A DNA stretch of 64,000 bases from Candidatus Synechococcus calcipolaris G9 (GTDB lineage Bacteria > Cyanobacteriota > Cyanobacteriia > Thermosynechococcales > Thermosynechococcaceae): assembly GCF_029582805.1 (NCBI RefSeq), contig NZ_JAKKUT010000001.1:124001-188000 (forward strand). Reading direction: 5' to 3'. Positions 1-64,000 of this stretch are shown here, one piece after another. Positions within the stretch are counted from its first letter, which is position 1. Each line of letters begins with the position of its first letter. Made by a program: the position numbers and the translations under genes. The notes beneath the pieces are model-generated. The model was given only the letters and a program-made list of their open reading frames with translations. It ran no database searches and was not told where the DNA came from.

Positions 1-2
1 AG

Positions 3-1202
3 ATTCCTGAGCCTTTGCAAGGAGTCATGGATGATGTCGTCGATCGCCTCTGGACAGCAGCCCCCTGGCAAAATCTCCTAGATAGCCAGATATTCCGTAT
101 TGCCTGTAAAGCCTTGGACAGTTGCTTCTTCGCCACATTTTTAGGATTTCTGGGCGAAGAGTATGGCGTTCTTCTCTATCGTAATCTTGATTCCCTCATC
201 AGTTTCCGCCAAAATGTCTTCGAAATAAATTTAGAGACCAGTATAGAGTCTGACAATTTCAATGAGTCCGAGACAGCCTTTCTACGCCAAGACTGTATAT
301 TTCTGACCTTCAATCTTACGGATGAGGGAGATCGGTACCCTTCCCTGCTCCCTAGCCCGATGGACTCCCCCCCCAGCAGTAGCACTGTTGTTGTCCCTTC
401 CTTTGGCAGTATTCATCCCTTAGAAGGGTTACGTACCTATCTGGACGAAGAAGAAGCGGCAATCATATATATGGGGCTAGAGGCATTTCTCAAGTTCTGG
501 CAAAAAAATAATAAAAAGATTAACGTTAATCGATTTCCTGCCCTTGAAGCAACCACCAAGATCAAGCATCCGATCGCCCAGACCAATATTAGCTGGGTTG
601 TGAGTACGTTGCCCGATGTGACCGCTACATTGCAAGCCATGGAGCCGGACAAGACAAATCCTTTTCTAAGGACAACAGGGGATGGTCTAGACCTGAAAGT
701 TATCCCCATTAATGACAATTTTGTACCAGATAAGTCCTTGGTTTTCCTGGATGAGCGGCCCATGGCTTGGCTGGAGGAGGCGAAAAACTATACCAGGTAT
801 TACCAGGAGGGAGAATTACCCTTAAAAGCGTCTTCGATGGCAACCCTGATCATTCAAACGAGTCAACCAAAAGTACGGACAATGGTGCAAACCTTAGCGA
901 CAGGGGATGGTTTGAATTGGGTTCAAATCGTGAAGTCGGATGCCTCGCTCCATGAATCACCAAAGCATATTCTAATGCTACAAACCAGTGGCGGTGAGTT
1001 TATCTACTGTAATGAATACGATCCTGAAGATAAAGGGTACATGAAAGTCTTCAAACAATGGGATAAACTATGCCGGAAAAGTGGGGGGTGGTGTGTCGTC
1101 CTTTTAGCCAGTGGCATCACCGGAAAGGGACGGATGAACCCTCAATTTTCTGATCTATGGGCTTTCCTAGAGGTTCCCTATCTTTCCTTAGTAGATGACT
1201 AG
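3..1202 (+). CDS. Conserved hypothetical protein, probably 5'-truncated by window edge
   Basis: I do not recognise a characterised function. The reading frame is open from base 3 with no stop, through a TTG at 15 and an ATG at 27. The GGAG before that ATG is only two bases away, so the true start is probably upstream of the window. The protein is soluble, without signal peptide or membrane segment. Its N-terminal part is rich in aromatic residues. The middle has a Ser/Pro-rich stretch (SPMDSPPSSS, around residue 115), suggesting a linker between two domains. The last ~100 residues (from KVRTMVQTLA) look like a compact alpha/beta domain ending in a GKGRMNPQ-type motif; this loosely recalls DUF6930-type cyanobacterial proteins, but that is a memory-based guess. 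It ends 26 bp before the next gene on the same strand. Confidence 0.7.
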   Translation: MPEPLQGVMDDVVDRLWTAAPWQNLLDSQIFRIACKALDSCFFATFLGFLGEEYGVLLYRNLDSLISFRQNVFEINLETSIESDNFNESETAFLRQDCIFLTFNLTDEGDRYPSLLPSPMDSPPSSSTVVVPSFGSIHPLEGLRTYLDEEEAAIIYMGLEAFLKFWQKNNKKINVNRFPALEATTKIKHPIAQTNISWVVSTLPDVTATLQAMEPDKTNPFLRTTGDGLDLKVIPINDNFVPDKSLVFLDERPMAWLEEAKNYTRYYQEGELPLKASSMATLIIQTSQPKVRTMVQTLATGDGLNWVQIVKSDASLHESPKHILMLQTSGGEFIYCNEYDPEDKGYMKVFKQWDKLCRKSGGWCVVLLASGITGKGRMNPQFSDLWAFLEVPYLSLVDD

Positions 1203-1228
1203 AGCATTAGATGATTAGATGAACCCCC

Positions 1229-1816
1229 ATGAAATTTCATCAACGGCTAGCAATCGCCCTATTTTTTCCCTTTTTACTAACGGCTCTGACGGGAGTTGGC
1301 CATCGCATTGGCCGTAGTTGGTTGGGGCTACCGAAATCCTTTGGCCGGGCGATGATGACCCTCCATGAAGGCCGATTTTTGGGGGAGAGCCTAATTCCTG
1401 TATATGTTTTAGTCTTGGGCCTGGGTCTTTTGGCCATGATTGCCAGTGGTTTTCTGCTATTCTTTCAACGACCAACGCCAGGGCTCTTCACGGCTCGAAA
1501 AATTCATCACCTGATTGCCCCCATCGCTGCCCTGCCGCTGATTGTCAGTGGCATCACCGGTATTTCCTATCGACTGGGTCGGGCCTGGTTTGGCCTGAGC
1601 AAGGAACAGGCGGCCATTTTCTTGTCCATTCATCAGGGAACCTATCTGGGGCCAACATTGCGACCCTTTTATATTTTGCTCATTGGCTTGGGGGCGATCG
1701 CCATTTTACTGAGTGGCGTTCAATTGATTCCAGAAGTTCGTCAACACCTTATTTTGCCCTTGAGAAAAATAGGTAAGAGATTCAAAAACTCAACCGTTGA
1801 TGAAAACCCCACCTAG
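1229..1816 (+). CDS. PepSY-like integral membrane protein with internal duplication
   Basis: A 195-residue membrane protein that is an almost exact two-fold repeat. Residues ~1-85 and ~90-180 each contain a hydrophobic helix, a TG-(V/I)-x-(H/Y)-R-(I/L)-GR-x-W-x-GL motif, a short amphipathic segment with LHEG or IHQG, and a second hydrophobic helix ending in SG. Each half carries conserved His residues near the membrane face. PepSY-associated membrane proteins have similar two-helix units with His ligands and often act in metal or haem redox work; that function is an inference. Starts with ATG 26 bp after the preceding gene, so the two may be co-transcribed. The C-terminus is a short basic cytoplasmic tail. 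Confidence 0.75.
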   Translation: MKFHQRLAIALFFPFLLTALTGVGHRIGRSWLGLPKSFGRAMMTLHEGRFLGESLIPVYVLVLGLGLLAMIASGFLLFFQRPTPGLFTARKIHHLIAPIAALPLIVSGITGISYRLGRAWFGLSKEQAAIFLSIHQGTYLGPTLRPFYILLIGLGAIAILLSGVQLIPEVRQHLILPLRKIGKRFKNSTVDENPT

Positions 1817-1847
1817 GTTAGGTAGCATCCAAATTATGGTCGCCAGA

Positions 1848-2291
1848 TTACGGGCGATTGCCTAGGGCATCTTCGGGCATAATAATCAGCGTCGTTCCTT
1901 CCCGCCGTAGCACAAACACTTTTTTAGATTGGGGAATTTCTAGATAGGGATCATCACAGCGGGCCTGCCAAGAATTCCCTTCGTATAAAACCCGCCCGTG
2001 GCCCCCTGGAGCAATGGCCGTCAGGGTTTCTGCTTCAACGGCATCCTGGAGTAGGCGATCGCCCCGGCGGGGCATAAATCGTCGTCCCACATAAATCAGC
2101 ATTACCGCTAGGATCAGCCAGAGAACAACCTGAAGCGGAAAGTAAGGAATCAGTAGGGAAACAAAGGCAATCACAAAGGCACTGAGGCCCAGCATCATTT
2201 CCACAAAGGCCGTAGGAAAAATAACTTCTAGGAAGCATAGGACGGCCCCTAAAATAATCCAGAGCCAAAAGGGATCAATCACAGCAGCCAT
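1848..2291 (-). CDS. NfeD-like membrane protein (short form)
   Basis: A 147-residue protein with two or three hydrophobic helices in the first ~75 residues (WLWIILGAVLCFLEVIFP, then two more), followed by a basic RRFMPRRGDR linker. The C-terminal domain of ~65 residues is a small beta-barrel/OB-like fold containing GHGRVLYEGNSWQARC, the usual NfeD C-terminal signature. This is the short NfeD class that lacks the ClpP-like protease. Family members work with stomatin/prohibitin-like slipin proteins in membrane quality control, but no slipin gene lies beside it. Convergent with the preceding PepSY-like gene, with only about 30 bp between the stops. Confidence 0.85.
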   Translation of the reverse strand: MAAVIDPFWLWIILGAVLCFLEVIFPTAFVEMMLGLSAFVIAFVSLLIPYFPLQVVLWLILAVMLIYVGRRFMPRRGDRLLQDAVEAETLTAIAPGGHGRVLYEGNSWQARCDDPYLEIPQSKKVFVLRREGTTLIIMPEDALGNRP

Positions 2292-2431
2292 TTTTTAGAC
2301 TTCCCTGAGTAAATTAATGGGTTACATTTAGGACATGGAAAGGCTTTTTGGGGAATTTTAATATTTTTGATATTTATATTGTATACGGCTGACTTTAGCA
2401 GAACATTGGCAGGAGACTCTTTTTGATCGTT

Positions 2432-3058
2432 CTACCAAGTTTTTGCCTTAAATTTATCATCATTGAGAATCACCATACTATCACCAGACTGAGCTAGGAC
2501 AAATAAACCCTGATGATAGGCATAGCGGGCAACCTCCGGTGGAACGACCATGCCAGCCACGGCTCCCATTAGTTTCATGGAGCGATGTTGGGGGGATAAG
2601 CGTCTAAATTTGGCAATGCGTTCGAGATGCTCATTCACATCGGTTTGGCTGAGTTTACTTTTGACTTCGACGGCAACAGCTTCATCACCATTGACCACCA
2701 GTAAATCAATTTCCAGGCTATCTTCCCCTGCTTCAATCGTGACATCACTGGCAAGTTGACGCACAGCGATACCCCGCTCTCGAAAGAGACGGACGGCGGC
2801 GGGACGGACTTGCCACTCGACAAACTCCCCAAGGCGATTGCCTAGATTACCAATTTGTTGATTAACTTGCTGGATTTGGCGATCGGTCTTGCGAGCTTGA
2901 TCTTTGAGGATTTGCTCTGTTTCCTGGAAGCGGCGTTCTGCTTCCTGGAATCGACGCTCTGCTTCCTGAGACTGCTCCTTGAGAAGTCGTTCGGTTTCTT
3001 TTTGGGCTTCGGCGAGTTCACCCAATAAACGCCACACATCATCGGCGGTGGTTGCCAT
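2432..3058 (-). CDS. Coiled-coil protein with PD-(D/E)XK nuclease-like domain (DUF3782 type)
   Basis: 208 residues. Residues ~12-75 form a heptad-patterned coiled coil with near-identical copies of EAERRFQ; similar seven-residue units are also visible in the DNA around 2920-2990. The C-terminal ~120 residues carry EIDLLVVNGDEAVAVEVKS, which fits the D...ExK core of PD-(D/E)XK nuclease-like domains. Cyanobacteria carry many such coiled-coil plus nuclease-like proteins of unknown role (DUF3782 group), often variable in copy number. The ATG at 3058 is used because the heptad and nuclease parts need the full frame. It lies next to the degraded accessory patch at 3.1-5.5 kb. Nuclease activity is an inference from motif only. 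Confidence 0.8.
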   Translation of the reverse strand: MATTADDVWRLLGELAEAQKETERLLKEQSQEAERRFQEAERRFQETEQILKDQARKTDRQIQQVNQQIGNLGNRLGEFVEWQVRPAAVRLFRERGIAVRQLASDVTIEAGEDSLEIDLLVVNGDEAVAVEVKSKLSQTDVNEHLERIAKFRRLSPQHRSMKLMGAVAGMVVPPEVARYAYHQGLFVLAQSGDSMVILNDDKFKAKTW

Positions 3059-3102
3059 GGTTTTGACCCTAGATTTTTATGGCTTGTCTATCTCTAGGAT
3101 AC

Positions 3103-3870
3103 CTAACTGCACTCCGCCGCTAGGGCAGACTCTACGGGCACACCATCAATCTCTAAGACTATCTCATCTCTTTCTTCGAGTAATTGACAGAGGCTTTGCT
3201 CTAGGGGAAGTTGGGTTTGCTCCTGACCTTGCAAAATGGTTAGTAGCTCTTGGGGAAATTTCAACTCTACTGGCGCAGGCACAAAGACAAAGATGGTTGG
3301 TGGTGGTGTCACTGGGGGTACAGGAGGTTGGGGCACAGTTGATGTGACAGGTGTAACTACTAGCGGTGCTGCGGGGGGTTGCACGACAGGAGTCATGGCT
3401 GGAGTTGTTGTAGGAGGATCAGTAGGAGTAACGGGTAATTGAAACTGATATGCCCCCAAATCGAGCAAGCCATCCCTGAGACGAGGCTCCCCCCGCTGAT
3501 CTGTTGCCGGCAAACCTGTTTGGCTAGGATCACCTACGGCTAAGGCCGGACTGTCCGGTAAGAGGGCATGGGTTTGGGTGGGGCCGCCATTGTTGGCGAG
3601 GGGGCCAATAATTTGACTGGTTGGAACTGAAGGAGTAATGACGTTGCCTGCCCCACTGGAGATCCCGCCACCAATGCCCAGAGTGTTGTTTTGCCCAACA
3701 AGGTTATTGCCGGTAAAGTTTAGAGCGCCACCGTTATTAATTTCAGGGCCGACAGTAGCAGTAGACTCATTACCACTAATAATGCTGTTGGTCACGTTGA
3801 CCGTAACATTATTCACAATCCCGCCGCCGCCGCCGGATGAAGGATCCGTAGCCTTATTGCCACTGATCGC
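3103..3870 (-). pseudogene. C-terminal fragment of a beta-helix / choice-of-anchor surface protein
   Basis: The frame reads as the tail of a large secreted beta-helix protein. It begins ISGNKAT, continues with Asn/Gly-rich rungs (NSIISGNEST, GGALNFTGNNLVG), then the GGPTQTHALLP...ATDQRG...LDLGAYQF signature that closes choice-of-anchor-Q/CSLREA-type beta-helices. A Pro/Thr/Val-rich linker and a charged 45-residue tail follow. There is no native start or signal peptide. At ~3870 the frame runs out of phase into a HepT toxin remnant, so the apparent ATG at 3948 is an artefact of the fusion. The N-terminal part of the gene has been lost by rearrangement. No function is expected now. Confidence 0.75.
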
Positions 3871-4093
3871 GCATCCCAGCCATCGCTCGCCACTCAATAG
3901 CATCATATTTCTGACGCAACCCATCTGGTAACTGTTTGACAGCTTCACCGATTACTTCAATACTACAAACGTAAGCGCGCTTCAGCGTTTCATCTTACAC
4001 AAATTTCGCCTTGTCTAAACTCGTAGAACTCGCCATGATGTAGGTTGTTTCATCAAGAATGTGCTGTAAGTATTCACGAGCCAAGGGAGACAT
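3854..4093 (-). pseudogene. Broken HepT-like (DUF86/HEPN) toxin gene
   Basis: Translating the minus strand from ATG 4093 gives MSPLAREYLQHILDET, typical of the DUF86/HepT start. An in-frame TAA follows at 3997-3995, after codon 32. The same frame then resumes as DETLKRAYVCSIEVIGEA...EWRAMAGMRD, the classical HepT middle. At about 3870 the coding similarity stops and beta-helix sequence begins. HEPN toxins need an R-x4-6-H motif, which in this family follows directly after GMR(D/N); the Arg is present but the His part is gone. The gene is therefore doubly dead: nonsense codon plus 3' replacement. Its start overlaps the MntA-like gene by 20 bp, the usual operon arrangement. Confidence 0.85.
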
Positions 4094-4397
4094 ACTCGAC
4101 CTCATCGAATATACGCGGACCAATATAAGGACTTAATGATTCTATCGTGATGAGGTCAACTGCTCTACCAAAAATATCCTCTAGAAAAAAAGATAGGTGT
4201 ATAAAGTTATCAAACGTTTTCTGGGCTGGCTCAAAAGCAACCAAAATATCAACATCACTTTGAGGGTGAATTGCAGTGTCACGGGCAAATGAGCCGAAAA
4301 CACCGCATCGTCTCACTCCCAAACGGTGTAACTCCTGGTGATACTCGTGGAGCAGAGCTAGTACTTGGGCTTTCATTTGTACTGGCATCGTTTGCAT
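4074..4397 (-). CDS. MntA-like minimal nucleotidyltransferase antitoxin
   Basis: 107 residues with the minimal nucleotidyltransferase signature GSFARD...SDVDILV. The spacing between GS and DxD is 11 residues, one more than the GSx10DxD usually quoted for MntA. The C-terminal half (DNFIHLSFFLEDIFGRAVDL, GPRIFDEVEYV) matches the family. MntA enzymes adenylylate and silence the HEPN toxin HepT, whose gene follows directly but is broken. This is therefore an orphan antitoxin that may persist because it is harmless. The ATG at 4397 gives the standard length. Upstream lies an attC-like site, so the pair may once have been a mobile cassette. Confidence 0.85.
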   Translation of the reverse strand: MQTMPVQMKAQVLALLHEYHQELHRLGVRRCGVFGSFARDTAIHPQSDVDILVAFEPAQKTFDNFIHLSFFLEDIFGRAVDLITIESLSPYIGPRIFDEVEYVSLGS

Positions 4398-4483
4398 AGA
4401 CTAATCATCTAATGCTGAGTCTATCACAGCACAAGAGGCTCACAGATAACACTCAAGCACCGTCCCAAACAGGATATAAAGCA

Positions 4484-4573
4484 GCCCAACGACCCTGCGT
4501 TTGTGCTGCGGGGCGACCAAGTCTGAAGTTAAGCAAAAAATGCAAACCCGTCAGCACGAAACGCTTGTTAGCG
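4484..4573 (-). other. attC-like recombination site (candidate integron cassette end)
   Basis: On the plus strand, GCGTTTGTGCTGCGGG (4497-4512) pairs with CCCG (4547-4550), CAGCAC (4552-4557) and AAACGC (4559-4564). This makes a 16-bp stem broken only by unpaired T4551 and G4558. Such a stem with two extrahelical bases on one arm is the hallmark of a folded attC bottom strand. The outer boxes are GCCCAAC (4484-4490) and GTTAGCG (4567-4573). On the minus strand these read CGCTAAC...GTTGGGC, fitting or nearly fitting R'' RYYYAAC and R' GTTRRRY. The site sits 11 bp past the stop of the AbiJ-like gene, and the arm carrying the extrahelical bases implies the same orientation as that gene. No integrase IntI is in the window. 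Confidence 0.55.
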
Positions 4574-4584
4574 ATCTGCTGGAA

Positions 4585-5445
4585 TTATAAGTTACTTTTT
4601 ATTTTTGCTTGTTTACTACTCAATAAGTTAATAAAAGCACTGCATGACACAATCATAAACAATGCATCTTCTTGATCTAAATTGTCAGCGTCAAGTAAAG
4701 CATGTCTTATTCCATCTGCATCACTTGTGTACCCATATAAACTTGAAAATGCTTTCAGTAAAGCAGGGTGAATTGTCTTATTATTTTCAATAATCTTTAA
4801 TGCTTCTCCAAGTGTTGCCTTATCTTTATTAGCAATTTGTTTACAATGTGCTTCTACAGCGCTTATTGCTTCTTTAATTGAATTTCTATAATCAGGGTTT
4901 ACTCTATCAGAGATAAGTTTTAGCGCGGATTTCAGATGAATCTGAATAGAGTTAGTTAAAGATTTATTATTTAAAGAATTTTCAATGGATATAATCTCTT
5001 CTTCGTTAGTAATTGGTGTAATTATATCATCTACAAATCGATATCCAGATAATTCAATTTTTAATACTTCATTAACATACTGTATGAATTTCTCATTGGT
5101 TTTGTTACCTGAATAGAGTTCTGTAAAATAATTTGGTAGTATTTCTATAAAATTATAAACCTCGTACCATTGGGCAGAGAAAAAATACTCTTTTAGATAA
5201 CTTTTGATAAGATAAGTTTGAGATGATAACTCGTCAATTCTATTTTTAAAATAGTATACCCATAAGCTATTAATCAATTGCACAAAATCAGAGTTATTAT
5301 CGTGAAAATAAAATGCATTAATCTTATTCAAGTAAAATATATTAACAGCATTCCATAGAGAGTTTCTGAGATTATCGTCTATTGAATCAATCTGTATTAC
5401 TGATTTTATAGGTGTAATTCCTAATCTTTCGGAAAAGCTTGGCAT
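4585..5445 (-). CDS. AbiJ-like abortive infection protein
   Basis: A 286-residue protein from ATG 5445 (MPSFSERLGITPIK); an upstream in-frame ATG at 5523 would add 26 residues read through a hairpin, so I prefer the inner start. The N-terminus (FSERLG...SIDDNLRNSLWN) matches the AbiJ N-terminal domain 4. The C-terminal third (AISAVEAHCKQI, LGEALK, HPALLKAFSSLYGYTSD, GIRHALLD) matches the HEPN-like C-terminal domain of these proteins, with a possible R-x-H core. AbiJ proteins are phage-defence factors thought to act by abortive infection. The gene is markedly AT-rich compared with its neighbours and is followed at once by an attC-like site, both signs of horizontal acquisition as a cassette. 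Confidence 0.75.
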   Translation of the reverse strand: MPSFSERLGITPIKSVIQIDSIDDNLRNSLWNAVNIFYLNKINAFYFHDNNSDFVQLINSLWVYYFKNRIDELSSQTYLIKSYLKEYFFSAQWYEVYNFIEILPNYFTELYSGNKTNEKFIQYVNEVLKIELSGYRFVDDIITPITNEEEIISIENSLNNKSLTNSIQIHLKSALKLISDRVNPDYRNSIKEAISAVEAHCKQIANKDKATLGEALKIIENNKTIHPALLKAFSSLYGYTSDADGIRHALLDADNLDQEDALFMIVSCSAFINLLSSKQAKIKSNL

Positions 5446-5480
5446 AAATTTAGTGTTAAATGTATGATTTGAAAATTGAC

Positions 5481-5537
5481 CGCTAACTACTATATATGCA
5501 GAGACTTTCCATATATACGCCAAAGTAGTGAATAGCG
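5481..5537 (-). repeat. 57-nt imperfect palindrome, possible second attC-like boundary
   Basis: The plus strand reads CGCTA, ACTAC, TATATATG, an 11-nt loop, CATATATA, a 7-nt bulge, GTAGT, a 3-nt bulge, TAGCG. That is 18 paired bases with both bulges in the 3' arm, the same side as in the 4.5-kb attC-like site. On the minus strand it ends GTTAGCG, about 36 bp before the AbiJ-like ATG. It would mark the upstream edge of an AbiJ cassette. The 5' box is poor (CGCTATT), so this is a weak call; it could also be a simple regulatory hairpin. Confidence 0.35.
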
Positions 5538-5834
5538 TAAAATTTATTTCCTAATCTGGATTGTAGCCATGCTAACACTCTGATTTTTAGGTGTCAATAT
5601 TGACTAAATAGCTGACATAAAAACTGCCAAAATTGGGATTTAAGCATGGTTGGTCAAGGGATTTGGCTGGTGGGGTAGGGCCTGTCATGTGGAACTTTAC
5701 CGTATAATGTGCCTATTTGGGATGAAATAAAGCGATTTGATGCATATATATCCTGGCGAAATTAGAATCAAAGAATCTCTGTTGTAACCATTTAGAGATT
5801 CACAAAGAATTAAGGATTTCAGGCAATCAATAGG
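5538..5834. other. Intergenic region with an inverted repeat before the cysteine desulfurase gene
   Basis: No open frame of note in about 300 bp. The clearest structure is an 8-bp perfect inverted repeat, GAATCTCT (5773-5780) and AGAGATTC (5794-5801), with a 13-nt spacer, 34 bp before the next ATG. It could be an operator or a 5'-UTR hairpin. I see no convincing IscR-type site, and the promoter cannot be fixed by eye. Confidence 0.4.
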
Positions 5835-7022
5835 ATGTCCCAGCAACCGATCTATTTAGATGCCCAGGCCACAACTCCCCTAGATCCAGTGGTTTTAGAG
5901 GCAATGTTGCCCTACTTTATTGAGCGGCCGGGGAATCCTTCCAGTGGTGGGCATCGCTATGGCTGGGAAGCGGCAGCGGCGATCAAGGAGGCGAGGAAGA
6001 GGATTGCGGAGGCGATCGCCGCAGAGCCCCAGGAAATAATCTTTACCAGTGGGGCGACGGAGGCCAATAATTTAGCCATTAAGGGGGTAGCTGAAGCCTA
6101 TCTCACTAAGGGACGACATCTAATTACCGTCGCAACTGAACATCAAGCGGTTCTGTCCCCCTGCCGGTATTTAGAATCCGTCGGGTTTGAGGTCACTTAC
6201 CTATCGGTACAAGGGGATGGCTTAGTTAACTTAACTCACTTAGAGCAGGCGATTCGAGCCGATACGGTTTTAGTCTCGATCATGGCGGCCAATAATGAAA
6301 TTGGGGTTCTTCAGCCCATATCCGAAATTGGTGCTATCTGTCGTCAACGGGGAGTTTTGTTTCATACGGATTCCGCCCAGGCGATCGCCAAAATTCCCCT
6401 GAATGTTCAAACCCTAAATGTAGATTTAATGTCCTTAACCGCTCACAAAATCTATGGACCTAAGGGCGTAGGCGCTCTCTATATTCGCCGGCCCTCGGTC
6501 AAACTTGCGGCCCAAATTCATGGCGGCGGTCAAGAAAACAACTGGCGATCGGGAACCCTAGCCACACCACAAATTGTCGGTTTTGCCAAGGCAGTCCAGA
6601 TGGGACTAGAGCAACTTGAATCGCAAACCCTTCGATTGCAAGCATTGCGTCAAAAACTTTGGCATGGACTAGAGTCCCTCCAGGGGATTGAACTGAACGG
6701 TCATCCCCAGAACACCCTAGCGGGTTGCTTAAATGTGACGATTCATGGCGTTGATGGCCCACGACTGTTGGCAGAATTGTATCCCCACTTAGCCATCTCT
6801 TCCGGATCGGCCTGTAGTTCTAACCAGGGGCAACCATCCCATGTCCTCCTCGCTCTGGGGCGATCGCCCGCCCTAGCAAAGGCCTCACTACGATTTGGTT
6901 TGGGACGATACACGACGGAAGCAGAGATTGATCAGGCCATCCATATCATTCAAAACACCGTGGCAAAACTGCGGGGGTACAATTACTTAAATCTACTTAA
7001 ACCATCCCAAAGCAAGAAATAA
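5835..7022 (+). CDS. Cysteine desulfurase (NifS/IscS family)
   Basis: PLP enzyme that takes sulfur from L-cysteine for Fe-S cluster and other sulfur cofactor synthesis. At 395 residues it has the family's usual length. PLP-binding Lys205 lies in TAHKIYGPKG, the stacking His103 in ATEHQAV and Asp179 in HTDSAQ. The catalytic Cys327 lies in SSGSACSS on the long loop typical of group I (IscS/NifS) enzymes rather than SufS. It starts with MSQQPIYLDAQATTPL, a normal N-terminus. No isc regulator or scaffold gene adjoins it, common in cyanobacteria, where several desulfurase genes are scattered. It converges with the str operon end, 20 bp from the rpsJ stop. Confidence 0.92.
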   Translation: MSQQPIYLDAQATTPLDPVVLEAMLPYFIERPGNPSSGGHRYGWEAAAAIKEARKRIAEAIAAEPQEIIFTSGATEANNLAIKGVAEAYLTKGRHLITVATEHQAVLSPCRYLESVGFEVTYLSVQGDGLVNLTHLEQAIRADTVLVSIMAANNEIGVLQPISEIGAICRQRGVLFHTDSAQAIAKIPLNVQTLNVDLMSLTAHKIYGPKGVGALYIRRPSVKLAAQIHGGGQENNWRSGTLATPQIVGFAKAVQMGLEQLESQTLRLQALRQKLWHGLESLQGIELNGHPQNTLAGCLNVTIHGVDGPRLLAELYPHLAISSGSACSSNQGQPSHVLLALGRSPALAKASLRFGLGRYTTEAEIDQAIHIIQNTVAKLRGYNYLNLLKPSQSKK

Positions 7023-7042
7023 ATTTAGAGATAATAAAATGT

Positions 7043-7360
7043 CTAGAGCTTCACTTCAATATCAACACCGGAGGGTAAATCCAGTTTCATCAGGGCATCA
7101 ATGGTTTTAGGAGAGGGTTGATAAATATCAATAATGCGGCGATGGGTGCGGGTTTCAAAATGCTCCCGCGAGTCCTTATCTACGTGGGGCGATCGCAGCA
7201 CACAATAAATTTTACGTCGTGTCGGCATGGGGATCGGGCCCACAGGGGAGGCCCCTGTACGTTTAGCCGTATCTACAATGCGATCGCAGGATGTGTCGAG
7301 TAATCTGTGGTCAAAAGCTTTTAAGCGGATGCGAATTTTCTGCTGTTGCAGGATAGCCAT
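7043..7360 (-). CDS. rpsJ: 30S ribosomal protein S10
   Basis: 105 residues with the S10 core: [14 protein letters not shown] at the N-terminus, the [13 protein letters not shown] loop that packs into the 30S head, and [16 protein letters not shown]. In cyanobacteria S10 commonly ends the str operon, as here, 150 bp after tuf. S10 also acts as NusE in antitermination. The gap after tuf contains a 6-bp inverted repeat (GGCCGC 7456-7461, GCGGCC 7490-7495) without a clear U-run. Confidence 0.97.
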
Positions 7361-7510
7361 AATAAAGTCCTTAAATTTTCTAGGTTCAGTTAAAAGAAAA
7401 AATAGCCGTCAACATCAGGAACACAGAATTCATATCCAAGGAATTCACAATCAAAGGCCGCCCATTGAACCCTAGAGAGTATCAACTTAGCGGCCTAGAT
7501 CATGGATTGC

Positions 7511-8740
7511 CTACTTCAAGATTTTGGAAACCACACCTGCTCCGATGGTACGGCCGCCTTCCCGAATGGCAAAGCGCATTCCCTGCTCAATGGCGATCGG
7601 GTTGATCAACTCCACCGTCATTTTGATGCGATCGCCGGGCATCACCATTTCCGCATCACTGCCATCATCAGCGGTAAAGGCCGTAATGGTACCCGTTACA
7701 TCCGTTGTCCGCACATAGAATTGAGGGCGGTAGCCAGAGAAGAATGGCGTTTTCCGTCCCCCCTCTTTGTCCGTCAAAATATAGACTTCCCCTTCAAATT
7801 GGGTGTGGGGGGTAATCGAACCGGGTTTGGCAATCACCATTCCCCGCTGAATATCTTCTTTTTTCAAACCCCGGAGCAATAAACCCGCATTGTCCCCAGC
7901 CATCCCTTCATCAAGACTTTTCTTGAACATCTCAATGCCGGTGACCGTAGTTGTGCGTGTTTCCCGTAAACCCACGAGTTCCACCGTTTCATTTACCTTG
8001 ACCTTACCGCGCTCAATCCGGCCCGTGGCCACCGTACCCCGACCAGTAATCGAGAATACGTCTTCCACTGCCATCAAGAAGGGCTTATCCACATCCCGCG
8101 TTGGGGTAGCAATGGACTCATCCACCGCATCCATCAGATCGTAGATTTTATCAACCCACTCATTGTCACCCCGCTTCAGGGTGGGAGTTTCCGTCATTGC
8201 CTCTAGGGCCATTAAGCCAGAACCACGAATAATGGGCAAATCATCGCCGGGGAATTCATACTCACTCAAAAGCTCCCGCAGTTCTAGTTCCACGAGTTCA
8301 AGGAGTTCATCGTCGTCCACCTGATCCACTTTGTTCAGGAAAACAACAATGCTGGGAACCCCCACCTGACGAGCCAAAAGAATATGCTCCTTGGTTTGGG
8401 GCATGGCACCGTCTGTTGCTGCCACCACGAGAATAGCTCCATCCATCTGGGCGGCCCCAGTGATCATGTTTTTCACATAGTCAGCGTGGCCCGGACAATC
8501 CACGTGGGCATAGTGGCGTTTTTCCGTCTCATACTCGACGTGAGCCGTATTAATCGTAATCCCCCGCTGTTTTTCTTCGGGAGCAGCATCAATTTCATCG
8601 TACTTACGGGCGGAAGCTTGGCCCAAAGCCGATAGGGTCATCGTGATCCCAGCAGTCAGAGTTGTTTTACCGTGATCAACGTGACCAATGGTACCGATAT
8701 TAACGTGGGGTTTTGTCCGTTCAAATTTAGCGCGTGCCAT
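7511..8740 (-). CDS. tuf: Translation elongation factor EF-Tu
   Basis: 409-residue GTPase that brings aminoacyl-tRNA to the ribosome. The G1 motif [21 protein letters not shown] (G3) and NKVD (G4) are all visible, followed by beta-barrel domains 2 and 3 ([29 protein letters not shown]). The length of 409 is typical for cyanobacteria and plastids. It lies 19 bp downstream of fusA in the str operon. No second tuf copy is in this window. Confidence 0.98.
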
Positions 8741-8759
8741 GTTTTTCCTCTATGTGTAA

Positions 8760-10835
8760 CTATGCGTTCCCTTTATTTTTGGCAATGATGGTTTCAGCCA
8801 CATTACGGGGTACTTCGTCATAATGGCTAAATTCCATTGAGAAGATACCCCGCCCCTGGGTATTAGAACGAATATCAGTGGCATAGCCAAACATCCGTTC
8901 TAGAGGAACCTTGGCTGTGACTTTGGCAAGACCTGCCTCCGTTGTTTGTCCCTCAATTTGACCGCGACGGGAAATCAAATCTCCCATCACGGTTCCCAGG
9001 AAGTCTTCTGGAACCTCAACTTCGACCTTCATCATTGGCTCCAGTAATACCGGATTGGCCTTCATTACGGCACTCTTAATGGCCATGGAACCGGCAATCT
9101 TGAAGGCCATTTCAGAGGAATCGACATCGTGGTAAGACCCATCCACTAAGGTGATTTTTAGGTCAATCACGGGATAACCTGCCAAAATACCCGATTCACA
9201 GGCTTCTTTCATCCCTTGCTCTGCCGGGCCAATATACTCCTTGGGTACAACCCCACCCACAATCTTGGAAACAAATTCAAAACCTGTTCCTGACTCAGCG
9301 GGTTCGAGTTCGATGACCACATGGCCGTACTGACCTTTACCACCACTTTGGCGAATAAATTTACCCTCGGAACGAACCGGTTGACGCACGGTTTCCCGAT
9401 AGGCAACTTGGGGTTGACCAATATTGGCTTCCACCTTAAACTCCCGCAGCATCCGATCCACAAGAATTTCTAGGTGGAGTTCGCCCATGCCAGCAATGAC
9501 CGTTTGATTAGTTTCGGAGTCAACACTCACCCGGAAGGTGGGGTCTTCCTCGGAAAGGGACTGGAGGGCTTTGGAAAGCTTTTCCATATCCTGCTTGGTC
9601 TTGGGTTCGACTGCCACCGAGATGACTGGCTCTGGGACAAATAAAGATTCTAGAACAATGGGTGAGGCATCTTCGCAGATGGTATCCCCCGTAAAGGTAT
9701 CCTTGAGACCGAGGGCAGCCCCCAGATCCCCCGCCCGCAGTTCATCCACTTCAATGCGATCATCCGCTTTGAGGACAATGAGGCGGGAAATACGTTCCTT
9801 CTTATCCTTAGTGGCATTGAGGACATAGCTGCCTTTTTTGAGAATGCCGGAGTAGACGCGCACAAAGGTGAGACGACCATAGGGATCGGACATGATCTTA
9901 AACGCCAAAGCCGCCAAGGGTTGGGTATCATCCGCAGCCCGCGCCACCTCACTGCCATCGGGCAGTAAGCCCTTAATGGCCGGCACATCAATGGGAGCCG
10001 GTAGGTAGTCCACTACCGCATCTAGCAGCAATTGTACCCCTTTATTTTTGAATGCAGAACCGCACAGCATCGGCACGATCGCCCCGGAAATGGTGCCTTG
10101 ACGCAGGGCAGCGCGAATTTCCGCTTCAGTTAAATCTTCCCCTTCCAGGTATTTCTCCATCAGGGTGTCATCGGTTTCGGCGACAGCTTCCACCAGTTTG
10201 ATCCGGTATTCTTCCGCCAGTTCAACCATATCGGCTGGAATTTCCGTATCTTGAATGTCTTTGCCCAGATCATCCTTGTAGACCTTAGCCCGCATCCGCA
10301 CTAGGTCAACAATACCCGTTAAATTATCTTCGGCACCAATGGGGAGTTGAATGGGGACGGCATTGGCCCGGAGGCGATCGCGAATTTGGCCATACACTTT
10401 GTAGAAATTAGCCCCGGTGCGATCCATCTTATTGACGAATACAATACGAGGCACACTATAGCGATCTGCCTGCCGCCAAACTGTCTCTGACTGGGGTTGA
10501 ACACCACCGACAGAACAAAAAACAGCAATCACACCATCGAGAACCCGCATGGAACGCTCGACTTCAATGGTGAAATCAACGTGGCCGGGGGTGTCAATAA
10601 TATTAATTTGATGATCATTCCAGGATGTACTAATGGCGGCAGCCGTAATCGTAATGCCCCGCTCCCGTTCCTGGGCCATCCAGTCCGTGACGGCCGTACC
10701 GTCATGAACCTCACCCATTTTATGGACGACACCAGAATAAAATAAAATCCGTTCGGTTGTGGTTGTCTTACCCGCATCAATATGAGCGGCAATCCCGATA
10801 TTTCGCACTCGCTCGAGCGGGGTCGTCCGTGCCAC
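8760..10835 (-). CDS. fusA: Translation elongation factor EF-G
   Basis: 691-residue translocation GTPase. G1 [16 protein letters not shown]3 DTPGHVDFT and G4 NKMDRTG are present, with the ribosome-contacting domain IV ([17 protein letters not shown]) and domain V ([16 protein letters not shown]) intact. Length and domain order are normal for bacterial EF-G1. Within the str operon it is about 105 bp downstream of rpsG and 19 bp upstream of tuf. Confidence 0.98.
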
Positions 10836-10940
10836 AGCTACCTCCTTATCCTTAGCATTGCTTTAGAATTCTTAAATAATTGTATCCAACTCCTGAACCC
10901 CTTGCGTGATCCTTGAGTAATCTCACCAATCAGACGCATA

Positions 10941-11411
10941 TTAATAGCGGTAATGGGCAAAAGCTTTATTTGCATCCGCCATTTTGTGGGTTTCTTCCCG
11001 CTTACGGATCGTACTTCCAGTTTCGTTGGCCGCATCCATCAATTCATTGGCAAGCTTGGCCGTCATCGATCGCCCAGCCCGCTTCCGGGAAAATTGCACC
11101 AACCAGCGCAGGGCCAAGGCCACACCGCGATCGGAGCGGACTTCCATGGGGACTTGATAGGTGGCACCACCAACCCGACGGGCCTTAACTTCCACTAGGG
11201 GAGTTGCATTTTTGATCGCCCGCTCAAATACCTGCAAGGCTTCCTCTCCCGTGCGCTCTTCGACGGTCTTCATTGCGTCATAGACAATCCGACTGGCAAT
11301 AGATTTTTTGCCACTGAGCATAATCCGCTGAATCAGCATACTGACTAAGCGATTGTTGTACACCGGATCCGGAGCCGTGGGGCGTTTTTGAGCACGAGTT
11401 CGACGGGACAT
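10941..11411 (-). CDS. rpsG: 30S ribosomal protein S7
   Basis: 156-residue S7, primary 16S rRNA binder of the 30S head. It begins [10 protein letters not shown] and includes [23 protein letters not shown] and [36 protein letters not shown], all standard S7 segments. It follows rpsL by about 115 bp in the str operon. In other bacteria S7 autoregulates this operon; I see no obvious S7 target structure here. Confidence 0.98.
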
Positions 11412-11526
11412 AGTTCCTTGGGGTGATGAGACTTAAATAACGTAGAACAAAAAAAGATAACCGGGAATTTCAACGGGGACTAAGCCATTAGGGGAAAAGT
11501 CCCTGAGGGATAAAGATCCATCTGGC

Positions 11527-11922
11527 TTATTTCTTGCCAGCGGCAGCCCCTTCCTTGGGACGCTTGGCCCCATATTTAGAGCGGCCTTGCTTGCGATCTT
11601 TCACGCCAGCGGTATCCAGAGTGCCACGAATAATGTGGTAACGGACACCGGGTAAATCCTTAACCCGACCACCGCGAATCATGACGACCGAGTGCTCTTG
11701 GAGGTTATGGCCAATGCCTGGAATATAGGCGGTGACTTCAAAGCCAGAAGTTAAACGTACCCGCGCTACTTTCCGTAAAGCTGAATTAGGCTTTTTTGGG
11801 GTCGTAGTGTAGACCCTCGTGCAAACTCCCCGCCGTTGAGGACAGCTTTTGAGGGCAGGCGACTTGGTTTTCTTTTTGAGAAGTTCCCGCTCTTGGCGGA
11901 TAAGTTGCTGGATGGTGGGCAT
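11527..11922 (-). CDS. rpsL: 30S ribosomal protein S12
   Basis: S12 of the decoding centre. I start at ATG 11922 ([10 protein letters not shown]), the universal S12 N-terminus; an ATG three codons earlier (MSVMPT) is also possible. The streptomycin-region segments [13 protein letters not shown] and [10 protein letters not shown] are present; Lys in TPKKPNS is the wild-type streptomycin-sensitive residue. First gene of the str operon, with a good sigma70-type promoter about 35-65 bp upstream. Confidence 0.97.
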
Positions 11923-11955
11923 TACCGACACTACTGATTATTTCACCGAACTATC

Positions 11956-11985
11956 ATTGTAGTGATCAGAGGGGATAGGTGTCAA
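11956..11985 (-). promoter_or_regulatory. Promoter of the str operon
   Basis: On the minus strand a perfect -35 TTGACA (11985-11980) is followed by an 18-bp spacer and TACAAT (11961-11956), 34 bp before the S12 start. The position and quality suit a strong housekeeping promoter for rpsL-rpsG-fusA-tuf-rpsJ. Confidence 0.65.
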
Positions 11986-12074
11986 GACAAGCTCAAAAAA
12001 TCTAATACCGTTGCTCAATGGTCGGTGCTTGTCTAGGTCATCGTCGTTCTGGTTCGACCAGTTCCACTCGCTAA

Positions 12075-12272
12075 GGAGATAGTTTATATTTCTGCCCATT
12101 GCTGGATCAGGATATTACTGATTACTATTGTGAAGGCTTGGGGTATGAAGCTGGCCGAGTTTTTACGCCAAGTGAGAAAGTTTTGCTGGCAGTTATGAAG
12201 CAAACGAAGAAGACAAGGAAAGAGATTGATCAATTTTGTTGTAGATGCCCAAATTATCGGTTGCCAGGCTAG
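12075..12272 (+). pseudogene. Decayed paralog of the following small Cys-rich protein
   Basis: Frame LYFCPLLDQDITDYYC...TKKTRKEIDQFCCRCPNYRLPG (12084-12272) clearly aligns with the intact protein encoded at 12292: shared FCPL, YYC/AYC, a VMK/VMR-TxKT segment and FC..CP-Y ending. A TAA at 12072-12074 and the lack of ATG, GTG or TTG before the conserved start show the 5' end is gone or mutated. A good GGAG sits just upstream, so a lost start codon is likely. The two copies form a tandem duplication in which the first decayed. Confidence 0.65.
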
Positions 12273-12291
12273 AAGAGATTGGTGAGACGCT

Positions 12292-12516
12292 ATGGAAAAG
12301 TTAATCGGAGCAGATAACGCCGACCCAGATGAGGAATTGTTTTACTGTCCATTAATAGAACAACCCATGTGTTCTGCCTATTGCTATGACTTGAACTTTC
12401 AATCGGCTGGTGATTTTATAAAACCTACTTTTTTGCTGACAGTGATGAGGGTGACAAACAAGACCAAGGAAGAAGTTGATGAGTTTTGCTCTAAGTGCCC
12501 TCGGTATAACTTCTAG
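12292..12516 (+). CDS. Small Cys-rich protein of unknown function
   Basis: 74 residues; no family name recalled with confidence. Five Cys residues in FYCPLIEQPMC, AYCYDL and DEFCSKCPRYNF could bind a metal, most simply zinc through C-x2-C plus one or two others. There is no signal peptide or membrane helix. The TKEEVDEFCSKCPRY end is strongly conserved in the decayed copy just upstream, which argues that the Cys pair is functional. It stands between the divergent str operon and the convergent prfA gene, on the opposite strand from both, which points to an independent unit. Confidence 0.6.
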   Translation: MEKLIGADNADPDEELFYCPLIEQPMCSAYCYDLNFQSAGDFIKPTFLLTVMRVTNKTKEEVDEFCSKCPRYNF

Positions 12517-12537
12517 GTTTTAAGACTTCGCCAGATT

Positions 12538-13635
12538 TTATAGGTTCTGATCCGCCGCCAGTTGGGCTAACTGTTCCTGCTGATCTCGACTAATGCAGGA
12601 TTGAACCACCGTTTCGATGTCCCCTTCCAGGATGGAACTCAGGCTAAAATTTTGGGCGAGGCGATGATCGGTGACGCGATCGTCTTTGTAGTTATAAGTG
12701 CGAATCTTTTCGGAGCGATCGCCCGTGCCCACCTGAGACCGCCGCATTGAGGTAATGGCATCTTGGTGTTCCCGCAATTTTAGTTCGTAGAGCTTGGCCC
12801 GTAAAATCTGCATCGCCCGCTCTTTATTTTTTAATTGACTCCGTTCTTCCGTACAAAAAATACGAATACCCGTGGGTTTGTGGAACAGATCAACAGCGGT
12901 TTCAACTTTGTTGACGTTTTGCCCCCCCGCACCACCGGATCGGGCCGTACTCATTTCAATATCTTTGGGATCAATCTGAACCTCAACTTCATCCACTTCC
13001 GGCATAATTGCCACGGTAGCCGTTGAGGTATGCACCCGTCCCCCCGCTTCCGTGAGGGGAACCCGCTGCACCCGATGCACGCCAGATTCAAACTTGAGTT
13101 GGCTATAGACGCGATCGCCCTTGATTTCCAGGATGGCTTCTTTGACCCCCCCCATCTCCGCCAAGGATTCGCTCACTAAGTTCACTTGCCAGCCCTGGGT
13201 CTTGGCATAGCGGGTATACATCCGCACCAGATCTCCGGCCCAGATGCCCGCTTCATCGCCACCGGCCCCTGCCCGAATTTCCAGCATGATGTTTTTATCA
13301 TCGTTGGGATCCCGGGGCAGCAGGAGTACCTTTAGGTGAGCTTCTAGGTTGGCAATTTTTTCCGAGAGGTCGGCAACTTCTTCCTCGGCCATTTGCCGCA
13401 TTTCAGCATCGCTGCCGGTATCCTTGAGTAGTTGCCGAGTTTCCCTTAACTCTTGGGTGAGGGACTTCCAAGTATCGTAGACTGTTACCGTTTCCTCTAG
13501 GGCAGCCCGACTTCTGGCGACCCGCTGAAATTCATTGGGATTCACCGCTACATCCGGATCCGCCAAACGCCGCGTCAATTCATGGAACGTTTGTTCAACG
13601 GAACGGAGTTTATCCAGCAGATAGGCTTCAGCCAT
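12538..13635 (-). CDS. prfA: Peptide chain release factor 1
   Basis: 365-residue RF1, reading UAA and UAG. The GGQ loop ([16 protein letters not shown]) that triggers peptidyl-tRNA hydrolysis is intact and lies near residue 235. The N-terminal helical domain and [18 protein letters not shown] are typical. Frame and length are normal. It lies 15 bp downstream of rpsD on the same strand, so both are probably co-transcribed. Confidence 0.97.
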
Positions 13636-13650
13636 GGCTAAAAAAGGAAT

Positions 13651-14259
13651 TTAGACCTTACGAGAGTAGAACTCAACCACTAGGAGTTCGTTGACTTGCA
13701 GGGCAATCCATTCCCGTTCCACAATGCCATTCACCTTACCTGTCAGGTTGTTTTTGTCAAACTCTAAGTGACTAGGAAGATTGGCTAAACCAGGATTTTG
13801 AAGATTAGCTTCCACTAGCTTACGGGAGCGATCGTTGTTGCGAACCCCAATGATTTCCCCAGGGCGGCATTGATAGCTGGCAATAGAAACGGTTTTGCCA
13901 TTGACCGTAATGTGGCCGTGGTTGACCAGTTGCCGGGCCCCAGGGATGGTGGGGGCCATGCCCAAACGGAATACCGTATTATCTAGGCGCATTTCTAGAA
14001 GTTGCAATAGGGCTAATCCGGTGGAACCACTTACCCGCCGTGCCTTGCGAACATAGCGCACTAACTGCCGCTCGGATACACCATAGTTAAAGCGTAATTT
14101 TTGCTTCTCATCTAAGCGAACTGCATACTCAGAACGCTTCCGCCGCGCTTGGCCATGTTGACCAGGGGGATAGGAACGTTTGGGTGATTTGCGGGTTAAC
14201 CCAGCTAACTCACCGAGACGACGAACAATTCTTAAACGGGGGCCACGATATCGAGCCAT
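13651..14259 (-). CDS. rpsD: 30S ribosomal protein S4
   Basis: 202 residues with the S4 pattern: [30 protein letters not shown], and the S4 RNA-binding domain ([32 protein letters not shown]). S4 nucleates 30S assembly and can repress translation of its own mRNA. It heads an rpsD-prfA transcription unit. The C-terminus ([13 protein letters not shown]) is the usual S4 end. Confidence 0.98.
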
Positions 14260-14486
14260 GTAACGTTACCTACTGTTTGTAACCTTTAGGAAAAGAACAG
14301 GGTGTCTAGACATGGGAAATCCAAGACCCCTACCGGATCGGCTTTCCTAGTATAGCGAGGGATGGGGGCGATCGCAAGATCAATTCTGCAATTAAAATCG
14401 ATCCTGGAATTAATCTGGAATTAATATGGACTGGGATTAAAATGGTGAGTGTTGATTAAAAATACGTTGACGGTGACTGGTTTCCG

Positions 14487-15818
14487 ATGGCGCACCCTAC
14501 CAAAATTATTGTTCTAGACGATGATCCGACGGGATCCCAAACCGTTCATAGCTGTTTGCTGCTGACTTGCTGGGATGTGCCGACCCTGACTATGGGTTTG
14601 GCGGACAGTTCACCAATCATGTTCATTTTGACCAATACCCGTGCCCTCCCTGCGGATCAGGCAGAGAGCGTCACGAAGGAGGCTTGCCAAAACCTCAAAA
14701 TTGCCCTCCTCGACCAACCCAACGTGCCAGATTTTTTAGTGGTCAGCCGCTCCGACTCCACCCTGAGGGGGCATTATCCGATTGAAACCGATGCGATCGC
14801 CACGGCATTGGGCCCCTTTGATGCCCATTTTTTAGTCCCGGCATTCCTAGAGGGGGGACGCATTACCCGTGATAGCATTCACTACCTGAAGATTGACGGG
14901 AAACTAACGCCGGTGCATGAAACGGAATTTGCCCAGGATTCTGTCTTTGCCTATCACCACAGCTACTTGCCGGACTATGTTGCCGAGAAAACCCAGGGGC
15001 GGATTCCGGCGGATCGGGTGGAGCAATTTTTGTTAAAGGACATTCGTCAAGGCATTCAACCCCGATTGGCCCAGCTTCAGGGAAATATATGTGGGGTCGT
15101 GGATGCTGAAACCCAGGGGGATTTGGATCGGTTTGCCGAGGATGTCTTGGCCGTTGCCGCCACCGGAAAACGGTTTCTATTCCGCAGTGCGGCCAGTCTG
15201 CTCACGGCCTTAGCCCAATTACCACCCCAACCCATTCCTGCCGAGTCCATGGGGCAATATCGCCGTAGTTCCCACCCAGGGGTCATTGTTGTCGGCTCCC
15301 ATGTTCAAAAAACCACGGAGCAGTTGACCTGTTTGCTTGGAGATTCCGGTGTGGTCGGCATTGAGTTGGCGGTGGCGGAGTTAGTCGATAACGGAGATGC
15401 GGCCCCCGAGTTAATTCAGGACAGTTTAGGGCAAATCACCAGGGTGTTTGAGGCTGGTCAAACGCCGGTACTCTTTACCAGTCGCCAGGAATTACAGTTT
15501 GCCGATACCACCACCCGCCTGGCCTTTGGCCTCAAGGTCTCCGAGGTACTCATGGCCATTGTCCGGGAACTGCCGCCCCAGATCAGCTTTTTGATCAGTA
15601 AGGGGGGCATTACATCCAACGATGTTCTGAGTACGGGACTCAACTTACCCACAGCCCGACTGTTGGGACAAATTTTACCGGGGTGTTCAGTGGTACGGAC
15701 TGGGCTCGATCATCCCCGTTTTCCAGAGTTGCCGGTGGTGCTATTTCCCGGAAATGTGGGCGATCGCCAGGGGTTACTTACGGTGTATAAACGCCTCATG
15801 GCTTGTGATCTCGCCTAA
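14487..15818 (+). CDS. Four-carbon acid sugar kinase family protein (DUF1537)
   Basis: 443 residues. The N-terminus KIIVLDDDPTGSQTVHS is the hallmark of this family; VSRSDSTLRGHYP, where substrate binds, and the C-terminal ATP-binding half (SKGGITSNDVLSTGL, LFPGNVGD) are present. Characterised members phosphorylate D-threonate, D-erythronate or related acids. The usual partner isomerase or dehydrogenase genes are absent here, so the substrate cannot be inferred. Many cyanobacteria carry a stand-alone copy. It starts from ATG 14487 with a weak ribosome site. The AT-rich leader (14385-14460) contains repeats of CTGGAATTAAT. Confidence 0.88.
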   Translation: MAHPTKIIVLDDDPTGSQTVHSCLLLTCWDVPTLTMGLADSSPIMFILTNTRALPADQAESVTKEACQNLKIALLDQPNVPDFLVVSRSDSTLRGHYPIETDAIATALGPFDAHFLVPAFLEGGRITRDSIHYLKIDGKLTPVHETEFAQDSVFAYHHSYLPDYVAEKTQGRIPADRVEQFLLKDIRQGIQPRLAQLQGNICGVVDAETQGDLDRFAEDVLAVAATGKRFLFRSAASLLTALAQLPPQPIPAESMGQYRRSSHPGVIVVGSHVQKTTEQLTCLLGDSGVVGIELAVAELVDNGDAAPELIQDSLGQITRVFEAGQTPVLFTSRQELQFADTTTRLAFGLKVSEVLMAIVRELPPQISFLISKGGITSNDVLSTGLNLPTARLLGQILPGCSVVRTGLDHPRFPELPVVLFPGNVGDRQGLLTVYKRLMACDLA

Positions 15819-15861
15819 TCTCCCTGGTTCCGAATGCGAATGACGATTCCTCATAGCCGTT

Positions 15862-17622
15862 TTAACTATGGGGATGATCCAATTTGTTGACAAGGTACTT
15901 GAGGGCATCTTCATTAAACAACATGGCTTCAAAGTCCCCAAGCATCTCAATGTCAGGGCTGTAGTAGAGATTGACGTTACCGCGATCAGTGTCTTCCCAA
16001 AATTTGGGTTGGGCTTGACGCAGGCGATCGCAATTGTAACTGACGGTTCGCCGAAATAGCTCGAGGCCAAGCACATCCGCGTCTTCTAAAATATCGTTGG
16101 CAATGCGTTGGGCAAAATCTGGGTAGCGATGCTTGAGATAAAACAACCCCAGGCCCATTTGAATGAGACGGACACCATTATTAAAATTAGGAGCCTGATC
16201 CCGCTGATCTCTAGAGTGATCTCGGTGGCGATCGCGGCGATGGGCCTCCGGCGGATTATCCAGTAACAGCATTTCCTCCAAGAGTTCCCTTTGACTCTGC
16301 TCCGACCAGTTTTTCTGATGCACGAGGATTAATATCTTTTTCATTTCAGCGGCAAAGACATCCACAATAAAATAGAGGGCTGGACTCGTTCTCGCCAGGT
16401 GATAGATTTCATTCCCATAGAGGCGAAGATAGTGAAAACTCTGTTGGGCCGTATCCATTTGTTGATTCTGAATCAGACATTCAATGAAGCGACGATAATG
16501 AAAGGCTAAGTTATATAAGTTACGAGCTTCATTATGTTTAATGCCATGCTTAATGGCAAAACGCAACATGGTGTTCAAACGAATAATGATTAAATTGAGT
16601 AAATAATAGTTTTTGCTGACTAGGGTTGCATCGGTAATACTACACATTTCTGCCCCACAAAGGGAGGCCAGGTCAAATTCGTCCCCATCTAAAAAGCGAA
16701 TATAGGCATTGCCCAAGAGCCGGAGACATTTTTGTTCATAAAAGGTTTGTTGAGTCTCAATCTGCTCAAATTGATCAAAGAGGGTTTTGAAGGAAATATC
16801 GGAACAGACGGCGGGGGTTAGCTGGAAAAAGGGAGTAGGGATATTTTTCTTATGAAATATGTAATTTTGTAGTAATAGGCTAATGGCTTGAATAATATCG
16901 GCCTGGGGTTCCTTAAAATCCACATAGGTGAGGAGATCATCTAGCTGATTTAGGCTATCTAAAAGTTTCTTTTGCCAACGCTGCACATAACTGGAACGCT
17001 TAAATAAACTCTCATTGCCAGATTCAGCCAGGGCATGAATGATTAACTGTTGACGATGGTAGATTTGGCTAACGACATTTTCCGGTTGGGTTGATTTCAG
17101 AATATAGAAAATATAGGGAAGGGCAGTAATAATGGCAAAGGGCAAGAAAATATAGAGATTGAGGAGGGTACTGCCCAGGGAGGGCCACCCCAACTCCGTA
17201 ATAATTTTGACGTAAAGAATGTGAGTTCCGGAGAGGACAAGAAACCAGACATAGATCAAGCTGATCCAGTCCTGCATATACAATTCGGTGATTTTGGGAA
17301 TGCTTTGGGCGGCAATGGAAATGACAATGATCAGGGTTCCCAGGGTCAGTCCAATGACCGCCAACCAAACCTCTGGGGCAAAGCCAATGTCAATGAGGGG
17401 ATCAATATCCGCAAAAATGCGCTGAAGATAATCGACAAAATAAAAATCCTGTTCGATAACAAGCTGGCTAAAAAAATCCAGGCCACTAAGAATGGTGAAA
17501 CTAATTAAAAAGGCGCTCAAGGATCGGGGCAAAGCCTCCAGGAGCGATCGCCCCCGCTGGATCAAGCGGTTCAATGTTTGCCCACTGGCAGGAGTTCGCT
17601 GAATACTGGCCATGGCTACCAC
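15862..17622 (-). CDS. Large membrane protein of unknown function
   Basis: 586 residues. The first ~180 contain four strongly hydrophobic helices (around residues 35-55, 85-105, 115-140 and 150-175). The remaining ~400 residues are soluble and helix-rich, without a recognised domain. At about residues 470-485 there is a striking His/Arg/Asp-rich linker (EAHRRDRHRDHSRDQRDQ), encoded partly by HIP1-like GATCGC/GATCTC repeats, so it may have arisen by HIP1 expansion. The C-terminal segment is well folded in composition and ends DHPHS. I do not recognise the family beyond a cyanobacterial membrane protein. It is convergent with the kinase-family gene before it and divergent from nagZ. Confidence 0.75.
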   Translation of the reverse strand: MVAMASIQRTPASGQTLNRLIQRGRSLLEALPRSLSAFLISFTILSGLDFFSQLVIEQDFYFVDYLQRIFADIDPLIDIGFAPEVWLAVIGLTLGTLIIVISIAAQSIPKITELYMQDWISLIYVWFLVLSGTHILYVKIITELGWPSLGSTLLNLYIFLPFAIITALPYIFYILKSTQPENVVSQIYHRQQLIIHALAESGNESLFKRSSYVQRWQKKLLDSLNQLDDLLTYVDFKEPQADIIQAISLLLQNYIFHKKNIPTPFFQLTPAVCSDISFKTLFDQFEQIETQQTFYEQKCLRLLGNAYIRFLDGDEFDLASLCGAEMCSITDATLVSKNYYLLNLIIIRLNTMLRFAIKHGIKHNEARNLYNLAFHYRRFIECLIQNQQMDTAQQSFHYLRLYGNEIYHLARTSPALYFIVDVFAAEMKKILILVHQKNWSEQSQRELLEEMLLLDNPPEAHRRDRHRDHSRDQRDQAPNFNNGVRLIQMGLGLFYLKHRYPDFAQRIANDILEDADVLGLELFRRTVSYNCDRLRQAQPKFWEDTDRGNVNLYYSPDIEMLGDFEAMLFNEDALKYLVNKLDHPHS

Positions 17623-17695
17623 CCCGATAAGCTACCCTTAAGATTAATCCCTAATTGCTGCGCTGCGTTCTTCATTTTTACCCCTGTGGTTGTCT

Positions 17696-19264
17696 ATGAC
17701 TGGTTTACCTCATCCCGATCGCCTCTCCCTGGCCCAATTGGTGGCCCAAATGATCGTTGTTCGCGCCAGTGGCTATCTGTTCGATCACCAAATTCAATAT
17801 CCAGACTGGGAGCCAAACCAAGCCACCCTACGGGGGTTGATCCAGGATTTTGGGGTGGGGGGTGTCATTCTCTTGGGGGGAAGTGCCGCCGAACTGGCCT
17901 ATCGCTGCCAGGAACTTCAGTCCTGGGCCCCCATTCCCCTACTCATTGCTGCGGATATAGAGGAAGGGGTGGGGCAACGGTTTGTCGGTGCAACTCAGTT
18001 TCCACCGTTGGGGGCCCTGGGTTCGATTGCCCAAAAGGATTTAGAACGGGCCAAGGAACTGGCCACCGCCATGGGTGCTGCCACGGCCCAGGAGGCGATC
18101 GCCCTGGGATTGAATTGGATTTTAGGGCCGGTGGTGGATGTCAATAATAATCCCCAAAATCCGGTCATTAATGTCCGTGCCTTCAGCGATCGCCCGGAGA
18201 TCGTAGCCCAATTGGCCATGGCCTTCATTGCCGGAACCCGACCCTATCCTGTACTGACGGCGGCCAAGCATTTTCCGGGCCATGGAGATACCCAAACCGA
18301 CTCCCATTTAGAGTTGCCGGTACTGAGTCATCCCCGCGATCGCCTCGAAAAACTCGAGTGGCCACCCTTTGCCGCTGCGATCGCCGCCGATGTTGATGCC
18401 GTGATGACGGCCCATTTACTCCTCCCTGCCCTAGACAAGGATGTTCCGGCAACCCTTTCCGAGCCAATCTTAACGGAGATATTGCGTCAAGAATTGGGCT
18501 TTGAAAAACTGATTGTCACCGATGCCCTGGTCATGGGGGCGATCGCCCATCGCTATGGCGTGAATGAAGCTCCCCTGTTAGCCCTAGAGGCGGGGGCCGA
18601 TATTTTACTCATGCCTGGGGATCCCGCTGGAGCGATCGCGGCCATTGTGGCGGCGGTAGAAACCGGGCGTGTTAGTCGGGAACGCATTCAACGATCCGTA
18701 GAGCGAATTTTCCAGGCCAAGGAACGGGTGTTCGTTCAATCCCCCCCCGTTTCCCTGAGGGATCTGCATCAACCGGCCGCCGTCCAGACCGCCCAAGCCA
18801 TTACCCAGGAGTCCATGGTACAGATTCCCCTAGAGCCGGTAGCATCGGGTCTAAACTGCATTATTGTGGATAACATCCTCAACTGCCCCTTTTTAAATCG
18901 CCAAGCACCGGCCCTCCAGATTCCACCGAAGTTGGGACACACCAAGGAACTGATCATTGATCAACGGATGCCCTCACCGGCAATTGCTCACTTACCCACC
19001 CCCCCCACCCTGATCCAGATATTTAGTCGCGGTAATCCCTTTCGGGGGTCTGCTGGTCTCAATGTAACGGCCCGGGAAGTCATTTCCCACTACCTCAAAA
19101 ACAGGGCGATCGCTGGCCTGATTGTCTATGGCAGTCCCTATATTTTCCAGGAGCTTTCGGCCCAACTGTCGCCGGAAAGTCCCTGTTTATTTAGCTATAG
19201 CCAAGATGCCGCAGCCCAGGAAGAAATATTCTCATTTATGTCATCGATGTCATTTATAAAATAA
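17696..19264 (+). CDS. nagZ: Glycoside hydrolase family 3, beta-N-acetylhexosaminidase-like
   Basis: About 522 residues. The GH3 NagZ signature KHFPGHGDTQTDSH is present near residue 190, with the His and Asp of the catalytic dyad, followed by DAVMTAHLLLPAL and VTDALVMGAI, where the nucleophile Asp lies. NagZ removes GlcNAc from anhydro-muropeptides in cell-wall recycling, in the cytoplasm. The C-terminal ~170 residues extend past the catalytic barrel as in cyanobacterial homologs. I use ATG 17696; a TTG two codons earlier is also possible. Divergent from the membrane protein gene upstream. Confidence 0.9.
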   Translation: MTGLPHPDRLSLAQLVAQMIVVRASGYLFDHQIQYPDWEPNQATLRGLIQDFGVGGVILLGGSAAELAYRCQELQSWAPIPLLIAADIEEGVGQRFVGATQFPPLGALGSIAQKDLERAKELATAMGAATAQEAIALGLNWILGPVVDVNNNPQNPVINVRAFSDRPEIVAQLAMAFIAGTRPYPVLTAAKHFPGHGDTQTDSHLELPVLSHPRDRLEKLEWPPFAAAIAADVDAVMTAHLLLPALDKDVPATLSEPILTEILRQELGFEKLIVTDALVMGAIAHRYGVNEAPLLALEAGADILLMPGDPAGAIAAIVAAVETGRVSRERIQRSVERIFQAKERVFVQSPPVSLRDLHQPAAVQTAQAITQESMVQIPLEPVASGLNCIIVDNILNCPFLNRQAPALQIPPKLGHTKELIIDQRMPSPAIAHLPTPPTLIQIFSRGNPFRGSAGLNVTAREVISHYLKNRAIAGLIVYGSPYIFQELSAQLSPESPCLFSYSQDAAAQEEIFSFMSSMSFIK

Positions 19265-19318
19265 TCAAAATGGTCTTGAGTAGAATGAAACATTCAGCCA
19301 CCGCTACCCCCTAAACCC

Positions 19319-21760
19319 ATGGCCCAGTTCAACTGGAAAAAACTTTACCCCTATGGCTTCCAACTCAATCGTCGCCGCTGGTGGTTAGAGATTGGCACGA
19401 TCGCCCTGCTCTATACCCTATTTTGTTGGCTTGTACTCAAGCGGTTGCCCATTTTAGAAGCCACCTATGGCTCCCCAGTGTGGCCCGGGGCAGGGATCAC
19501 CGTCGGCGGACTCTTGGCCTGGGGCAGACGACGCTGGTTTGGGGTTTTTCTAGGGGCGGCGATCGTTAACTTTTTGGTCAAGGACGATCCCGCTTGGGCC
19601 GCCACCATTGGTACCCTAGCCGTAACTGTGGGAGTCGTCCTCACTGTTTCCGCCATGAATCAGTGGATTGGTAAAGCTCATCCCTTTGAAAGGGTTAGGA
19701 ATGTCGTACTTTTTACCCTTTGCTCCCTTTTTAGCGGCACTCTGATTCAGTCCCTCGTGGGGGTCACTTTAATTTTCATTACCGAGCAACTACCCAGGGA
19801 ACAATTTCTAGGATTTTTAGCCAACTGGTGGATTGGCGACAGCATCGGCGTCTTAGTGATTGCCCCAGTATTTTTTACCTGGTGCGCCCCCGCCAAGAAA
19901 TTCGACTCTATCCGATATTCTCTGTTAACACCAAAACGACCCCAGGAATTCGTTATTATTTTGGCCAGCTTAGGGGCGATTGGATTAGGGGCCTTTGGCT
20001 TGAGTCAACCCGTAGATTACCTCCTATTTCCCCCCCTGCTCTGGTGTGCCTTTCGCTTTTCCGCCCAACTGACGACCCTACTCGTGGCCATTGTTGCCAC
20101 CAGTGCCGCCATCTGCACCGCCTACAAACTGGGAACCTTTTATCGAGTTTTTCAAGAGAGCGAATCCCTACTCCTATTTCAGTTATTTATTGGGGTGATG
20201 GCCGTAACAGTGCTAGTGGTCTTGGGAATTGTGGCAGAAAACGAACGGGCCCAACAACAACTCAATCAACTCAACAGCGAACTAGAGCAGCGCGTCCTCG
20301 ATCGCACCAGTGCCCTCCAAGCCAGTGAAGCCCGGGCCCAGGAACTCGCCACCAAAGCAGAGGCGGCAAACCAAGCCAAAAGTGCCTTTATTGCCAACAT
20401 GAGTCACGAATTGCGATCGCCCCTGAATGCGGTTCTTGGCTTTTCCCAACTCATGCTCCGCAGCCGTGAGTTACCCCCAGATCAGTACGAAAATGCCGGG
20501 ATCATCTATCGCAGTGGTGACTATCTTTTAACCTTAATTAATAACATTCTGGATCTATCCAAACTCGAAGCTAATAAAGCTACCCTTAATCCCCATAGCT
20601 TTGATCTGGTGCGTCTCCTCGAAGACTTGGAAGATATGCTGCATCTGCGTGCCTCCAGTGCCGGCCTAGACTTGATTTTTGAGTGGAGTGATGACCTGCC
20701 ACGGTACATCTACACCGACGAAATGAAACTGCGCCAAATATTGATTAACTTACTGAGTAATGGGATTAAATTTACCAGCGCTGGGCGCGTCTGGCTTACC
20801 GTTGACCATCAACCCACCAATGACCCGGAAACCTGGCAATTGAATATCGTCGTTGGAGATACGGGACTAGGCATTGGAGCCAAGGAATTAGAGCATTTAT
20901 TTGATCCATTTACCCAGGGACAAGCGGGGCGGGAAAAGCAGGAAGGTACTGGCCTGGGACTTAGTATTAGCCGCAAATTTATTCAACTGATGGGGGGCGA
21001 GATTCAGGTTGAAAGCACCCTGGGCCAGGGAACCCGTTTTTCCTTCCATATTCCGGTGCAAATCGGCACGGGAACCCTCATCGATAGTGACTCTGGGAAA
21101 CAACAGGTCAAGGCCCTAGCTGCGGGGCAGCCCACCTATCGCATTTTGGTCGTGGATGATAAGGACGTGAATCGTCAACTCATGATCAAATTATTAACGC
21201 CCCTAGGCTTTGAGGTGCAAGAAGCCGCCAATGGTCGCGAGGCGATCGCCCGCTGGGAAGAATGGGATCCCCACCTGATTTGGATGGATATGCGGATGCC
21301 CGTCATGGACGGCTACGAAGCCACTAAATTTATTAAATCTACAACCAAAGGCATGGCCACCGCTGTCATTGCCCTCACCGCTAGTGTCCTGGAAGAAGAG
21401 CGGGCCGTCATTCTCTCCGCGGGTTGTGATGACTTTCTCCGCAAACCCTTTGCCGAACACACTATTTTTGATGCCCTGACAAAACACCTAGGCGTAACCT
21501 ATATCTACGAAGATAGCTCTACCCCTGCCCCGCAAATGGAGGCCCAAACCCTAGAATCCTCTGAGCAGTTGGCCGGATTACCCCAAGACTGGCTCAATTC
21601 ATTTTTTGAAGCGGCCCTAGAAGCGAACGGCCAAGCGGCAACTGACCTCGTGGATGCAATTCCCCCCTCCCATCAACATTTACAGGCTTCCCTAAAAACC
21701 CTAACTCGGCAGTTTCAATTTGAAACCCTTGTTAACCTAGTAGAACCACTGATGAGTTAA
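19319..21760 (+). CDS. MASE1-type hybrid sensor histidine kinase
   Basis: 813 residues. Residues ~20-310 hold eight or so hydrophobic helices with WPGAGITVGGLL and ANWWIGDSIGVLVIAP, characteristic of MASE1 sensory domains. A coiled coil follows, then HisKA with phospho-acceptor His near residue 363 (FIANMSHELRSPLNAVL), HATPase (LSNGIKF, GDTGLGIG, GTGLGLSIS) and a receiver domain with phospho-Asp near residue 656 (IWMDMRMPVMDG) and LRKPF. A ~90-residue C-terminal extension carries no obvious Hpt His. It likely signals to the GGDEF response regulator 17 bp downstream. The ligand sensed is unknown. Confidence 0.93.
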   Translation: MAQFNWKKLYPYGFQLNRRRWWLEIGTIALLYTLFCWLVLKRLPILEATYGSPVWPGAGITVGGLLAWGRRRWFGVFLGAAIVNFLVKDDPAWAATIGTLAVTVGVVLTVSAMNQWIGKAHPFERVRNVVLFTLCSLFSGTLIQSLVGVTLIFITEQLPREQFLGFLANWWIGDSIGVLVIAPVFFTWCAPAKKFDSIRYSLLTPKRPQEFVIILASLGAIGLGAFGLSQPVDYLLFPPLLWCAFRFSAQLTTLLVAIVATSAAICTAYKLGTFYRVFQESESLLLFQLFIGVMAVTVLVVLGIVAENERAQQQLNQLNSELEQRVLDRTSALQASEARAQELATKAEAANQAKSAFIANMSHELRSPLNAVLGFSQLMLRSRELPPDQYENAGIIYRSGDYLLTLINNILDLSKLEANKATLNPHSFDLVRLLEDLEDMLHLRASSAGLDLIFEWSDDLPRYIYTDEMKLRQILINLLSNGIKFTSAGRVWLTVDHQPTNDPETWQLNIVVGDTGLGIGAKELEHLFDPFTQGQAGREKQEGTGLGLSISRKFIQLMGGEIQVESTLGQGTRFSFHIPVQIGTGTLIDSDSGKQQVKALAAGQPTYRILVVDDKDVNRQLMIKLLTPLGFEVQEAANGREAIARWEEWDPHLIWMDMRMPVMDGYEATKFIKSTTKGMATAVIALTASVLEEERAVILSAGCDDFLRKPFAEHTIFDALTKHLGVTYIYEDSSTPAPQMEAQTLESSEQLAGLPQDWLNSFFEAALEANGQAATDLVDAIPPSHQHLQASLKTLTRQFQFETLVNLVEPLMS

Positions 21761-21776
21761 TTTTGGGGTTCATGGT

Positions 21777-23264
21777 ATGACTATTAAATTACAGAATAAT
21801 AGTGATAATAGTATTGTGCTGAGTACCAACCCTGCCCCACAAAAAGACATTGTACTTAAATCTCCTGATTTTGGATTTTCCATGACCGCCGATGCCGCCC
21901 CATACACCGGTAAGGGAACCATCCTGCTCGTGGATGATATTCCTGAAAATCTCCAGTTACTCGGCGATATTTTAATTCGTCTCGGTTATACAGTACGCAG
22001 TGTCACCAGTGGCAAAATGGCCCTGAAAACCGTCCGGGTGAAACAGCCAGATATTATCTTGCTTGATATTAAAATGCCAGAAATGGATGGGTATCAAGTC
22101 TGCGAAGCCTTAAAAGCCGAGCCGGAATTGCAACATATTCCAGTGATTTTTATCAGTGCCCTAGATGACGTGTTGGATAAGGTCAAAGCCTTCTCCTGCG
22201 GTGGAATTGACTATATTACGAAACCCTTTCAGGTGGAAGAGGTGGTCGCTCGTATTGAAGGGCCCCTCACAATTCAACGGCAGCAAAGGCAACTGCACGA
22301 AGAAGTCAAAAAACGGCGGGAAGCCGAGGAAGTTCTCTACCAATCCCGCTCCTTACTGGCCAGTGTGTTGAATTCCTCTTTGAACGGGATTGCCGCCATG
22401 CAGGCGGTACGCAGACCTGCCACCGGGAATATTGAGGATTTTCGCTGCTTAGTAGTGAACCCAGTCATTGCCCGGGCCCTCAACCGCGATCGCGAAGAAC
22501 TGGTGGGCAAAATGGGTTTTAAGCGGTTTTTGCATCAGTTTGAGATTGATCTCTTTGAGCAGTTCGTGGCGGTGGTGGAAACCGGAGAGCCGATCGCCCA
22601 GGATCTTTGCTTACAGGGACAGGACACCTTTTGGTATCACCTCACTGCCGTTAAATTAGGGGATGGGTTTGCGGTGACGCTCCAAGATATTACCGATCGC
22701 AAGTCCATTGAAGTTAAACTCCAACAGGCTAACCAAAAACTAGAAGAACTAGCCAATCTGGATGGACTCACCCAAATTGCAAACCGCCGCTGTTTTGATC
22801 AACGCATTCAAGCAGAATGGTTGCGCCTCAGCCGTGAGCAGCAGCCCCTATCGCTGATCATATTGGATATTGATGCCTTTAAGGCCTACAACGATTTCTA
22901 TGGCCACTTAGCCGGAGATGACTCTTTAAGGTTAATTGCCCAGGCGATCGCCCAGACAGTGAAGCGGCCGGCAGATATGGTTGCCCGTTTTGGCGGAGAA
23001 GAATTTGTCATCCTTTTGCCTGCTACCGATAGCGAGGGAGCCATTAAGGTGGCAGAAGACGTTCAGTCCCTTATTGCCGAACTGGCCATCCCCCACAAGC
23101 AGTCCCCAATTAGTGAAATGATCACGGTCAGCTTGGGCATTGCCACCCTGATTCCTGATACGGATAGGAATTCTAACCTATTGATTGGCCGGGCGGACGA
23201 GGCCCTCTACCAAGCCAAAGATGGGGGACGAAACCGTTACATTGTCGCTTCTTCGACGAATTAA
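21777..23264 (+). CDS. Response regulator with PAS-like and GGDEF domains
   Basis: 495 residues: N-terminal ~40 low-complexity residues, receiver domain (ILLVDDIPENLQLL, phospho-Asp in IILLDIKMPEMDG, KPF near residue 149), a coiled coil, a PAS-like sensor (RSLLASVLNSSLNGIAAM) and a C-terminal GGDEF domain. The active-site GGEEF near residue 406 is intact, and an RPAD I-site lies five residues before it, so an active diguanylate cyclase with product inhibition is expected. Starts 17 bp after the hybrid kinase, strongly suggesting a kinase-to-c-di-GMP pathway controlled as one operon. Confidence 0.93.
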   Translation: MTIKLQNNSDNSIVLSTNPAPQKDIVLKSPDFGFSMTADAAPYTGKGTILLVDDIPENLQLLGDILIRLGYTVRSVTSGKMALKTVRVKQPDIILLDIKMPEMDGYQVCEALKAEPELQHIPVIFISALDDVLDKVKAFSCGGIDYITKPFQVEEVVARIEGPLTIQRQQRQLHEEVKKRREAEEVLYQSRSLLASVLNSSLNGIAAMQAVRRPATGNIEDFRCLVVNPVIARALNRDREELVGKMGFKRFLHQFEIDLFEQFVAVVETGEPIAQDLCLQGQDTFWYHLTAVKLGDGFAVTLQDITDRKSIEVKLQQANQKLEELANLDGLTQIANRRCFDQRIQAEWLRLSREQQPLSLIILDIDAFKAYNDFYGHLAGDDSLRLIAQAIAQTVKRPADMVARFGGEEFVILLPATDSEGAIKVAEDVQSLIAELAIPHKQSPISEMITVSLGIATLIPDTDRNSNLLIGRADEALYQAKDGGRNRYIVASSTN

Positions 23265-23357
23265 ACTATCGCAAATCTCTGTTAAGCTAGAGCAGAACGG
23301 GCGGCCAATCACTGTGATGGGCCGGTTTAGACGCTATATTGTTGGCTTTACCGAACT

Positions 23358-23636
23358 ATGGATAATCGTGGCGATCGCTTTGGAGTTGGCTTTATTGCTG
23401 GGGCTATTTTTGGGGGCGTAGTGGGATCCTTAGCCAGTATTTTGATTGTTCAGAAATTATCAGAGTCGGGCGGTGAATCCTTGGCACTGAAGGGCAAAAA
23501 AAACGCAACGGACACCCTCAATGGTAATGATGAATCCGCCATGGAAGATATTCGGATTGAGCTAGAGTCCAAAATTGCCCAGATCAACGAAGCGGTGGAT
23601 GATCTTCAGCAACGACTCAGCAGTGAGCAAACCTAA
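23358..23636 (+). CDS. Small single-helix membrane protein, cyanobacterial
   Basis: 92 residues beginning MDNRGDRFGVGFIAGAIFGG, where one Gly-rich hydrophobic helix (about residues 9-31) is followed by a charged, coiled-coil-like tail (ESAMEDIRIELESKIAQINEAVDDL). The layout resembles YtxH-like small proteins. Gly-zipper spacing in the helix suggests helix-helix packing. No function can be given. It lies between the GGDEF regulator and the rpsP operon. Confidence 0.65.
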   Translation: MDNRGDRFGVGFIAGAIFGGVVGSLASILIVQKLSESGGESLALKGKKNATDTLNGNDESAMEDIRIELESKIAQINEAVDDLQQRLSSEQT

Positions 23637-23663
23637 GAGTAAGCAAACCTGAGGATCGGGGTC

Positions 23664-23692
23664 TTTACGTCTCTCCTATGATCCTGTAAGAT
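23664..23692 (+). promoter_or_regulatory. Candidate promoter of the rpsP-khpA-rpsU-phoH operon
   Basis: TTTACG (23664-23669), a 17-bp spacer and TAAGAT (23687-23692) lie about 40 bp before the S16 start. The -35 is weak and the -10 reasonable. Confidence 0.4.
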
Positions 23693-23733
23693 GGAGTATT
23701 GCAGAAAAAATATTGGAGTCGTTGCCGGTCAGA

Positions 23734-23988
23734 ATGATTAAACTCAGACTCAAACGCTACGGGAAAAAGCGTAACGCTACCTATAGAATCGTTGCCATGA
23801 ACAGTCGCGATCGCCGTGATGGTCGTGCCCTTGAAGAACTCGGCTTCTATGATCCAATTCGGGATGAAACCCGCCTCAAGGTGGATGCCATTGTGCAGCG
23901 GCTACAGCAAGGGGCCCAACCCACGGAAACCGTGCGGCGCATCTTTGAAAAGGCCAATCTTTTTGAGCAGGTGAAGGCTTCATCCTAA
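23734..23988 (+). CDS. rpsP: 30S ribosomal protein S16
   Basis: 84 residues from ATG 23734 ([20 protein letters not shown]), the universal S16 start; an in-frame TTG at 23713 would add seven residues with no homology expected. ELGFYDPI and the basic core are normal. Its TAA overlaps the next ATG by one base (TAATG), so translation of KhpA is likely coupled. The rpsP-khpA pairing is conserved in many bacteria. Confidence 0.96.
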
Positions 23989-24392
23989 TGGTGACTGGTT
24001 CATCCCTAGAAAGCTCAGATCCTTCGGCAACAGGTTATGTAGTGCCAGATTATGCCGCGTTGGTGCGTTATCTCCTAGAGCCATTTATGGAGGCCCCCCA
24101 ATCTCTGCGGCTCCATACTGAGCAGTCCCCAGCGACGGCCCGGCTCTGGATTCGTGTCGCCTTTGACGGCGAAGATAAGGGGAGAGTCTTTGGCCGCCAT
24201 GGCCGAAATATCCAAGCTGTACGCACCGTGGTAACGGCGGCTGCCCAATCTGCGGGCCATTCCATTCACCTTGATATTTATGGTGAGCGAGATCAACGCA
24301 GTGACTCTAGAATAAATGATACTGACCGTTCGTCTCGGCGACCGCGTCGTCCATCCCGTCCATCTAATTCCCATCCAAGGAGGCAAAGTTAA
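23988..24392 (+). CDS. khpA: KH-domain RNA-binding protein KhpA
   Basis: 134 residues. The single KH domain has the GxxG-type loop in [15 protein letters not shown]. The N-terminal [17 protein letters not shown] is typical of KhpA. A ~35-residue Ser/Arg/Pro-rich disordered tail ([15 protein letters not shown]) extends beyond the usual ~80-residue protein and probably adds RNA contact. KhpA works with KhpB in RNA binding linked to cell shape and small RNAs in Gram-positives. It overlaps the S16 stop by one base, and its last codons contain the ribosome site of rpsU. Confidence 0.9.
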
Positions 24393-24396
24393 TCGC

Positions 24397-24570
24397 GTGT
24401 CTGAAGTGCGTTTAGGTGAAAATGAAACCATTGAGTCGGCCCTGCGTCGATTTAAGAAAAAAATCCAAAAAGCGGGTATCTTATCAGAAGTCAAACGGCG
24501 GGAACGTTACGAAAAACCCAGCCTAAGACGGAAACGGAAACAGGAGGCCGCCCGTAAACGCAACCGTTAG
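24397..24570 (+). CDS. rpsU: 30S ribosomal protein S21
   Basis: 57 residues from GTG 24397 ([20 protein letters not shown]), the start that fits S21. An AAGGAGG (24377-24383) lies 13 bases before it, inside the last codons of khpA. An in-frame ATG at 24316 would add 27 residues of khpA-overlapping sequence and is not supported. The basic C-terminus ([14 protein letters not shown]) is normal. The gap to khpA is four bases, so translation is probably coupled. Confidence 0.88.
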
Positions 24571-24579
24571 GCGTTGCCT

Positions 24580-25533
24580 ATGACAGAATCCTTAACAATT
24601 GATTTAAGCAGCACCGAAAATGCGATCGCCCTGGCCGGAGAACAAGAAGCTAACTTAGCTATATTTGCCGCTCAGACTGGGGCGAAACTTGTTTTACGGG
24701 GTCAGGATCTCTACATTTCCGGTACCTCTAACCAGATCAAACTCTGCGAAAAAGTTATCCAGGATCTGGGAACCCTGTGGCGGGATGGTCGCCCCATTTC
24801 TGGGGTTGATATTCTCACCGTTCGCCATGCCATTGATACCCAGCAGCAGGATGCCCTAAAGGATCTCCAGCAAGATGTTTTAGTGCGGACGCGCCGGGGG
24901 GATGTAATTCGGGCAAAAACATTTCGGCAGCGGAAATATATTCAAGCCATTCGTCACTACACCTTAACCTTTGGGATTGGCCCGGCGGGAACCGGAAAAA
25001 CCTTTTTAGCCACGGTGTTAGCGGTACAGACCCTATTGGCGGGAAAATATGAGCGTTTGATTTTAACCCGACCCGCCGTGGAAGCGGGAGAGCGTTTGGG
25101 CTTTTTACCGGGAGACCTTCAGCAAAAGATTGATCCCTACCTGCGGCCCCTCTACGATGCCCTCTATGAATTAGTGGAACCGGAAAAAATTAGTAACTTA
25201 ATGGAACGGGGTGTGATTGAAGTTGCCCCCCTGGCCTACATGCGGGGGCGTACCCTCAATAATGCCTTTGTGATTTTAGATGAAGCCCAGAACACAACTC
25301 CGGCCCAGATGAAAATGGTGTTAACCCGCATTGGCTTTAACTCCTGCTTAGTGGTGACCGGGGATGTGACCCAAACGGATTTGCCCCAGCATCAGTCATC
25401 CGGCTTAACCGTGGCAGCAAAAATTCTCGCCGACGTGGATGGAATTGCCTTTTGCTACCTAACGAAGGGGGATGTGATTCGCCATCCTCTCGTGGAAAAG
25501 ATTATTGATGCCTACGAGCGTTATGGGAATTAA
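24580..25533 (+). CDS. PhoH-like ATPase
   Basis: About 317 residues from ATG 24580, 9 bp after rpsU; a TTG two codons earlier is possible. A KH-like N-terminal part is followed by the P-loop ATPase with Walker A GPAGTGKT and Walker B FVILDEAQNTTPAQMKM, then TGDVTQTDLP. PhoH proteins resemble helicases and are often linked to RNA metabolism or ribosome maturation, with YbeY as a partner; no ybeY is visible here. Last gene of the rpsP-khpA-rpsU-phoH unit, which makes the whole operon RNA/ribosome-centred. Confidence 0.92.
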   Translation: MTESLTIDLSSTENAIALAGEQEANLAIFAAQTGAKLVLRGQDLYISGTSNQIKLCEKVIQDLGTLWRDGRPISGVDILTVRHAIDTQQQDALKDLQQDVLVRTRRGDVIRAKTFRQRKYIQAIRHYTLTFGIGPAGTGKTFLATVLAVQTLLAGKYERLILTRPAVEAGERLGFLPGDLQQKIDPYLRPLYDALYELVEPEKISNLMERGVIEVAPLAYMRGRTLNNAFVILDEAQNTTPAQMKMVLTRIGFNSCLVVTGDVTQTDLPQHQSSGLTVAAKILADVDGIAFCYLTKGDVIRHPLVEKIIDAYERYGN

Positions 25534-25544
25534 CCCTCAAATAA

Positions 25545-26981
25545 TTAACCCTTAAAGTGCCGCTGGTAGAGCGCTTTGAAATGCTGCTGCTGGACACGAT
25601 GATCGACGATCGCCGCCGGATAGTCACAGCGTTGGCGATCGAGGGGGGGGATTTGCCCTGTCAAGAGATCGGCGGTATCAATTCCCCGCAACTCCGGTAG
25701 CCATTGGCGAATGTACTCTCCTTCCCCATCAAACTTTTGGGCTTGACTTGCCGGATTAAAAATCCGTAAAGGCTTGGGGTCCATACCACTGGAGGCACTC
25801 CACTGCCACCCCCCATTATTCGAGGAGACATCCCCATCAATCAGATGTTGCATGAAGTATTTTTCGCCCCATTGGGGTTGAATCACTAGGTCTTTGGTTA
25901 AAAAACTGGCCACAATCATACGACAGCGATTATGCATCCAGCCCGTTTCATTCAGTTGGCGCATGGCCGCATCCACAATCGGGTAGCCCGTTTGCCCCTG
26001 ACACCAAGCTTCAAAGTAATCTAGGCGATTTTCCCAGGGAAAGGTGGCAAAGCCGCTGCGGTAGGGCCCAGCCTCTAGTTCGGGAAACCAATACATGACG
26101 TGCTGATAAAATTCACGCCAAGCCAGTTCCTTTTGCCAGGTTTGCACACTGGCGCGGGCTTCGTCACTATTGCAAGCAGCCATGGCCTGCTCACTGGCGG
26201 CCCAAATCTGACGGATCCCCACCACGCCAAATTTAAGGGCGGGACTCAGCAGGGCCGTTCCCGGCTGGCCAGGATAGTTGCGGGCTTCGCCGTAGTCGTA
26301 AATGGCTTGAGCAGTAAACCCATCTAACTGGTTTTTTGCTGCCCGTTCCCCGGGTTCCAAAACGAAGGGCCCATCCCAATGAAATCCTAGATCCTTGGCG
26401 GTGGGGAGGGCGATCGCCCCCAATTGCTTGACCTGCTCTAACTCATCGGCGGTTAATCCCAGCAAATGGGTGGGGGCAGAGACCGGGGCCGGCTTGTCCA
26501 GGGAGACCCATTTTCGCCAAAAGGGACTATAGACGGTGTAGGGGGTGTCCTGTTGGGTGTAGACCTGATCGGGGCTGTGCATTAATTGATCCCAGCAGGT
26601 TTCCACCTTAATGCCCCTAGCTTGGAGATGATTCACCACCTGGCGATCGCGCTCCTTGGCATAGACTTCCACATCATGGTGCCAGTGAACCGCTTCTACG
26701 TTCAGGGCCTGGGCAAGGGCAGGAATGAGTTGAATTGGGCTTCCCTGAACAATCAGCAAAGTCCCCCCCAAGTGTTCATAGGATCGTTGTAATTCCTGAA
26801 GAGAGCCGATCATATAGTGAATCCGCACTGGAGCCATATCATCCCGACTCAAAATAGCTGGATCCAAGCAAAATACACCCACAACTCGCGGGGTGTGGGA
26901 GCAAGCCTGGCTCAAACCAGTATTATCGTTAATCCGCAGATCGCGGCGATGCCAAAATAAACGAAGGGGAGGCGAGGTCAT
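25545..26981 (-). CDS. phrB: Deoxyribodipyrimidine photolyase (class I CPD type)
   Basis: Light-driven repair of cyclobutane pyrimidine dimers using FAD. The N-terminal antenna domain begins LRLFWHRRDLRINDNTGL, and the C-terminal FAD domain includes MHNRCRMIVASFLTKDL, DGDVSSNNGGWQWSASSG and FNPASQAQKFD. I start at ATG 26981 (478 residues), because it overlaps the stop of the preceding gene as ATGA; a start ten codons upstream would sit inside that gene. The antenna in cyanobacterial enzymes is often 8-HDF; chemistry cannot be read from the sequence. Confidence 0.94.
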   Translation of the reverse strand: MTSPPLRLFWHRRDLRINDNTGLSQACSHTPRVVGVFCLDPAILSRDDMAPVRIHYMIGSLQELQRSYEHLGGTLLIVQGSPIQLIPALAQALNVEAVHWHHDVEVYAKERDRQVVNHLQARGIKVETCWDQLMHSPDQVYTQQDTPYTVYSPFWRKWVSLDKPAPVSAPTHLLGLTADELEQVKQLGAIALPTAKDLGFHWDGPFVLEPGERAAKNQLDGFTAQAIYDYGEARNYPGQPGTALLSPALKFGVVGIRQIWAASEQAMAACNSDEARASVQTWQKELAWREFYQHVMYWFPELEAGPYRSGFATFPWENRLDYFEAWCQGQTGYPIVDAAMRQLNETGWMHNRCRMIVASFLTKDLVIQPQWGEKYFMQHLIDGDVSSNNGGWQWSASSGMDPKPLRIFNPASQAQKFDGEGEYIRQWLPELRGIDTADLLTGQIPPLDRQRCDYPAAIVDHRVQQQHFKALYQRHFKG

Positions 26982-27301
26982 TGTTTGAACGAAAACATTT
27001 TTGCCATACATGCCCGCTCAATGGGCTGTAATGTCGAGTTATCCGGGGCATCCCCTAGCTGCTGAAACTCAGCAAAGCTCATTTGATCCTGAATGCCTTG
27101 GATCATGCAGGTACAAAAACTGGTGCCGCGATTACTAAAACCTGGGGGGGCCTTTTGCTGAAATTTTTGGGTACAGTCGGTGATAAAGCTTTCTACTGCT
27201 TCGGGGGGGTAACTTTCAGCTAGGGCAGGGGCGATACCCCCAACGGCCAAGCTAAATAGGGGGGCCATGACAAAAAGAGGAACGGCAAAAAGAGATTTCA
27301 T
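26978..27301 (-). CDS. Secreted Cys-containing small protein
   Basis: 107 residues with a clear Sec signal peptide (hydrophobic core FAVPLFVMAPLFSLAV, predicted cut after APALA, residue 28). The mature part holds four Cys (TDCTQKF, FCTCM, RACMAK), suggesting disulfides in the periplasm or thylakoid lumen. I do not recognise a named family. It overlaps the photolyase start by four bases (ATGA), so the two are translationally coupled, an odd pairing of a secreted protein with a DNA-repair enzyme. Confidence 0.7.
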   Translation of the reverse strand: MKSLFAVPLFVMAPLFSLAVGGIAPALAESYPPEAVESFITDCTQKFQQKAPPGFSNRGTSFCTCMIQGIQDQMSFAEFQQLGDAPDNSTLQPIERACMAKMFSFKQ

Positions 27302-27515
27302 AGAAAATTAACCTGAAACTGCGGGATTGTATACATTCAGTCGATTATTTTATTCTCGCAGATCAATGGTGGCAGATCAAAAACCGCCCAACTGACTGCC
27401 GCAGGGTTCGTAAAAGGCTCGTTTTCGGAAAATTGCATAGGCAAGTGGCCATCGGCTCAAAAATCGTTAAGATTAGTAAACAATATCCGCCTTTTTATTT
27501 TGTATCTATATAAAT

Positions 27516-30482
27516 ATGCACCCTTCCGTTGCCCCAACCCTTTCCATTCCCAGCCCTCTTGAGATGAATGGTTCTCATCCAAGTCATACACTGGCTCATT
27601 TTAGCGATCGCCACATTGGCCCCAATGCCCAAGACATTGCCGAGATGCTAGAGGCCTTGGGTGCAACCGATTTAGAGACCTTCACCGATCAGGTGATTCC
27701 GGCGGCAATTCGCAGTGCCGATTCCCTGGCCCTATCAACGGCCAAGAGCGAAACCGAAGCCCTTGAAACATTACGGGCGATCGCCAGCAAAAACCAAGTG
27801 TGGCGTAGTTTTATCGGCATGGGCTATGCCAACTCTATTACGCCGGCGGTGATTCAACGCAATATTCTCGAAAATCCCGGCTGGTATACCCAATACACCC
27901 CCTACCAAGCGGAAATTGCCCAGGGTCGTTTAGAAGCACTCTTAAATTTCCAAACCCTTGTCTGTGAGTTGACGGGCCTGGACATTGCCAATGCCTCCCT
28001 ATTGGATGAGGCCACCGCAGCGGCGGAAGCCATGACCATGAGCCTCAATCTCTGTAAAAATTCCCAGGCAAATTGTTTTTTAGTGGCCGCCAATTGTCAT
28101 CCCCAAACCCTAGGGGTGCTGCGTACCCGGGCTAATCCCCTCGGCATTGACATCCAGGTGATTGATCCAGAAGATCCACCCACGGAATCCCCCCTGGTCT
28201 TTGGTCTGCTCTTGCAGTATCCGGCCACCGATGGGGCCCTCATTGACCATCGCCATCTGATTGAGTGGGCCCATCAGCAGGGCCTCCTGGTGACCATGGC
28301 CACGGATCTATTAGCCTTGACCCTACTAGCCCCCCCTGGAGAACTGGGGGCAGATATTGCGGTGGGTAGTAGTCAACGGTTGGGGGTTCCCTTGGGTTAT
28401 GGAGGCCCCCATGCGGCCTTTGTTGCCACCCGTGCAGCCTATAAACGGAATTTACCCGGTCGCTTGGTGGGGGTGTCCAAGGATGCCATGGGTCAACGGG
28501 CCCTGCGTTTAGCACTGCAAACCCGGGAGCAACATATTCGCCGGGAAAAGGCTACGAGTAATATCTGTACGGCCCAGGTTCTGCTGGCAGTCATGGCCAG
28601 TATGTACGCGGTATACCACGGTCCCCACGGTCTGCGGGCGATCGCGCAGGGGGTCTATGATCTGACGAACCAATTAGCCCAGGGCTTGGAACAGTTGGGC
28701 TATTCTCTCAAGCACGATCACTTTTTTGATACCCTCTGGGTTTCCCTGGGTACTTTGCCCCTCGATATTCTCAAGGAGCGGGCGGCGATCGCCCAGATTA
28801 ATTTACGCTATGGCGATGGGACGTGGGTGGGCATTAGTTTAGACGAAACCACCACGGAAACGGATATTCGGGATCTGCTGGGATTATTTACCCCCATTGA
28901 GCAACGGGAGTCACAAGACCCCCTAAATTGCCACCCCCTGACAATGACTGCCTCTGGGAATGGTACCGTCCCCAAGCGCATCCCACCCACCCTCACCCGA
29001 ACCAGTCCCTATCTGAACCAACCCGTTTTTAATACCTACCATTCTGAGCACGGTCTCCTGCGCTATATCCACCGTCTCCAGGCTAAGGATCTATCCCTAA
29101 CCACTTCGATGATTCCGCTGGGATCCTGCACGATGAAGCTGAATGCTACGGCAGAAATGATCCCCGTCAGTTGGCCCGAGTTCAGCCAAATTCACCCCTT
29201 TGCCCCCCTGGATCAGGCCCAAGGCTATCAAACGCTGTTTCACTCCCTGGAGGGAATGCTGGCGGAAATTACCGGGTTTGCCGGGGTCTCTCTCCAGCCC
29301 AATGCTGGTTCCCAGGGGGAGTATGCCGGCCTGTTAGTCATTCGCCGCTACCACCAGGAACGGGGCGATCGCCAACGCAGCCTTTGTCTAATTCCCACCT
29401 CAGCCCATGGCACCAATCCCGCCAGCGCAGTCATGGCCGGCATGGAGGTTGTCACGGTGAATTGCGATGCCCAGGGCAATATTGATCAAACCGACCTGAA
29501 ACAAAAAGCTGAAGCGGCCGGCGATCGCCTAGCGGCCCTGATGATCACCTATCCCTCGACCCACGGTGTCTTTGAAGCCGGAATCCGGGAGATCTGCCAA
29601 ATCATCCATGATCAGGGTGGTCAAGTCTATATGGATGGGGCAAATATGAATGCCCAGGTGGGATTATGCCGCCCCGGTGAGTTTGGCGCGGATGTGTGTC
29701 ATTTGAATCTCCATAAAACCTTCTGTATTCCCCATGGTGGGGGTGGACCGGGGGTGGGGCCCATTGGCGTGAAGGCCCATTTAGTCCCCTTTTTGCCCAG
29801 TCATCCCCTAGAAGATCACCGCACCAGTATTGGCCCGGTCACGGCGGCCCCCTGGGGCAGTGCCAGTATTTTGCCCATTTCCTGGATGTACATCACGATG
29901 ATGGGAGGCGCGGGGTTACGTCTAGCTACCCAGGTTGCTATTCTCAATGCCAACTATATTGCCCAGCGGTTGCAGCCCTACTACCCTGTCCTATACAAAG
30001 ATCACCAGGGCTTAGTGGCCCATGAATGTATTTTGGATCTACGCCCCCTGAAAAAGACCGCCGGCATTGAGGTGGAAGATGTTGCCAAGCGACTAATGGA
30101 TTATGGTTTCCATGCCCCAACGATTTCCTGGCCCGTAGCGGGAACAATGATGATTGAACCGACGGAAAGTGAAACCAAGGCGGAGTTGGATCGCTTCTGT
30201 GAGGCGATGATTTCCATTCGGGCTGAAATTGCCGCCATTGAAAATGGTACGAGCGATCGCCGGGATAATCCCCTCAAGCAGGCCCCCCATCCAGCCCTAG
30301 CCGTCACTGCGGATCATTGGCCCCATAGCTATCCCCGTTCCATAGCGGCCTATCCCAGTCAATCAACTCAGGATTTTAAGTTTTGGCCCGCCGTTGCCCG
30401 GATTGATAATGCCCATGGCGATCGCAATTTAGTCTGTACCTGCTTACCGGTAGAAGCCTACAGCGAACAGTCAACAACTTAA
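27516..30482 (+). CDS. gcvP: Glycine dehydrogenase (decarboxylating), P-protein
   Basis: 988-residue single-chain P-protein of the glycine cleavage system, needed for photorespiration in cyanobacteria. Both halves are present, with the PLP-binding Lys near residue 735 in [30 protein letters not shown] and [18 protein letters not shown] are also typical. No gcvT or gcvH adjoins it, normal for cyanobacteria. The N-terminal ~25 residues before [14 protein letters not shown] are extra and may mean the real start is the internal ATG (MNGSHPS). The 200-bp leader shows no glycine riboswitch consensus. Confidence 0.95.
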
Positions 30483-30564
30483 TGGCTATAAATTCTCAGG
30501 TCACTCACTCCCTAAGCCTCCCTTCTTGGTAGGATGATCACCAGTCCTTACCACCTGTCCCACC

Positions 30565-31836
30565 GTGATCGATATCAAGCTACTCCGTGATGATCCAGAG
30601 GCCTTTCGCAATCGTCTGGAGCGACGAGGGGACTATGACCTCGAACCCATTTTGGAATTGGATCGCCAACAACGGCAACTTGAACAGGAGCGATCGCAAC
30701 TACAGGCCCGTAGCAATACCATTGGTGGCTTCGTGGGGGCAAAAATCAAATCCGGGGTATCCCCAAAATCCGCCGAGGTTAAGGCACTAAAAGACGAGGC
30801 CAGTGAACTCAAGGGGCGTCTGAGCCAACTGGAACCCCAGGAACGGGAACTCAAGAGCCAGTTAGACCAGTTGCTTCTGACCATTCCCAACTTGCCCAGT
30901 GACACCACACCCATTGGCAAGGATGAGCAGGATAATGTTGAGGTGCGGCGTTGGGGGGATGATCTCATTGCCGGGGGCGATCGCCTACCCCATTGGCAGA
31001 TTGCCGAGAAGTTGGGCATTTTGGATGTGGCTCGATCTGTAAAGGTTGCCCAAAGTCGATTTGTCACCCTAGTGGGGGCCGGTGCTGCCCTAGAGCGGGC
31101 CTTGATTCAATTCATGCTGGATCGCCACACCGCCCAGGGATATATTGAGGTGCTGCCCCCCCTTTTAGTGAATACGGCCGCCCTCACGGGAACGGGTCAA
31201 CTTCCCAAATTTGCGGAAGAAAGTTTTCGCTGTGCGGAGGATGATCTCTGGCTTATTCCCACCGCCGAAGTTCCCGTTACCAATCTTTACCGGGATGAAA
31301 TTATTCCTGGGGAGCAACTGCCCATTTACCACTGTGCCTATACCCCTTGTTTTCGGCGAGAGGCGGGCAGTTATGGACGGGATACCCGTGGTCTCATCCG
31401 TCTGCATCAATTTAGTAAGGTGGAACTGGTGAAATTTGTCCCACCAGAAACCTCAGCCCAAGAACACGAAGCCCTAGTGGCGGATGCAGCAGCTATTTTA
31501 GAGGCCCTGGGTTTGCCCTACCGCGTCATCGAGCTTTGTACCGGCGACTTAGGATTTTCAGCGGCAAAATGTTATGACCTCGAAGTGTGGCTACCAGCCG
31601 CAGGTTGCTATCGGGAAATCTCCAGTTGCTCTAATTTTGGGGATTTTCAAGCCCGTCGAGCCAAGATTCGGACAAAGGAAGCAAAGCAAAAAGGAACCCA
31701 ATTTGTCCACACCTTAAACGGCTCCGCCTTAGCAGTGGGACGAACCATGGCGGCTATTTTGGAAAATTATCAAGAGGAGGGGCGAGTGCGCTTACCAGAG
31801 GTATTACAACCCTACTTGGGCCGGGAATTTCTCTAA
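30565..31836 (+). CDS. serS: Seryl-tRNA synthetase
   Basis: 423 residues from GTG 30565 ([18 protein letters not shown]), the expected N-terminus. The long antiparallel coiled-coil arm that grips the tRNA spans residues ~30-100. Class II motifs follow: [13 protein letters not shown], the motif-2 loop [22 protein letters not shown] region, [19 protein letters not shown] and motif 3 with [12 protein letters not shown]. Complete and normal in length. It lies 80 bp after gcvP on the same strand. Confidence 0.96.
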
Positions 31837-31964
31837 ATCCAAAATAGTACAGATGTTAATGACCTATCCCCCCTAGGTGCATTGCGTCAATCAAATAACC
31901 GGGGTTTACTAGGATCGTTGCTCCGTCAATGGGGTGACAAATAGTAATCATTTTTTGGTGTCCG

Positions 31965-32747
31965 ATGCGCCCCAAATCATTCTTGAGTTCAACCATACCC
32001 CTATTAGCCATCACTGTGGGCCTTGCTGGTTGCCAGGGAACTCCAGAGGGAACCCTAGATATTTTTGTGACTGGGGAAGAACGAATTTCCGAAGGGTTTG
32101 AAACAAAAGATGGCTGGCAACTCCACTTTGATCATGCTTACGTGACCCTGGATAACATAACGACCTACCAGACCAATCCCCCCTTTGAACCGGGGCAGAC
32201 CCTACAAGCGACCACTGAGGTTAAACTTTCTGGCCCAAAAACGGTAGACATGGTTGCCCCTGACCCCGTCCTGATTGAGTCGGTCATGGCTCCCACAGGC
32301 CATTACAATGCCCTGTCCTGGGAGGTAGTTGAACCCACGGCGGGCCCCAGTGCCGGAAGTGCCCTGATGTTGGTGGGAACGGCCCAGCGGCAGGATGAGG
32401 TGGTGAATTTTTCCCTAGGGTTTCCCATGGCTCTGCGTTTTGTCTGTGGGGAATACATTGGCGATGAGCGCAAAGGCCTGGTGAGTACGGAAAATAGGGC
32501 TGATCTGGAAATCACCTTTCATTTTGATCACCTGTTTGGGGATGCAAAGAAGGATAAGGAATTCAATGACGCTGCCCTAGATTTTTCTACCCTGGTGACC
32601 CTCAGTGGCGATCGCCCCCTGGAATTGGATGCCGCCGCGATCGCTGAAAAATTAACTCCTTCCCAGAGGACACAGCTAGACAAGATATTGGCAAGTTTGG
32701 GCCATGTCGGTGAAGGTCATTGCCAAGAGGAGTCCACTAGATTATGA
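31965..32747 (+). CDS. Lipoprotein of unknown function linked to a metal uptake cluster
   Basis: 260 residues with a lipobox (ITVGLAGC, Cys at about residue 23). The mature domain opens GTLDIFVTGEERISEGF, then DGWQLHFDHAYVTLDNITTY, a His-containing beta-rich region; it resembles periplasmic metal-associated beta-sandwich proteins but I cannot name a family. Several His and acidic residues (HFDHAY, FHFDHLFGD) could bind metal. Its TGA overlaps the next ATG (ATGA), and the following genes are NikL-like and CbiM/NikM-like, so a role in nickel or cobalt capture outside the inner membrane is a reasonable inference. Confidence 0.65.
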   Translation: MRPKSFLSSTIPLLAITVGLAGCQGTPEGTLDIFVTGEERISEGFETKDGWQLHFDHAYVTLDNITTYQTNPPFEPGQTLQATTEVKLSGPKTVDMVAPDPVLIESVMAPTGHYNALSWEVVEPTAGPSAGSALMLVGTAQRQDEVVNFSLGFPMALRFVCGEYIGDERKGLVSTENRADLEITFHFDHLFGDAKKDKEFNDAALDFSTLVTLSGDRPLELDAAAIAEKLTPSQRTQLDKILASLGHVGEGHCQEESTRL

Positions 32748-33313
32748 CGATGAACCCTAGATCGGTTGCTTTCCCTTGTTCGTCTAATGCCCTATCCCAG
32801 GGTGTAACTGCCCTAGGGCTGATGCTATTGACCTTTGGCCTTCCCTTGGTTTGGTCGGGCCGGGCTCTCGGCCATGCAGTGGTGCTGAACTACCAACCCA
32901 TTCAAGAAATTGAAATTCAAGCCAGCTATGATTCTGGGGAACCCATGGCCGGTGGTCAGGTCTTGATCTATGCCCCGGATACGCCCACCCAGCCCATAAT
33001 GCAGGGATTGACCGATGATCAGGGCCGGTTTCGCTTTCAACCCGATGGCGATCGCCCTGGCTATTGGCAAGTCCAGGTACGTCAGGCGGGCCATGGTGGT
33101 CGCCTGAATATTTTAGTGGAGTCACCTCAGTCTGACCCAACATCGGAATTGGCTCCAGAATTAACAATAGAACGTTCCCAGGTGGAACAGATGGGACAGC
33201 CAGGAACCTACACACCGTTGCAATTAGGGATTATGGTCGGGGCCGTTTTTTGGGGAAGTTTTGGCACGGCCTGCTTTTTTTGGTCAAAAAAACAATCCTC
33301 AGTCCCCAATTAA
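32744..33313 (+). CDS. NikL-like membrane-anchored periplasmic component
   Basis: 189 residues: an N-terminal hydrophobic segment (GVTALGLMLLTFGLPLVW), a periplasmic carboxypeptidase-regulatory-like beta domain (HAVVLNYQPIQEIEIQASYDSG, DDQGRFRFQPDG) and a C-terminal membrane helix (GIMVGAVFWGSFGTACFFW). This topology is that of NikL/CbiN-type small components of energy-coupling metal transporters. The mature domain begins with His, consistent with a metal ligand after cleavage at GRALG/H. It sits between the lipoprotein (ATGA overlap) and the CbiM/NikM-like gene. Nickel versus cobalt cannot be settled by eye. Confidence 0.65.
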   Translation: MTMNPRSVAFPCSSNALSQGVTALGLMLLTFGLPLVWSGRALGHAVVLNYQPIQEIEIQASYDSGEPMAGGQVLIYAPDTPTQPIMQGLTDDQGRFRFQPDGDRPGYWQVQVRQAGHGGRLNILVESPQSDPTSELAPELTIERSQVEQMGQPGTYTPLQLGIMVGAVFWGSFGTACFFWSKKQSSVPN

Positions 33314-33351
33314 CGCATCTCACATTAAGTAAGAGTTAACGAAAACTAACG

Positions 33352-33996
33352 ATGCATATTCCTGATGGTATTTTGCCCCCTTCGGTTTGTTTAACTGGGT
33401 ATGGTGCCACGGGATTACTCACCTGGGCATCCTTAAAGCAACTTCAGCGACAATATACGGATACCAGTGAACTGGTGCCCCGCACGGCATTTTTGACCGC
33501 AGCATTTTTTGCCGTATCCTTAATCCATATTCCGGTTCCCCCCACCAGTGTCCATCTCATGCTGCCGGGTTTAATGGGGGTATTGTTGGGGTATGCTGCC
33601 ATGCCAGCTATTTTAATTGGTGTCTTTCTTCAGGCAGTGATGTTTGGCCATGGTGGATTAACAACGGTGGGGGTGAATACCTTGATTTTGGGGATACCGG
33701 CCCTAGTTGCCTATCACATCTTTGCCAGTTATCGATGGTTAGGGCGGCATTGGCCCTTTTCGGGGGGGCGATCGCTCTGGGCCTTTTTAGCGGGAGCCAG
33801 TGGCGTGGTGGTGGCGGTTTGTTTATTTAGTGGCTTACTCTTGGGATTTTTGCCCACCCAATTGGATCGGGAAACGGAGCAACTGGCTATTTTTATTCTG
33901 GTGATGGCCCATCTTCCCCTAGTCATTATTGAGGGTGTGATGACGGCGGCGATCGTTAATTTCCTGGGGCGCGTTAAACCAGAGTTACTCTATTAG
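33352..33996 (+). CDS. CbiM/NikM-like energy-coupling factor transporter S component
   Basis: 214 residues beginning MHIPDGILPP. The N-terminal His2 in the mature chain is the hallmark metal ligand of CbiM/NikM. Six or so hydrophobic helices follow, with FAVSLIHIPVPPTSVHLMLPG and VMFGHGGLTTVGVNT, both conserved in the family. Such S components bind Ni2+ or Co2+ and need T (CbiQ) and ATPase (CbiO) partners; neither is in this window, so they must be encoded elsewhere or the protein works alone. I find no cobalamin riboswitch upstream. Confidence 0.85.
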   Translation: MHIPDGILPPSVCLTGYGATGLLTWASLKQLQRQYTDTSELVPRTAFLTAAFFAVSLIHIPVPPTSVHLMLPGLMGVLLGYAAMPAILIGVFLQAVMFGHGGLTTVGVNTLILGIPALVAYHIFASYRWLGRHWPFSGGRSLWAFLAGASGVVVAVCLFSGLLLGFLPTQLDRETEQLAIFILVMAHLPLVIIEGVMTAAIVNFLGRVKPELLY

Positions 33997-34051
33997 TATG
34001 CTAGTGTGCCCTATTGTCCCTAGAATGTCATCTTAACAATGTCGTCCCTAA

Positions 34052-34768
34052 ATGTCCTCTCTTAGAGATTCCCTTCCCTTAATTTGGCCAGCGTTAATTT
34101 TATCTGTAAAAATCACCATTGTAACCAGTGGTTGTCTGCTAGTGATTGGTTTAGGGTTAGGAATCTTTCTAGCAAAAAAACAATTTCCAGGAAAAATTCT
34201 GATCTCCACAGTCTTATCCTTACCCTTGGCGTTACCTCCAGTGATTGTGGGCTATTTTCTCCTACTAGGTTTAGGACGCAGTAGCCCCCTGCAAAGTTGG
34301 TTGGGCATTGATCTACTCTTTACCTGGCAGGCCGCTGCGATCGCCGCAACAGTGGTGGCCTTACCCTTGATGGTGGAATCCACTCGGGCAGCTATTGAAA
34401 ATGTGGATCCGGAACTGGAAATGGCTGCCCGTACCCTAGGCTCTACTGAGATCGGTCTTCTTTGGCAGGTCACCATTCCCCTGGCCTATCGTGGAATTCT
34501 CGCTGGCTTTGGTTTAAGTGTGGCCCGTGGGTTGGGGGAATTTGGAGCAACCTTAATGATTGCCGGAAATATTCCTGGACGAACCCAAACTATGCCCTTA
34601 GCCATTTACCATGCGGTACAAACCCAACAGTATACATTAGCTAACATAATGGTTTTAATTATGACGATCCTTGCTTTTTTAGTGCTTTGGTGGGTACGAT
34701 TTTTAGAATCCCATCATCCCCAAAGCCGAGGGAAAACAACGTCTCATCCCAAACGAGAACATCGCTAA
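34052..34768 (+). CDS. modB: Molybdate ABC transporter permease
   Basis: 238 residues with five or six membrane helices and the ABC permease EAA loop in EMAARTLGSTEIGLLWQVTIP. PLALPPVIVGYFLLLGLGR and GLSVARGLGEFGATLMIAG are typical ModB segments. ModB dimers form the channel for molybdate uptake. In many cyanobacteria ModB is fused to the ATPase ModC; here it is free-standing and no modC is in the window. A basic His-rich tail (HPQSRGKTTSHPKREHR) extends the C-terminus. modA follows 45 bp later with its own ribosome site. Confidence 0.93.
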   Translation: MSSLRDSLPLIWPALILSVKITIVTSGCLLVIGLGLGIFLAKKQFPGKILISTVLSLPLALPPVIVGYFLLLGLGRSSPLQSWLGIDLLFTWQAAAIAATVVALPLMVESTRAAIENVDPELEMAARTLGSTEIGLLWQVTIPLAYRGILAGFGLSVARGLGEFGATLMIAGNIPGRTQTMPLAIYHAVQTQQYTLANIMVLIMTILAFLVLWWVRFLESHHPQSRGKTTSHPKREHR

Positions 34769-34813
34769 CAAAATTAAATTACTAATAAAAATTATTTCCA
34801 GGAGTGTTAAATA

Positions 34814-35602
34814 ATGCGCTTCAAACAATATATCTACTGGTTTTTACTACCACTCATTACGCTGGTTTGGATCGTGGGTTGTACTCGGACACCGCCGATC
34901 GCCTCTACGGAGCTAACAGTCTCCTCGGCGATCGCCCTTACGGAACCCTTAGAAGCTCTCAAACCAATATATCAAGAGAATCATAATCCGATTAATATTA
35001 CCTATAATTTTGGTGCATCAGGGCTTCTCAGGCAACAGATTGAACAGGGTGCCGATGTTGATGTATTTATTTCAGCTTCTCAAAAAGACATGGATGATTT
35101 GGCGAACCAAAACCTGCTGGTGTCGAATACACGGGCGAATATTGTTGAAAACAGAATTGTTTTAGTGATACCCAAAAAAGCTAATTCAATTCGGATCACA
35201 GGGATGGAGGACTTAACGAAGCCTGAGGTGAATAGAGTTGCGATCGGTAACCCGGCTACCGTTCCGATGGGTAGATACTCTGAAGAGATTTTTAAGAATT
35301 TAGATTTGATGGACGCAGTGCAATCCAAACTCATTTTTGGTGAAAATATTCGCCAGGTTTTAAGCTATGTGGAAACAGGCAATGTGGATGCGGGTTTAGT
35401 CTGGGTGACAGATGCCAATACGACGGATCAGGTGACGATCGTGGAATCTATTTCCGAAACCTTGCATTCTCCAGCGATTTATCCAGCGGCGGTGGTAGCT
35501 CAAACATCCCATCTTGAGTCGGCGACTGCCTATGTGCAGTTTCTCCGCAATGAGCAGGCCAAAAAGATATTTACCGAGTATGGTTTTATCCCTATTCCCT
35601 AG
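34814..35602 (+). CDS. modA: Molybdate-binding lipoprotein
   Basis: 262 residues. Lipobox WIVGC places the mature N-terminal Cys near residue 23. The periplasmic binding protein fold shows TVSSAIALTEPLEALKP, ITYNFGASGLLRQQIEQGADVDVF and GNPATVPMGRYSEE, the standard ModA substrate loops. CAGGAGTG gives a good ribosome site before ATG 34814. ModA delivers molybdate (or tungstate) to ModB. Gene order here is modB-modA rather than the common modA-modB. Confidence 0.93.
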   Translation: MRFKQYIYWFLLPLITLVWIVGCTRTPPIASTELTVSSAIALTEPLEALKPIYQENHNPINITYNFGASGLLRQQIEQGADVDVFISASQKDMDDLANQNLLVSNTRANIVENRIVLVIPKKANSIRITGMEDLTKPEVNRVAIGNPATVPMGRYSEEIFKNLDLMDAVQSKLIFGENIRQVLSYVETGNVDAGLVWVTDANTTDQVTIVESISETLHSPAIYPAAVVAQTSHLESATAYVQFLRNEQAKKIFTEYGFIPIP

Positions 35603-35615
35603 AGGGGTTGTCAGG

Positions 35616-36113
35616 ATGAGGTCTAAAAGGAAATGGGTTCTGGCCATGGCCTGGCTCGTGTTAGCAGGTTGCCAGGATTTACAGGGGTTTATGCCACCGC
35701 CGGTAATTGAAGGAGCCGGTATCAATAGCCAACAGGCGGACGAACATCCTTCCCTGAGTGCCGATGGTCGTTACTTAGCCTTTGCTAGCGATCGCCTGCA
35801 AAGTCGGAATATTTATCTCTACGACCTGGAAACACGGCAGTTTCTGCCCCTACCTAACCTGAATCGCCAAAACTCCAGCCAAGATCAGCCCTCCCTAAGT
35901 GCCAATGGCCGGTTTATTGCCTATATTTCAACGGAACGGGGTCGCCCCGATGTCTTTGTCTACGATCGCCAAACCAATCAACCCCAATTAATCAGCCAGG
36001 CGGTTCAAGGGATTACCCGTTTCCCCACCATTAGCGGGGATGGCCGTTTTGTGGCGTACCAGAGTAGTGAACGGGGGCAATGGCATATTGAAATTTTTGA
36101 CCGCGGCCAGTGA
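35616..36113 (+). CDS. TolB-like beta-propeller lipoprotein
   Basis: About 165 residues from ATG 35616; the longer frame from 35514 overlaps modA and lacks homology. Lipobox WLVLAGC follows a short basic N-terminus. The mature part holds three or four TolB/PD40 blades, each with DGRYLAFAS-, NGRFIAYIS- or DGRFVAYQS-type strands (HPSLSADGRY, QPSLSANGRF, FPTISGDGRF). With only ~3 blades it cannot close a full propeller and may pair with another protein. It starts 14 bp after modA; co-transcription is likely but a role in molybdate uptake is not established. Confidence 0.8.
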   Translation: MRSKRKWVLAMAWLVLAGCQDLQGFMPPPVIEGAGINSQQADEHPSLSADGRYLAFASDRLQSRNIYLYDLETRQFLPLPNLNRQNSSQDQPSLSANGRFIAYISTERGRPDVFVYDRQTNQPQLISQAVQGITRFPTISGDGRFVAYQSSERGQWHIEIFDRGQ

Positions 36114-36167
36114 TGAATCTCTAGCATGGGATAACCTGCAAAAACCGTCAGACTAGATCAGACTTAA

Positions 36168-38381
36168 TCAAATCCGATAACGATAGAGCCGCAGGGCATT
36201 ACTCACCACGGAGATGGAACTCAAGGCCATGGCGGCCCCAGCAAAGATTGGGTTGAGGAGCCAACCGGCCAGGGGATAAAACAGGCCCGCTGCCAGGGGG
36301 ATGCCCAGGGTATTGTAGACAAAGGCAAAAAATAGATTCTGACGAATATTGTTCAGGGTGGCCCGGCTCAACCCTAGGGCCGCGACGACACCCCCCAAGT
36401 CTCCGGTCATCAGGGTTAAATCACTGGCGGCGATCGCCACGTCGGTGCCGGTTCCAATGGCAATGCCCACATCTGCCTGGGCCAGGGCCGGGGCATCATT
36501 AATGCCATCCCCGACAAAGGCAACTCGACCATCCCGCTGCAAGTCCTGAATGGTGGCCGCTTTTTCGGCGGGGGTGACTTCGGCAATAACGGTATCAATT
36601 CCGAGGGTCTGGGCGATCGCCTGGGCACTGGTGGCATTATCTCCCGTGAGCATGACAATTTGAATGCCCATGATCTTCAGGGTACGGATCGCAGCGGCGG
36701 CGGAGGGTTTCACCGTATCCGCTAGGGCAAAAAGACCCTGGATCTGCTGATTGCGGGCGATCGCTACCACGGTGTGGCCCTGGGCGGCTAAATCTGCGGC
36801 CCGCGATCGCCAGGATTCAATGGGGATATCTGATTGGGCCAACCAGCGGAGGGTTCCCACCTGAATCCGTTGATCCTGAACCGTCCCCGTGACCCCATGG
36901 CCAGGAATGGCCTGAAACTGCTCTACGGGCGGCCAGGTCTGCTCTTGGTTCTGGGCATAGGTGACAATGGCTTGGGCGAGGGGATGTTCCGATTGTTGCT
37001 CCACACTGGCGGCCAGTCTTAACAGTTCCAATTCCCCTTGGGCCCCCGGCAACTGGGTGAGAAAGGTGGTGACACTGGGGGCCCCTAGGGTTAGGGTTCC
37101 GGTTTTATCAAAGACAATGGTTTGGATAGTTGCTGCATATTCGAGACTGGCGGCGGTTTTCACTAAAATTCCCTGTTTAGCTGCTTGGCCGGTTGCCACC
37201 ATAATCGAGGTGGGGGTGGCTAATCCGAGGGCGCAGGGACAGGCAATGATTAAAACACTGACGCTAGTAGTCATGGCCATGGCCACATTGCCGCTGAAGA
37301 GTAGCCAAGTGATCAAAGTGAGAAGGGCGATCGCCAGAACCACAGGCACAAACCAGGCGGTAATTTGATCACCGATCTGCTGAATGGGGGGCTTTGAGGC
37401 TTGGGCCGACTCCACCAGTTCAATAATTTGGGCTAGAACCGTCTCGCTACCAATGCGAGTCACAACCATGACCACACTGCCCGTTTGATTGAGGGTTGCG
37501 CCAATGACCTCATCCCCGGGCCCCTTATCCACGGGTAAACTTTCACCACTGATCATGGATTCATCAATACTGGTGTGCCCCTGCTCAATTTGGCCATCAA
37601 GGGGAATGGTTTCCCCTGGCTTCACCCGCAGGCGATCGCCCACTTGGATTTGCTCTAGGGGGACAATCTCTTCTCTCTGATCGCGAATCACCCGGGCCGT
37701 CAGCGGTTGCAATGCGATTAACTCCCGCAGGGCCGCCGTGGTGCGTCGTCGGGCCCGGGCCTCTAGCTGTTGCCCCAATAGGACGAGGGTAATCACAATG
37801 GCCGCCACTTCGTAGTAGAGGGGGGGCATGGCCCCGTGGGGATGCTCCCCTTGGTCAGCCCAAAGAGTCATTCCCACAGAAAATAAAAAGGCCGCACTCG
37901 TACCCAGGGCCACCAAGGTATCCATCGTTGCCGTGCGTCGTTTCCAGGCGGCGATCGCCCCGTGGTAAAAACCACTGCCGCCCCAGACCATCACCGGCAA
38001 TGTCAGGGCAAACTGTACCCAAGGCTCCTGGAAAACCATCAGGGACGCTGGTAGGGCAAGGCCCGTCATCATGGGTACGGAACCCACAAAAAGTAAGCTA
38101 CTGGCAACGGCACACACCAGAAATTTAGGGGTAAACACTGGCAGCGGTTGCTCAGAGGAGGATGCCGCTGTGATCTCCGTTGCGCCATAACCCGCCTGAT
38201 CTAAGGCCTGCTGGAGTTGGCGTTGATGGATGAGATCGCCATCATAGGTGACCCGCAATTGGCGATTGGCCAAATTCACCTGGTAGGCCGCCACTCCAGG
38301 GGTTTGCTCCATCACCCGCTCCACGGAACGCACACAACTGGCACAGTGCATTCCCGTTAATTCAAAGGTTACTTGGGCCAT
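36168..38381 (-). CDS. Copper-translocating P-type ATPase (CopA/PacS type)
   Basis: 737 residues. A heavy-metal-associated domain with GMHCASC (Cys13, Cys16) is followed by eight membrane helices. The transmembrane CPC motif ([11 protein letters not shown], near residue 388) marks a Cu+ pump. DKTGTLT (near residue 425), the HP motif in [24 protein letters not shown] and [16 protein letters not shown] are intact. In cyanobacteria two such pumps, CtaA and PacS, import copper and load the thylakoid; which one this is cannot be told here. No copper chaperone or CopR gene adjoins it. Convergent with the TolB-like gene. Confidence 0.93.
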
Positions 38382-38425
38382 GGCTGCGACGCTTTCCCTT
38401 CAGGTCTGCAACCAGCCTAAAGGGT

Positions 38426-39115
38426 CTAGTCTACTGGAGAGTCAAGCTCCGTATTGAGTTCCTCTTGCTCCTGCGCATCTAATGAACTGGGGGGAGAGCC
38501 AGTGGCGGCAGGTTCAGGAGAGTCGTTTTCTAGCGTTGACTCCAAGTCAGGGGAAACAGTTGGCTGACTTTGCCATTCGGAGACGGGGCGGGTCACGGCA
38601 TTGAGTAAGTCCGTGGACACCAAGACAATCTCCATTTCCTCCAGCAGTGTTTCAGGAGGATCTACCTGGGCATACACCTTCTCTTGATCAAAGGTGCGAT
38701 TGCCGATGAATAGGCGATGACGGGTCTGATCCGCAAGGGTAATATCCACCGTGGCGGTGGGCTGACCGAGGCCAAATTCATAGATGGTTTGGGATGGCAC
38801 ATCCAGGGAGCGATCGCTACGGCTCGTGGCCAATAAATTCAACAAAAATACGACGGCTCCCTCTTCGGCCATACCGGCAACGGGTTTGAGTATTTTCCAC
38901 TTTCCCGAATCATCTCGCTGGAGTTCGATCACCCCATCCCTAGTTTGAATCCGCAAACCAATGACATCGGACTCCTGAAAGGTAAAGAGTTCGTCGGCGG
39001 TGGTCACTTCCGAAGCGGGGGGAGGCAGTTGCTGTTCAAAAAAATAAAGACCGCCACCGAGAATGATCGCAGTGGAGAGAAGAATGAGGGTCTTTGATTG
39101 GATGCCAATGCCCAT
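38426..39115 (-). CDS. DUF4340 domain protein, membrane-anchored
   Basis: 229 residues. An N-terminal hydrophobic segment (LILLSTAIILGGGLYFF) precedes a DUF4340 domain: FTFQESDVIGLRIQTRDGVIELQRDD...GKWKILKP, NLLATSRSDR, VDITLADQTRHRLFIGN and YAQVDPPETLL. A Ser/Glu/Pro-rich, acidic 45-residue tail is disordered. DUF4340 proteins are often found beside ABC-type gliding or export genes; no such genes are here. It lies 28 bp downstream of the WD40 kinase stop on the same strand and may be in its operon. Function unknown. Confidence 0.8.
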   Translation of the reverse strand: MGIGIQSKTLILLSTAIILGGGLYFFEQQLPPPASEVTTADELFTFQESDVIGLRIQTRDGVIELQRDDSGKWKILKPVAGMAEEGAVVFLLNLLATSRSDRSLDVPSQTIYEFGLGQPTATVDITLADQTRHRLFIGNRTFDQEKVYAQVDPPETLLEEMEIVLVSTDLLNAVTRPVSEWQSQPTVSPDLESTLENDSPEPAATGSPPSSLDAQEQEELNTELDSPVD

Positions 39116-39143
39116 AACTTGAAAAGTATATGTGTTCCCGAGG

Positions 39144-41024
39144 TTAATGGGGACGCTGCCAGAAACAAAGTTCCCCGTTTTGATGCCCAGTAGCCAACAT
39201 TCCCTGACAATAACTTAACCCAAGACTGGTAATGGTTGCCCCACTCTGCCAGGTTGAAACCAAGGTATTTTGGACAAACGACCAGAGGTAAATGTGCCCC
39301 TGTTGATCACCCCGGAAAAGCCATTGACTATCCTGGCTGAGGGCAAAGGCATCTAAACTAAACGTGGATGGGCTAGGGAGAGAAAATTCCCCCAGGATGG
39401 TTTGATCCCGTACCCGCCAAAGCTGACTGCTCCCAGATAATGCTATCACAAGAAGATATTCACCTGTGGCTGAAAATTGTAGAGATTCCACAATCAGATC
39501 CGGTAAACTCCAACCTTCCAATAGGCAACCCGACTCTAAACTAAACAGACGAACCGCCCCATCGTCTCCCCAAAAGGCCAAAAGGCCGATGTCTGGACTA
39601 AAATCCGCCGGATAGGGCTTCGCCGCTAGGGAAAGCACCTCTAGGGGTTGGTTTTTGTCTACCTGCCAACGCATCATCTGGCGATCGCCCCCATAGCTGA
39701 CCAATTGTTGACCATCGGGGCTAAAGGTAAGGGCAGTCAGGGCCTCGTAGTGATCCCGTAGTGTCTTGCGGAGTTTACCGGAGGCGCAATCCCACAAGTT
39801 AATAATGGTATTGGTTCCCCCACTGGCCAGTAGGGTGCTTTGGGGATTAAAAACAAGCCGCTGAACGATGGCCGGTTTTTCCATGGCGATCGCCGGGACC
39901 CAGGGGGGAGCATGGGTTCCCTGCCAGAGGGTTTGGCCCTGTTCTAGGTGAAAAAGGCCCACCTGACCGTGATCATTACCCCAGGCTAAAAATTGATTGT
40001 GGGGTGACCAGGCCAGGCTACGGATTGGGTGTTTACCTAAGGATCCACGCCAAACTAATGACCAGGGAGCATGACTGGACTGAAATACCTGAGGGGATGG
40101 GGCCGACGGTTCAGAGATGGGGGCGGTGGCTACACCAGGGGAAGGAGACCAAAACTGATGTAGATCCCTGAGAACCATGGGGGAATGGCTATAGCGGGAC
40201 TTGAGGGAAATGGCCAGTAATCGATCCAGGAGTTGACCAAGGCGGGGGGAAACCCGGACGTTCTTGGGTAGGGCTTGCCGCCAAGCAAATCCATCCTCTA
40301 GGGGATCATAAAGGTCTGAGGGGGAGACCCCGGTGAGTAAATAAATGCAGGTAGCTCCCAAACTATAGAGATCACTGGCAAAGACGGCCTTGCCCAAAAG
40401 TTGCTCCGGGGCCGTAAAACCAATACTGCCAATGCGGGTTCCCGTCATTCCCGTTCCCCCGGTCTCGTACTTGGCGGCCCCAAAGTCTACTAGCATAATC
40501 AGGCCATCGTCACGGCGGCGAATCACATTTTCGGGCTTAATGTCTCGATGGATCACGTTCCCCTGGTGAACAAAATCCAGCACCGGCAGTAAGTTGGCCA
40601 ATAGTTGGGCGATCGCCTCCGGGGAAAAGGGCCCCTCTTGGTCTAGGGCCTGGGCCAGATTAAGACCATCAATAAATTCCTGGACAATGTATTGCCATCC
40701 ATCCTGATCGCAGTAGGCATAGAGATCGGGAATTTGCAGGTGGGGGCCAAGTTCTTCCAGACGTAGGGCTTCTTGGTGAAAAAGTTCGGCGGCCTTAGGG
40801 GAAATATTGCCACTCTCAGGACACAACTGCTTAATCACACAGGGTGGGTGGGAGGGTTTTTGCCTATCCCGGGCCAAAAGGGTGCGCCCAAATCCACCTC
40901 GCCCTAAAATTCTCTCCGCTTGATAGCGATCGCCAAGGCAAAGCTTTAGACCACAGGAGAGGCAAAACTTCGCATTGTCCGGATTGTGGGGTTGGACACA
41001 GGCAGGATTCAGGCAGTAAATCAT
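39144..41024 (-). CDS. Zinc-ribbon Ser/Thr protein kinase with WD40 repeats
   Basis: 626 residues. An N-terminal zinc ribbon (Cys4, Cys9, Cys21, Cys24) leads into a eukaryotic-type kinase: GRGGFGRT loop, VIKQL Lys, catalytic HRDIKPENVIRR and DFGAAKY. C-terminal residues ~315-626 hold WD40-type repeats (LVFNPQSTLLASGGTNTIINLWD, LTFSPDGQQLVSYGGDRQM...) forming a propeller. Family members are soluble cyanobacterial kinases; target unknown. The start at 41024 lies only 24 bp from foreign integrase-like remnant DNA (41048), so its native promoter may have been altered by the integrations at the tRNA site. Confidence 0.9.
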   Translation of the reverse strand: MIYCLNPACVQPHNPDNAKFCLSCGLKLCLGDRYQAERILGRGGFGRTLLARDRQKPSHPPCVIKQLCPESGNISPKAAELFHQEALRLEELGPHLQIPDLYAYCDQDGWQYIVQEFIDGLNLAQALDQEGPFSPEAIAQLLANLLPVLDFVHQGNVIHRDIKPENVIRRRDDGLIMLVDFGAAKYETGGTGMTGTRIGSIGFTAPEQLLGKAVFASDLYSLGATCIYLLTGVSPSDLYDPLEDGFAWRQALPKNVRVSPRLGQLLDRLLAISLKSRYSHSPMVLRDLHQFWSPSPGVATAPISEPSAPSPQVFQSSHAPWSLVWRGSLGKHPIRSLAWSPHNQFLAWGNDHGQVGLFHLEQGQTLWQGTHAPPWVPAIAMEKPAIVQRLVFNPQSTLLASGGTNTIINLWDCASGKLRKTLRDHYEALTALTFSPDGQQLVSYGGDRQMMRWQVDKNQPLEVLSLAAKPYPADFSPDIGLLAFWGDDGAVRLFSLESGCLLEGWSLPDLIVESLQFSATGEYLLVIALSGSSQLWRVRDQTILGEFSLPSPSTFSLDAFALSQDSQWLFRGDQQGHIYLWSFVQNTLVSTWQSGATITSLGLSYCQGMLATGHQNGELCFWQRPH

Positions 41025-41047
41025 GGATGGGGGAGAATGGATTCGTT

Positions 41048-41210
41048 AAAGCTCACGCCGGCCGGAGTACCTCGAACGCCCGGGGGGATCCGCTGTTGGT
41101 AGGGTTCAGTTTTGGGACTACCAGGTTTTGGGGGAGAGTAGTGCAGATTTCAACCGCCCATTAGCCTGATTGATCCATCCTTTCATCGCTTGCCTAAAGT
41201 TTGCCTAAAA
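41048..41210 (-). pseudogene. Remnant of a second integrase 5' end
   Basis: From AAAGCTCACGCCGGCCGGAG to GCCTAAAATTT this matches 55309-55530, the N-terminal coding part and leader of the element's integrase. It has many substitutions and an internal deletion of about 50 bp (the matching stretch is roughly 55392-55447). It lies outside the element's left att copy, next to the kinase gene. It is most simply the right end of an older, related element that used the same tRNA site and has since been lost. Confidence 0.75.
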
Positions 41211-41249
41211 TTTTAGCCTAAACCGATGGAGAGTAGGGAACTCGAATCC
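41205..41249. repeat. Left att direct repeat
   Basis: 45-bp match to 55637-55681 with one mismatch. It contains a copy of the last 22 bases of tRNA-Ala (41228-41249). TTGCCTAAA-type boxes lie on both sides. Confidence 0.85.
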
Positions 41250-41311
41250 GTTGAGCCAGCAGTATAAGCCCTATTCTAGCAAGGGTTACAAGCCCTGCCT
41301 AAAAATCTTGC

Positions 41312-41785
41312 CTAAAGTTTGCCTAAAATCAGCCCTTGATCCCTCCAATTTTGCCCTAAAAACATCGCTTTTTCAGCCTTCCGCCGTCGCTCCAAACCGG
41401 CCAATACCTTCCCATCAGCATAGACCCAGCGATCAAACTGTTTAGCTGCTTCAGCCTTATGCCCCTGATTGAGCAAAAACAACAGCGTAGATCGCCCAAA
41501 CGCCCCCAGACCAATATTGAAAACAAAGCTAACCAAGGCTTGCCGCTCCAGGTCACTCAGGGAAACCTGAACCAGCTTCATTAACCCGTCCTGGGCAATA
41601 CCCATATCCCGTTGCAATAGGGTGTTAGCCTCAGCCAGGCTCACAGTTTGGTTAGGGTGAATCGGCTGGCCCGTCTGTCCGATCGTCGCCCCCCATCCAA
41701 TAGTCCAGATTCCTGCCGGGCAACGGTAGGCCGTCAGAGACAATCCTTCAAAATGCTTAATCAGATCAGCAGCATCATCTAGCAT
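41312..41785 (-). CDS. GH24 phage-type lysozyme (endolysin)
   Basis: 157 residues that degrade peptidoglycan between MurNAc and GlcNAc. Catalytic Glu13 sits in HFEGLSLTAY and Thr28 in IWTIGWG, at the T4-lysozyme spacing. The position of the middle Asp of the E-D-T triad is Cys22 (YRCPAG), as in many lambdoid-type endolysins. There is no signal peptide or SAR helix, so export should need a holin. The last codons lie in the GCCTAAA repeats of the left att arm. Last gene of the leftward operon, directly after the M15 peptidase. Confidence 0.93.
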   Translation of the reverse strand: MLDDAADLIKHFEGLSLTAYRCPAGIWTIGWGATIGQTGQPIHPNQTVSLAEANTLLQRDMGIAQDGLMKLVQVSLSDLERQALVSFVFNIGLGAFGRSTLLFLLNQGHKAEAAKQFDRWVYADGKVLAGLERRRKAEKAMFLGQNWRDQGLILGKL

Positions 41786-41788
41786 CAG

Positions 41789-42166
41789 TCAGCCCCAGCG
41801 GCCCCGGGGCCCTAAATCCAAGTGGAAGTGGCCTGACCCTGGATAGACCCCAAACCCACCGGGCCAATCAATCAATAGAGTTCTCACCTGGGCGATCGTC
41901 ATATCCACCGCAAAATCTACCGCCAACCCCGTTAGATGGTGCGAATTACTCACCCCACCGGCCCGACTGTTCCATGGCTCTGGCCGATACCAACTTGTCA
42001 CCGTCCAGGGCTTACCTGACCTAGACCGATAGGGCTGGATCGCCTTGGCCAACGCCAGGATATTGTCAAAATGAACGACTTGGGCCGGAATCCGTTGCCC
42101 TTGGTGTAGGGCCTCCCCCCAGGTGAAATTTCCCCCAGGAATGATCGGTGTTCTTAAAAAACTCAT
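41789..42166 (-). CDS. M15-family peptidase (D-Ala-D-Ala carboxypeptidase-like)
   Basis: 125 residues. Zinc ligands are visible in SNSHHLTGLAVDF (H-x6-D pattern) and GHFHLDLG. SWYRPEPWNSRAGGVSNSHH is the standard peptidase M15_3 segment. It should cut peptidoglycan cross-links or stem peptides, complementing the glycosidase encoded 4 bp downstream. Phages often have one of these enzymes; having both side by side suggests a full wall-degrading cassette. The stop of the upstream holin-like gene overlaps its start by four bases. Confidence 0.9.
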   Translation of the reverse strand: MSFLRTPIIPGGNFTWGEALHQGQRIPAQVVHFDNILALAKAIQPYRSRSGKPWTVTSWYRPEPWNSRAGGVSNSHHLTGLAVDFAVDMTIAQVRTLLIDWPGGFGVYPGSGHFHLDLGPRGRWG

Positions 42167-42393
42167 TGTGATTCCCTGATGTGTTCTGTATAAGTACCGT
42201 TGCCAGAATTTAGATTGCTAAAAAGGAGCGTTACCTTAGTGATGTCCAACCCCAACAGTCCAGACACCAAAGCAATCAAAATAACCAATTGCCTGTTGTC
42301 GTTTTTCCGTAATTCGTCAATGTCAGATTTAATCCTATCCAAGCTCCTTTGGATGGAATCAACCTGTTTCCTTATTTCGTTCCAATCAGGCAT
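42163..42393 (-). CDS. Coiled-coil/TM protein, holin-like (XhlA type)
   Basis: 76 residues from ATG 42393 (MPDWNEIRKQVDSIQRSL), with GGAGGT ten bases before it; the longer frame from 42483 runs over the previous gene. A ~40-residue coiled coil (DSIQRSLDRIKSDIDELRKND) is followed by one membrane helix (LVILIALVSGLLGLDI). The same layout is found in XhlA-type lysis proteins, and the position just upstream of peptidase and lysozyme fits a lysis role. The length and TM count do not exclude other membrane anchors. Confidence 0.65.
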   Translation of the reverse strand: MPDWNEIRKQVDSIQRSLDRIKSDIDELRKNDNRQLVILIALVSGLLGLDITKVTLLFSNLNSGNGTYTEHIRESQ

Positions 42394-42715
42394 TTTCCAA
42401 CCTCCAGAAATTATCACCCTTAACCAACACTGAATTGGGATAGTACAAAACCGCAGTAGGAACCGTCCTATGAATCCGTTCATTAATCTGTAACGTTTGG
42501 GGTATTGCCTGAATAATCACGCGGCCATGGGGCAACGTCTGATATTTACCTACCCCTTTTTTGTATTCAAAATAGGCAAAATGCCGATAAAACCTAGGGT
42601 GTGCTTGCCAGTGTTGCAAAACAAAATAATCAGGTAGCTCACCAATCGCTTCTAATAGTGGGTCAAATTCTACTTTCAGACCGTAATTGGTATGATATTG
42701 ATAGTTAGAAAACAT
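42386..42715 (-). CDS. Hypothetical element protein
   Basis: 109 residues, no recognised family. Rich in aromatic and His residues (YFVLQHWQAHPRFYRHFAYF), with a beta-rich second half (GRVIIQAIPQTLQINERIHR, TAVLYYPNSVLVKG). No signal peptide or membrane helix. It overlaps the holin-like start by eight bases and the preceding gene by eleven, so it is translated as part of the late operon. Confidence 0.6.
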   Translation of the reverse strand: MFSNYQYHTNYGLKVEFDPLLEAIGELPDYFVLQHWQAHPRFYRHFAYFEYKKGVGKYQTLPHGRVIIQAIPQTLQINERIHRTVPTAVLYYPNSVLVKGDNFWRLENA

Positions 42716-43010
42716 GAATAGTTAACCTAAATTGTGAAAACAACGACAATGATAAATACCATACTGAATTACTCAACTGGGGAGGAATGAGCAAGATTTC
42801 CTGAGTATCCACAAATACGCTACCGGGTAATTTTCGTTTATAGATTTCATCTTCTATAGTTGTTTTTACGACAAAAGAGACGGGAAACTCTAGCCCTTCA
42901 TCTATCTCTAAATCAGGAGTAAGAAACAGTACATAATTACCGCCAGTGAATTCGCCAGTATAAGTAAAAGTATCCAAGAGAGTAATGTCATCATAAATAA
43001 TGGTACTCAT
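42705..43010 (-). CDS. Hypothetical element protein, beta-rich
   Basis: 101 residues with no family recognised. Sequence alternates in a way typical of a beta-sandwich (TLLDTFTYTGEFTGGNYVLFL, FPVSFVVKTTIEDEIYKR, LPGSVFVDTQEILLIPP). No signal or membrane segment, one chain end rich in Leu/Phe. It overlaps its neighbours by 4 and 11 bases. A structural role in a particle is possible but only from context. Confidence 0.6.
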   Translation of the reverse strand: MSTIIYDDITLLDTFTYTGEFTGGNYVLFLTPDLEIDEGLEFPVSFVVKTTIEDEIYKRKLPGSVFVDTQEILLIPPQLSNSVWYLSLSLFSQFRLTIHVF

Positions 43011-43438
43011 AGGTATGGAGTTAGTTTACTCATCGTTTTGTAGCCTTCGCCCTTATACCGACCAGTTTTTACATTTTGTTGATTGAGTATTTCCCTTACG
43101 TGAGCCTTGTTTAGGGGATTGGTAGGGCGATAAGGGACAATCACATCAAAACGGCTAATCTGTTCCTTGTTGAATGGATTATCTAGGCAGGTTTCAACGT
43201 GCCTGCACAGCAAATTTCCCTTGATGTCTTGGGTTATTTCTGTGATCAGCTTTAATCCAGCATCAATGACTGGATCACCCGTTTCAGTAGGCAATGTTCT
43301 AGCCGTGCTTAAGGTAGTAATTGGAGTTTGAATGTTTTCATCCTCCAGTACCTTATATATTCGTTGTCTGCCTATGACCTGGACATTAAAATCAAGATCA
43401 TAGATCATCACTAAATCCTTGTAACGTCTCGTAGTCAT
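43007..43438 (-). CDS. Hypothetical element protein
   Basis: 143 residues from ATG 43438, which overlaps the previous stop as ATGA; an ATG three codons earlier exists. No family recognised. It is alpha/beta in appearance (LVMIYDLDFNVQVIGRQRIY, GLKLITEITQDIKGNLLCRH, RFDVIVPYRP) and ends with a basic segment (QNVKTGRYKGEGYKTMSK). Middle of the leftward operon between two other unknown genes. Confidence 0.6.
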   Translation of the reverse strand: MTTRRYKDLVMIYDLDFNVQVIGRQRIYKVLEDENIQTPITTLSTARTLPTETGDPVIDAGLKLITEITQDIKGNLLCRHVETCLDNPFNKEQISRFDVIVPYRPTNPLNKAHVREILNQQNVKTGRYKGEGYKTMSKLTPYL

Positions 43439-43833
43439 TGACTCCAAACCTTAGTGAAAAACTGAGGAATATTATCACCAGTTAACTCGGTGTAGATAAT
43501 TGAACTATTTGCCGCTATTGCCTGGAAAAATTGGATAAATCTATCATTGTTTCCACGCCATGGTACAGGCACTTCTAGAAACATATCAGCAGCAATGGCT
43601 AATCTAGCCCTACGAATACTGGAATAGGGGATAGAGCATTGTCCCTCTCGATTGCTGCTAATCAATTGCTCTGGGAGCAGACACCAAGATCGCCAAACAT
43701 CAGGTAAAAATGGCTGTTCAAAGTTGTATTCTGAACTTTGTCTTGCCCCATCAATGATCAAAACTGTGTTGATGGCAACTTGATCAAAAACTACTCCCAG
43801 ATCAGATGTGTATTGAGTGATGTAGAGAGTCAT
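43435..43833 (-). CDS. Hypothetical element protein
   Basis: 132 residues from ATG 43833; a GTG one codon earlier overlaps the previous stop by a base. No family recognised. TLYITQYTSDLGVVFDQVAI and MFLEVPVPWRGNNDRFIQFF are notable; the protein looks soluble with mixed strands and helices. Couples to the following gene by ATGA overlap. Part of the late leftward operon. Confidence 0.6.
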   Translation of the reverse strand: MTLYITQYTSDLGVVFDQVAINTVLIIDGARQSSEYNFEQPFLPDVWRSWCLLPEQLISSNREGQCSIPYSSIRRARLAIAADMFLEVPVPWRGNNDRFIQFFQAIAANSSIIYTELTGDNIPQFFTKVWSQ

Positions 43834-43835
43834 CA

Positions 43836-44618
43836 CTAAATAGGAATCAACCCAGAGCCAGGATCACCAATTAGATTGTGAGCATTCCTGATTGATTCAC
43901 CTTTGTAGGATAAACACAATCCCAACGGAGCTAGGGCTTCGGCACATTCCGCCACCCCAGTAACGGAACTGACCGGAACTTTACGGGCGATCATTGGGCT
44001 GTTAGGTTCCCCAGGAGTACGCTCTCGATTGGCCTTTAGTGTCAGATGTCGAGGTCGAAAGCCTGGAATCGGCAACGTACACGCATCTTTGGGGCCTGTA
44101 TTTTCTAAGCACGTCAGAATGACAGAACTGATCGCATCTGGTAATAGTTCCACTGCGTATTTATAACGCACTTGGCCCATAACATCCGATGTGTAATCGT
44201 ACCCCCCTGTGAGCTTTTCGCTTTTAGCTCCAGTTGGCAGTGAGTAAGGCGTAGCGTTTGGAGTACCTCCTCCTGTCAAACTGGGAGGGATCACCCGCCA
44301 TTCTTCTCCATCCAAATCTACACAGATGACATCATCCCTGGCAGATAGGACGGCTATACAAGTGGGTACTTTAGACGGTTCATCAATAGGAAAACGGATT
44401 CGTTCACCTGTATTGAACGTCACCACTACAGCACGGGGTTTGAGAATTGAGGCAGAACCACATACTGAATCAGGCATCTCAATCTGAGCGCAATCCGTAA
44501 AGGGATCAAGCTTCCCTTCCTTCATCTTGAAACGTAGTTTCTTGATAGTGTGTAACTGCCCATTGACGATCAAATCACTTTTATATTCGACAACCTGACG
44601 GCTAATAATTGGGGCCAT
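43836..44618 (-). CDS. Hypothetical element protein, possible structural component
   Basis: 260 residues, beta-rich, without signal peptide or membrane helix. Segments such as EYKSDLIVNGQLHTIKKLRF, VVVTFNTGERIRFPID and VDLDGEEWRVIPPSL look like a beta-sandwich or barrel; nine Cys residues are present. The C-terminus is Gly/Ser-rich. I do not recognise the family. Size and position beside the 251-residue protein make it a candidate particle component, by context only. Confidence 0.6.
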   Translation of the reverse strand: MAPIISRQVVEYKSDLIVNGQLHTIKKLRFKMKEGKLDPFTDCAQIEMPDSVCGSASILKPRAVVVTFNTGERIRFPIDEPSKVPTCIAVLSARDDVICVDLDGEEWRVIPPSLTGGGTPNATPYSLPTGAKSEKLTGGYDYTSDVMGQVRYKYAVELLPDAISSVILTCLENTGPKDACTLPIPGFRPRHLTLKANRERTPGEPNSPMIARKVPVSSVTGVAECAEALAPLGLCLSYKGESIRNAHNLIGDPGSGLIPI

Positions 44619-44643
44619 TCTATTTTCCTCTCTTAGCCCTTAG

Positions 44644-45399
44644 CTAGATATGGTTGACATCAAGGGTTTGATCTTCTGGATCAATCAATTGCTGAATTGT
44701 GATCGCGTAGTTACGGTTAAATAGCGACAACAATGGCAACTCACTTGATTGGATTCCAGATAATGGATTAGGGGTGGCTGTCCAAGTAGCCGGAATGGTG
44801 GCCCCTGTGTTATTCCCAATGGCCCGAGATACGATCGCGCTGGCATTCTGGGCATTTCTCAACACAACGTTAGAAGCCAGGTACAAAACCAAGCTCCCAA
44901 ACCAAAGCCGTGAATCTGCCTCTACATCTAGATCACCATGGGCCGGTGAACCATGCGTAACCAGTAAGGAACTAGGAATCAAAATTCCCGCCGATCCAGT
45001 GGATGCTTCTGCATTCAGTTTTGAGGCATTAGGAAAAACATCATCAATAGCCAGACCACCCAAGCCATTAAAATTTCCAGTGGTGGGTAGAGGCACTGGG
45101 CCCATGGAGTTATTGGCATGATTGGCCAAGTAGCCAACAGTAGCGGTAAATTGCTCGTTAATCGTGTCTAACTGCGGGCCAGTAGGTGTACTTTTAATCA
45201 AGTTAAAGCCCAATGTGCCCGGATTACTCAGTAAAAATAACTGAATAGCGGTCAGAACAGCCAAAACCGCCTTACTTTCCTTGTCTGCCGCAGCGGGGGC
45301 CAATTCATCAGCTTCTAGCCCAGGTAAAGACGCAACTGGGAGGAAAACACCTTGAGCTACAGTGTTACCACTGGCATCAAAATATTCAAAATTAAGCAT
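44644..45399 (-). CDS. Hypothetical element protein, possible coat or fibre protein
   Basis: 251 residues, low in Lys/Arg and rich in Ala, Leu, Asn and Ser. Segments NFEYFDASGNTVAQGVFLP and LWFGSLVLYLASNVVLRNAQ suggest a mixed fold with strong hydrophobic packing. The low charge and small-residue composition resemble phage capsid or fibre subunits, but no family signature is seen. It lies 26 bp upstream of the 260-residue gene and 130 bp from a divergent small regulator-like gene, so a promoter is expected at 45400-45530. Confidence 0.55.
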   Translation of the reverse strand: MLNFEYFDASGNTVAQGVFLPVASLPGLEADELAPAAADKESKAVLAVLTAIQLFLLSNPGTLGFNLIKSTPTGPQLDTINEQFTATVGYLANHANNSMGPVPLPTTGNFNGLGGLAIDDVFPNASKLNAEASTGSAGILIPSSLLVTHGSPAHGDLDVEADSRLWFGSLVLYLASNVVLRNAQNASAIVSRAIGNNTGATIPATWTATPNPLSGIQSSELPLLSLFNRNYAITIQQLIDPEDQTLDVNHI

Positions 45400-45481
45400 T
45401 TATCTCTGTCCAAAAGACGCTAGTTAGACTATACCCTCAAACCCAGTCTGTGCTAGGCTTTCAGGAATAGTAACTAATGTT

Positions 45482-45497
45482 CGTCAGTAGTGACGAC
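45482..45497. promoter_or_regulatory. Small inverted repeat, possible operator
   Basis: TCGTCA-GTAG-TGACGA, a perfect 6-bp inverted repeat between two divergent genes and 35 bp before the regulator-like gene at 45532. It could be an autoregulatory operator. Confidence 0.35.
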
Positions 45498-45531
45498 ACG
45501 ATGATGGTTCATAGGTGGAAAGAGGTTAAAA

Positions 45532-45765
45532 ATGCGAACTAAAGGTAATAATTCACGCTCTAGTAAGTACTCGTTCAAGAGCAACTATCCGCGCTGTGAG
45601 TATAATTCCGAAGATTGGTATATCCCATTAACAAAATTCTGTCAGCAAAATTACTACACGCGATCCCAGGTGTATAAAATGATGAGAGATTGCAAAGTTT
45701 ATGTAAGCCAACACAAAGGACGGCTATTCGTGAAATGGGCTAACACCCATCAGCAGGGGGCTTGA
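45532..45765 (+). CDS. Small winged-helix/excisionase-like DNA-binding protein
   Basis: 77 residues on the strand opposite to its neighbours. A basic N-terminus precedes PLTKFCQQNYYTRSQVYKMMRDCKVYV, which resembles the helix-turn-helix of excisionase/MerR-like proteins, followed by a beta wing (KGRLFVKW). It could control the late operon. Its 3' end overlaps the 3' end of the 905-residue gene by 26 bp. The upstream inverted repeat at 45482 could be its target. Confidence 0.5.
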   Translation: MRTKGNNSRSSKYSFKSNYPRCEYNSEDWYIPLTKFCQQNYYTRSQVYKMMRDCKVYVSQHKGRLFVKWANTHQQGA

Positions 45766-48457
45766 AACATTTATTATCTGTTGGGTTCATTTCATCATCA
45801 AACAATACGATAGATGCCCTGACAGCTCTAGTAGTTTGCCCTTTTATTGTTCTTTTTGGGCTACCACCTTTAGTAATTCGTATTCGATAGTCATCATACT
45901 TTGATAATGATTGTAATTGCATTAAAACCCTGTTAGCTTCTTCTTCCGAATCAAAATATCCCCCTGTCCATAGTCTGCTATTTCCATCGAAAAATAAACG
46001 CCCATAAACATTACCTCTAACCCACATTAAAGAGTCAAAATGTTCACACCAGTTCAAATCTTCAATGGGATTAGGGATGTGGATATTCCAAGCCGAACCC
46101 CTATGTTTTGGATAATTCAACCCAAAGGTTATTACTAATTGACTTTCAAGGTTGTATTCCGAATAAACATCACTGGGAAGTACGACATTACAGCCATCAT
46201 CATTTTCATCCTTGCATTGCTCGATCGCTAGCTTGGCCATTTCATGGAATTTTTCCTGAGTCTCTACGGGTATCGCCCCTACCAATGTTCTGACTACCAC
46301 CGGGTTACTGACCGGGTTGCCATCCTCATCACATTCAATCGTAGGTAGCAAGACATTCTCGGTTGGTGGTTCCACGATTTCAGGAACTTCTACAATCCGG
46401 TCTACTTCTACGATTGTAGGAACTTCTATAACTCGATCCACCTCTACAATCGTAGGAATTTCTATAACCCGATCCACCTCTACAATTTCAGGAACTTCTA
46501 TAACTCGATCCACTTCTACAATCGTAGGAACTTCTATAATTCGCTCCACTTCTACAATCGTAGGAACCTCTATAACCCGTTCCACTTCTATGATTTCAGG
46601 AATTTCTATAATTCGTTCCACTTCTACAATCTTAGTAATTTCTACAACCTTAGTAGTTTCAATAATTTGAGGGCAATCATTGCTTTTATTTAGCAATTCC
46701 TCGAATTTTTGATTAAATTCTAAACTTAATTCAAAACATGGTTTATCCCCAGGTTGATTAAATGTGGGGGGACATGGGGAACACGGCAATACCATAGGTT
46801 TGCAATCATCTGAATCGGTTTCTATTTGAATAGGCGGATCAGGATCAAGGGGAGGAAATGGAATAGGAATAGGAATGGGAATCGGTTTCTTGTCTTTTTC
46901 TTGCTCTGGGGTTGGGTCAGTTATCGGAATCGGAATGGGAATGGGAATTTTGTCCGGTTCTTTCTCTAAATTTGGGTCTATTTCAGGCTTTACGGTGATG
47001 GGTAAGCCAATAGGGGCAGGTTTTGTGATTGGTTCTGTTTTGGGTTTAGTTTCTGGGATAGGGTCAGTGAGAGGTGGGGAATAGGGAACGATTGGGGCAG
47101 GGGTCGGAATGACAAAGGGGATCGGCTCTTTGTAGGGGTCTTTATACGGTTCCTGAAATGGTGGTAATTCTGGGGTACGGGTTGGTTGTTGGGGCTGGAT
47201 GTTGGGTGAAATTTCTGGACGGTTGGGGTTAATTGTTGGGGATGGAGGGCGATCGGGAATAACCAGCGGGGTGGTTTCTGGCTGGGATGGGCTAGGTGTA
47301 GCAGGGCTAAAGGGAGGTTTCCGGGGGCTATCCGGTAAGTTTGGCTTGCTGGGTTGAGGGGTCGGCCGGTTTGGATTCCGGGGGTCTTGAGTTGGGGGGT
47401 CGTTTGGGGGATTAACTGGGTTGGGGGTTGCAGGCTTTGGTGCAGGTGGGTCTGGTTCAGTTTGGGGGACTGGCTCAACGGGGGGCGTAGGCCGTCGAAA
47501 TGGCACAACGCCAGGGGGTAAGGGTTTGTCTGTGCCGGGATATTCCGGATCAGGAACACCAGGAGGCAATTTAGTAGGGATAGTGTCAGGAACAGTAGTA
47601 GGAGCGGGTTTTGCTGGTGCTACCGTTCCATTTTGGGGTGCTTGTCCTTGAGCGGGTTGGGGGACTGGCTCACCGTTGGATATAAACCTGACAGAAAAGC
47701 TAGGGTTAATATATCTAACTGTGGAAGTGTAACCACTGCTTTGAAAAACTTCTGTCCCATTCCCCGATGCCCCTACATTTTTTATAAACATCCGCTGTCG
47801 TTCACCGTCCCCCGTCCCACCATTGCTATAAATAGCGATCGTAAACGGGCCAGTGCGATTCCCTAGGTTGTAATCAGTAAATGATTCGTTATAGTAACTG
47901 CACCACCAGGGACAGGTAGCCCTTCGCCTGATTCCTGTAAAACGAATATTAACTGTAGTATTGGGGGGCACATAGTAGGTCGTTACTGGCCCATTCCAAT
48001 TAGGGTTAGATGGCATTGGTTCAGTCCCCCGATCAGCGTAGCCGCGATCTACTGGGGGAGGGTCAAACAAACGCCTAAACCTATCGAATATCTCACGCCC
48101 TTTATCTAATAGTTCCCTGGCCCGTTGTAGAGATTCCCTAGCCGTATCTGTGTTAGGGTCATCAATTTTAGGGATTTTGGGCAATGGTGGGGGCGGTGGT
48201 AGATCTGTTAAGGGGATTTTAGGCAATCCGATCGGTGGTGGCCGGTTGGGATGGGTGAAGTCATCATCAAAGTAATCACTTACCAAGGGTTGACCACCGG
48301 AAGGATTACCCCCCGGATTACCAGGAGCATCAGGTAAAAAGGGACTAGGGCGACCGGGTAGGGCTGGCTCTCCCCCAATGCCTATATCACTAGGGGCAAT
48401 GGGGGCTGGAACCATTGGGGGAGATGGGATAAACCCGATCGGGGGGATTAACGACAC
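45740..48457 (-). CDS. Large proline-rich protein with alveolin-like repeats
   Basis: 905 residues from GTG 48457, six bases after the previous stop. Layout: N-terminal Pro/Gly-rich ~100 residues; a helical piece (ARESLQRARELLDKGREIF); a beta-rich domain with Cys pair (CPWWCSYYNE, ~185-200); a very Pro-rich stretch (~265-560); a Cys-rich piece (VLPCSPCPP); seven 12-residue repeats of the type V-(E/D)-R-(V/I)-I-E-(V/I)-P-x-I-V-E (~615-700); and a C-terminal globular domain with LMWVRGNVYGRLFFDG. There is no signal peptide. Pro-rich shafts plus alveolin-like repeats suggest an extended fibre or spike with a folded tip. Largest gene in the element. Confidence 0.8.
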   Translation of the reverse strand: MSLIPPIGFIPSPPMVPAPIAPSDIGIGGEPALPGRPSPFLPDAPGNPGGNPSGGQPLVSDYFDDDFTHPNRPPPIGLPKIPLTDLPPPPPLPKIPKIDDPNTDTARESLQRARELLDKGREIFDRFRRLFDPPPVDRGYADRGTEPMPSNPNWNGPVTTYYVPPNTTVNIRFTGIRRRATCPWWCSYYNESFTDYNLGNRTGPFTIAIYSNGGTGDGERQRMFIKNVGASGNGTEVFQSSGYTSTVRYINPSFSVRFISNGEPVPQPAQGQAPQNGTVAPAKPAPTTVPDTIPTKLPPGVPDPEYPGTDKPLPPGVVPFRRPTPPVEPVPQTEPDPPAPKPATPNPVNPPNDPPTQDPRNPNRPTPQPSKPNLPDSPRKPPFSPATPSPSQPETTPLVIPDRPPSPTINPNRPEISPNIQPQQPTRTPELPPFQEPYKDPYKEPIPFVIPTPAPIVPYSPPLTDPIPETKPKTEPITKPAPIGLPITVKPEIDPNLEKEPDKIPIPIPIPITDPTPEQEKDKKPIPIPIPIPFPPLDPDPPIQIETDSDDCKPMVLPCSPCPPTFNQPGDKPCFELSLEFNQKFEELLNKSNDCPQIIETTKVVEITKIVEVERIIEIPEIIEVERVIEVPTIVEVERIIEVPTIVEVDRVIEVPEIVEVDRVIEIPTIVEVDRVIEVPTIVEVDRIVEVPEIVEPPTENVLLPTIECDEDGNPVSNPVVVRTLVGAIPVETQEKFHEMAKLAIEQCKDENDDGCNVVLPSDVYSEYNLESQLVITFGLNYPKHRGSAWNIHIPNPIEDLNWCEHFDSLMWVRGNVYGRLFFDGNSRLWTGGYFDSEEEANRVLMQLQSLSKYDDYRIRITKGGSPKRTIKGQTTRAVRASIVLFDDEMNPTDNKCFKPPADGC

Positions 48458-48462
48458 TTAGA

Positions 48463-48768
48463 CTAAGACTTAAATTCAGTTGGGATGGCGGTTGATCCTA
48501 AATCGTTTGCAAAAGTCCAAATTTTAGCCGCCCCACGCTGGAAGTTAGAGTCTAGCTTGATGCTATTGCGTCCAACGTGCCGCCAGGTGGCTGGATCGCT
48601 GTCAACAATATAAAAAAGCCCAGAAGTGGCAACTCGAATGGCTGTATTAGGGGCTTCAATAGCGGTCATGTTGGGGTAAAGATGATTCAAAACCATCTGT
48701 GACCATACGACTAATTTTTCTAGGGAGTTGACGCTGGAGGGCAAGTCAGAGGAAGCAAAGGCTGTCAT
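48463..48768 (-). CDS. Hypothetical element protein
   Basis: 101 residues from ATG 48768, preceded by AGCAGGA; the in-frame ATG at 48789 contains that ribosome site and is not preferred. No recognised family. LEKLVVWSQMVLNHLYPN suggests a helix and ATWRHVGRNSIKLDSNFQRG a beta turn region. It directly precedes the giant protein by six bases and may be its partner or chaperone. First gene of the late leftward operon, divergent from the small gene at 48819. Confidence 0.55.
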   Translation of the reverse strand: MTAFASSDLPSSVNSLEKLVVWSQMVLNHLYPNMTAIEAPNTAIRVATSGLFYIVDSDPATWRHVGRNSIKLDSNFQRGAAKIWTFANDLGSTAIPTEFKS

Positions 48769-48818
48769 AGGAAATCCTGCTAAGATCATTTTTATGTTAG
48801 CCCAATTATGAAAAGATT

Positions 48819-49022
48819 ATGAAAATTCACCCACAGCTAGAACAGATGATCAATACAGCCCGTGACCTTGTTTATGACAAGGCGTATCAGTCAGGCGATC
48901 CTATGCCTAGAAGTTTGGATAAGGTCGATATGGCGATCGCCGGCATCATGCGCCAACGTTTTGAAAAATGCCTAGATGATTTATGGGATCAGGTGATTAA
49001 AGAATTATCGGCCCAGGACTGA
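48819..49022 (+). CDS. Small hypothetical element protein
   Basis: 67 residues, helical and charged (LEQMINTARDLVYDKAYQ, IMRQRFEKCLDDLWDQVIKEL). No family recognised. The start is divergent from the late operon by ~50 bp and its 3' end overlaps the next (opposite) gene by 18 bp. The placement at the divergent late promoter suggests a possible regulatory role. Confidence 0.5.
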   Translation: MKIHPQLEQMINTARDLVYDKAYQSGDPMPRSLDKVDMAIAGIMRQRFEKCLDDLWDQVIKELSAQD

Positions 49023-49211
49023 TGACACAATGACTGTGACGGTGGCAGCGGCAATCAGGCTAAAGGCTAATTGAACGACCCATTGAGTCGCTTTTTGATA
49101 GGTCTCAAATTTTTCATTGAACCGATCTTGATGCTCCCCAAGGGTTTCTAGCTTGGAGTTGATCGCATTCAGGACTTCTTTAATTTCGTTGTCTGTTAGT
49201 TTGCCTTGCAT
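49005..49211 (-). CDS. Second coiled-coil/TM small protein, holin-like
   Basis: 68 residues: a coiled coil (IKEVLNAINSKLETLGEHQDRFNEKF) then one membrane helix (VVQLAFSLIAAATVTVIVSSVL). The layout mirrors the lysis-cassette protein at 42163-42393, but it lies in the repressor block instead. It could be an antiholin, a second holin, or a superinfection-exclusion anchor. Confidence 0.6.
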   Translation of the reverse strand: MQGKLTDNEIKEVLNAINSKLETLGEHQDRFNEKFETYQKATQWVVQLAFSLIAAATVTVIVSSVLGR

Positions 49212-49217
49212 AGTTGT

Positions 49218-49442
49218 TTAGTCGAACAAGTTAGGAGAATTATCATGCCGAAAAAAGATAGTGTGGATTTTTGCTTTCCAGTTTTTCAACGAGGATCTAT
49301 AACGTTTATATTGCTCTGTACTTTCTTTCTTGCACCCATTGTATTGATGTTCAAAACAAACAAATCCATCACAAAAAGCACAGTAATACTTACCGTCTTC
49401 GAGTATATCTCCATGAACGTAATATCTCTGTTGTTTCAACAT
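49218..49442 (-). CDS. Small putative zinc-binding protein
   Basis: 74 residues from ATG 49442. Cys residues in YYCAFCDGFVCFEHQYNGC form a C-x2-C-x5-C-x2-H/C pattern, likely a zinc finger. The rest is basic and helical (KYRYRSSLKNWKAKIHTIFFR-type end). The longer frame from 49529 overlaps the preceding gene. No family recalled. Member of the leftward repressor block. Confidence 0.5.
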   Translation of the reverse strand: MLKQQRYYVHGDILEDGKYYCAFCDGFVCFEHQYNGCKKESTEQYKRYRSSLKNWKAKIHTIFFRHDNSPNLFD

Positions 49443-49447
49443 GCTAT

Positions 49448-49597
49448 TTAAAGCCCTCTTTTGGGAGGCTGGAAGGCCGCAAAGTAGTACAGGGTCAAAA
49501 TGCCGATGGTTCCTAAGTTCTTGAGCCATGACCCACCCCAGGCATAGAGGGCAATTAGGGCGATCGCTACGGCTACTGTGGTAATGGTGAATCTCAT
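49448..49597 (-). CDS. Two-helix membrane micro-protein
   Basis: 49 residues from ATG 49597 (MRFTITTVAVAIALIALYAW), with two hydrophobic helices (residues ~3-19 and ~27-42) and a basic end (PPKRGL). The start is two bases after the previous stop codon (49599) and it ends six bases before the next ATG. Possible holin or membrane-exclusion protein; it resembles no family I can name. Confidence 0.5.
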   Translation of the reverse strand: MRFTITTVAVAIALIALYAWGGSWLKNLGTIGILTLYYFAAFQPPKRGL

Positions 49598-49598
49598 T

Positions 49599-49898
49599 CT
49601 AAACTCCTGGGGGTGGCCAACTATCGTCGTAATAAGAATCGCTTGCTTCTTCCGGTGGTGGTGTAACCAATGCTTCAGGGGAAATTTCTTCAACCTTGAT
49701 TTTATACGTCACCTTCAGCCTGGCCCGCTTCCATGTGCCGTCAGGTTGAATGACTCTCATTTCAGAAGGCTTGATGTAACGGTTGTTGTTTAGATTGCTT
49801 TCAATATCCTTGACGATTTTTCCAAACGAATAAACTGTATTTTCTGACCAAGGAGTGTTTGCCTCAAAGATTACTTCGTAGGAATCATCAATGTTCAT
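49599..49898 (-). CDS. Hypothetical element protein with disordered tail
   Basis: 99 residues. A mixed N-terminal domain (YEVIFEANTPWSENTVYSFG, MRVIQPDGTWKRARLKVTY) precedes an acidic, Pro/Ser/Tyr-rich tail (TPPPEEASDSYYDDSWPPPG). No family recognised. It starts one base after the repressor stop, so it is translated with the repressor. Confidence 0.5.
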   Translation of the reverse strand: MNIDDSYEVIFEANTPWSENTVYSFGKIVKDIESNLNNNRYIKPSEMRVIQPDGTWKRARLKVTYKIKVEEISPEALVTPPPEEASDSYYDDSWPPPGV

Positions 49899-50231
49899 CT
49901 ACACCCCTGCCAGAATTTTTATACTCTCATTCAAGACTTGAACTAGCTCATCCCTGGGTAGCAGCCTAAGGTATTTGAGGGCCTGTTCCTTTGCCCCAAA
50001 GTTTGGATTTGGCATTTCACCATCTAAATATTCGATCAATTCTTCAAGGGTATAGCCTGCATCAGTAGCAATTTTGACTAGATTCTCTCTCTCTGGGACA
50101 TATTGTAAATTTTCCCATCCTTGAACAGTTGTACCTGAGACTCCAAGCAAGCGGCCATAAGCTCGGTAACTTTTATTGCCCCTAGCCTGTTTAACAATCT
50201 TGGCCAACCGTTCTCTTGAGTCAAAGTTCAT
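49899..50231 (-). CDS. XRE-family helix-turn-helix repressor
   Basis: 110 residues. An HTH_3 domain (AYGRLLGVSGTTVQGWENLQYVPE) occupies residues ~20-65. The C-terminal half is a helical segment (AKEQALKYLRLLPRDELVQVL) without a LexA-type peptidase, so induction, if any, does not use RecA-driven self-cleavage. It is divergent from the early rightward operon across a 120-bp region holding the likely operators (50274-50290). It is the best candidate for the lysogeny switch of the element. Confidence 0.8.
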   Translation of the reverse strand: MNFDSRERLAKIVKQARGNKSYRAYGRLLGVSGTTVQGWENLQYVPERENLVKIATDAGYTLEELIEYLDGEMPNPNFGAKEQALKYLRLLPRDELVQVLNESIKILAGV

Positions 50232-50273
50232 TGGTGCTGTGCAAACTTAACTTATGCAACTACTTTACATAGT

Positions 50274-50325
50274 ACAAGTATATCAAGTGGTTAACATTGA
50301 CAAGCACGTAAAGCAGTTGTACGAT
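50274..50325 (+). promoter_or_regulatory. Early promoter and operator of the element
   Basis: ACAAGTATATCAAGTGG (50274-50290) matches 14 of 17 bases with 52592-52608. Just after it TTGACA (50297-50302), a 17-bp spacer and TACGAT (50320-50325) form a good promoter 27 bp before the RHH gene. The repressor gene diverges from the same region. Confidence 0.55.
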
Positions 50326-50351
50326 GCCTGATGAACTTTCAGGTGCAAAGT

Positions 50352-50501
50352 ATGTCGAGCATCACCAAAGAACGATTAACAATATTTCTGCCACCAGAAT
50401 TAATCCAGAAGCTAAAAATCAGAGCGATCCAGGAACAAACAACTGTATCAGACTTCCTGGCCCGTCTATCTTCTGAGTACCTAGACCATGCTGCATCCTA
50501 A
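50352..50501 (+). CDS. Ribbon-helix-helix (CopG/Arc-type) small protein
   Basis: 49 residues: MSSITKERLTIFLPPELIQ, with a beta strand (RLTIFLP), two helices and a short end (SEYLDHAAS). This is the ribbon-helix-helix DNA-binding pattern, in which the strand enters the major groove as a dimer. It starts 27 bp after the -10 of the early promoter and its 3' end overlaps the replication gene start by 14 bp. It may regulate replication or copy number as in plasmid CopG, and could bind the same 50274 / 52592 sites. Confidence 0.65.
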   Translation: MSSITKERLTIFLPPELIQKLKIRAIQEQTTVSDFLARLSSEYLDHAAS

Positions 50502-52389
50502 CCACAAGACTTGGAACGGATTAATGCTGCATCCTAACCTTTTGAATCCTAACCATTACCAGGAGTGGGATGATTCCGCAGTCAGGGCGGCGATCATCTC
50601 CCGTAATGTCTGGACAATCATTGACCCCCTGGAGCTTGATCAACTCCTGAACCTGAACAGCGATCGCCGCTGGAAGCACTCCGATCACCTTGTCCCTGGT
50701 TGGGCCGTCGCTGGAGTTGATCCATTCACCGGGGAACAGTGGCGGCAAGGGGCCCAGTATAAGCCAGATACGCCGCCTTTGCGTGATGGCAAACCCCAGA
50801 AATACCTCAGCAGTAAAGGGTATGAGACGGCCCCCCTATTTTTGGATATGGGAACTGACTACTGGAAAAAGGTACTAGAGACCAAATACCCGATCGTCAT
50901 TTGCGAGGGTGCAAAGAAGGCCGGGGCGATTTTGTCTACTGGAATAGCGGCGGCCATCTCAATCCCTGGAGTTTGGAATGGGCAAACCAAGGGGGAAATT
51001 AAGGAGACCCTCAAGCCCTTTTGTGGTGTAGGGTTCCTGGTTTATCTCTGTTTTGATAATGACCTGTTGACCAAGACCTCAGTACAGGCCGCCCTAGATC
51101 GGTTGGGGCGATTAATTTCTGTATTTGGAGCCGTGGTCAAGGTGATTGAGATTCCCCCAGGGGAGTTAAAGGGCATAGACGATTACTTGGCCTCTTTTGA
51201 CGATCGCTCTGGGGAAATGCAGAAATTGCTGGATTCTGCCCAGCCCTTTGAGCAATGGCGTGAACCCTTCCAGAAACAGAAGTTGACCCAGGAGCGTTGC
51301 AAACTAGCCCAACGCTATGAGCAAGCCCAGGAGATTCTAGGCGATCGCCTTCGATTGAATCTGCTAACCACAGAACTAGAACTCCATGGCAAGCCCTTTG
51401 ATCTGGATGAATTACAGATCCAACTAGCCTTACAGCATGATCTGCATATCCCAGATGCCCAAGTGACCAAAATCCTAACCAGCATCGGCAAGACCAACGC
51501 TTACAGCCCTGTCAAGGACTACCTTGATAGGGTTTTTGATGAATTTGGCCAGGATTCAGCCGGGTTTATCGATAACTTGAGCGATCGCTATTTTGGCACA
51601 GACAAGCCCATCTATAACTCCTATATCAGGAAAACCCTGATCGCCGCCGTAGCGCGGGCCTACCAGCCAGGGTGCAAGGTTGACACTGCTTTGATTTTGA
51701 AAGGGCCCCAAAGCATCGGTAAAAGTGAGTTTTTCAAGCGGTTGGCTAGTCCCCCTTGGTTTGACGATTCGCTGGGTAACCTCTCTGATAAAGATGAACG
51801 GCTGAAGCTCCATAAGGTCTGGTTTGTGGAATGGGCAGAACTAGAGAGCGTTTTTAAGCGTAGAGACTTGGCCAGCGTCAAGTCCTTCTTGACCTCTACC
51901 AGTGACCTAATCCGCCCCCCCTACGGCCGTACTGTTCAGCGGTTTGATCGGGCCAGTGTGATTGTTGGCTCAACCAACCAGGATGAATTTCTAGCCGATT
52001 CCACTGGTAATAGACGATTCCTAATTATTCCTTGCCATCAGCGGATCAACGCCGATCTATTGCAGGCAGAACGGGATTTGATTTGGGCTTCTGCCGTATT
52101 GGCCTACCGTGAAGGGGCCCCCCACTGGCTATCCAATGAGGAACAGGAAGAATCTAACCAAATTACCCAGGACTACTTGCTAAAAGACCCTTGGGAAGAT
52201 GTGATTCTCTCCTATGCTCGAATGGCCCAATATGTCACCACAGGGGAGATTCTGGACAACGTGATCCATCTTGACCTGGAGCGACGAACCAGGGGTGATG
52301 AAATGCGGATTTCTGGCATTCTCAAGGCCAATGGCTGGACTCCCAAGCGATTGGGGGCTAAAAAGATGCGGGTGTGGGAGCGAAAATAA
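50488..52389 (+). CDS. Replication protein: DUF3854 TOPRIM-like primase and VirE-like helicase
   Basis: 633 residues. Residues ~25-240 fit DUF3854: PIVICEGAKKAGAILSTGIA and LCFDNDLLTK recall the TOPRIM catalytic fold, ending KGIDDYLA. Residues ~370-600 fit VirE/VapE ATPase: Walker A LKGPQSIGKSEFF near residue 405, FVEWAELE and GSTNQDEFLADSTGNRRFLI. This primase-helicase is used by plasmids, phages and satellites. ATG 50488 lies inside the RHH gene; ATG 50524 is an alternative, and both sit in a direct repeat ATGCTGCATCCTAACC 36 bp apart. It likely acts at the iteron-like region just downstream. Confidence 0.85.
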   Translation: MLHPNHKTWNGLMLHPNLLNPNHYQEWDDSAVRAAIISRNVWTIIDPLELDQLLNLNSDRRWKHSDHLVPGWAVAGVDPFTGEQWRQGAQYKPDTPPLRDGKPQKYLSSKGYETAPLFLDMGTDYWKKVLETKYPIVICEGAKKAGAILSTGIAAAISIPGVWNGQTKGEIKETLKPFCGVGFLVYLCFDNDLLTKTSVQAALDRLGRLISVFGAVVKVIEIPPGELKGIDDYLASFDDRSGEMQKLLDSAQPFEQWREPFQKQKLTQERCKLAQRYEQAQEILGDRLRLNLLTTELELHGKPFDLDELQIQLALQHDLHIPDAQVTKILTSIGKTNAYSPVKDYLDRVFDEFGQDSAGFIDNLSDRYFGTDKPIYNSYIRKTLIAAVARAYQPGCKVDTALILKGPQSIGKSEFFKRLASPPWFDDSLGNLSDKDERLKLHKVWFVEWAELESVFKRRDLASVKSFLTSTSDLIRPPYGRTVQRFDRASVIVGSTNQDEFLADSTGNRRFLIIPCHQRINADLLQAERDLIWASAVLAYREGAPHWLSNEEQEESNQITQDYLLKDPWEDVILSYARMAQYVTTGEILDNVIHLDLERRTRGDEMRISGILKANGWTPKRLGAKKMRVWERK

Positions 52390-52410
52390 AAATTTATTTA
52401 TGTTTGAGGA

Positions 52411-52550
52411 TGGCCCAGGTTGGCCCACCCAAGCCGGTAAAGACTCCAAAACCCGCTCTCAGAAAGAATTTTGACCCGATCCAACCCTGGGCCAACCTAA
52501 AAAAGCAATTTTGCTTAAACAGGCACATGGGCCAACCTGGGCCAACCTAA
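52411..52550. repeat. Iteron-like repeats, candidate replication origin
   Basis: TGGGCCAACCT occurs at 52488-52498, 52528-52538 and 52538-52548 (the last two overlap with a 10-bp period). The inverted copy CCCAGGTTGGCCCA (52414-52427) is the exact complement of the 52528 pair. An AAGCAA/TTGCTT hairpin lies at 52503-52516. The region is non-coding and starts about 20 bp after the replication gene stop. Iterons next to a replication gene are a usual origin layout. Confidence 0.5.
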
Positions 52551-52582
52551 AAAGCGAAGTAAAAATTTTTTGCCCGATCTAC

Positions 52583-52635
52583 TTGACAGTGACAAGTGTA
52601 TCAAGTAATTTAAGTAGTTAATGTACTTGTCACTG
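52583..52635 (+). promoter_or_regulatory. Promoter and operator of the second early operon
   Basis: TTGACA (52583-52588), a 17-bp spacer and TAATTT (52606-52611). A perfect 11-bp inverted repeat, CAGTGACAAGT (52587-52597) and ACTTGTCACTG (52625-52635), brackets the promoter. The half-site ACAAGTGTATCAAGTAA (52592-52608) is shared with the repressor-side operator. A related ATAAGTTCATCAAGCAG follows at 52637. Confidence 0.6.
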
Positions 52636-52677
52636 ATAAGTTCATCAAGCAGTACCTTGAAAAATTAGGAGACCCCT

Positions 52678-53016
52678 ATGCAATCCCCCTTTAGCGGCGG
52701 CTTGGATCGCTTTGCGGCTATGTCCAGTGATGCCACTATGGCCCAGACCATGCTCTCCACCCTCATCGGTATCGGTATCGGTTATTGCCTATCCCAAGAG
52801 AACGCCCAGGAGCAACCCACCCCCCAAGGCAGCCCTAACCCCTACCGTAACCAAACCCCCATAGTCACGATCGTTGACCTGGAGCGTTGGGTCATGGAGA
52901 ACCAAGGGCAGTTACCCCAGGCTGAACGGATTCTACGTGACTTGGCCCAACTCCCCCAGGAGCAACGGGTCACACAGCAGTTAGTCCGTGACCTGCTCCC
53001 CCCTGCCCGTCGCTAA
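52678..53016 (+). CDS. Hypothetical element membrane protein
   Basis: 112 residues. TMAQTMLSTLIGIGIGYCLSQ gives one likely membrane or amphipathic helix at residues ~20-42, followed by a Gln/Pro-rich stretch and a helical end (ERILRDLAQLPQEQRVTQQL). A TTAGGAG ribosome site precedes ATG. First gene of the operon controlled from 52583. No family recognised. Confidence 0.6.
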   Translation: MQSPFSGGLDRFAAMSSDATMAQTMLSTLIGIGIGYCLSQENAQEQPTPQGSPNPYRNQTPIVTIVDLERWVMENQGQLPQAERILRDLAQLPQEQRVTQQLVRDLLPPARR

Positions 53017-53030
53017 CCGCCCATGAAAAA

Positions 53031-53048
53031 GGGGCCCCTAGAGGCCCC
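53031..53048 (-). terminator. Possible leftward terminator hairpin
   Basis: GGGGCC-CCTAGA-GGCCCC (53031-53048). On the minus strand it is followed by TTTTT, so it would stop leftward transcription; on the plus strand there is no U-run. Confidence 0.35.
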
Positions 53049-53084
53049 ACCCATTAGTTTGTGAACATTTAAGGAGATTTTACT

Positions 53085-53297
53085 ATGACTATGCGCCCTG
53101 CCCATATTCCCGTTACCCCCCTTGTCCTGGCGGCAGAGCAACAGGCCAAGCTGGAGGCCCGCTTACGGGATTCCATCACCGTTTTTCTCGCTGACCCACG
53201 CGCTTTGGAGGTTGAAGCGATCGCTGAGATAGCCGCCCAATATAAACAGGCCACTGAGGCCTATTGGCAGACATTTGCAGAAACCCACGGTTTATAA
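53085..53297 (+). CDS. Hypothetical element protein
   Basis: 70 residues, mostly helical (AAEQQAKLEARLRDSITVFL, AIAEIAAQYKQATEAYWQTF). No family recognised. TAAGGAGATTTTACT places a fair ribosome site before ATG 53085. A rho-independent terminator follows its stop within 10 bp, so it probably closes the first early transcript. Confidence 0.55.
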   Translation: MTMRPAHIPVTPLVLAAEQQAKLEARLRDSITVFLADPRALEVEAIAEIAAQYKQATEAYWQTFAETHGL

Positions 53298-53303
53298 CCT
53301 GCA

Positions 53304-53326
53304 CAGGCCCCCCTTGGGGCTTTTTT
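53304..53326 (+). terminator. Rho-independent terminator
   Basis: AGGCCCC-CCTT-GGGGCTTTTTTT: a 7-bp stem including one G.T pair, a 4-nt loop and a run of T residues, directly after the 70-residue gene. Confidence 0.75.
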
Positions 53327-53349
53327 TGTACCTAAATTTGGAGGAAAAA

Positions 53350-53565
53350 ATGGAAGAAATACTAGACAAAGAGTTTTTACTTCTTGTCAAGAACATCAAG
53401 AAAGTAGCTGATCAATATGGGTTCTATCTCCCCCAATTTTGTAAAAAACTGCGCGATAGCCAAACAGCCCGTGATGCCTTTCTACAGCGATACTCACGCC
53501 GCCGCCGCGCCGAAATTGCCATGATGCTCCCCCAAGCCCTGGAGGTTATAGAAAATGAGTTCTAG
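53350..53565 (+). CDS. Hypothetical element protein, helical and basic
   Basis: 71 residues from ATG 53350 (MEEILDKEFLLLVKNIKK), preceded by GGAGG; the longer frame from 53275 crosses the terminator and is rejected. Helical, with a basic stretch (LQRYSRRRRAEIAMML) that suggests nucleic-acid binding. Its 3' end overlaps the next gene by 11 bp. Confidence 0.55.
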   Translation: MEEILDKEFLLLVKNIKKVADQYGFYLPQFCKKLRDSQTARDAFLQRYSRRRRAEIAMMLPQALEVIENEF

Positions 53566-53764
53566 ACATTCCCCAGCATTCCCTAGTGACGCAAGGCTTG
53601 AAGATCGTTATGAAGGGTTAAGCAAGCGTGAATTTGCCTTAATTCTATTTTTAGCGGCTTATCTAATCGGAGAAACTGAAGCGGGCCGATTCCGCTTAGA
53701 AGCATTAAAGGCAATTGCCAGACAAGTTGATGATTTGTTTGACTTTCTAGAGCAAGATTTTTAG
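53555..53764 (+). CDS. Hypothetical element protein
   Basis: 69 residues with a hydrophobic central segment (EFALILFLAAYLIGETE) which may be a buried helix rather than a membrane span, and an acidic end (QVDDLFDFLEQDF). No family recognised. Overlaps the gene before it and ends four bases before the excisionase-like gene. Confidence 0.5.
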   Translation: MSSRHSPAFPSDARLEDRYEGLSKREFALILFLAAYLIGETEAGRFRLEALKAIARQVDDLFDFLEQDF

Positions 53765-53768
53765 AGCA

Positions 53769-53966
53769 ATGTGGAAACAGACTAGAGACACTGCTAAGGC
53801 TCTAGGCATATCCCCTAGACAATTGCGCCTATTGCGCTCTAGGGGATTGTTTCAGCTAGGGCGTGAATATCGGATCATTACTCCCCCTGGAGCAATGCGG
53901 CCCACCTATCAATGGAATCTAAAAGCCATTGAAAAATGCCTTATCAAACGTTTGGAGAATCGATAA
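53769..53966 (+). CDS. Excisionase-like (Xis) winged-helix protein
   Basis: 65 residues. TRDTAKALGISPRQLRLLRSRG is a MerR/Xis-type helix-turn-helix, followed by a wing (FQLGREYRIITPPG) and a final helix. Small proteins of this shape direct integrases to excise. It lies about 440 bp from the integrase gene, which is convergent. Its TAA overlaps the next ATG as TAATG. Confidence 0.6.
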   Translation: MWKQTRDTAKALGISPRQLRLLRSRGLFQLGREYRIITPPGAMRPTYQWNLKAIEKCLIKRLENR

Positions 53967-54187
53967 TGCTTCAATTTCGAGAATTTGAGGAGTTTGTCAC
54001 TACTATTTCTAAAATGCGGGAAGCTCAAAAACGCTATTTCCGAACCAAATCAAGGAAAGCACTCGCAGACGCTAAACTTTTAGAAATGAAAGTAGATGAG
54101 TTAGTTAAGTGTTACAACGAGTATCTAAATAAGTTTGCTCTTGTTTATGGCAAGTGTGAACAACTGGAGATTTTAGATCATGAGTAA
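53966..54187 (+). CDS. Hypothetical element protein, coiled-coil
   Basis: 73 residues from ATG 53966. Long helices with heptad-like spacing (FEEFVTTISKMREAQKRYF, AKLLEMKVDELVKCYNEYL). No family recognised. It overlaps the next gene by eight bases. Translation-coupled member of the second early operon. Confidence 0.5.
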   Translation: MLQFREFEEFVTTISKMREAQKRYFRTKSRKALADAKLLEMKVDELVKCYNEYLNKFALVYGKCEQLEILDHE

Positions 54188-54473
54188 AACCAAGGGTGAA
54201 AGTCAGGCTGCCTTTGCAAATAAACTTCTTGTTGCTTTTGATATGTGTTCTGAAAATCTGGGGTTCAATTATAGTGTCATAGAATTGTTTCTATTGATTC
54301 TTGGGTCAAACCCTATTTTCTGCGACTTTAATGGACAACTAACCTTTCTTTTTAGCGACTGCTCGAAATTAGTTGTCAAATATCGCAATAAGAAACTGTG
54401 GATTAAGGTGGTAACGGACGATCCGGCCTCAGCATCAGAGCCTCAAAAGCCCGTTGATGATGCCGTTCACTAA
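54180..54473 (+). CDS. Hypothetical element protein overlapping the integrase end
   Basis: 97 residues, alpha/beta, AT-richer than average (LLVAFDMCSENLGFNYSVIELF, LVVKYRNKKLWIKVV). No family recognised. Its last 71 bp overlap the 3' end of the integrase gene on the other strand, an unusually long convergent overlap. The final coding codons PASASEPQKP are the complement of the last integrase codons. Confidence 0.5.
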   Translation: MSKTKGESQAAFANKLLVAFDMCSENLGFNYSVIELFLLILGSNPIFCDFNGQLTFLFSDCSKLVVKYRNKKLWIKVVTDDPASASEPQKPVDDAVH

Positions 54474-55497
54474 TCCAGTGGTGGTAAGTCTGACTATGCA
54501 CCTGGACGCTATGGCCCATCTGCTGGGCCGCCAGAGTTAAATCAAGCCCATATTCCAGCGTGCGAATTGCCCAGGCATGGCGAAGATCGTAAGGTGTAAA
54601 GGAGGGTAAATATTTCCTAAGGTATTGACCCACGGCCCGGCCTGTTGCAAGGTTGGGCCGTTCTCTGTTTATAGGCGGTAAGCTAACGTGACTCAGACCA
54701 AACTCATCAAACCATTCAGGATAGCAGGGCCAAACCCGTCTATAACCCGTTTTGGTGTTCCCTTGCACCTGGACAATGCGATCGCCCTGGCTGAGGGTTT
54801 CATAATTCAGCCTAAAAATTTCATGGGGGCGTAACCCATACGTGGCCAGCATTCCATAGACCCATGCCCAAGAGCGGTTTTTTAACTCATAGTAAATTTC
54901 ACTAATCAGGCGATCGTCTGGAATTTCTCTAGGGCTGCTTTTCTGGGGTGAGTAGCTCCCCCGTAGGCCCGTTAGGTCTAGCTCTATCCCGGCAAAACTG
55001 GCCAACGCCCCCAAGGCCATGCAGGCCCGCCGCCGTGTCTTGCTATCGGGCCGAGTGTTGAGGATGGTTCTGTGCAGTAGATCGCCGGTCAAGGGTTCAT
55101 CTGGGGGCAACCCCTTAAAGACCTTGTGATAATCCCCATCCCAAGTAGTTTGCGTCTTATCGTTGCGTTCTCGCTGGTTAAAGTAGTGTTTCTCAAAGCG
55201 GTTTACCCAGTCCCCTACGCTATCGGTAGCGTCCCTGTGTAGATAGGGCCCCCAGTCGAATTGTTGACAGTCGAGCAATGCGCCAACCTTGCGGGCCTCT
55301 TTCTCAGCAAAGCTCACGCCGGCCGGAGTTCCCCTAACGCCCAGGGCGATCCGCTGTTGGTAGGGTTCAGTTTTGGAACTGCCAGGTTTTGGGGGGAACG
55401 TAGCGCGAAGGTACAGGCGATCGCCGATGGCCTGGATAGTTACCCCAACGTGCGAAGATTTCAACCGCCCATTAGCCTGATTGATCCGTCCTTCCAT
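54403..55497 (-). CDS. Tyrosine-type site-specific integrase
   Basis: 364 residues. Core catalytic residues: Arg near 223 (GLRPHEIF), Arg306 in YDLRH with Tyr in place of the usual box-II His, His329 (MGHSVQ) and nucleophile Tyr338 (TYHHW). The N-terminal ~90 residues form an arm-binding-like domain (TIQAIGDRLYLRATFPPKPGS). It inserts the element into the 3' end of tRNA-Ala. The gene starts next to a cluster of GCCTAAA and AGGTATAT repeats that may be its arm sites. A worn relative of its 5' part lies at 41048. Confidence 0.92.
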   Translation of the reverse strand: MEGRINQANGRLKSSHVGVTIQAIGDRLYLRATFPPKPGSSKTEPYQQRIALGVRGTPAGVSFAEKEARKVGALLDCQQFDWGPYLHRDATDSVGDWVNRFEKHYFNQRERNDKTQTTWDGDYHKVFKGLPPDEPLTGDLLHRTILNTRPDSKTRRRACMALGALASFAGIELDLTGLRGSYSPQKSSPREIPDDRLISEIYYELKNRSWAWVYGMLATYGLRPHEIFRLNYETLSQGDRIVQVQGNTKTGYRRVWPCYPEWFDEFGLSHVSLPPINRERPNLATGRAVGQYLRKYLPSFTPYDLRHAWAIRTLEYGLDLTLAAQQMGHSVQVHSQTYHHWISERHHQRAFEALMLRPDRPLPP

Positions 55498-55500
55498 CGC

Positions 55501-55565
55501 TTGCCTAAAACTTGCCTAAAATTTGAGGTATATCCAGGTATATTTAGGTATATTCAGGTATATTT
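55501..55565. repeat. Repeat cluster beside the integrase, candidate arm-type sites
   Basis: Two TTGCCTAAAA boxes (55501, 55512) then four tandem 10-bp units AGGTATAT(C/T)(C/T) at 55526-55565. GCCTAAA boxes recur at the other end (41296, 41309, 41320), inside the element. Directly repeated boxes near int and att are typical of integrase arm sites. Confidence 0.55.
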
Positions 55566-55636
55566 AATAATTCTTAAAGATTCCTAAATCCCATACCTAG
55601 ACTGGCTTCCTAACCATTTTAGGTTGTTTGAGCCTT

Positions 55637-55681
55637 CTAAAATTTTAGCCTAAATCGATGGAGAGTAGGGAACTCGAATCC
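55637..55681. repeat. Right att direct repeat
   Basis: Matches 41205-41249 with one mismatch and overlaps the last 22 bases of tRNA-Ala (55660-55681), so insertion leaves the tRNA intact. Confidence 0.85.
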
Positions 55682-55731
55682 CTGGCCTTCGCGGTGCGAT
55701 CGCGACGCTCTACCAACTGAGCTAACTCCCC
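55659..55731 (-). tRNA. tRNA-Ala (anticodon CGC)
   Basis: 73 nt without encoded CCA. Acceptor GGGGAGT pairs with ACTCTCC, including the G3.U70 pair that identifies alanine tRNAs. D-arm GCTC/GAGC, anticodon stem TCGCG/CGCGA with loop ATCGCAC (anticodon CGC), T-arm AGGGA/TCCCT with TTCGAGT, discriminator A. It reads alanine GCG. The anticodon stem-loop contains a HIP1 octamer. Its 3' end is the integration target, seven bases after psbP. Confidence 0.95.
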
Positions 55732-55737
55732 TGACAT

Positions 55738-56286
55738 CTAATACACTGAGAACGAGTTAACGACGGCTTGAAACTGATCTTCGACCTTCGGCCAACGTTC
55801 TTCAGAAGCAGAAACACTTAGAGTATAAAGCTTTCCTCGACTCACGGCTATACTTGACAGGTTATGGCGTTGCTGGGTACCACCGGATTCACTGGGCAAT
55901 GTTACGGCATACTCCAAAATATAGTAGAGCTTGTCACGGCTCTCTTTAGCCGTCGCAGAAATTAAGGCAGAACTCCGTTCAGAACCAACGGGAGTGATCA
56001 CATTTTTGAGTAATCGTTCTCCTACCACCTCGGGAGTTCCTATATCTGCCAGATTTTGGCCCGAAGATACGGGGTTAACAACAACGCTAATATTTTCTGT
56101 GGTTTGAATAATATCATGGAAGACCACATCAGCATTACGGACTTGTACTTGAACCCATCCTGTAGGATAAAGAAACTGATAGCCATCTAGGCTGTCCACA
56201 TAGGCTTTCAAACCGCTGACGGGACTACACCCGGCTAATACGGTTGCGACCAAGATCAATCCAAAGCAGAAAATGCGCTGCACCAT
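55738..56286 (-). CDS. psbP: PsbP-family photosystem II lipoprotein (CyanoP)
   Basis: 182 residues with a lipobox (VATVLAGC, Cys near residue 20) that anchors it to the thylakoid lumen side. The PsbP fold is visible in VDSLDGYQFLYPTGWVQVQV, VVFHDIIQTTENISVVVNPV and YILEYAVTLPS. CyanoP assists assembly or stability of photosystem II. It ends seven bases before the tRNA-Ala gene on the same strand. The start is 69 bp from the divergent reductase gene. Confidence 0.92.
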   Translation of the reverse strand: MVQRIFCFGLILVATVLAGCSPVSGLKAYVDSLDGYQFLYPTGWVQVQVRNADVVFHDIIQTTENISVVVNPVSSGQNLADIGTPEVVGERLLKNVITPVGSERSSALISATAKESRDKLYYILEYAVTLPSESGGTQQRHNLSSIAVSRGKLYTLSVSASEERWPKVEDQFQAVVNSFSVY

Positions 56287-56355
56287 AAGTTGCCCCTAAG
56301 CCAGGGATACGCTTACTAAAACATCTTTACCATTGTTGCATTGAAGGGGGTTCCC

Positions 56356-57246
56356 ATGTACTTAGTGACAGGCGCAACGGGTCAATTAGGGAGACGAGTC
56401 GTTCGGCGGTTGATTGCCTTAAACCAACCCGTTCGAGCATTTGTACGTCTTCGTTCTGACTATGACCTTTTGAAGCAGTGGGGGGCCGATATCTTCATTG
56501 GTGACATAGAAGACGTGCGTGATATTGAAAAATCCTATGCTGGGGTCAATTATGTGATTAGCTGCCATGCCAGCAAAATAGGCAGTAGTCGTATCCAAAA
56601 GATTGACTATCGTGGCACGGTGGATCTAATTGATCAAGCCAAAAGGAATGGCATCCATCACTTTAGCTTAGTGTCTCCCTTGGCGGTGGGGGGCGATCGC
56701 CAGGATTCACCCCTCTTAAAGGCAAAATATGAAGTCGAGTCCTATCTTCAGGGTAGTGGCTTGCCCTATACAATTTTTCGGCCAACGACTCTGATGTCCA
56801 GCTTATTGCCCTTGGCAGAACGATTTCAGCAAACCGGTGTTTATTTTTTGATTGGCAATCCTGAGCATCGCTTACAACTGACCAGTCCTGATGATCTGGC
56901 CCGGATTATGGTTGCCGCTAGTCAAATGAACATCACCCATGATCAAATCTTCTCCCTAGCCCATCCAACCGTGATGACCCGGCAAGAGATTCCAAAGCAG
57001 TTGGGCTATTTTTTCAATCGTCAGCCCTTTGTTGTTAATATTCCCATGGCAGCCATTGACGGGGCCCGCCATTTAATTGGTTTGATTAGCAGCGATCTTC
57101 AGACTGAAATGGGAACTCTACGTACCCTCCTCGCCTACGAGAGCCTCTGCCCTGACCCGGAAATTGAGCGGGTTGAAAAACTATTTAATATCCAATTAGA
57201 ATCCTTAGAGATTTTCTTAAATCGCTATTTGGGGATCGGAGATTAA
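56356..57246 (+). CDS. NAD(P)-binding NmrA/SDR-type protein (Ycf39-like)
   Basis: 296 residues from ATG 56356, preceded by AAGGGGG; a TTG five codons earlier is rejected. The Rossmann motif is TGATGQLGRRVVRRL. GDIEDVRDIEKSYAGVNYVI and RPTTLMSSLLPL are typical of atypical SDR proteins. Relatives such as Ycf39 help deliver chlorophyll during photosystem II assembly; the neighbour psbP is suggestive, but the identity is not certain. Confidence 0.82.
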   Translation: MYLVTGATGQLGRRVVRRLIALNQPVRAFVRLRSDYDLLKQWGADIFIGDIEDVRDIEKSYAGVNYVISCHASKIGSSRIQKIDYRGTVDLIDQAKRNGIHHFSLVSPLAVGGDRQDSPLLKAKYEVESYLQGSGLPYTIFRPTTLMSSLLPLAERFQQTGVYFLIGNPEHRLQLTSPDDLARIMVAASQMNITHDQIFSLAHPTVMTRQEIPKQLGYFFNRQPFVVNIPMAAIDGARHLIGLISSDLQTEMGTLRTLLAYESLCPDPEIERVEKLFNIQLESLEIFLNRYLGIGD

Positions 57247-57370
57247 GGCTGACCGCGACGCCGTTTTACCTCAGTTTATGACCTGGAAAACCAGGGGGGA
57301 TCCTTGGCACAGACGTATAGTTTCTGACAGCAAGGCCAGTATACCGCCGCCCACAACCGCAGTTCCCAAA

Positions 57371-57397
57371 TGTTTTGTAATTGTAGATCACAAAACA
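57371..57397. repeat. Inverted repeat between convergent genes
   Basis: TGTTTTGT (57371-57378) and ACAAAACA (57390-57397), an 8-bp perfect stem with an 11-nt loop, between the reductase and thrB stops. It could slow transcription in both directions but has no U-run. Confidence 0.3.
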
Positions 57398-57436
57398 ATA
57401 TTGGCAGTCACCAACGCCGTAGCACAACCTTAAAAC

Positions 57437-58357
57437 TTATTTTAACACTCTCTCATCAGAAATTAAAACTCCCCTATTGGCGATCGACGTGGTTTGTACC
57501 TGAGCCACTACCCCCATGGTTTGCCACGCTGATTCCATCGCTGCCATAATTGCGGGAGCCTGTTCTTGGTTTCCTAAGGCTAGAAGGGTTGGCCCTGCGC
57601 CACTAATGACTAGACCATAGGCCCCTGCATCTTTAGCTGCGGCTGCCACGGCATCATAGCCCTTAATTAAAGACTTGCGGTAGGGTTGGTGGAGGCGATC
57701 GCCCAGGGCAATGGTTAACCAATCTGCCTGCCCCAGTTCCAGACCACGGATTAATAGACCAAGGTGGGACATATTAAAAATGGCATCGCCGTAGGAACAG
57801 GTCTGGGGTAACACTTGGCGGGCAGCTTCCGTAGACAGTTCAAAATTGGGAATGGCAATAATTGGCACAACGGCCTCATGCCAGGAAATTTTTGGGTAAA
57901 CCCAGGTGGATGATTTTTCGGAGCCAACGGCTAAACGGCATCCCCCTAAGAGGGCCGGAACCACATTATCGGGGTGGCCTTCCCGGGCGATCGCCAAGGG
58001 TAGCAATTCTTCTAAGGTATAGGGTGAACCCGCTAGGAGATTGGCCCCCACCAACCCACCAATAATAGCGGTAGCAGAACTCCCCAATCCACGGGACAGG
58101 GGTACACCTAAGGTGATCTGTACATGGACGGCGGGAACGGGCCGGCCCAAATGATTAAAAAAATCTCTGAAGGCCTGGTATACAAGATTATTCTTTGTTT
58201 GTGTTACTCGCCCTGCTTCTTCGCCCTCAATCTCAATCTGCGTATCTGCGTCCGTCAGGCGAAAGGTAAAGGAGTTATAAAGATTTAGGGCTGCCCCCAC
58301 ACAGTCAAAGCCGGGGCCAAGGTTTGCTGTTGTCGCTGGAACAGTTACGGTAAACAT
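57437..58357 (-). CDS. thrB: Homoserine kinase
   Basis: 306-residue GHMP kinase making O-phosphohomoserine for threonine synthesis. The ATP loop is PLSRGLGSSATAIIGG, motif 1 is VPATTANLGPGFDCVG and motif 3 is GLVISGAGPTLLAL. Complete with the usual length. Start ATG 58357. It is about 80 bp downstream of upp on the same strand and may be in the same transcript. Confidence 0.94.
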   Translation of the reverse strand: MFTVTVPATTANLGPGFDCVGAALNLYNSFTFRLTDADTQIEIEGEEAGRVTQTKNNLVYQAFRDFFNHLGRPVPAVHVQITLGVPLSRGLGSSATAIIGGLVGANLLAGSPYTLEELLPLAIAREGHPDNVVPALLGGCRLAVGSEKSSTWVYPKISWHEAVVPIIAIPNFELSTEAARQVLPQTCSYGDAIFNMSHLGLLIRGLELGQADWLTIALGDRLHQPYRKSLIKGYDAVAAAAKDAGAYGLVISGAGPTLLALGNQEQAPAIMAAMESAWQTMGVVAQVQTTSIANRGVLISDERVLK

Positions 58358-58438
58358 GGGTTTAGAAAAAGAATTGGGGATAGGTCTTGAGTGGAAATCG
58401 GATTGGGTGGGGTTTCATAAGGCAATTGGTTAGATATT

Positions 58439-59089
58439 CTAGGTTCCAAAGGCGCGATCGCCCGCATCTCCCAGTCCAGGAACAATAAAACCGCGATCGT
58501 TGAGTCCTTCATCAATGGTTGCGGCATAGACCTGAACCCCTGGATAGATTGCCCCTAACTTTTGCAAGGCCGGTGGAGCCGTCACCACAGAAATAATTCG
58601 TACCAGGGCGGGATCAATCCCCCGTTGGGTCAGTTCCGCCATCGCCGTCAAGATAGAGCCACCGGTCGCCAGCATGGGTTCACTAATTAAAACATGGGTA
58701 TTCGGCTCAAACTGGGCTGGAAATTTATTTAGATAGCAACTGGGTTCTAGGGTCTCTTCATTGCGAACAATGCCAATGTGGTACGTCTGGGCCAAGGGTA
58801 AGACGGCTTGGGCCCCCTCTAGGAGAGCTAATCCAGCCCGCAAAATCGGCACCACAATTAAGGGGGTCGTGGCATCAATGACCGTTGCCGCACAGGAGGT
58901 GAGGGGTGTTTCCACAACGGTTTCCTGGGTGGGCAACCAATCACGACTGGCTTCGTAGGCTAACCAACGTCCCAACTCCGTCATTCCTGCCCGAAATAGG
59001 GGTGTGGGGGTCATGGCATCACGCACAACCGCTAACCAATGCTTAATTAGGGGATGGGGGGGCACATAGACCTTTAGCTGCAATGTCAT
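58439..59089 (-). CDS. upp: Uracil phosphoribosyltransferase family protein
   Basis: About 216 residues from ATG 59089 (MTLQLKVYVPPHP); an ATG four codons earlier is possible. It makes UMP from uracil and PRPP. The PRPP loop is in LISEPMLATGGSILTAM, and VPILRAGLALLEGA and GLGDAGDRAFGT are typical, although VLISEP replaces the more common VLDPM-type sequence. Divergent from the possible small RNA at 59207. Confidence 0.9.
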   Translation of the reverse strand: MTLQLKVYVPPHPLIKHWLAVVRDAMTPTPLFRAGMTELGRWLAYEASRDWLPTQETVVETPLTSCAATVIDATTPLIVVPILRAGLALLEGAQAVLPLAQTYHIGIVRNEETLEPSCYLNKFPAQFEPNTHVLISEPMLATGGSILTAMAELTQRGIDPALVRIISVVTAPPALQKLGAIYPGVQVYAATIDEGLNDRGFIVPGLGDAGDRAFGT

Positions 59090-59206
59090 GCCAAACCTCA
59101 TGGGGGGTCTTAATTCTCTGATTGTCCACCGAATTGCTGCCCTTGCCCAGAATTGAAAAAAAATCTGCCTAGGCTATTGATATATTTTCTCAACTATACT
59201 AGACTA

Positions 59207-59277
59207 AGCTTTAGTGTTCTCCTCTCTGAGGAATCGGCAGGTGGGGTCAGTCATTTTCGGCCGGCCCCCTTTTTTTT
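59207..59277 (+). ncRNA. Candidate small RNA with intrinsic terminator
   Basis: About 70 nt in a 450-bp gene-free gap. Upstream, TTGATA (59177-59182) is followed 17 bp later by TAGACT (59200-59205). The transcript would hold a TCCTC-TCT-GAGGA hairpin and end in a GGGGTC...GGCCCC stem followed by eight T (59270-59277). No protein frame is present. No known cyanobacterial RNA consensus (Yfr1, Yfr2, 6S) was recognised. Confidence 0.4.
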
Positions 59278-59557
59278 GCCCTTAACCTTGGGTCTTGGAT
59301 TCCATAATCTAGACAACTGAGTTTCAGGATGCCTATTCCTGGAAGGTTTTGTTGATTCAAGTTGAAAAATAATTGCAATAAATTAATCTCCTGCAAAAGT
59401 GATCCGTGATCGTGAAATCAAATTATTAAGTTTTGTACAGACTTGACTCTTTTGGTTGCCTTTCGTCACAATTGATTGCATGGGAACGCCTTTCTCTCCT
59501 TTGTGGGGTAGAGGATTTTAGTTCATTATTATCTCTGAGGCATAAATTAACTGCCCT
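59278..59557. other. Non-coding region before the DUF2997 gene
   Basis: 280 bp, AT-rich in the middle (59370-59440), without a credible gene or strong repeat. It presumably holds the promoter of the DUF2997-Ycf35-ferredoxin operon. Confidence 0.4.
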
Positions 59558-59770
59558 ATGGAAACGTTGGAGTTTATTATTTACCCTGATGGTCGAGTAG
59601 TTGAAACAGTCACGGGGATCAGTGGTTCGTCCTGTGCAGAAGTCACGGCTGCCATTGAGGAGCAGTTGGGCTGTGTCATTAGTCAACAACCCACGTCAGA
59701 GTATTTTGCGGAAGCTCTTGACGTGGAAGGTCAGCAGTCCATCCCCCAGATTGTTCATAGTCAATGGTAG
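59558..59770 (+). CDS. DUF2997 protein
   Basis: 70 residues: METLEFIIYPDGRVVETVTGI and TAAIEEQLGCVISQQPTSEYF are characteristic of DUF2997. Small and soluble, with two Cys. In cyanobacteria the gene commonly precedes ycf35, as here. No biochemical function is established that I know of. The next ATG follows 22 bp later. Confidence 0.85.
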   Translation: METLEFIIYPDGRVVETVTGISGSSCAEVTAAIEEQLGCVISQQPTSEYFAEALDVEGQQSIPQIVHSQW

Positions 59771-59791
59771 TTTTTGAGGATTCAAACACCC

Positions 59792-60175
59792 ATGTCACAT
59801 TTCAGCCAGATCAAAACCCAAATTCGTAGCTTGCCTGCCCTGGAAGCCGCTCTCAATGATTTGGGTCTATCGTGGAAGCCCGGTCCCCAAGAAATTCGTG
59901 GTTTTCGGGGTCAAACCGATACGGCCCAAGTGGTGATGCCCCAGGATAATGGCTATGATGTGGGCTTTCGCTGGAATGGTACTGAGTATGAACTGGTGGC
60001 GGATCTAGATTTTTGGCAACAGGCCTGGTCAGTGGATCGGTTTATTAATAAAGTCAGTCAACGCTATGCCTACCATGCCGTGGTTCAGTCCGCCAGTGCC
60101 CAAGGTTTCCAAGTGAGCGAGGAGCAGCAGCAGGCCGATGGCAGTGTGCGTCTGGTGGTGCAGCGGTGGCGGTAA
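59792..60175 (+). CDS. ycf35: Ycf35 (DUF1257) protein
   Basis: 127 residues from ATG 59792 (MSHFSQIKTQIRSLPALEAAL), the standard Ycf35 start. DVGFRWNGTEYELVADLDFW and FINKVSQRYAYHAVV are typical. The gene is also present in some plastid genomes, hence the ycf name; function is unknown. Its TAA overlaps the GTG start of the ferredoxin gene by 10 bp. Confidence 0.9.
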   Translation: MSHFSQIKTQIRSLPALEAALNDLGLSWKPGPQEIRGFRGQTDTAQVVMPQDNGYDVGFRWNGTEYELVADLDFWQQAWSVDRFINKVSQRYAYHAVVQSASAQGFQVSEEQQQADGSVRLVVQRWR

Positions 60176-60573
60176 CGGCCTTAAATCAGCCCTCAGGTCA
60201 AGAGCCAGAGTTGGGTGGGCATCTGCGTCAAAGCCTATCTCGCTCTGGTTTGGAGCCGGAGTTGGGGGGTATCCGTCGTCAGCGGGGGGTGTATGTCGAT
60301 GAGATTACCTGCATTGGCTGTAAGCACTGTGCCCACGTGGCCCGTAATACGTTTTACATTGAGCCGAGCTATGGGCGATCGCGGGTAGTTCGCCAGGATG
60401 GGGATAGCCAGGAATTGATTCAGGAGGCCATTGATACCTGCCCGGTGGATTGTATTCATTGGGTAGACTATACGGAGCTAAAGCAGCTTGAGCGGGATCG
60501 ACAGGATCAGGTGGTTCCCCTGGCGGGTTTTCCCATTGATCGAGCCGCAACCCATCGCAAAAAGCGATCTTAG
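60166..60573 (+). CDS. Ferredoxin with single [4Fe-4S] site
   Basis: 135 residues from GTG 60166. Cys49, Cys52 and Cys55 (TCIGCKHC) with Cys92 in DTCPVDC give one [4Fe-4S] cluster; Cys96 is a spare. The N-terminal 40 residues carry two copies of EPELGG-x-(L/I)-R, encoded by a short imperfect DNA repeat. A basic C-terminus (HRKKRS) ends the chain. Operon position after Ycf35 points to an electron-transfer role shared with that protein. GTG use and the 10-bp overlap suggest coupled translation. Confidence 0.85.
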   Translation: MAVTALNQPSGQEPELGGHLRQSLSRSGLEPELGGIRRQRGVYVDEITCIGCKHCAHVARNTFYIEPSYGRSRVVRQDGDSQELIQEAIDTCPVDCIHWVDYTELKQLERDRQDQVVPLAGFPIDRAATHRKKRS

Positions 60574-60659
60574 ACTTAAAAATCCCAAATTAAAATCCCA
60601 GTCTTATTTTCCCCCTAAGCATTTTATCCTTAAGCACCTGTGAGGACGACGTTCCGACC

Positions 60660-61409
60660 ATGCCCCTCCTCCACCTTTCCACCTGGCCAGAAGTTGAAAC
60701 CTACTTACAAACATCCCAGGGTATTATTTTGCCCATTGGCTCCACGGAACAGCATGGCCCCACCGGTTTGATTGGAACCGATGCCATCTGTGCCGAAGTC
60801 GTTGCCAAGGGGGTGGGGGAGGAAACCGGGGCCTTTGTGGCACCGACCCTTAATGTGGGCATGGCGTTACACCACACGGACTTTCCCGGTAGTATCAGTC
60901 TCCGGCCAAGTACGTTGATTCTGGTGATTCGGGATTATCTAGTGAGCTTGAGTCGGGCTGGATTTCAGAAGTTCTTTTTTATTAATGGCCATGGCGGGAA
61001 TATCGCCACGCTGAAAGCGGCATTTGCCGAAACCTATACCACCCTGTTGGACTTAAATATTCCGGGGGGCGATCGCGTCCAATGTCAATTAGCCAATTGG
61101 TTTATGGTTCGTTCGGTGATGAAGTTAGCCCATGAGGTCTATGGCGATCGCGAAGGTTCCCATGCCACCCCCAGCGAAGTTGCTTTGACACAGTTTGTCT
61201 ATCCTGAAGCCATTAAGGAGGCGATCCTAGACCCGGAGGTGAATCAAACCTGTCGCATTTATGGCCCCCAAGATTTCCGCCGTCGCTATCCCGATGGGCG
61301 GATGGGATCGGATCCCAGTTTGGCGACCCCAGAGATGGGACAAAAATTTTATCAATTGGCGGTGGAAGAACTCAGCCGCAGCTATGAAACATTTTTAACT
61401 CAGGATTAA
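60660..61409 (+). CDS. Creatininase-family metal-dependent amidohydrolase
   Basis: 249 residues. Metal-binding pattern: Glu and His in PIGSTEQHGPTG, Asp in GTDAI, then FFFINGHGGNIATLKAAF and the EGSHATPSEVALTQ Glu/His. The family includes creatininase and enzymes acting on pyrimidine or cofactor intermediates. Cyanobacterial members are widely annotated as creatinine amidohydrolase, but the substrate is probably different. A BrnT toxin remnant starts immediately after its stop. Confidence 0.85.
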   Translation: MPLLHLSTWPEVETYLQTSQGIILPIGSTEQHGPTGLIGTDAICAEVVAKGVGEETGAFVAPTLNVGMALHHTDFPGSISLRPSTLILVIRDYLVSLSRAGFQKFFFINGHGGNIATLKAAFAETYTTLLDLNIPGGDRVQCQLANWFMVRSVMKLAHEVYGDREGSHATPSEVALTQFVYPEAIKEAILDPEVNQTCRIYGPQDFRRRYPDGRMGSDPSLATPEMGQKFYQLAVEELSRSYETFLTQD

Positions 61410-61508
61410 CCCTCTTTTGTCACATTAACTCCTAATGCTATTCGCATGATCAGTGCTCGTTTAGCTACTCGAAGAGAACGTGAAGATTATGAGCAAAATA
61501 CTTTTTGA
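61410..61508 (+). pseudogene. C-terminal fragment of a BrnT-like toxin
   Basis: Frame TPNAIRMISARLATRREREDYEQNTF ends at TGA 61506-61508. The IR-(M/I)-ISAR-x-AT-(R/K)-RER pattern is the characteristic end of BrnT ribonuclease toxins. The N-terminal two-thirds is missing because the creatininase stop is only ~25 bp upstream. It overlaps the BrnA-like start by 20 bp, the usual order of the pair. Confidence 0.7.
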
Positions 61509-61726
61509 GAAGTCACACGATTCAGATGACGAGCTTCTAAACTGAATACCATTTTGATTATGGAAAGAAAAAGTCTAATCGCTTTGCTACTAGCAGTGGG
61601 AAGCAAGGGTTAAAAGTTGTGGTTTTAGATGAAGATGTAGCCCAAATTTTTACAACACCAGAATCGGTCAATAAAGTACTAAGGGCCTTAATTGAGTCGA
61701 TGCCCTGGTTGACTGATAAAAGTTAA
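61489..61726 (+). pseudogene. Frameshifted BrnA/CopG-like antitoxin
   Basis: Frame 1 starts at ATG 61489 (MSKILFEKSHDSDDELLN) and stops at TGA. The next frame continues TEYHFDYGKKKSNRFAT...VVVLDEDVAQIFTTPESVNKVLRAL to TAA 61724. Removing one A from the CTAAAC at 61537-61542 joins them as DDELLTEYHFDYG, which restores an ordinary antitoxin. A single inserted base thus broke the gene, after or with the toxin's loss. Confidence 0.75.
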
Positions 61727-61763
61727 TAGTGGATAGCTGAATACCTTTTAGGACAGGGTAGTG

Positions 61764-62139
61764 TCAAAGTTTATTTAAATAACTGAGGAGATCGGCCATT
61801 TCTTGGGGTTGGGCTTGAAATTTAGGCATGGGGGGGGTTTGACCACTGGTAATCTGCTGAATTAAATGGAGTTGCGATCGCCGGTCGGAAATTTGAATGA
61901 GGCTTGGGCCCACACGCCCTTGGGCATCTACACCATGGCAGCCGGAGCAATTCATTAAAAAAAATTTGTTCTCCCCGCTTGATGTCCCCAGAAATAGATA
62001 GCACCGATTGGATATAGGGATCCGCCATGGGCAACCGGATCAGGGTAAAAAAAATCCCTGCGGCTACCACAAACATAAAAAGACTGAGCCAAAGCCAACC
62101 CAGTCCCGTTGATTCCTTCGGGATCGCCTGATGTGCCAA
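61764..62139 (-). pseudogene. cytM: Cytochrome CytM with a frameshift in an A8/T8 run
   Basis: The 5' part (MAHQAIPKESTGLGWLWLSL...KRGEQIFF) has a membrane anchor (residues ~13-37). The 3' part, in another frame, reads MNCSGCHGVDAQGRVGPSL...TPPMPKF...MADLLSYLNKL with haem motif CSGCH and axial Met. The frames meet at eight A residues (61957-61964, plus strand); with seven the protein would read IFLMNCSGCHG. The total fits CytM length. It is a broken gene, a sequencing error, or a slippage site. CytM is a thylakoid/plasma membrane cytochrome linked to respiration and stress. Confidence 0.85.
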
Positions 62140-62250
62140 GATGTTACTCTTTAGTAAAGTTTAAGTTGAGGATCTTAGGATTTCATCACATATCTTAAAC
62201 TTTTGCGGCAAGGGATTCAAGGTGTAACAATTCCCAATGTCAACAAAATG

Positions 62251-63579
62251 TCAACATTTGACTGGCTGGGTGACTCCACCACGACGTTCCAGTTTCGCCC
62301 CCAGTTGCCCTAACTTGATTTCTATCGCTTCATAGCCCCGATCTAAATGCTGCAAACCATGGACAATGGTTTCCCCCTTAGCTGCTAGACCCGCCACCAC
62401 TAGGGCCGCCGTTGCCCGTAGGTCTGTGCCCATGACCGGTGCGCCGGAGAGGAAGGGAACCCCGCGAATAACGGCATGATTCCCCTTGACTCGGATATCT
62501 GCCCCCATCCGATTTAGTTCGGGGACGTGGCCAAAGCGATTTTCAAATACCGTTTCACTGACTAAGCTGTTGCCCTTGCTGACGGCTAATAGGCTCATAA
62601 ATAGGGACTGCATATCTGTGGGGAACCCTGGATAGGGCAAGGTTTCAATGTCACTGCCGGAGTAGGTTTCTGCGGGAATGATTCGCAGGCGTTGGGGCCC
62701 TTCGAGTTTAATTTTGGCTCCAATTTCCTCTAGCTTGGCGATCGCTGCGGTCAAGTGGCCAGGAATGATGGGAGCTAGACTAATTTCCGAGTGGGTAATG
62801 GCGGCGGCGAGGAGAAAGGTACTGGCTTCAATGCGATCGGGAATAATATCGTACTCGGTTCCGTGGAGGCGATCGACACCAACAATGGTGATGGAGTTGG
62901 TTCCGGCACCATAGATTTTGGCCCCCATGGCAATACAGAAGTTAGCTAAATCCACCACTTCTGGTTCCTGGGCGGCATTGTCAATGACCGTTTCCCCGTC
63001 TGCCAAGGTTGCGGCCATCATCAGGGTTTCCGTTGCCCCGACACTGGGATAGTCTAGGTAAATTTTTGCGCCTTTGAGTTTTGGGGCATAGGCTTGCACC
63101 ACGCCATGATCAATGATCACCTCTGCCCCTAGGGCTTGGAGACCGCGCACATGGAGTTCTACTGGCCGCGCTCCAATGGCACATCCCCCCGGTAAGGGAA
63201 CATTGGCAACCCCTAGGCGGGCTAAGAGAGGGCCAATGGCAAAAAAGCTGGCCCGTAACTGGCTCACTAAGGCGTAGGGAGGATTGGTGGCGTTTAGATC
63301 CTGAGCGTTAATTTCAATGCCATCACTCTGTTCTTTTACCGTGACCCCGATCGCCTGTAGGATTTCTGCCATCCGACCAATATCTGCTAGGGCAGGGACA
63401 TTTCTGAGGTAGCACGTATCATCCGCTAGGAGGGCACCGGCCATTAACACTAAGGCCGAGTTTTTGGCCCCACTTATGCGAACCTCCCCGGCAAGGGAAT
63501 ATCCCCCCTTAATGTGTAACCGAGGCTGATCAACGGGGTACGTACTATCTCCAGAGTTCAACATAGAAAAGCTACCCAC
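62251..63579 (-). CDS. murA: UDP-N-acetylglucosamine 1-carboxyvinyltransferase
   Basis: First committed enzyme of peptidoglycan synthesis, 442 residues. Catalytic Cys133 in [13 protein letters not shown] is the fosfomycin target. [18 protein letters not shown] and [12 protein letters not shown] are standard. The start could be 63579 ([10 protein letters not shown]) or the ATG five codons later. It lies about 110 bp upstream of cytM and about 220 bp downstream of the PIN-domain gene on the same strand. Confidence 0.96.
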
Positions 63580-63797
63580 AAAGTATAATTTTTAATTTTT
63601 CAATTCCCACAGATTCTACCCCATCTTTGCCTAGATTTATGCATCATTTAGGGCCCACTTCAGGGGAAATGCATCGAACGCAGTATAAATTGTCACCGAA
63701 AAATTATAGCCCCTAGGAAGATGGTTGAAGATTTGTATCATTGCTGAATCTAGTAAGGAAGGCCGACTTTCGCTATCCAAAGGGGATTTACCTTTGC

Positions 63798-64000
63798 TTA
63801 AACCCAATTTTCTAGTATTAAGCCAGGAATCCGTTCAAACTCCCGTACATTATTTGTGATTAAAATTGAATCCAAACTTAAAGCATGGGCTGCAATCATT
63901 AAATCCATTTGACCAATAACCATTCCCCGTCGCTCTAACGCTGTGGAAATCTCCCCATAAACCCTTGCTGCTCCTTGATTCCAATCCATAATTTCCACAT
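63798..64000 (-). CDS. PIN-domain (VapC-like) toxin, partial at window edge
   Basis: 66 visible residues: VIGQMDLMIAAHALSLDSILITNNVREFERIPGL is the classical VapC C-terminal half, with the acidic DLMIA and TNN(x)REF motifs of the PIN active site. The ATG at 63998 is almost surely internal, since VapC proteins are ~130 residues and the N-terminal half with the first catalytic Asp must lie beyond base 64000. The antitoxin gene, normally upstream, is outside the window. No feature beyond AT-rich sequence is seen between this and murA. Confidence 0.85.
   Translation of the reverse strand, partial: VEIMDWNQGAARVYGEISTALERRGMVIGQMDLMIAAHALSLDSILITNNVREFERIPGLILENWV

Follow-up and report, generated by a model that had tools for sequence, protein, structure and literature searches.

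A very probable solitary gene cassette with an AbiJ-like gene, and scattered attC sites, in Candidatus Synechococcus calcipolaris G9

Integrons and their attC sites are already known from cyanobacteria (PMC8352920, PMC9668308), and a model of the cyanobacterial attC has been reported (PMC8352920). Single attCs without an integrase are also known, and IntegronFinder supplies terms for such arrangements (PMC9024848). Insertion of cassettes at attG sites has been described experimentally in E. coli (Loot et al. 2024, doi 10.1038/s41564-023-01548-y, as cited in PMC12444791), and integron cassettes with defence and toxin-antitoxin genes are the subject of papers in Science (2025) and Nature Microbiology (2025), likewise as cited in PMC12444791.

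The site considered here lies at 4484-4573 of the window and at 128484-128573 of contig C1; by the window we mean the whole 64-kb stretch of the G9 genome that was analysed. Since cyanobacterial attCs are known, this one site does not represent a new kind; it shares with them the order R''-L''-loop-L'-R', two extrahelical bases on the L'' arm and a position 3' of a cassette gene. It is also like the described solitary attCs and CALINs in being an attC without a nearby integrase. A CALIN takes at least two clustered attCs (the default of IntegronFinder 2 is two, PMC9024848), and as there is one attC in 64 kb, the site is a solitary attC and not a CALIN. Neither a functional intI nor an attI beside an array, as in a complete integron, was found at the cassette. 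The features of the site and its very probable cassette are as follows.

4484-4573, minus strand: attC site, 90 nt, assigned from geometry, fold and the score of model R2 (below)
4573-4567, minus strand: R'' box CGCTAAC, 5/7 against RYYYAAC, with AAC retained and two other letters off
4547-4564, minus strand: L'' arm, with extrahelical C (G4558 on the plus strand) and A (T4551 on the plus strand), six pairs apart
4513-4546, minus strand: variable terminal loop, 34 nt, from sequence
4497-4512, minus strand: L' arm, pairing completely with the L'' arm, from sequence and fold
4490-4484, minus strand: R' box GTTGGGC, 7/7 against GTTRRRY, with the G|TT cut position present
4585-5445, minus strand: AbiJ-like cassette gene; listed as an ORF from TTG 5523, likely start ATG 5445
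5487-5481, minus strand: cassette 5' end GTTAGCG, identical to the reverse complement of R'' and lying 36 bp ahead of ATG 5445
5486-4490, minus strand: whole gene cassette, 997 bp, with boundaries G5487|T5486 (5') and G4490|T4489 (3'); 30% G+C, against 49% for the window

A sequence-only reading of the window had proposed an attC-like site with a 16-bp stem, two unpaired bases and terminal GCCCAAC/GTTAGCG boxes, and all of these were found where it placed them, in both the sequence and the fold. On the plus strand the boxes occupy 4484-4490 and 4567-4573, and the stem joins 4497-4512 to 4547-4564 with T4551 and G4558 as the sole unpaired bases. Read along the minus strand, the order is R'', 2 nt, 6 bp, C, 6 bp, A, 4 bp and the 34-nt loop, followed by the bulge-free matching arm, 6 nt and R'. 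G4490 is the final base of the cassette, and the TTGGGC of R' derives from the recipient DNA. Folded as single-stranded DNA, the plus strand (the attC bottom strand) has a minimum free energy structure that is exactly the 16-bp attC stem, at -19.0 kcal/mol. The energy has a z of -2.15 and was equalled by 6 of 200 shuffles, so taken alone it is only mildly unusual. The geometry is far rarer. A descriptor comprising AAC, 8 nt, a bulge, 6 bp, a bulge, 4 bp and then GTT, scored at 12/12 stem pairs and 12/14 box letters, has a single occurrence on both strands of the window, and the same score was reached in 1 of 800 dinucleotide-shuffled 64-kb windows.

Two covariance models were used. R1 was built from seven attCs adjoining intI in relatives, with none from the G9 genome; it finds about 15 good attCs in that genome, and gives the window site 11.9 bits (E about 1, not significant). 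R2 was built from 29 attCs of the G9 genome and its relatives, with the window site left out, and scores 4484-4573 at 32.8 bits (E 4.8e-7), the second-best score in the window being 10.9. A covariance check of the kind proposed by the sequence-only reading thus came out in favour of an attC with R2 but not with R1, the model made from relatives only. Among 28 attCs, covariation in the R2 structure was 0.382 compared with 0.130 after shuffling (0/500), in an alignment that was fitted to the structure, which favours the score. R2 detects the window site only with its filters off, and both default cmsearch and the first whole-genome search missed it, so solitary cassettes of this kind are probably undercounted by default searches. 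With gathering thresholds, Rfam returned two features only in the window:

57246-57428, minus strand: 6S RNA
55659-55731, minus strand: tRNA gene

The mild fold energy (z about -2) and the R1 score are what one would expect of a chance hairpin, a terminator or some other structured element that merely resembles an attC. We consider this very improbable given the geometry and boxes, the R2 E-value, and the matching 5' boundary, orientation and distance to the gene described below; the lack of a T-run and the 34-nt loop also mean that this is not a usual terminator. The points that do count against the site are the R1 score, its detection by R2 only with filters off, the atypical R'' (CGCTAAC) and a spacer of 6 nt before R', at least one base more than the 2-5 nt of family relatives. 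The first extrahelical base (EHB1) is C, mostly G in those relatives, and the 34-nt loop lies within the 17-40 nt seen among related attCs.

The 5' end of an integron cassette bears a core site complementary to R''. At 5487-5481 the match to this rule is an exact 7-mer, at the predicted boundary, which together with R2 bears out the identification as an attC, and with both boundaries located the cassette is the minus-strand segment listed above. An exact R'' complement near the ORF start was found for 8 of the 25 attC-bearing ORFs in the G9 genome (window ORF included), where 1.4 were expected and the maximum in 2000 permutations was 5. When the circular site was rebuilt, its energy was -22.1 kcal/mol, compared with -17.2 in place, and all 7 R-box pairs formed. 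Another candidate for the 5' end, GTTAGCA at 5576, was rejected in favour of 5487, where the match is 7/7 and the spacing to the ATG is a usual one. At the other end the attC begins 11 nt past the stop codon (TAA, 4585-4587) in the orientation of the gene, the cassette-like arrangement that had been noted from the sequence.

The cargo gene had been called AbiJ-like, and its product contains a PF18863 domain (AbiJ_NTD4, E 9.1e-31) and matches PADLOC PDC-S32 (E 6.7e-109) over residues 25-306. The homologous part starts at about residue 25, which casts doubt on the listed TTG 5523; this start is probably wrong and ATG 5445 the likely one. With an N-terminal domain and a whole-length PADLOC match resembling those of AbiJ-like proteins, the product is probably a defence protein of the abortive-infection type. 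A paralogue with 45% identity lies elsewhere in the G9 genome (C2:928036-928890, contig C2), where no attC was detected; from its 5' GTTATAC and the GTATAA at the gene end, it may be a decayed cassette. No intact attC was found at the AbiJ homologues elsewhere (loci L040, L041, L123 and L042, the last being this paralogue), which counts against the preferred explanation given below. A search of the contig collection for relatives gave one, from Chryseosolibacter (46% identity, without an attC), and that of the plasmid collection a single weak match on a Leptospira plasmid.

An inverted repeat bordering an AT-rich foreign gene could also be a miniature inverted-repeat element or another transposon end. 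We find this hardly credible, since a DNA search of the G9 genome for the exact site gave no second copy beyond short chance matches, sequence varies among the sites while structure is common (attC-like, unlike MITEs), and no identical copies with target-site duplications were seen in relatives. As to other copies, which the sequence-only reading had asked after, the exact sequence is thus unique in the genome, but the structural type is abundant both there and in relatives. With this abundance and the R2 score, the outcome is not the one that reading had named as counting against it (a covariance score below threshold and no further copy in the genome or relatives).

In the 3.3-Mb G9 genome, R2 yields at least 44 attCs (43 plus the window site) at 27 places, 19 of which are solitary and the others clusters of 2-6 attCs. 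The genes preceding attCs include those for Avs2, a type II methyltransferase, an ATPase of the PtuA/HEC-04 kind, TIR, MazF, PIN and ParE. Defence and toxin-antitoxin cassettes, which the sequence-only reading had noted as known from integrons, are reported in the papers cited in PMC12444791 from Vibrio and mobile integrons, whereas here they are scattered in a cyanobacterium. A cluster of six attCs at C1:344757-350731 (L126) has no integrase and includes a HigA-like helix-turn-helix gene. An Avs2-like gene of 1420 aa (L135:5365-9627, minus strand, contig C2) ends 164 nt before an attC, and is possibly an unusually large, multi-kilobase defence cassette.

The window site had been described as far from any IntI gene, and in the G9 genome nothing derived from intI was found except an internally deleted pseudogene on a different contig:

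C2:1916359-1916550 (L001 1375-1815), minus strand: intI pseudogene with an internal deletion

It retains 63 residues at 76% identity to the IntI of a relative and then jumps to the C-terminal motif DIRTVQELLGHKDVK. Two attCs adjoin it upstream (C2:1918000 and 1918770), where there is also a TIR-domain gene, and together these are the remains of G9's own integron.

Family relatives carry full intI genes with attCs next to them, of the same type as the window site. In the family survey (E 1e-5) attCs were present in 20 of 29 genomes, so that the search among other cyanobacteria suggested from the sequence found the type in abundance; in the phylum sample (E 1e-6) they were present in at least 60 of 291, a lower bound because stricter filters were used. 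The attCs of three near-complete or single-contig relatives (G016, G018 and G026) are scattered as well, and a search of G016 and G018 for intI gave no match at a cut-off of E 1e-15. Since scatter is seen in near-complete family genomes, it is not an assembly artefact of G9. In the literature searched, we found no description of scattered attCs in Thermosynechococcus.

Our preferred explanation, held with high confidence, is that 4484-4573 is the attC of a solitary AbiJ-like cassette, probably inserted at a non-att site by an integrase that has since been lost. It is based on the attC anatomy, both boundaries, the foreign composition, the abundance of attCs of the same type and the deleted intI. 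Beside the cassette there is no attC or attI (R2 on the 64-kb window, with the sequence upstream of 5487 checked), and the nearest one detected elsewhere lies about 20 kb off. Immediately downstream, at 3890-4397 on the minus strand, are an MNT nucleotidyltransferase gene (PADLOC PDC-S09) and then what appears to be a disrupted HEPN partner that runs on into a truncated gene; this region has no attC of its own.

A real attC could also belong to the last survivor of an array, once a CALIN or an integron, that deletions and rearrangements have taken apart. The clusters of 2-6 attCs and the dead integron of G9 are in keeping with this, and the MNT gene (4397-4074) could be an eroded neighbouring cassette. 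We think this history somewhat doubtful, though far from negligible: no attC remnant was found upstream of 5487 or elsewhere in the 64 kb, and 19 solitary places among 27 is much for erosion alone to have produced. An empty site was sought in relatives. In nifS neighbourhoods of the family, the cassette flanks were not syntenic and were unmatched in the relatives' loci compared, and for three solitary cassettes in a sister genus, whose genome is rearranged, the comparison ran into breakpoints and rearrangements and gave no clean empty site. As none of these comparisons yielded an empty site, the preference for secondary-site insertion over array decay is inferred.

Under the preferred explanation of a cassette inserted at a non-att site, IntI would have cleaved the folded bottom strand (the plus strand, bulged at T4551 and G4558) at the G|TT position. 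The cassette circle would have borne an R' of GTTAGCG, able to pair 7/7 with R'', and would have entered a chromosomal non-att site, ...TAGTAG|TTGGGCTGC..., which before the insertion would have read, uninterrupted, ...TAGTAGTTGGGCTGC... Later loss of the integrase would have fixed the cassette in place, so that it stays put and its gene must rely on a local promoter, and an integrase supplied in trans could mobilise it again. The insertion site is probably attG-like, the simplest account being that one circle entered at a secondary G|TT site. The likeness to attG insertion, as far as the article citing that work describes it, lies in a lone cassette with G|TT borders at a position that is not an attI or an attC; the difference is that the one is an experiment in E. 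coli and the other a natural genome in which no empty site was found.

What matters more than the single site is the genome-wide scatter: 44 or more attCs spread over 27 places, in a genome whose integrase is defunct. It is possible, and we put it forward tentatively, that the integron of this lineage acted as a genome-wide distributor, setting single defence or toxin-antitoxin cassettes at many non-att sites that were frozen when the integrase was lost. If solitary cassettes were indeed placed by attG insertion, they would be natural evidence that integrons populate entire chromosomes with cassettes, many of which carry defence or toxin-antitoxin genes, and a lineage integron that worked as such a distributor would be a large-scale natural counterpart of experimental attG insertion.

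Follow-up and report, generated by a model that had tools for sequence, protein, structure and literature searches.

Tandem accretion of integrative elements, as outlined in PMC5704250, proceeds in three steps, namely integration, decay, and arrival of a newcomer at the att site carrying the gene end, which results in a chimerical att. The locus described here resembles that outline: a probably older element (B) is decayed, a newer one (A) uses the att at the gene end and a chimerical att is shared between both. It departs from the scheme as sketched there, since within the window (the whole 64-kb stretch of DNA that was analysed) an outer att of B could not be recognised, the sequence of B that could be recognised amounted to about 165 bp only, and no conjugation genes were recognised among the element proteins searched here. 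At ssrA of Dehalococcoides, as summarised in PMC3146451, several islands lie in tandem, and at each of them the 3' end of the RNA gene is repeated as a mark. Tandem placement behind one RNA gene and the lack of integration genes in some islands recall the present case, but the Dehalococcoides islands form longer chains and employ serine recombinases, in contrast to the tyrosine integrase found here. The mechanism, tandem accretion with decay, is already known; the case at this locus is new.

Two plasmids, NZ_CP016485 (Picosynechococcus, 13.2 kb) and NZ_CP046059 (17.3 kb), encode an integrase 39-40 % identical to that of A together with an HTH regulator, as A does, and NZ_CP046059, like A, also encodes a VapE protein. 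NZ_CP016485 shares with A the succession of arm pair, tRNA 3' end, arm pair and integrase start; its core reads as a tRNA 3' end (our own reading), and ARAGORN detected no whole tRNA there. Unlike A, both plasmids are circular, show low identity and carry other cargo.

The features of the locus were the following:
39144-41024, minus strand: WD40-repeat Ser/Thr kinase, next gene downstream of B, either of host origin or once cargo of B
41048-41186, minus strand: 5' coding remnant of the B integrase, start codon at 41184-41186, 49-bp deletion near 41135-41145, frame broken
41187-41226, minus strand: leader remnant of the B integrase, 121 bp gone between AAATTTTAG repeats
41189-41211, minus strand: arm-type direct-repeat pair of B, 23 bp identical to the distal pair of A
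41205-41249, minus strand: left att core, made up of 23 bp from the 3' end of tRNA-Ala and 22 further bp
41250-55636, no strand assigned: element A, about 14.4 kb
41307-41329, minus strand: distal arm-type pair of A, 57 bp from the core
50488-52389, plus strand: VapE/DUF3854 primase-helicase of A
54403-55497, minus strand: tyrosine integrase of A, 364 aa, intact
55500-55522, minus strand: arm-type pair in the integrase leader of A
55637-55681, minus strand: right att core, taking in the tRNA 3' end
55659-55731, minus strand: tRNA-Ala(CGC), the target

Read on the minus strand, the order was tRNA, att, A, att, remnant B and kinase. The two att cores were identical at 44 of 45 positions (window self-BLAST). 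B lay directly outside the left core of the intact element, and this core was shared, being bordered by the distal arm of A on one side and by the leader of B on the other. Att core, leader and integrase start were contiguous in B, and the same succession was present in A next to the tRNA. The newer-looking copy was the one next to the tRNA, where the integrase of A is intact, with the decayed B outside. No third att core was found within the window, the best other place agreeing at 25 of 46 positions, the same as in a reversed control; a DNA search of the whole genome returned no further att core on the contig of the window. B does not fit the definition of a CIME (cis-mobilizable element), which retains both attL and attR once its integration genes are lost, as no outer att was found in the window.

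Two blocks of the window matched each other in self-BLAST: 41048-41134 with 55309-55395 (92.0 % over 87 bp, E 3.9e-28) and 41145-41213 with 55456-55524 (94.2 % over 69 bp, E 3.9e-23). The stretch 41048-41213 was a copy, in decayed form, of the A integrase leader and the gene's 5' end, with a 49-bp gap in the coding part and small indels between the blocks. The leader of B was also 121 bp shorter, and the loss sat between two copies of the 9-bp AAATTTTAG, which flanks both ends of the corresponding stretch in A; the arm pair of B consequently nearly abuts its att core. MAFFT misplaced the att core of B across this leader deletion, and the gap was taken instead from BLAST, leader comparison and spacing. 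Only the N-terminal part of the integrase was retained in B (codons up to 62 of 364). The A integrase displayed the tyrosine recombinase domain PF00589 at residues 276-340 (Pfam, E 6.5e-8, 33 bits against a cut-off of 27.1). The first-pass annotation had reported a worn copy of the integrase 5' end and leader outside the left att, with a deletion of ~50 bp, abutting the kinase gene in the order remnant, att, element, att and tRNA; each of these points was borne out, and the leader deletion had escaped it.

A and B differed at 11 of 156 aligned bases (7.1 %). Over 42 comparable codons, B displayed five amino-acid changes (E2K, R4W, S41P, A51P and L52P) and three silent codon differences, one of which was a double change at an arginine. 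L52 was invariant in all six aligned integrases, R4 was common to A and its two nearest relatives, and A51 to A and the nearest; the change in B of residues conserved in relatives indicates that B had decayed. Counted by site, four of about 31 silent and five of about 95 replacement sites had changed, a difference that is not significant with so few sites (Fisher p 0.22). A had changed too, as seen from its leader, in which it alone differed at two bases where B agreed with a leader beside tRNA-Glu, the leader of G019 agreeing with B at one of them. The tRNA-Glu leader was a scrap in the own genome and included the start codon (C2:211589-211707). The divergence was thus uneven in kind, with damaging changes (L52P) in B and departures of A from B and the two other leaders. 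Dating the two copies by their divergence had been proposed; the comparison gave a ranking of the copies by damage rather than an age. Integrase relatives for polarising the differences were absent from viral contigs, and three were supplied by genome contigs (50-55 % identity). Phage records matched neither the DNA at 40900-41400 nor the A integrase, and a VapE scan of viral contigs yielded nothing confirmed.

We consider it likely that an older relative of A integrated at tRNA-Ala(CGC) and had decayed before A arrived, B being what survives of its integrase-side end. This close relative of A would have entered the tRNA gene at its 3' end and been eroded by deletions, which cut the integrase short next to the kinase gene and removed a further 49 bp inside the fragment and 121 bp between the two leader repeats. 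A would later have integrated at the tRNA 3' end by site-specific recombination, so that the tRNA was made whole again at one end of A, while at the other end the former tRNA 3' fragment and the remnant of B came to lie 14.4 kb away. Insertion of A into a tRNA gene already bearing a decayed relative would leave exactly the order seen. Tandem accretion at one tRNA, as suggested in the first-pass annotation, is supported by order, orientation and register, all of which fit an older second element; the order of events and an independent insertion of B are inferred. Against this explanation, no outer att of B was found in the window and no empty site in the relatives surveyed, and the comparison of silent with replacement sites was too small to reach significance. 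The same tRNA gene was probably invaded at least twice, and repeated use of one tRNA gene by a family of cyanobacterial integrase/VapE elements of 12-17 kb is thereby documented.

The site is also used elsewhere by the family of A, since G019 displayed at the same tRNA-Ala an integrase 65 % identical to that of A, the only such case behind this tRNA in a survey for empty sites; the attL of the G019 element was not found in 35 kb. The survey started from the lipoprotein gene that neighbours the tRNA: of 24 loci of this gene, own locus included, 20 had tRNA-Ala next to it. Behind the tRNA, relatives (other genera) carried sequences unlike the window locus, some agreeing with each other, and no empty site was found among them.

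The kinase was identified as a Pkinase/WD40 protein (Pfam). Its open reading frame, on the minus strand, starts at 41024 and is separated from the B match by 23 bp, and within these 23 bp identity with the integrase 3' end was not demonstrable. The kinase may have directly followed the integrase of B, remnant and kinase then forming one decayed island. This would be compatible with an older relative at the tRNA, and we lean slightly against it. Full-length relatives of the kinase were rare, being present at strict limits in two of 29 family genomes and two of 388 genomes of the class, own genome included (class-wide scan with E up to 1e-120, three candidates per genome scored). Both full-length kinases adjoin an integrase, which is suggestive; in G026, which has the other one, an integrase of the same superfamily ends 3 bp ahead of the kinase start, yet that integrase is only about 38 % identical to the one of A. 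Speaking further against an island, HIP1 density in the kinase was host-like (21 per 10 kb, compared with 14 for host DNA and 6 for A), and the neighbouring DUF4340 gene occurred in 27 of 29 family genomes. This wide occurrence implies that host DNA starts at most one gene beyond the kinase; upstream neighbours of DUF4340 differed in relatives where comparison was possible. That B and the kinase represent a mobile integrase-kinase unit, a rare WD40 kinase travelling directly behind cyanobacterial integrases of the family of A, outliving its element at tRNA-Ala and left there after the leader of a dead integrase, is a doubtful extension of the same idea. A kinase promoter within B was considered and rejected: the one weak promoter-like site, against 0.3 expected, lay inside A rather than B.

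Successive or concatemeric insertions might also have produced a tandem dimer of the own lineage of A, of which B would be the outer, later decayed copy. B was by far the closest sequence to the A integrase in all searches, order and orientation are those expected of a dimer, and a decayed outer copy would look similar. The divergence of 7 % with changes on both lineages, including the two leader bases peculiar to A, and the presence beside B of a kinase absent from A make this origin improbable, and an older independent relative remains the preferred reading.

Arm-type repeats bear on the state of the left junction. A direct-repeat pair (ATTTTAGGCAAACTTTAGGCAAG) was located in the distal arm of A, and a near copy of it in the A leader, at a distance of 136 bp to the core and only 2 bp ahead of the integrase gene; allowing up to three mismatches, such pairs occurred at three places of the window only, the third being B. 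A further element of the family, C, was located in the own genome at the groEL 3' end (C2 about 743.8-756.4 kb, 12.6 kb), with an integrase 54-56 % identical to that of A. Arm pair, core, arm pair and integrase start form a conserved plan across A, C and NZ_CP016485, in which the distal arm lies 57, 50 and 72 bp from the core, and the leader arm 136, 135 and 118 bp from it, respectively. Judged by their position and repetition, the pairs are putative binding sites of the integrase. This anatomy, with its conserved spacing, allows further members and fossils to be found. In B the core-to-leader-arm spacing had collapsed to 15 bp, as against 118-136 bp in the other three, and its arm is therefore probably dead. 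The left junction, which unites the distal arm of A, the core and the leader arm of B, has all three parts of an attP, and a chimerical att between tandem elements was functional in a published case, as reported in PMC5704250; with the collapsed spacing, a working composite attP able to catch or release elements is nevertheless very unlikely.

Although B adjoins the att site, it can hardly be a local duplication made as a by-product of the integration reaction when A inserted: no copy of the C leader and 5' integrase was found in 5.6 kb beyond the distal att of C (one case) by a test that does find B beyond A, the 7 % between A and B includes amino-acid replacements, as against a single difference in the 45 positions of the att cores, and no site-specific recombination of such kind is known to copy 165 bp. 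A simple local duplication with equal divergence throughout, the alternative named in the first-pass annotation, is disfavoured by this control and by the uneven kind of divergence.

Element A carried endolysin-type genes besides VapE. Of the genes that would mark a prophage or phage satellite, namely those for capsid, portal and terminase, none was recognised among 10 (PHROGs) and 18 (Pfam) element proteins. Structure models of two A proteins of no assigned function were set aside, their mean pLDDT being 34. A 905-aa proline-rich protein (window 45740-48457) displayed a run of about 12-residue repeats and is possibly structural; over 117 residues it shared 70 % identity with a protein encoded by element C. 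C appeared complete (L037:7793 to L171:1397) and carried a VapE-like protein, a lysis-like protein (read from its translation) and this relative of the 905-aa protein; it shared a 518-bp block with A at 91 %.

An integrase match was present in 18 of 29 family genomes, own included. Another scrap in the own genome consisted of 107 bp of distal arm (93 %) beside ychF, at C2:1232914-1233020. The 13-mer GGATGCCCCGTCC occurred in exactly two genomic copies, at L038:7146-7183 (G000 C2:578146-578183) and L040:7414-7529 (C2:1232914-1233029). At the former, between cobO and ftsH, it adjoined the integrase-side half of an att core; at the latter, beside ychF, it adjoined a distal arm of the family of A (gene names read from translations). 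These sites look like the two ends of one secondary-site insertion, separated today by 655 kb and oriented alike; if a single insertion underlies both, the chromosome would have been rearranged. Among 27 relatives, none had cobO within 1.5 kb of ychF.

Behind tRNA-Ala of G011 (L061, complement of 1200-1400), the tRNA 3' end was partly repeated at once (ATTCTCCATTCCCTTATTCTCCATTGATA), a repeat that an element since lost may have left as a scar. In genus g11 (L016-L023, L030), most genomes carried one integrase of about 40 % identity, which overlapped or abutted a P-type ATPase gene in several cases and is perhaps a resident integrase.
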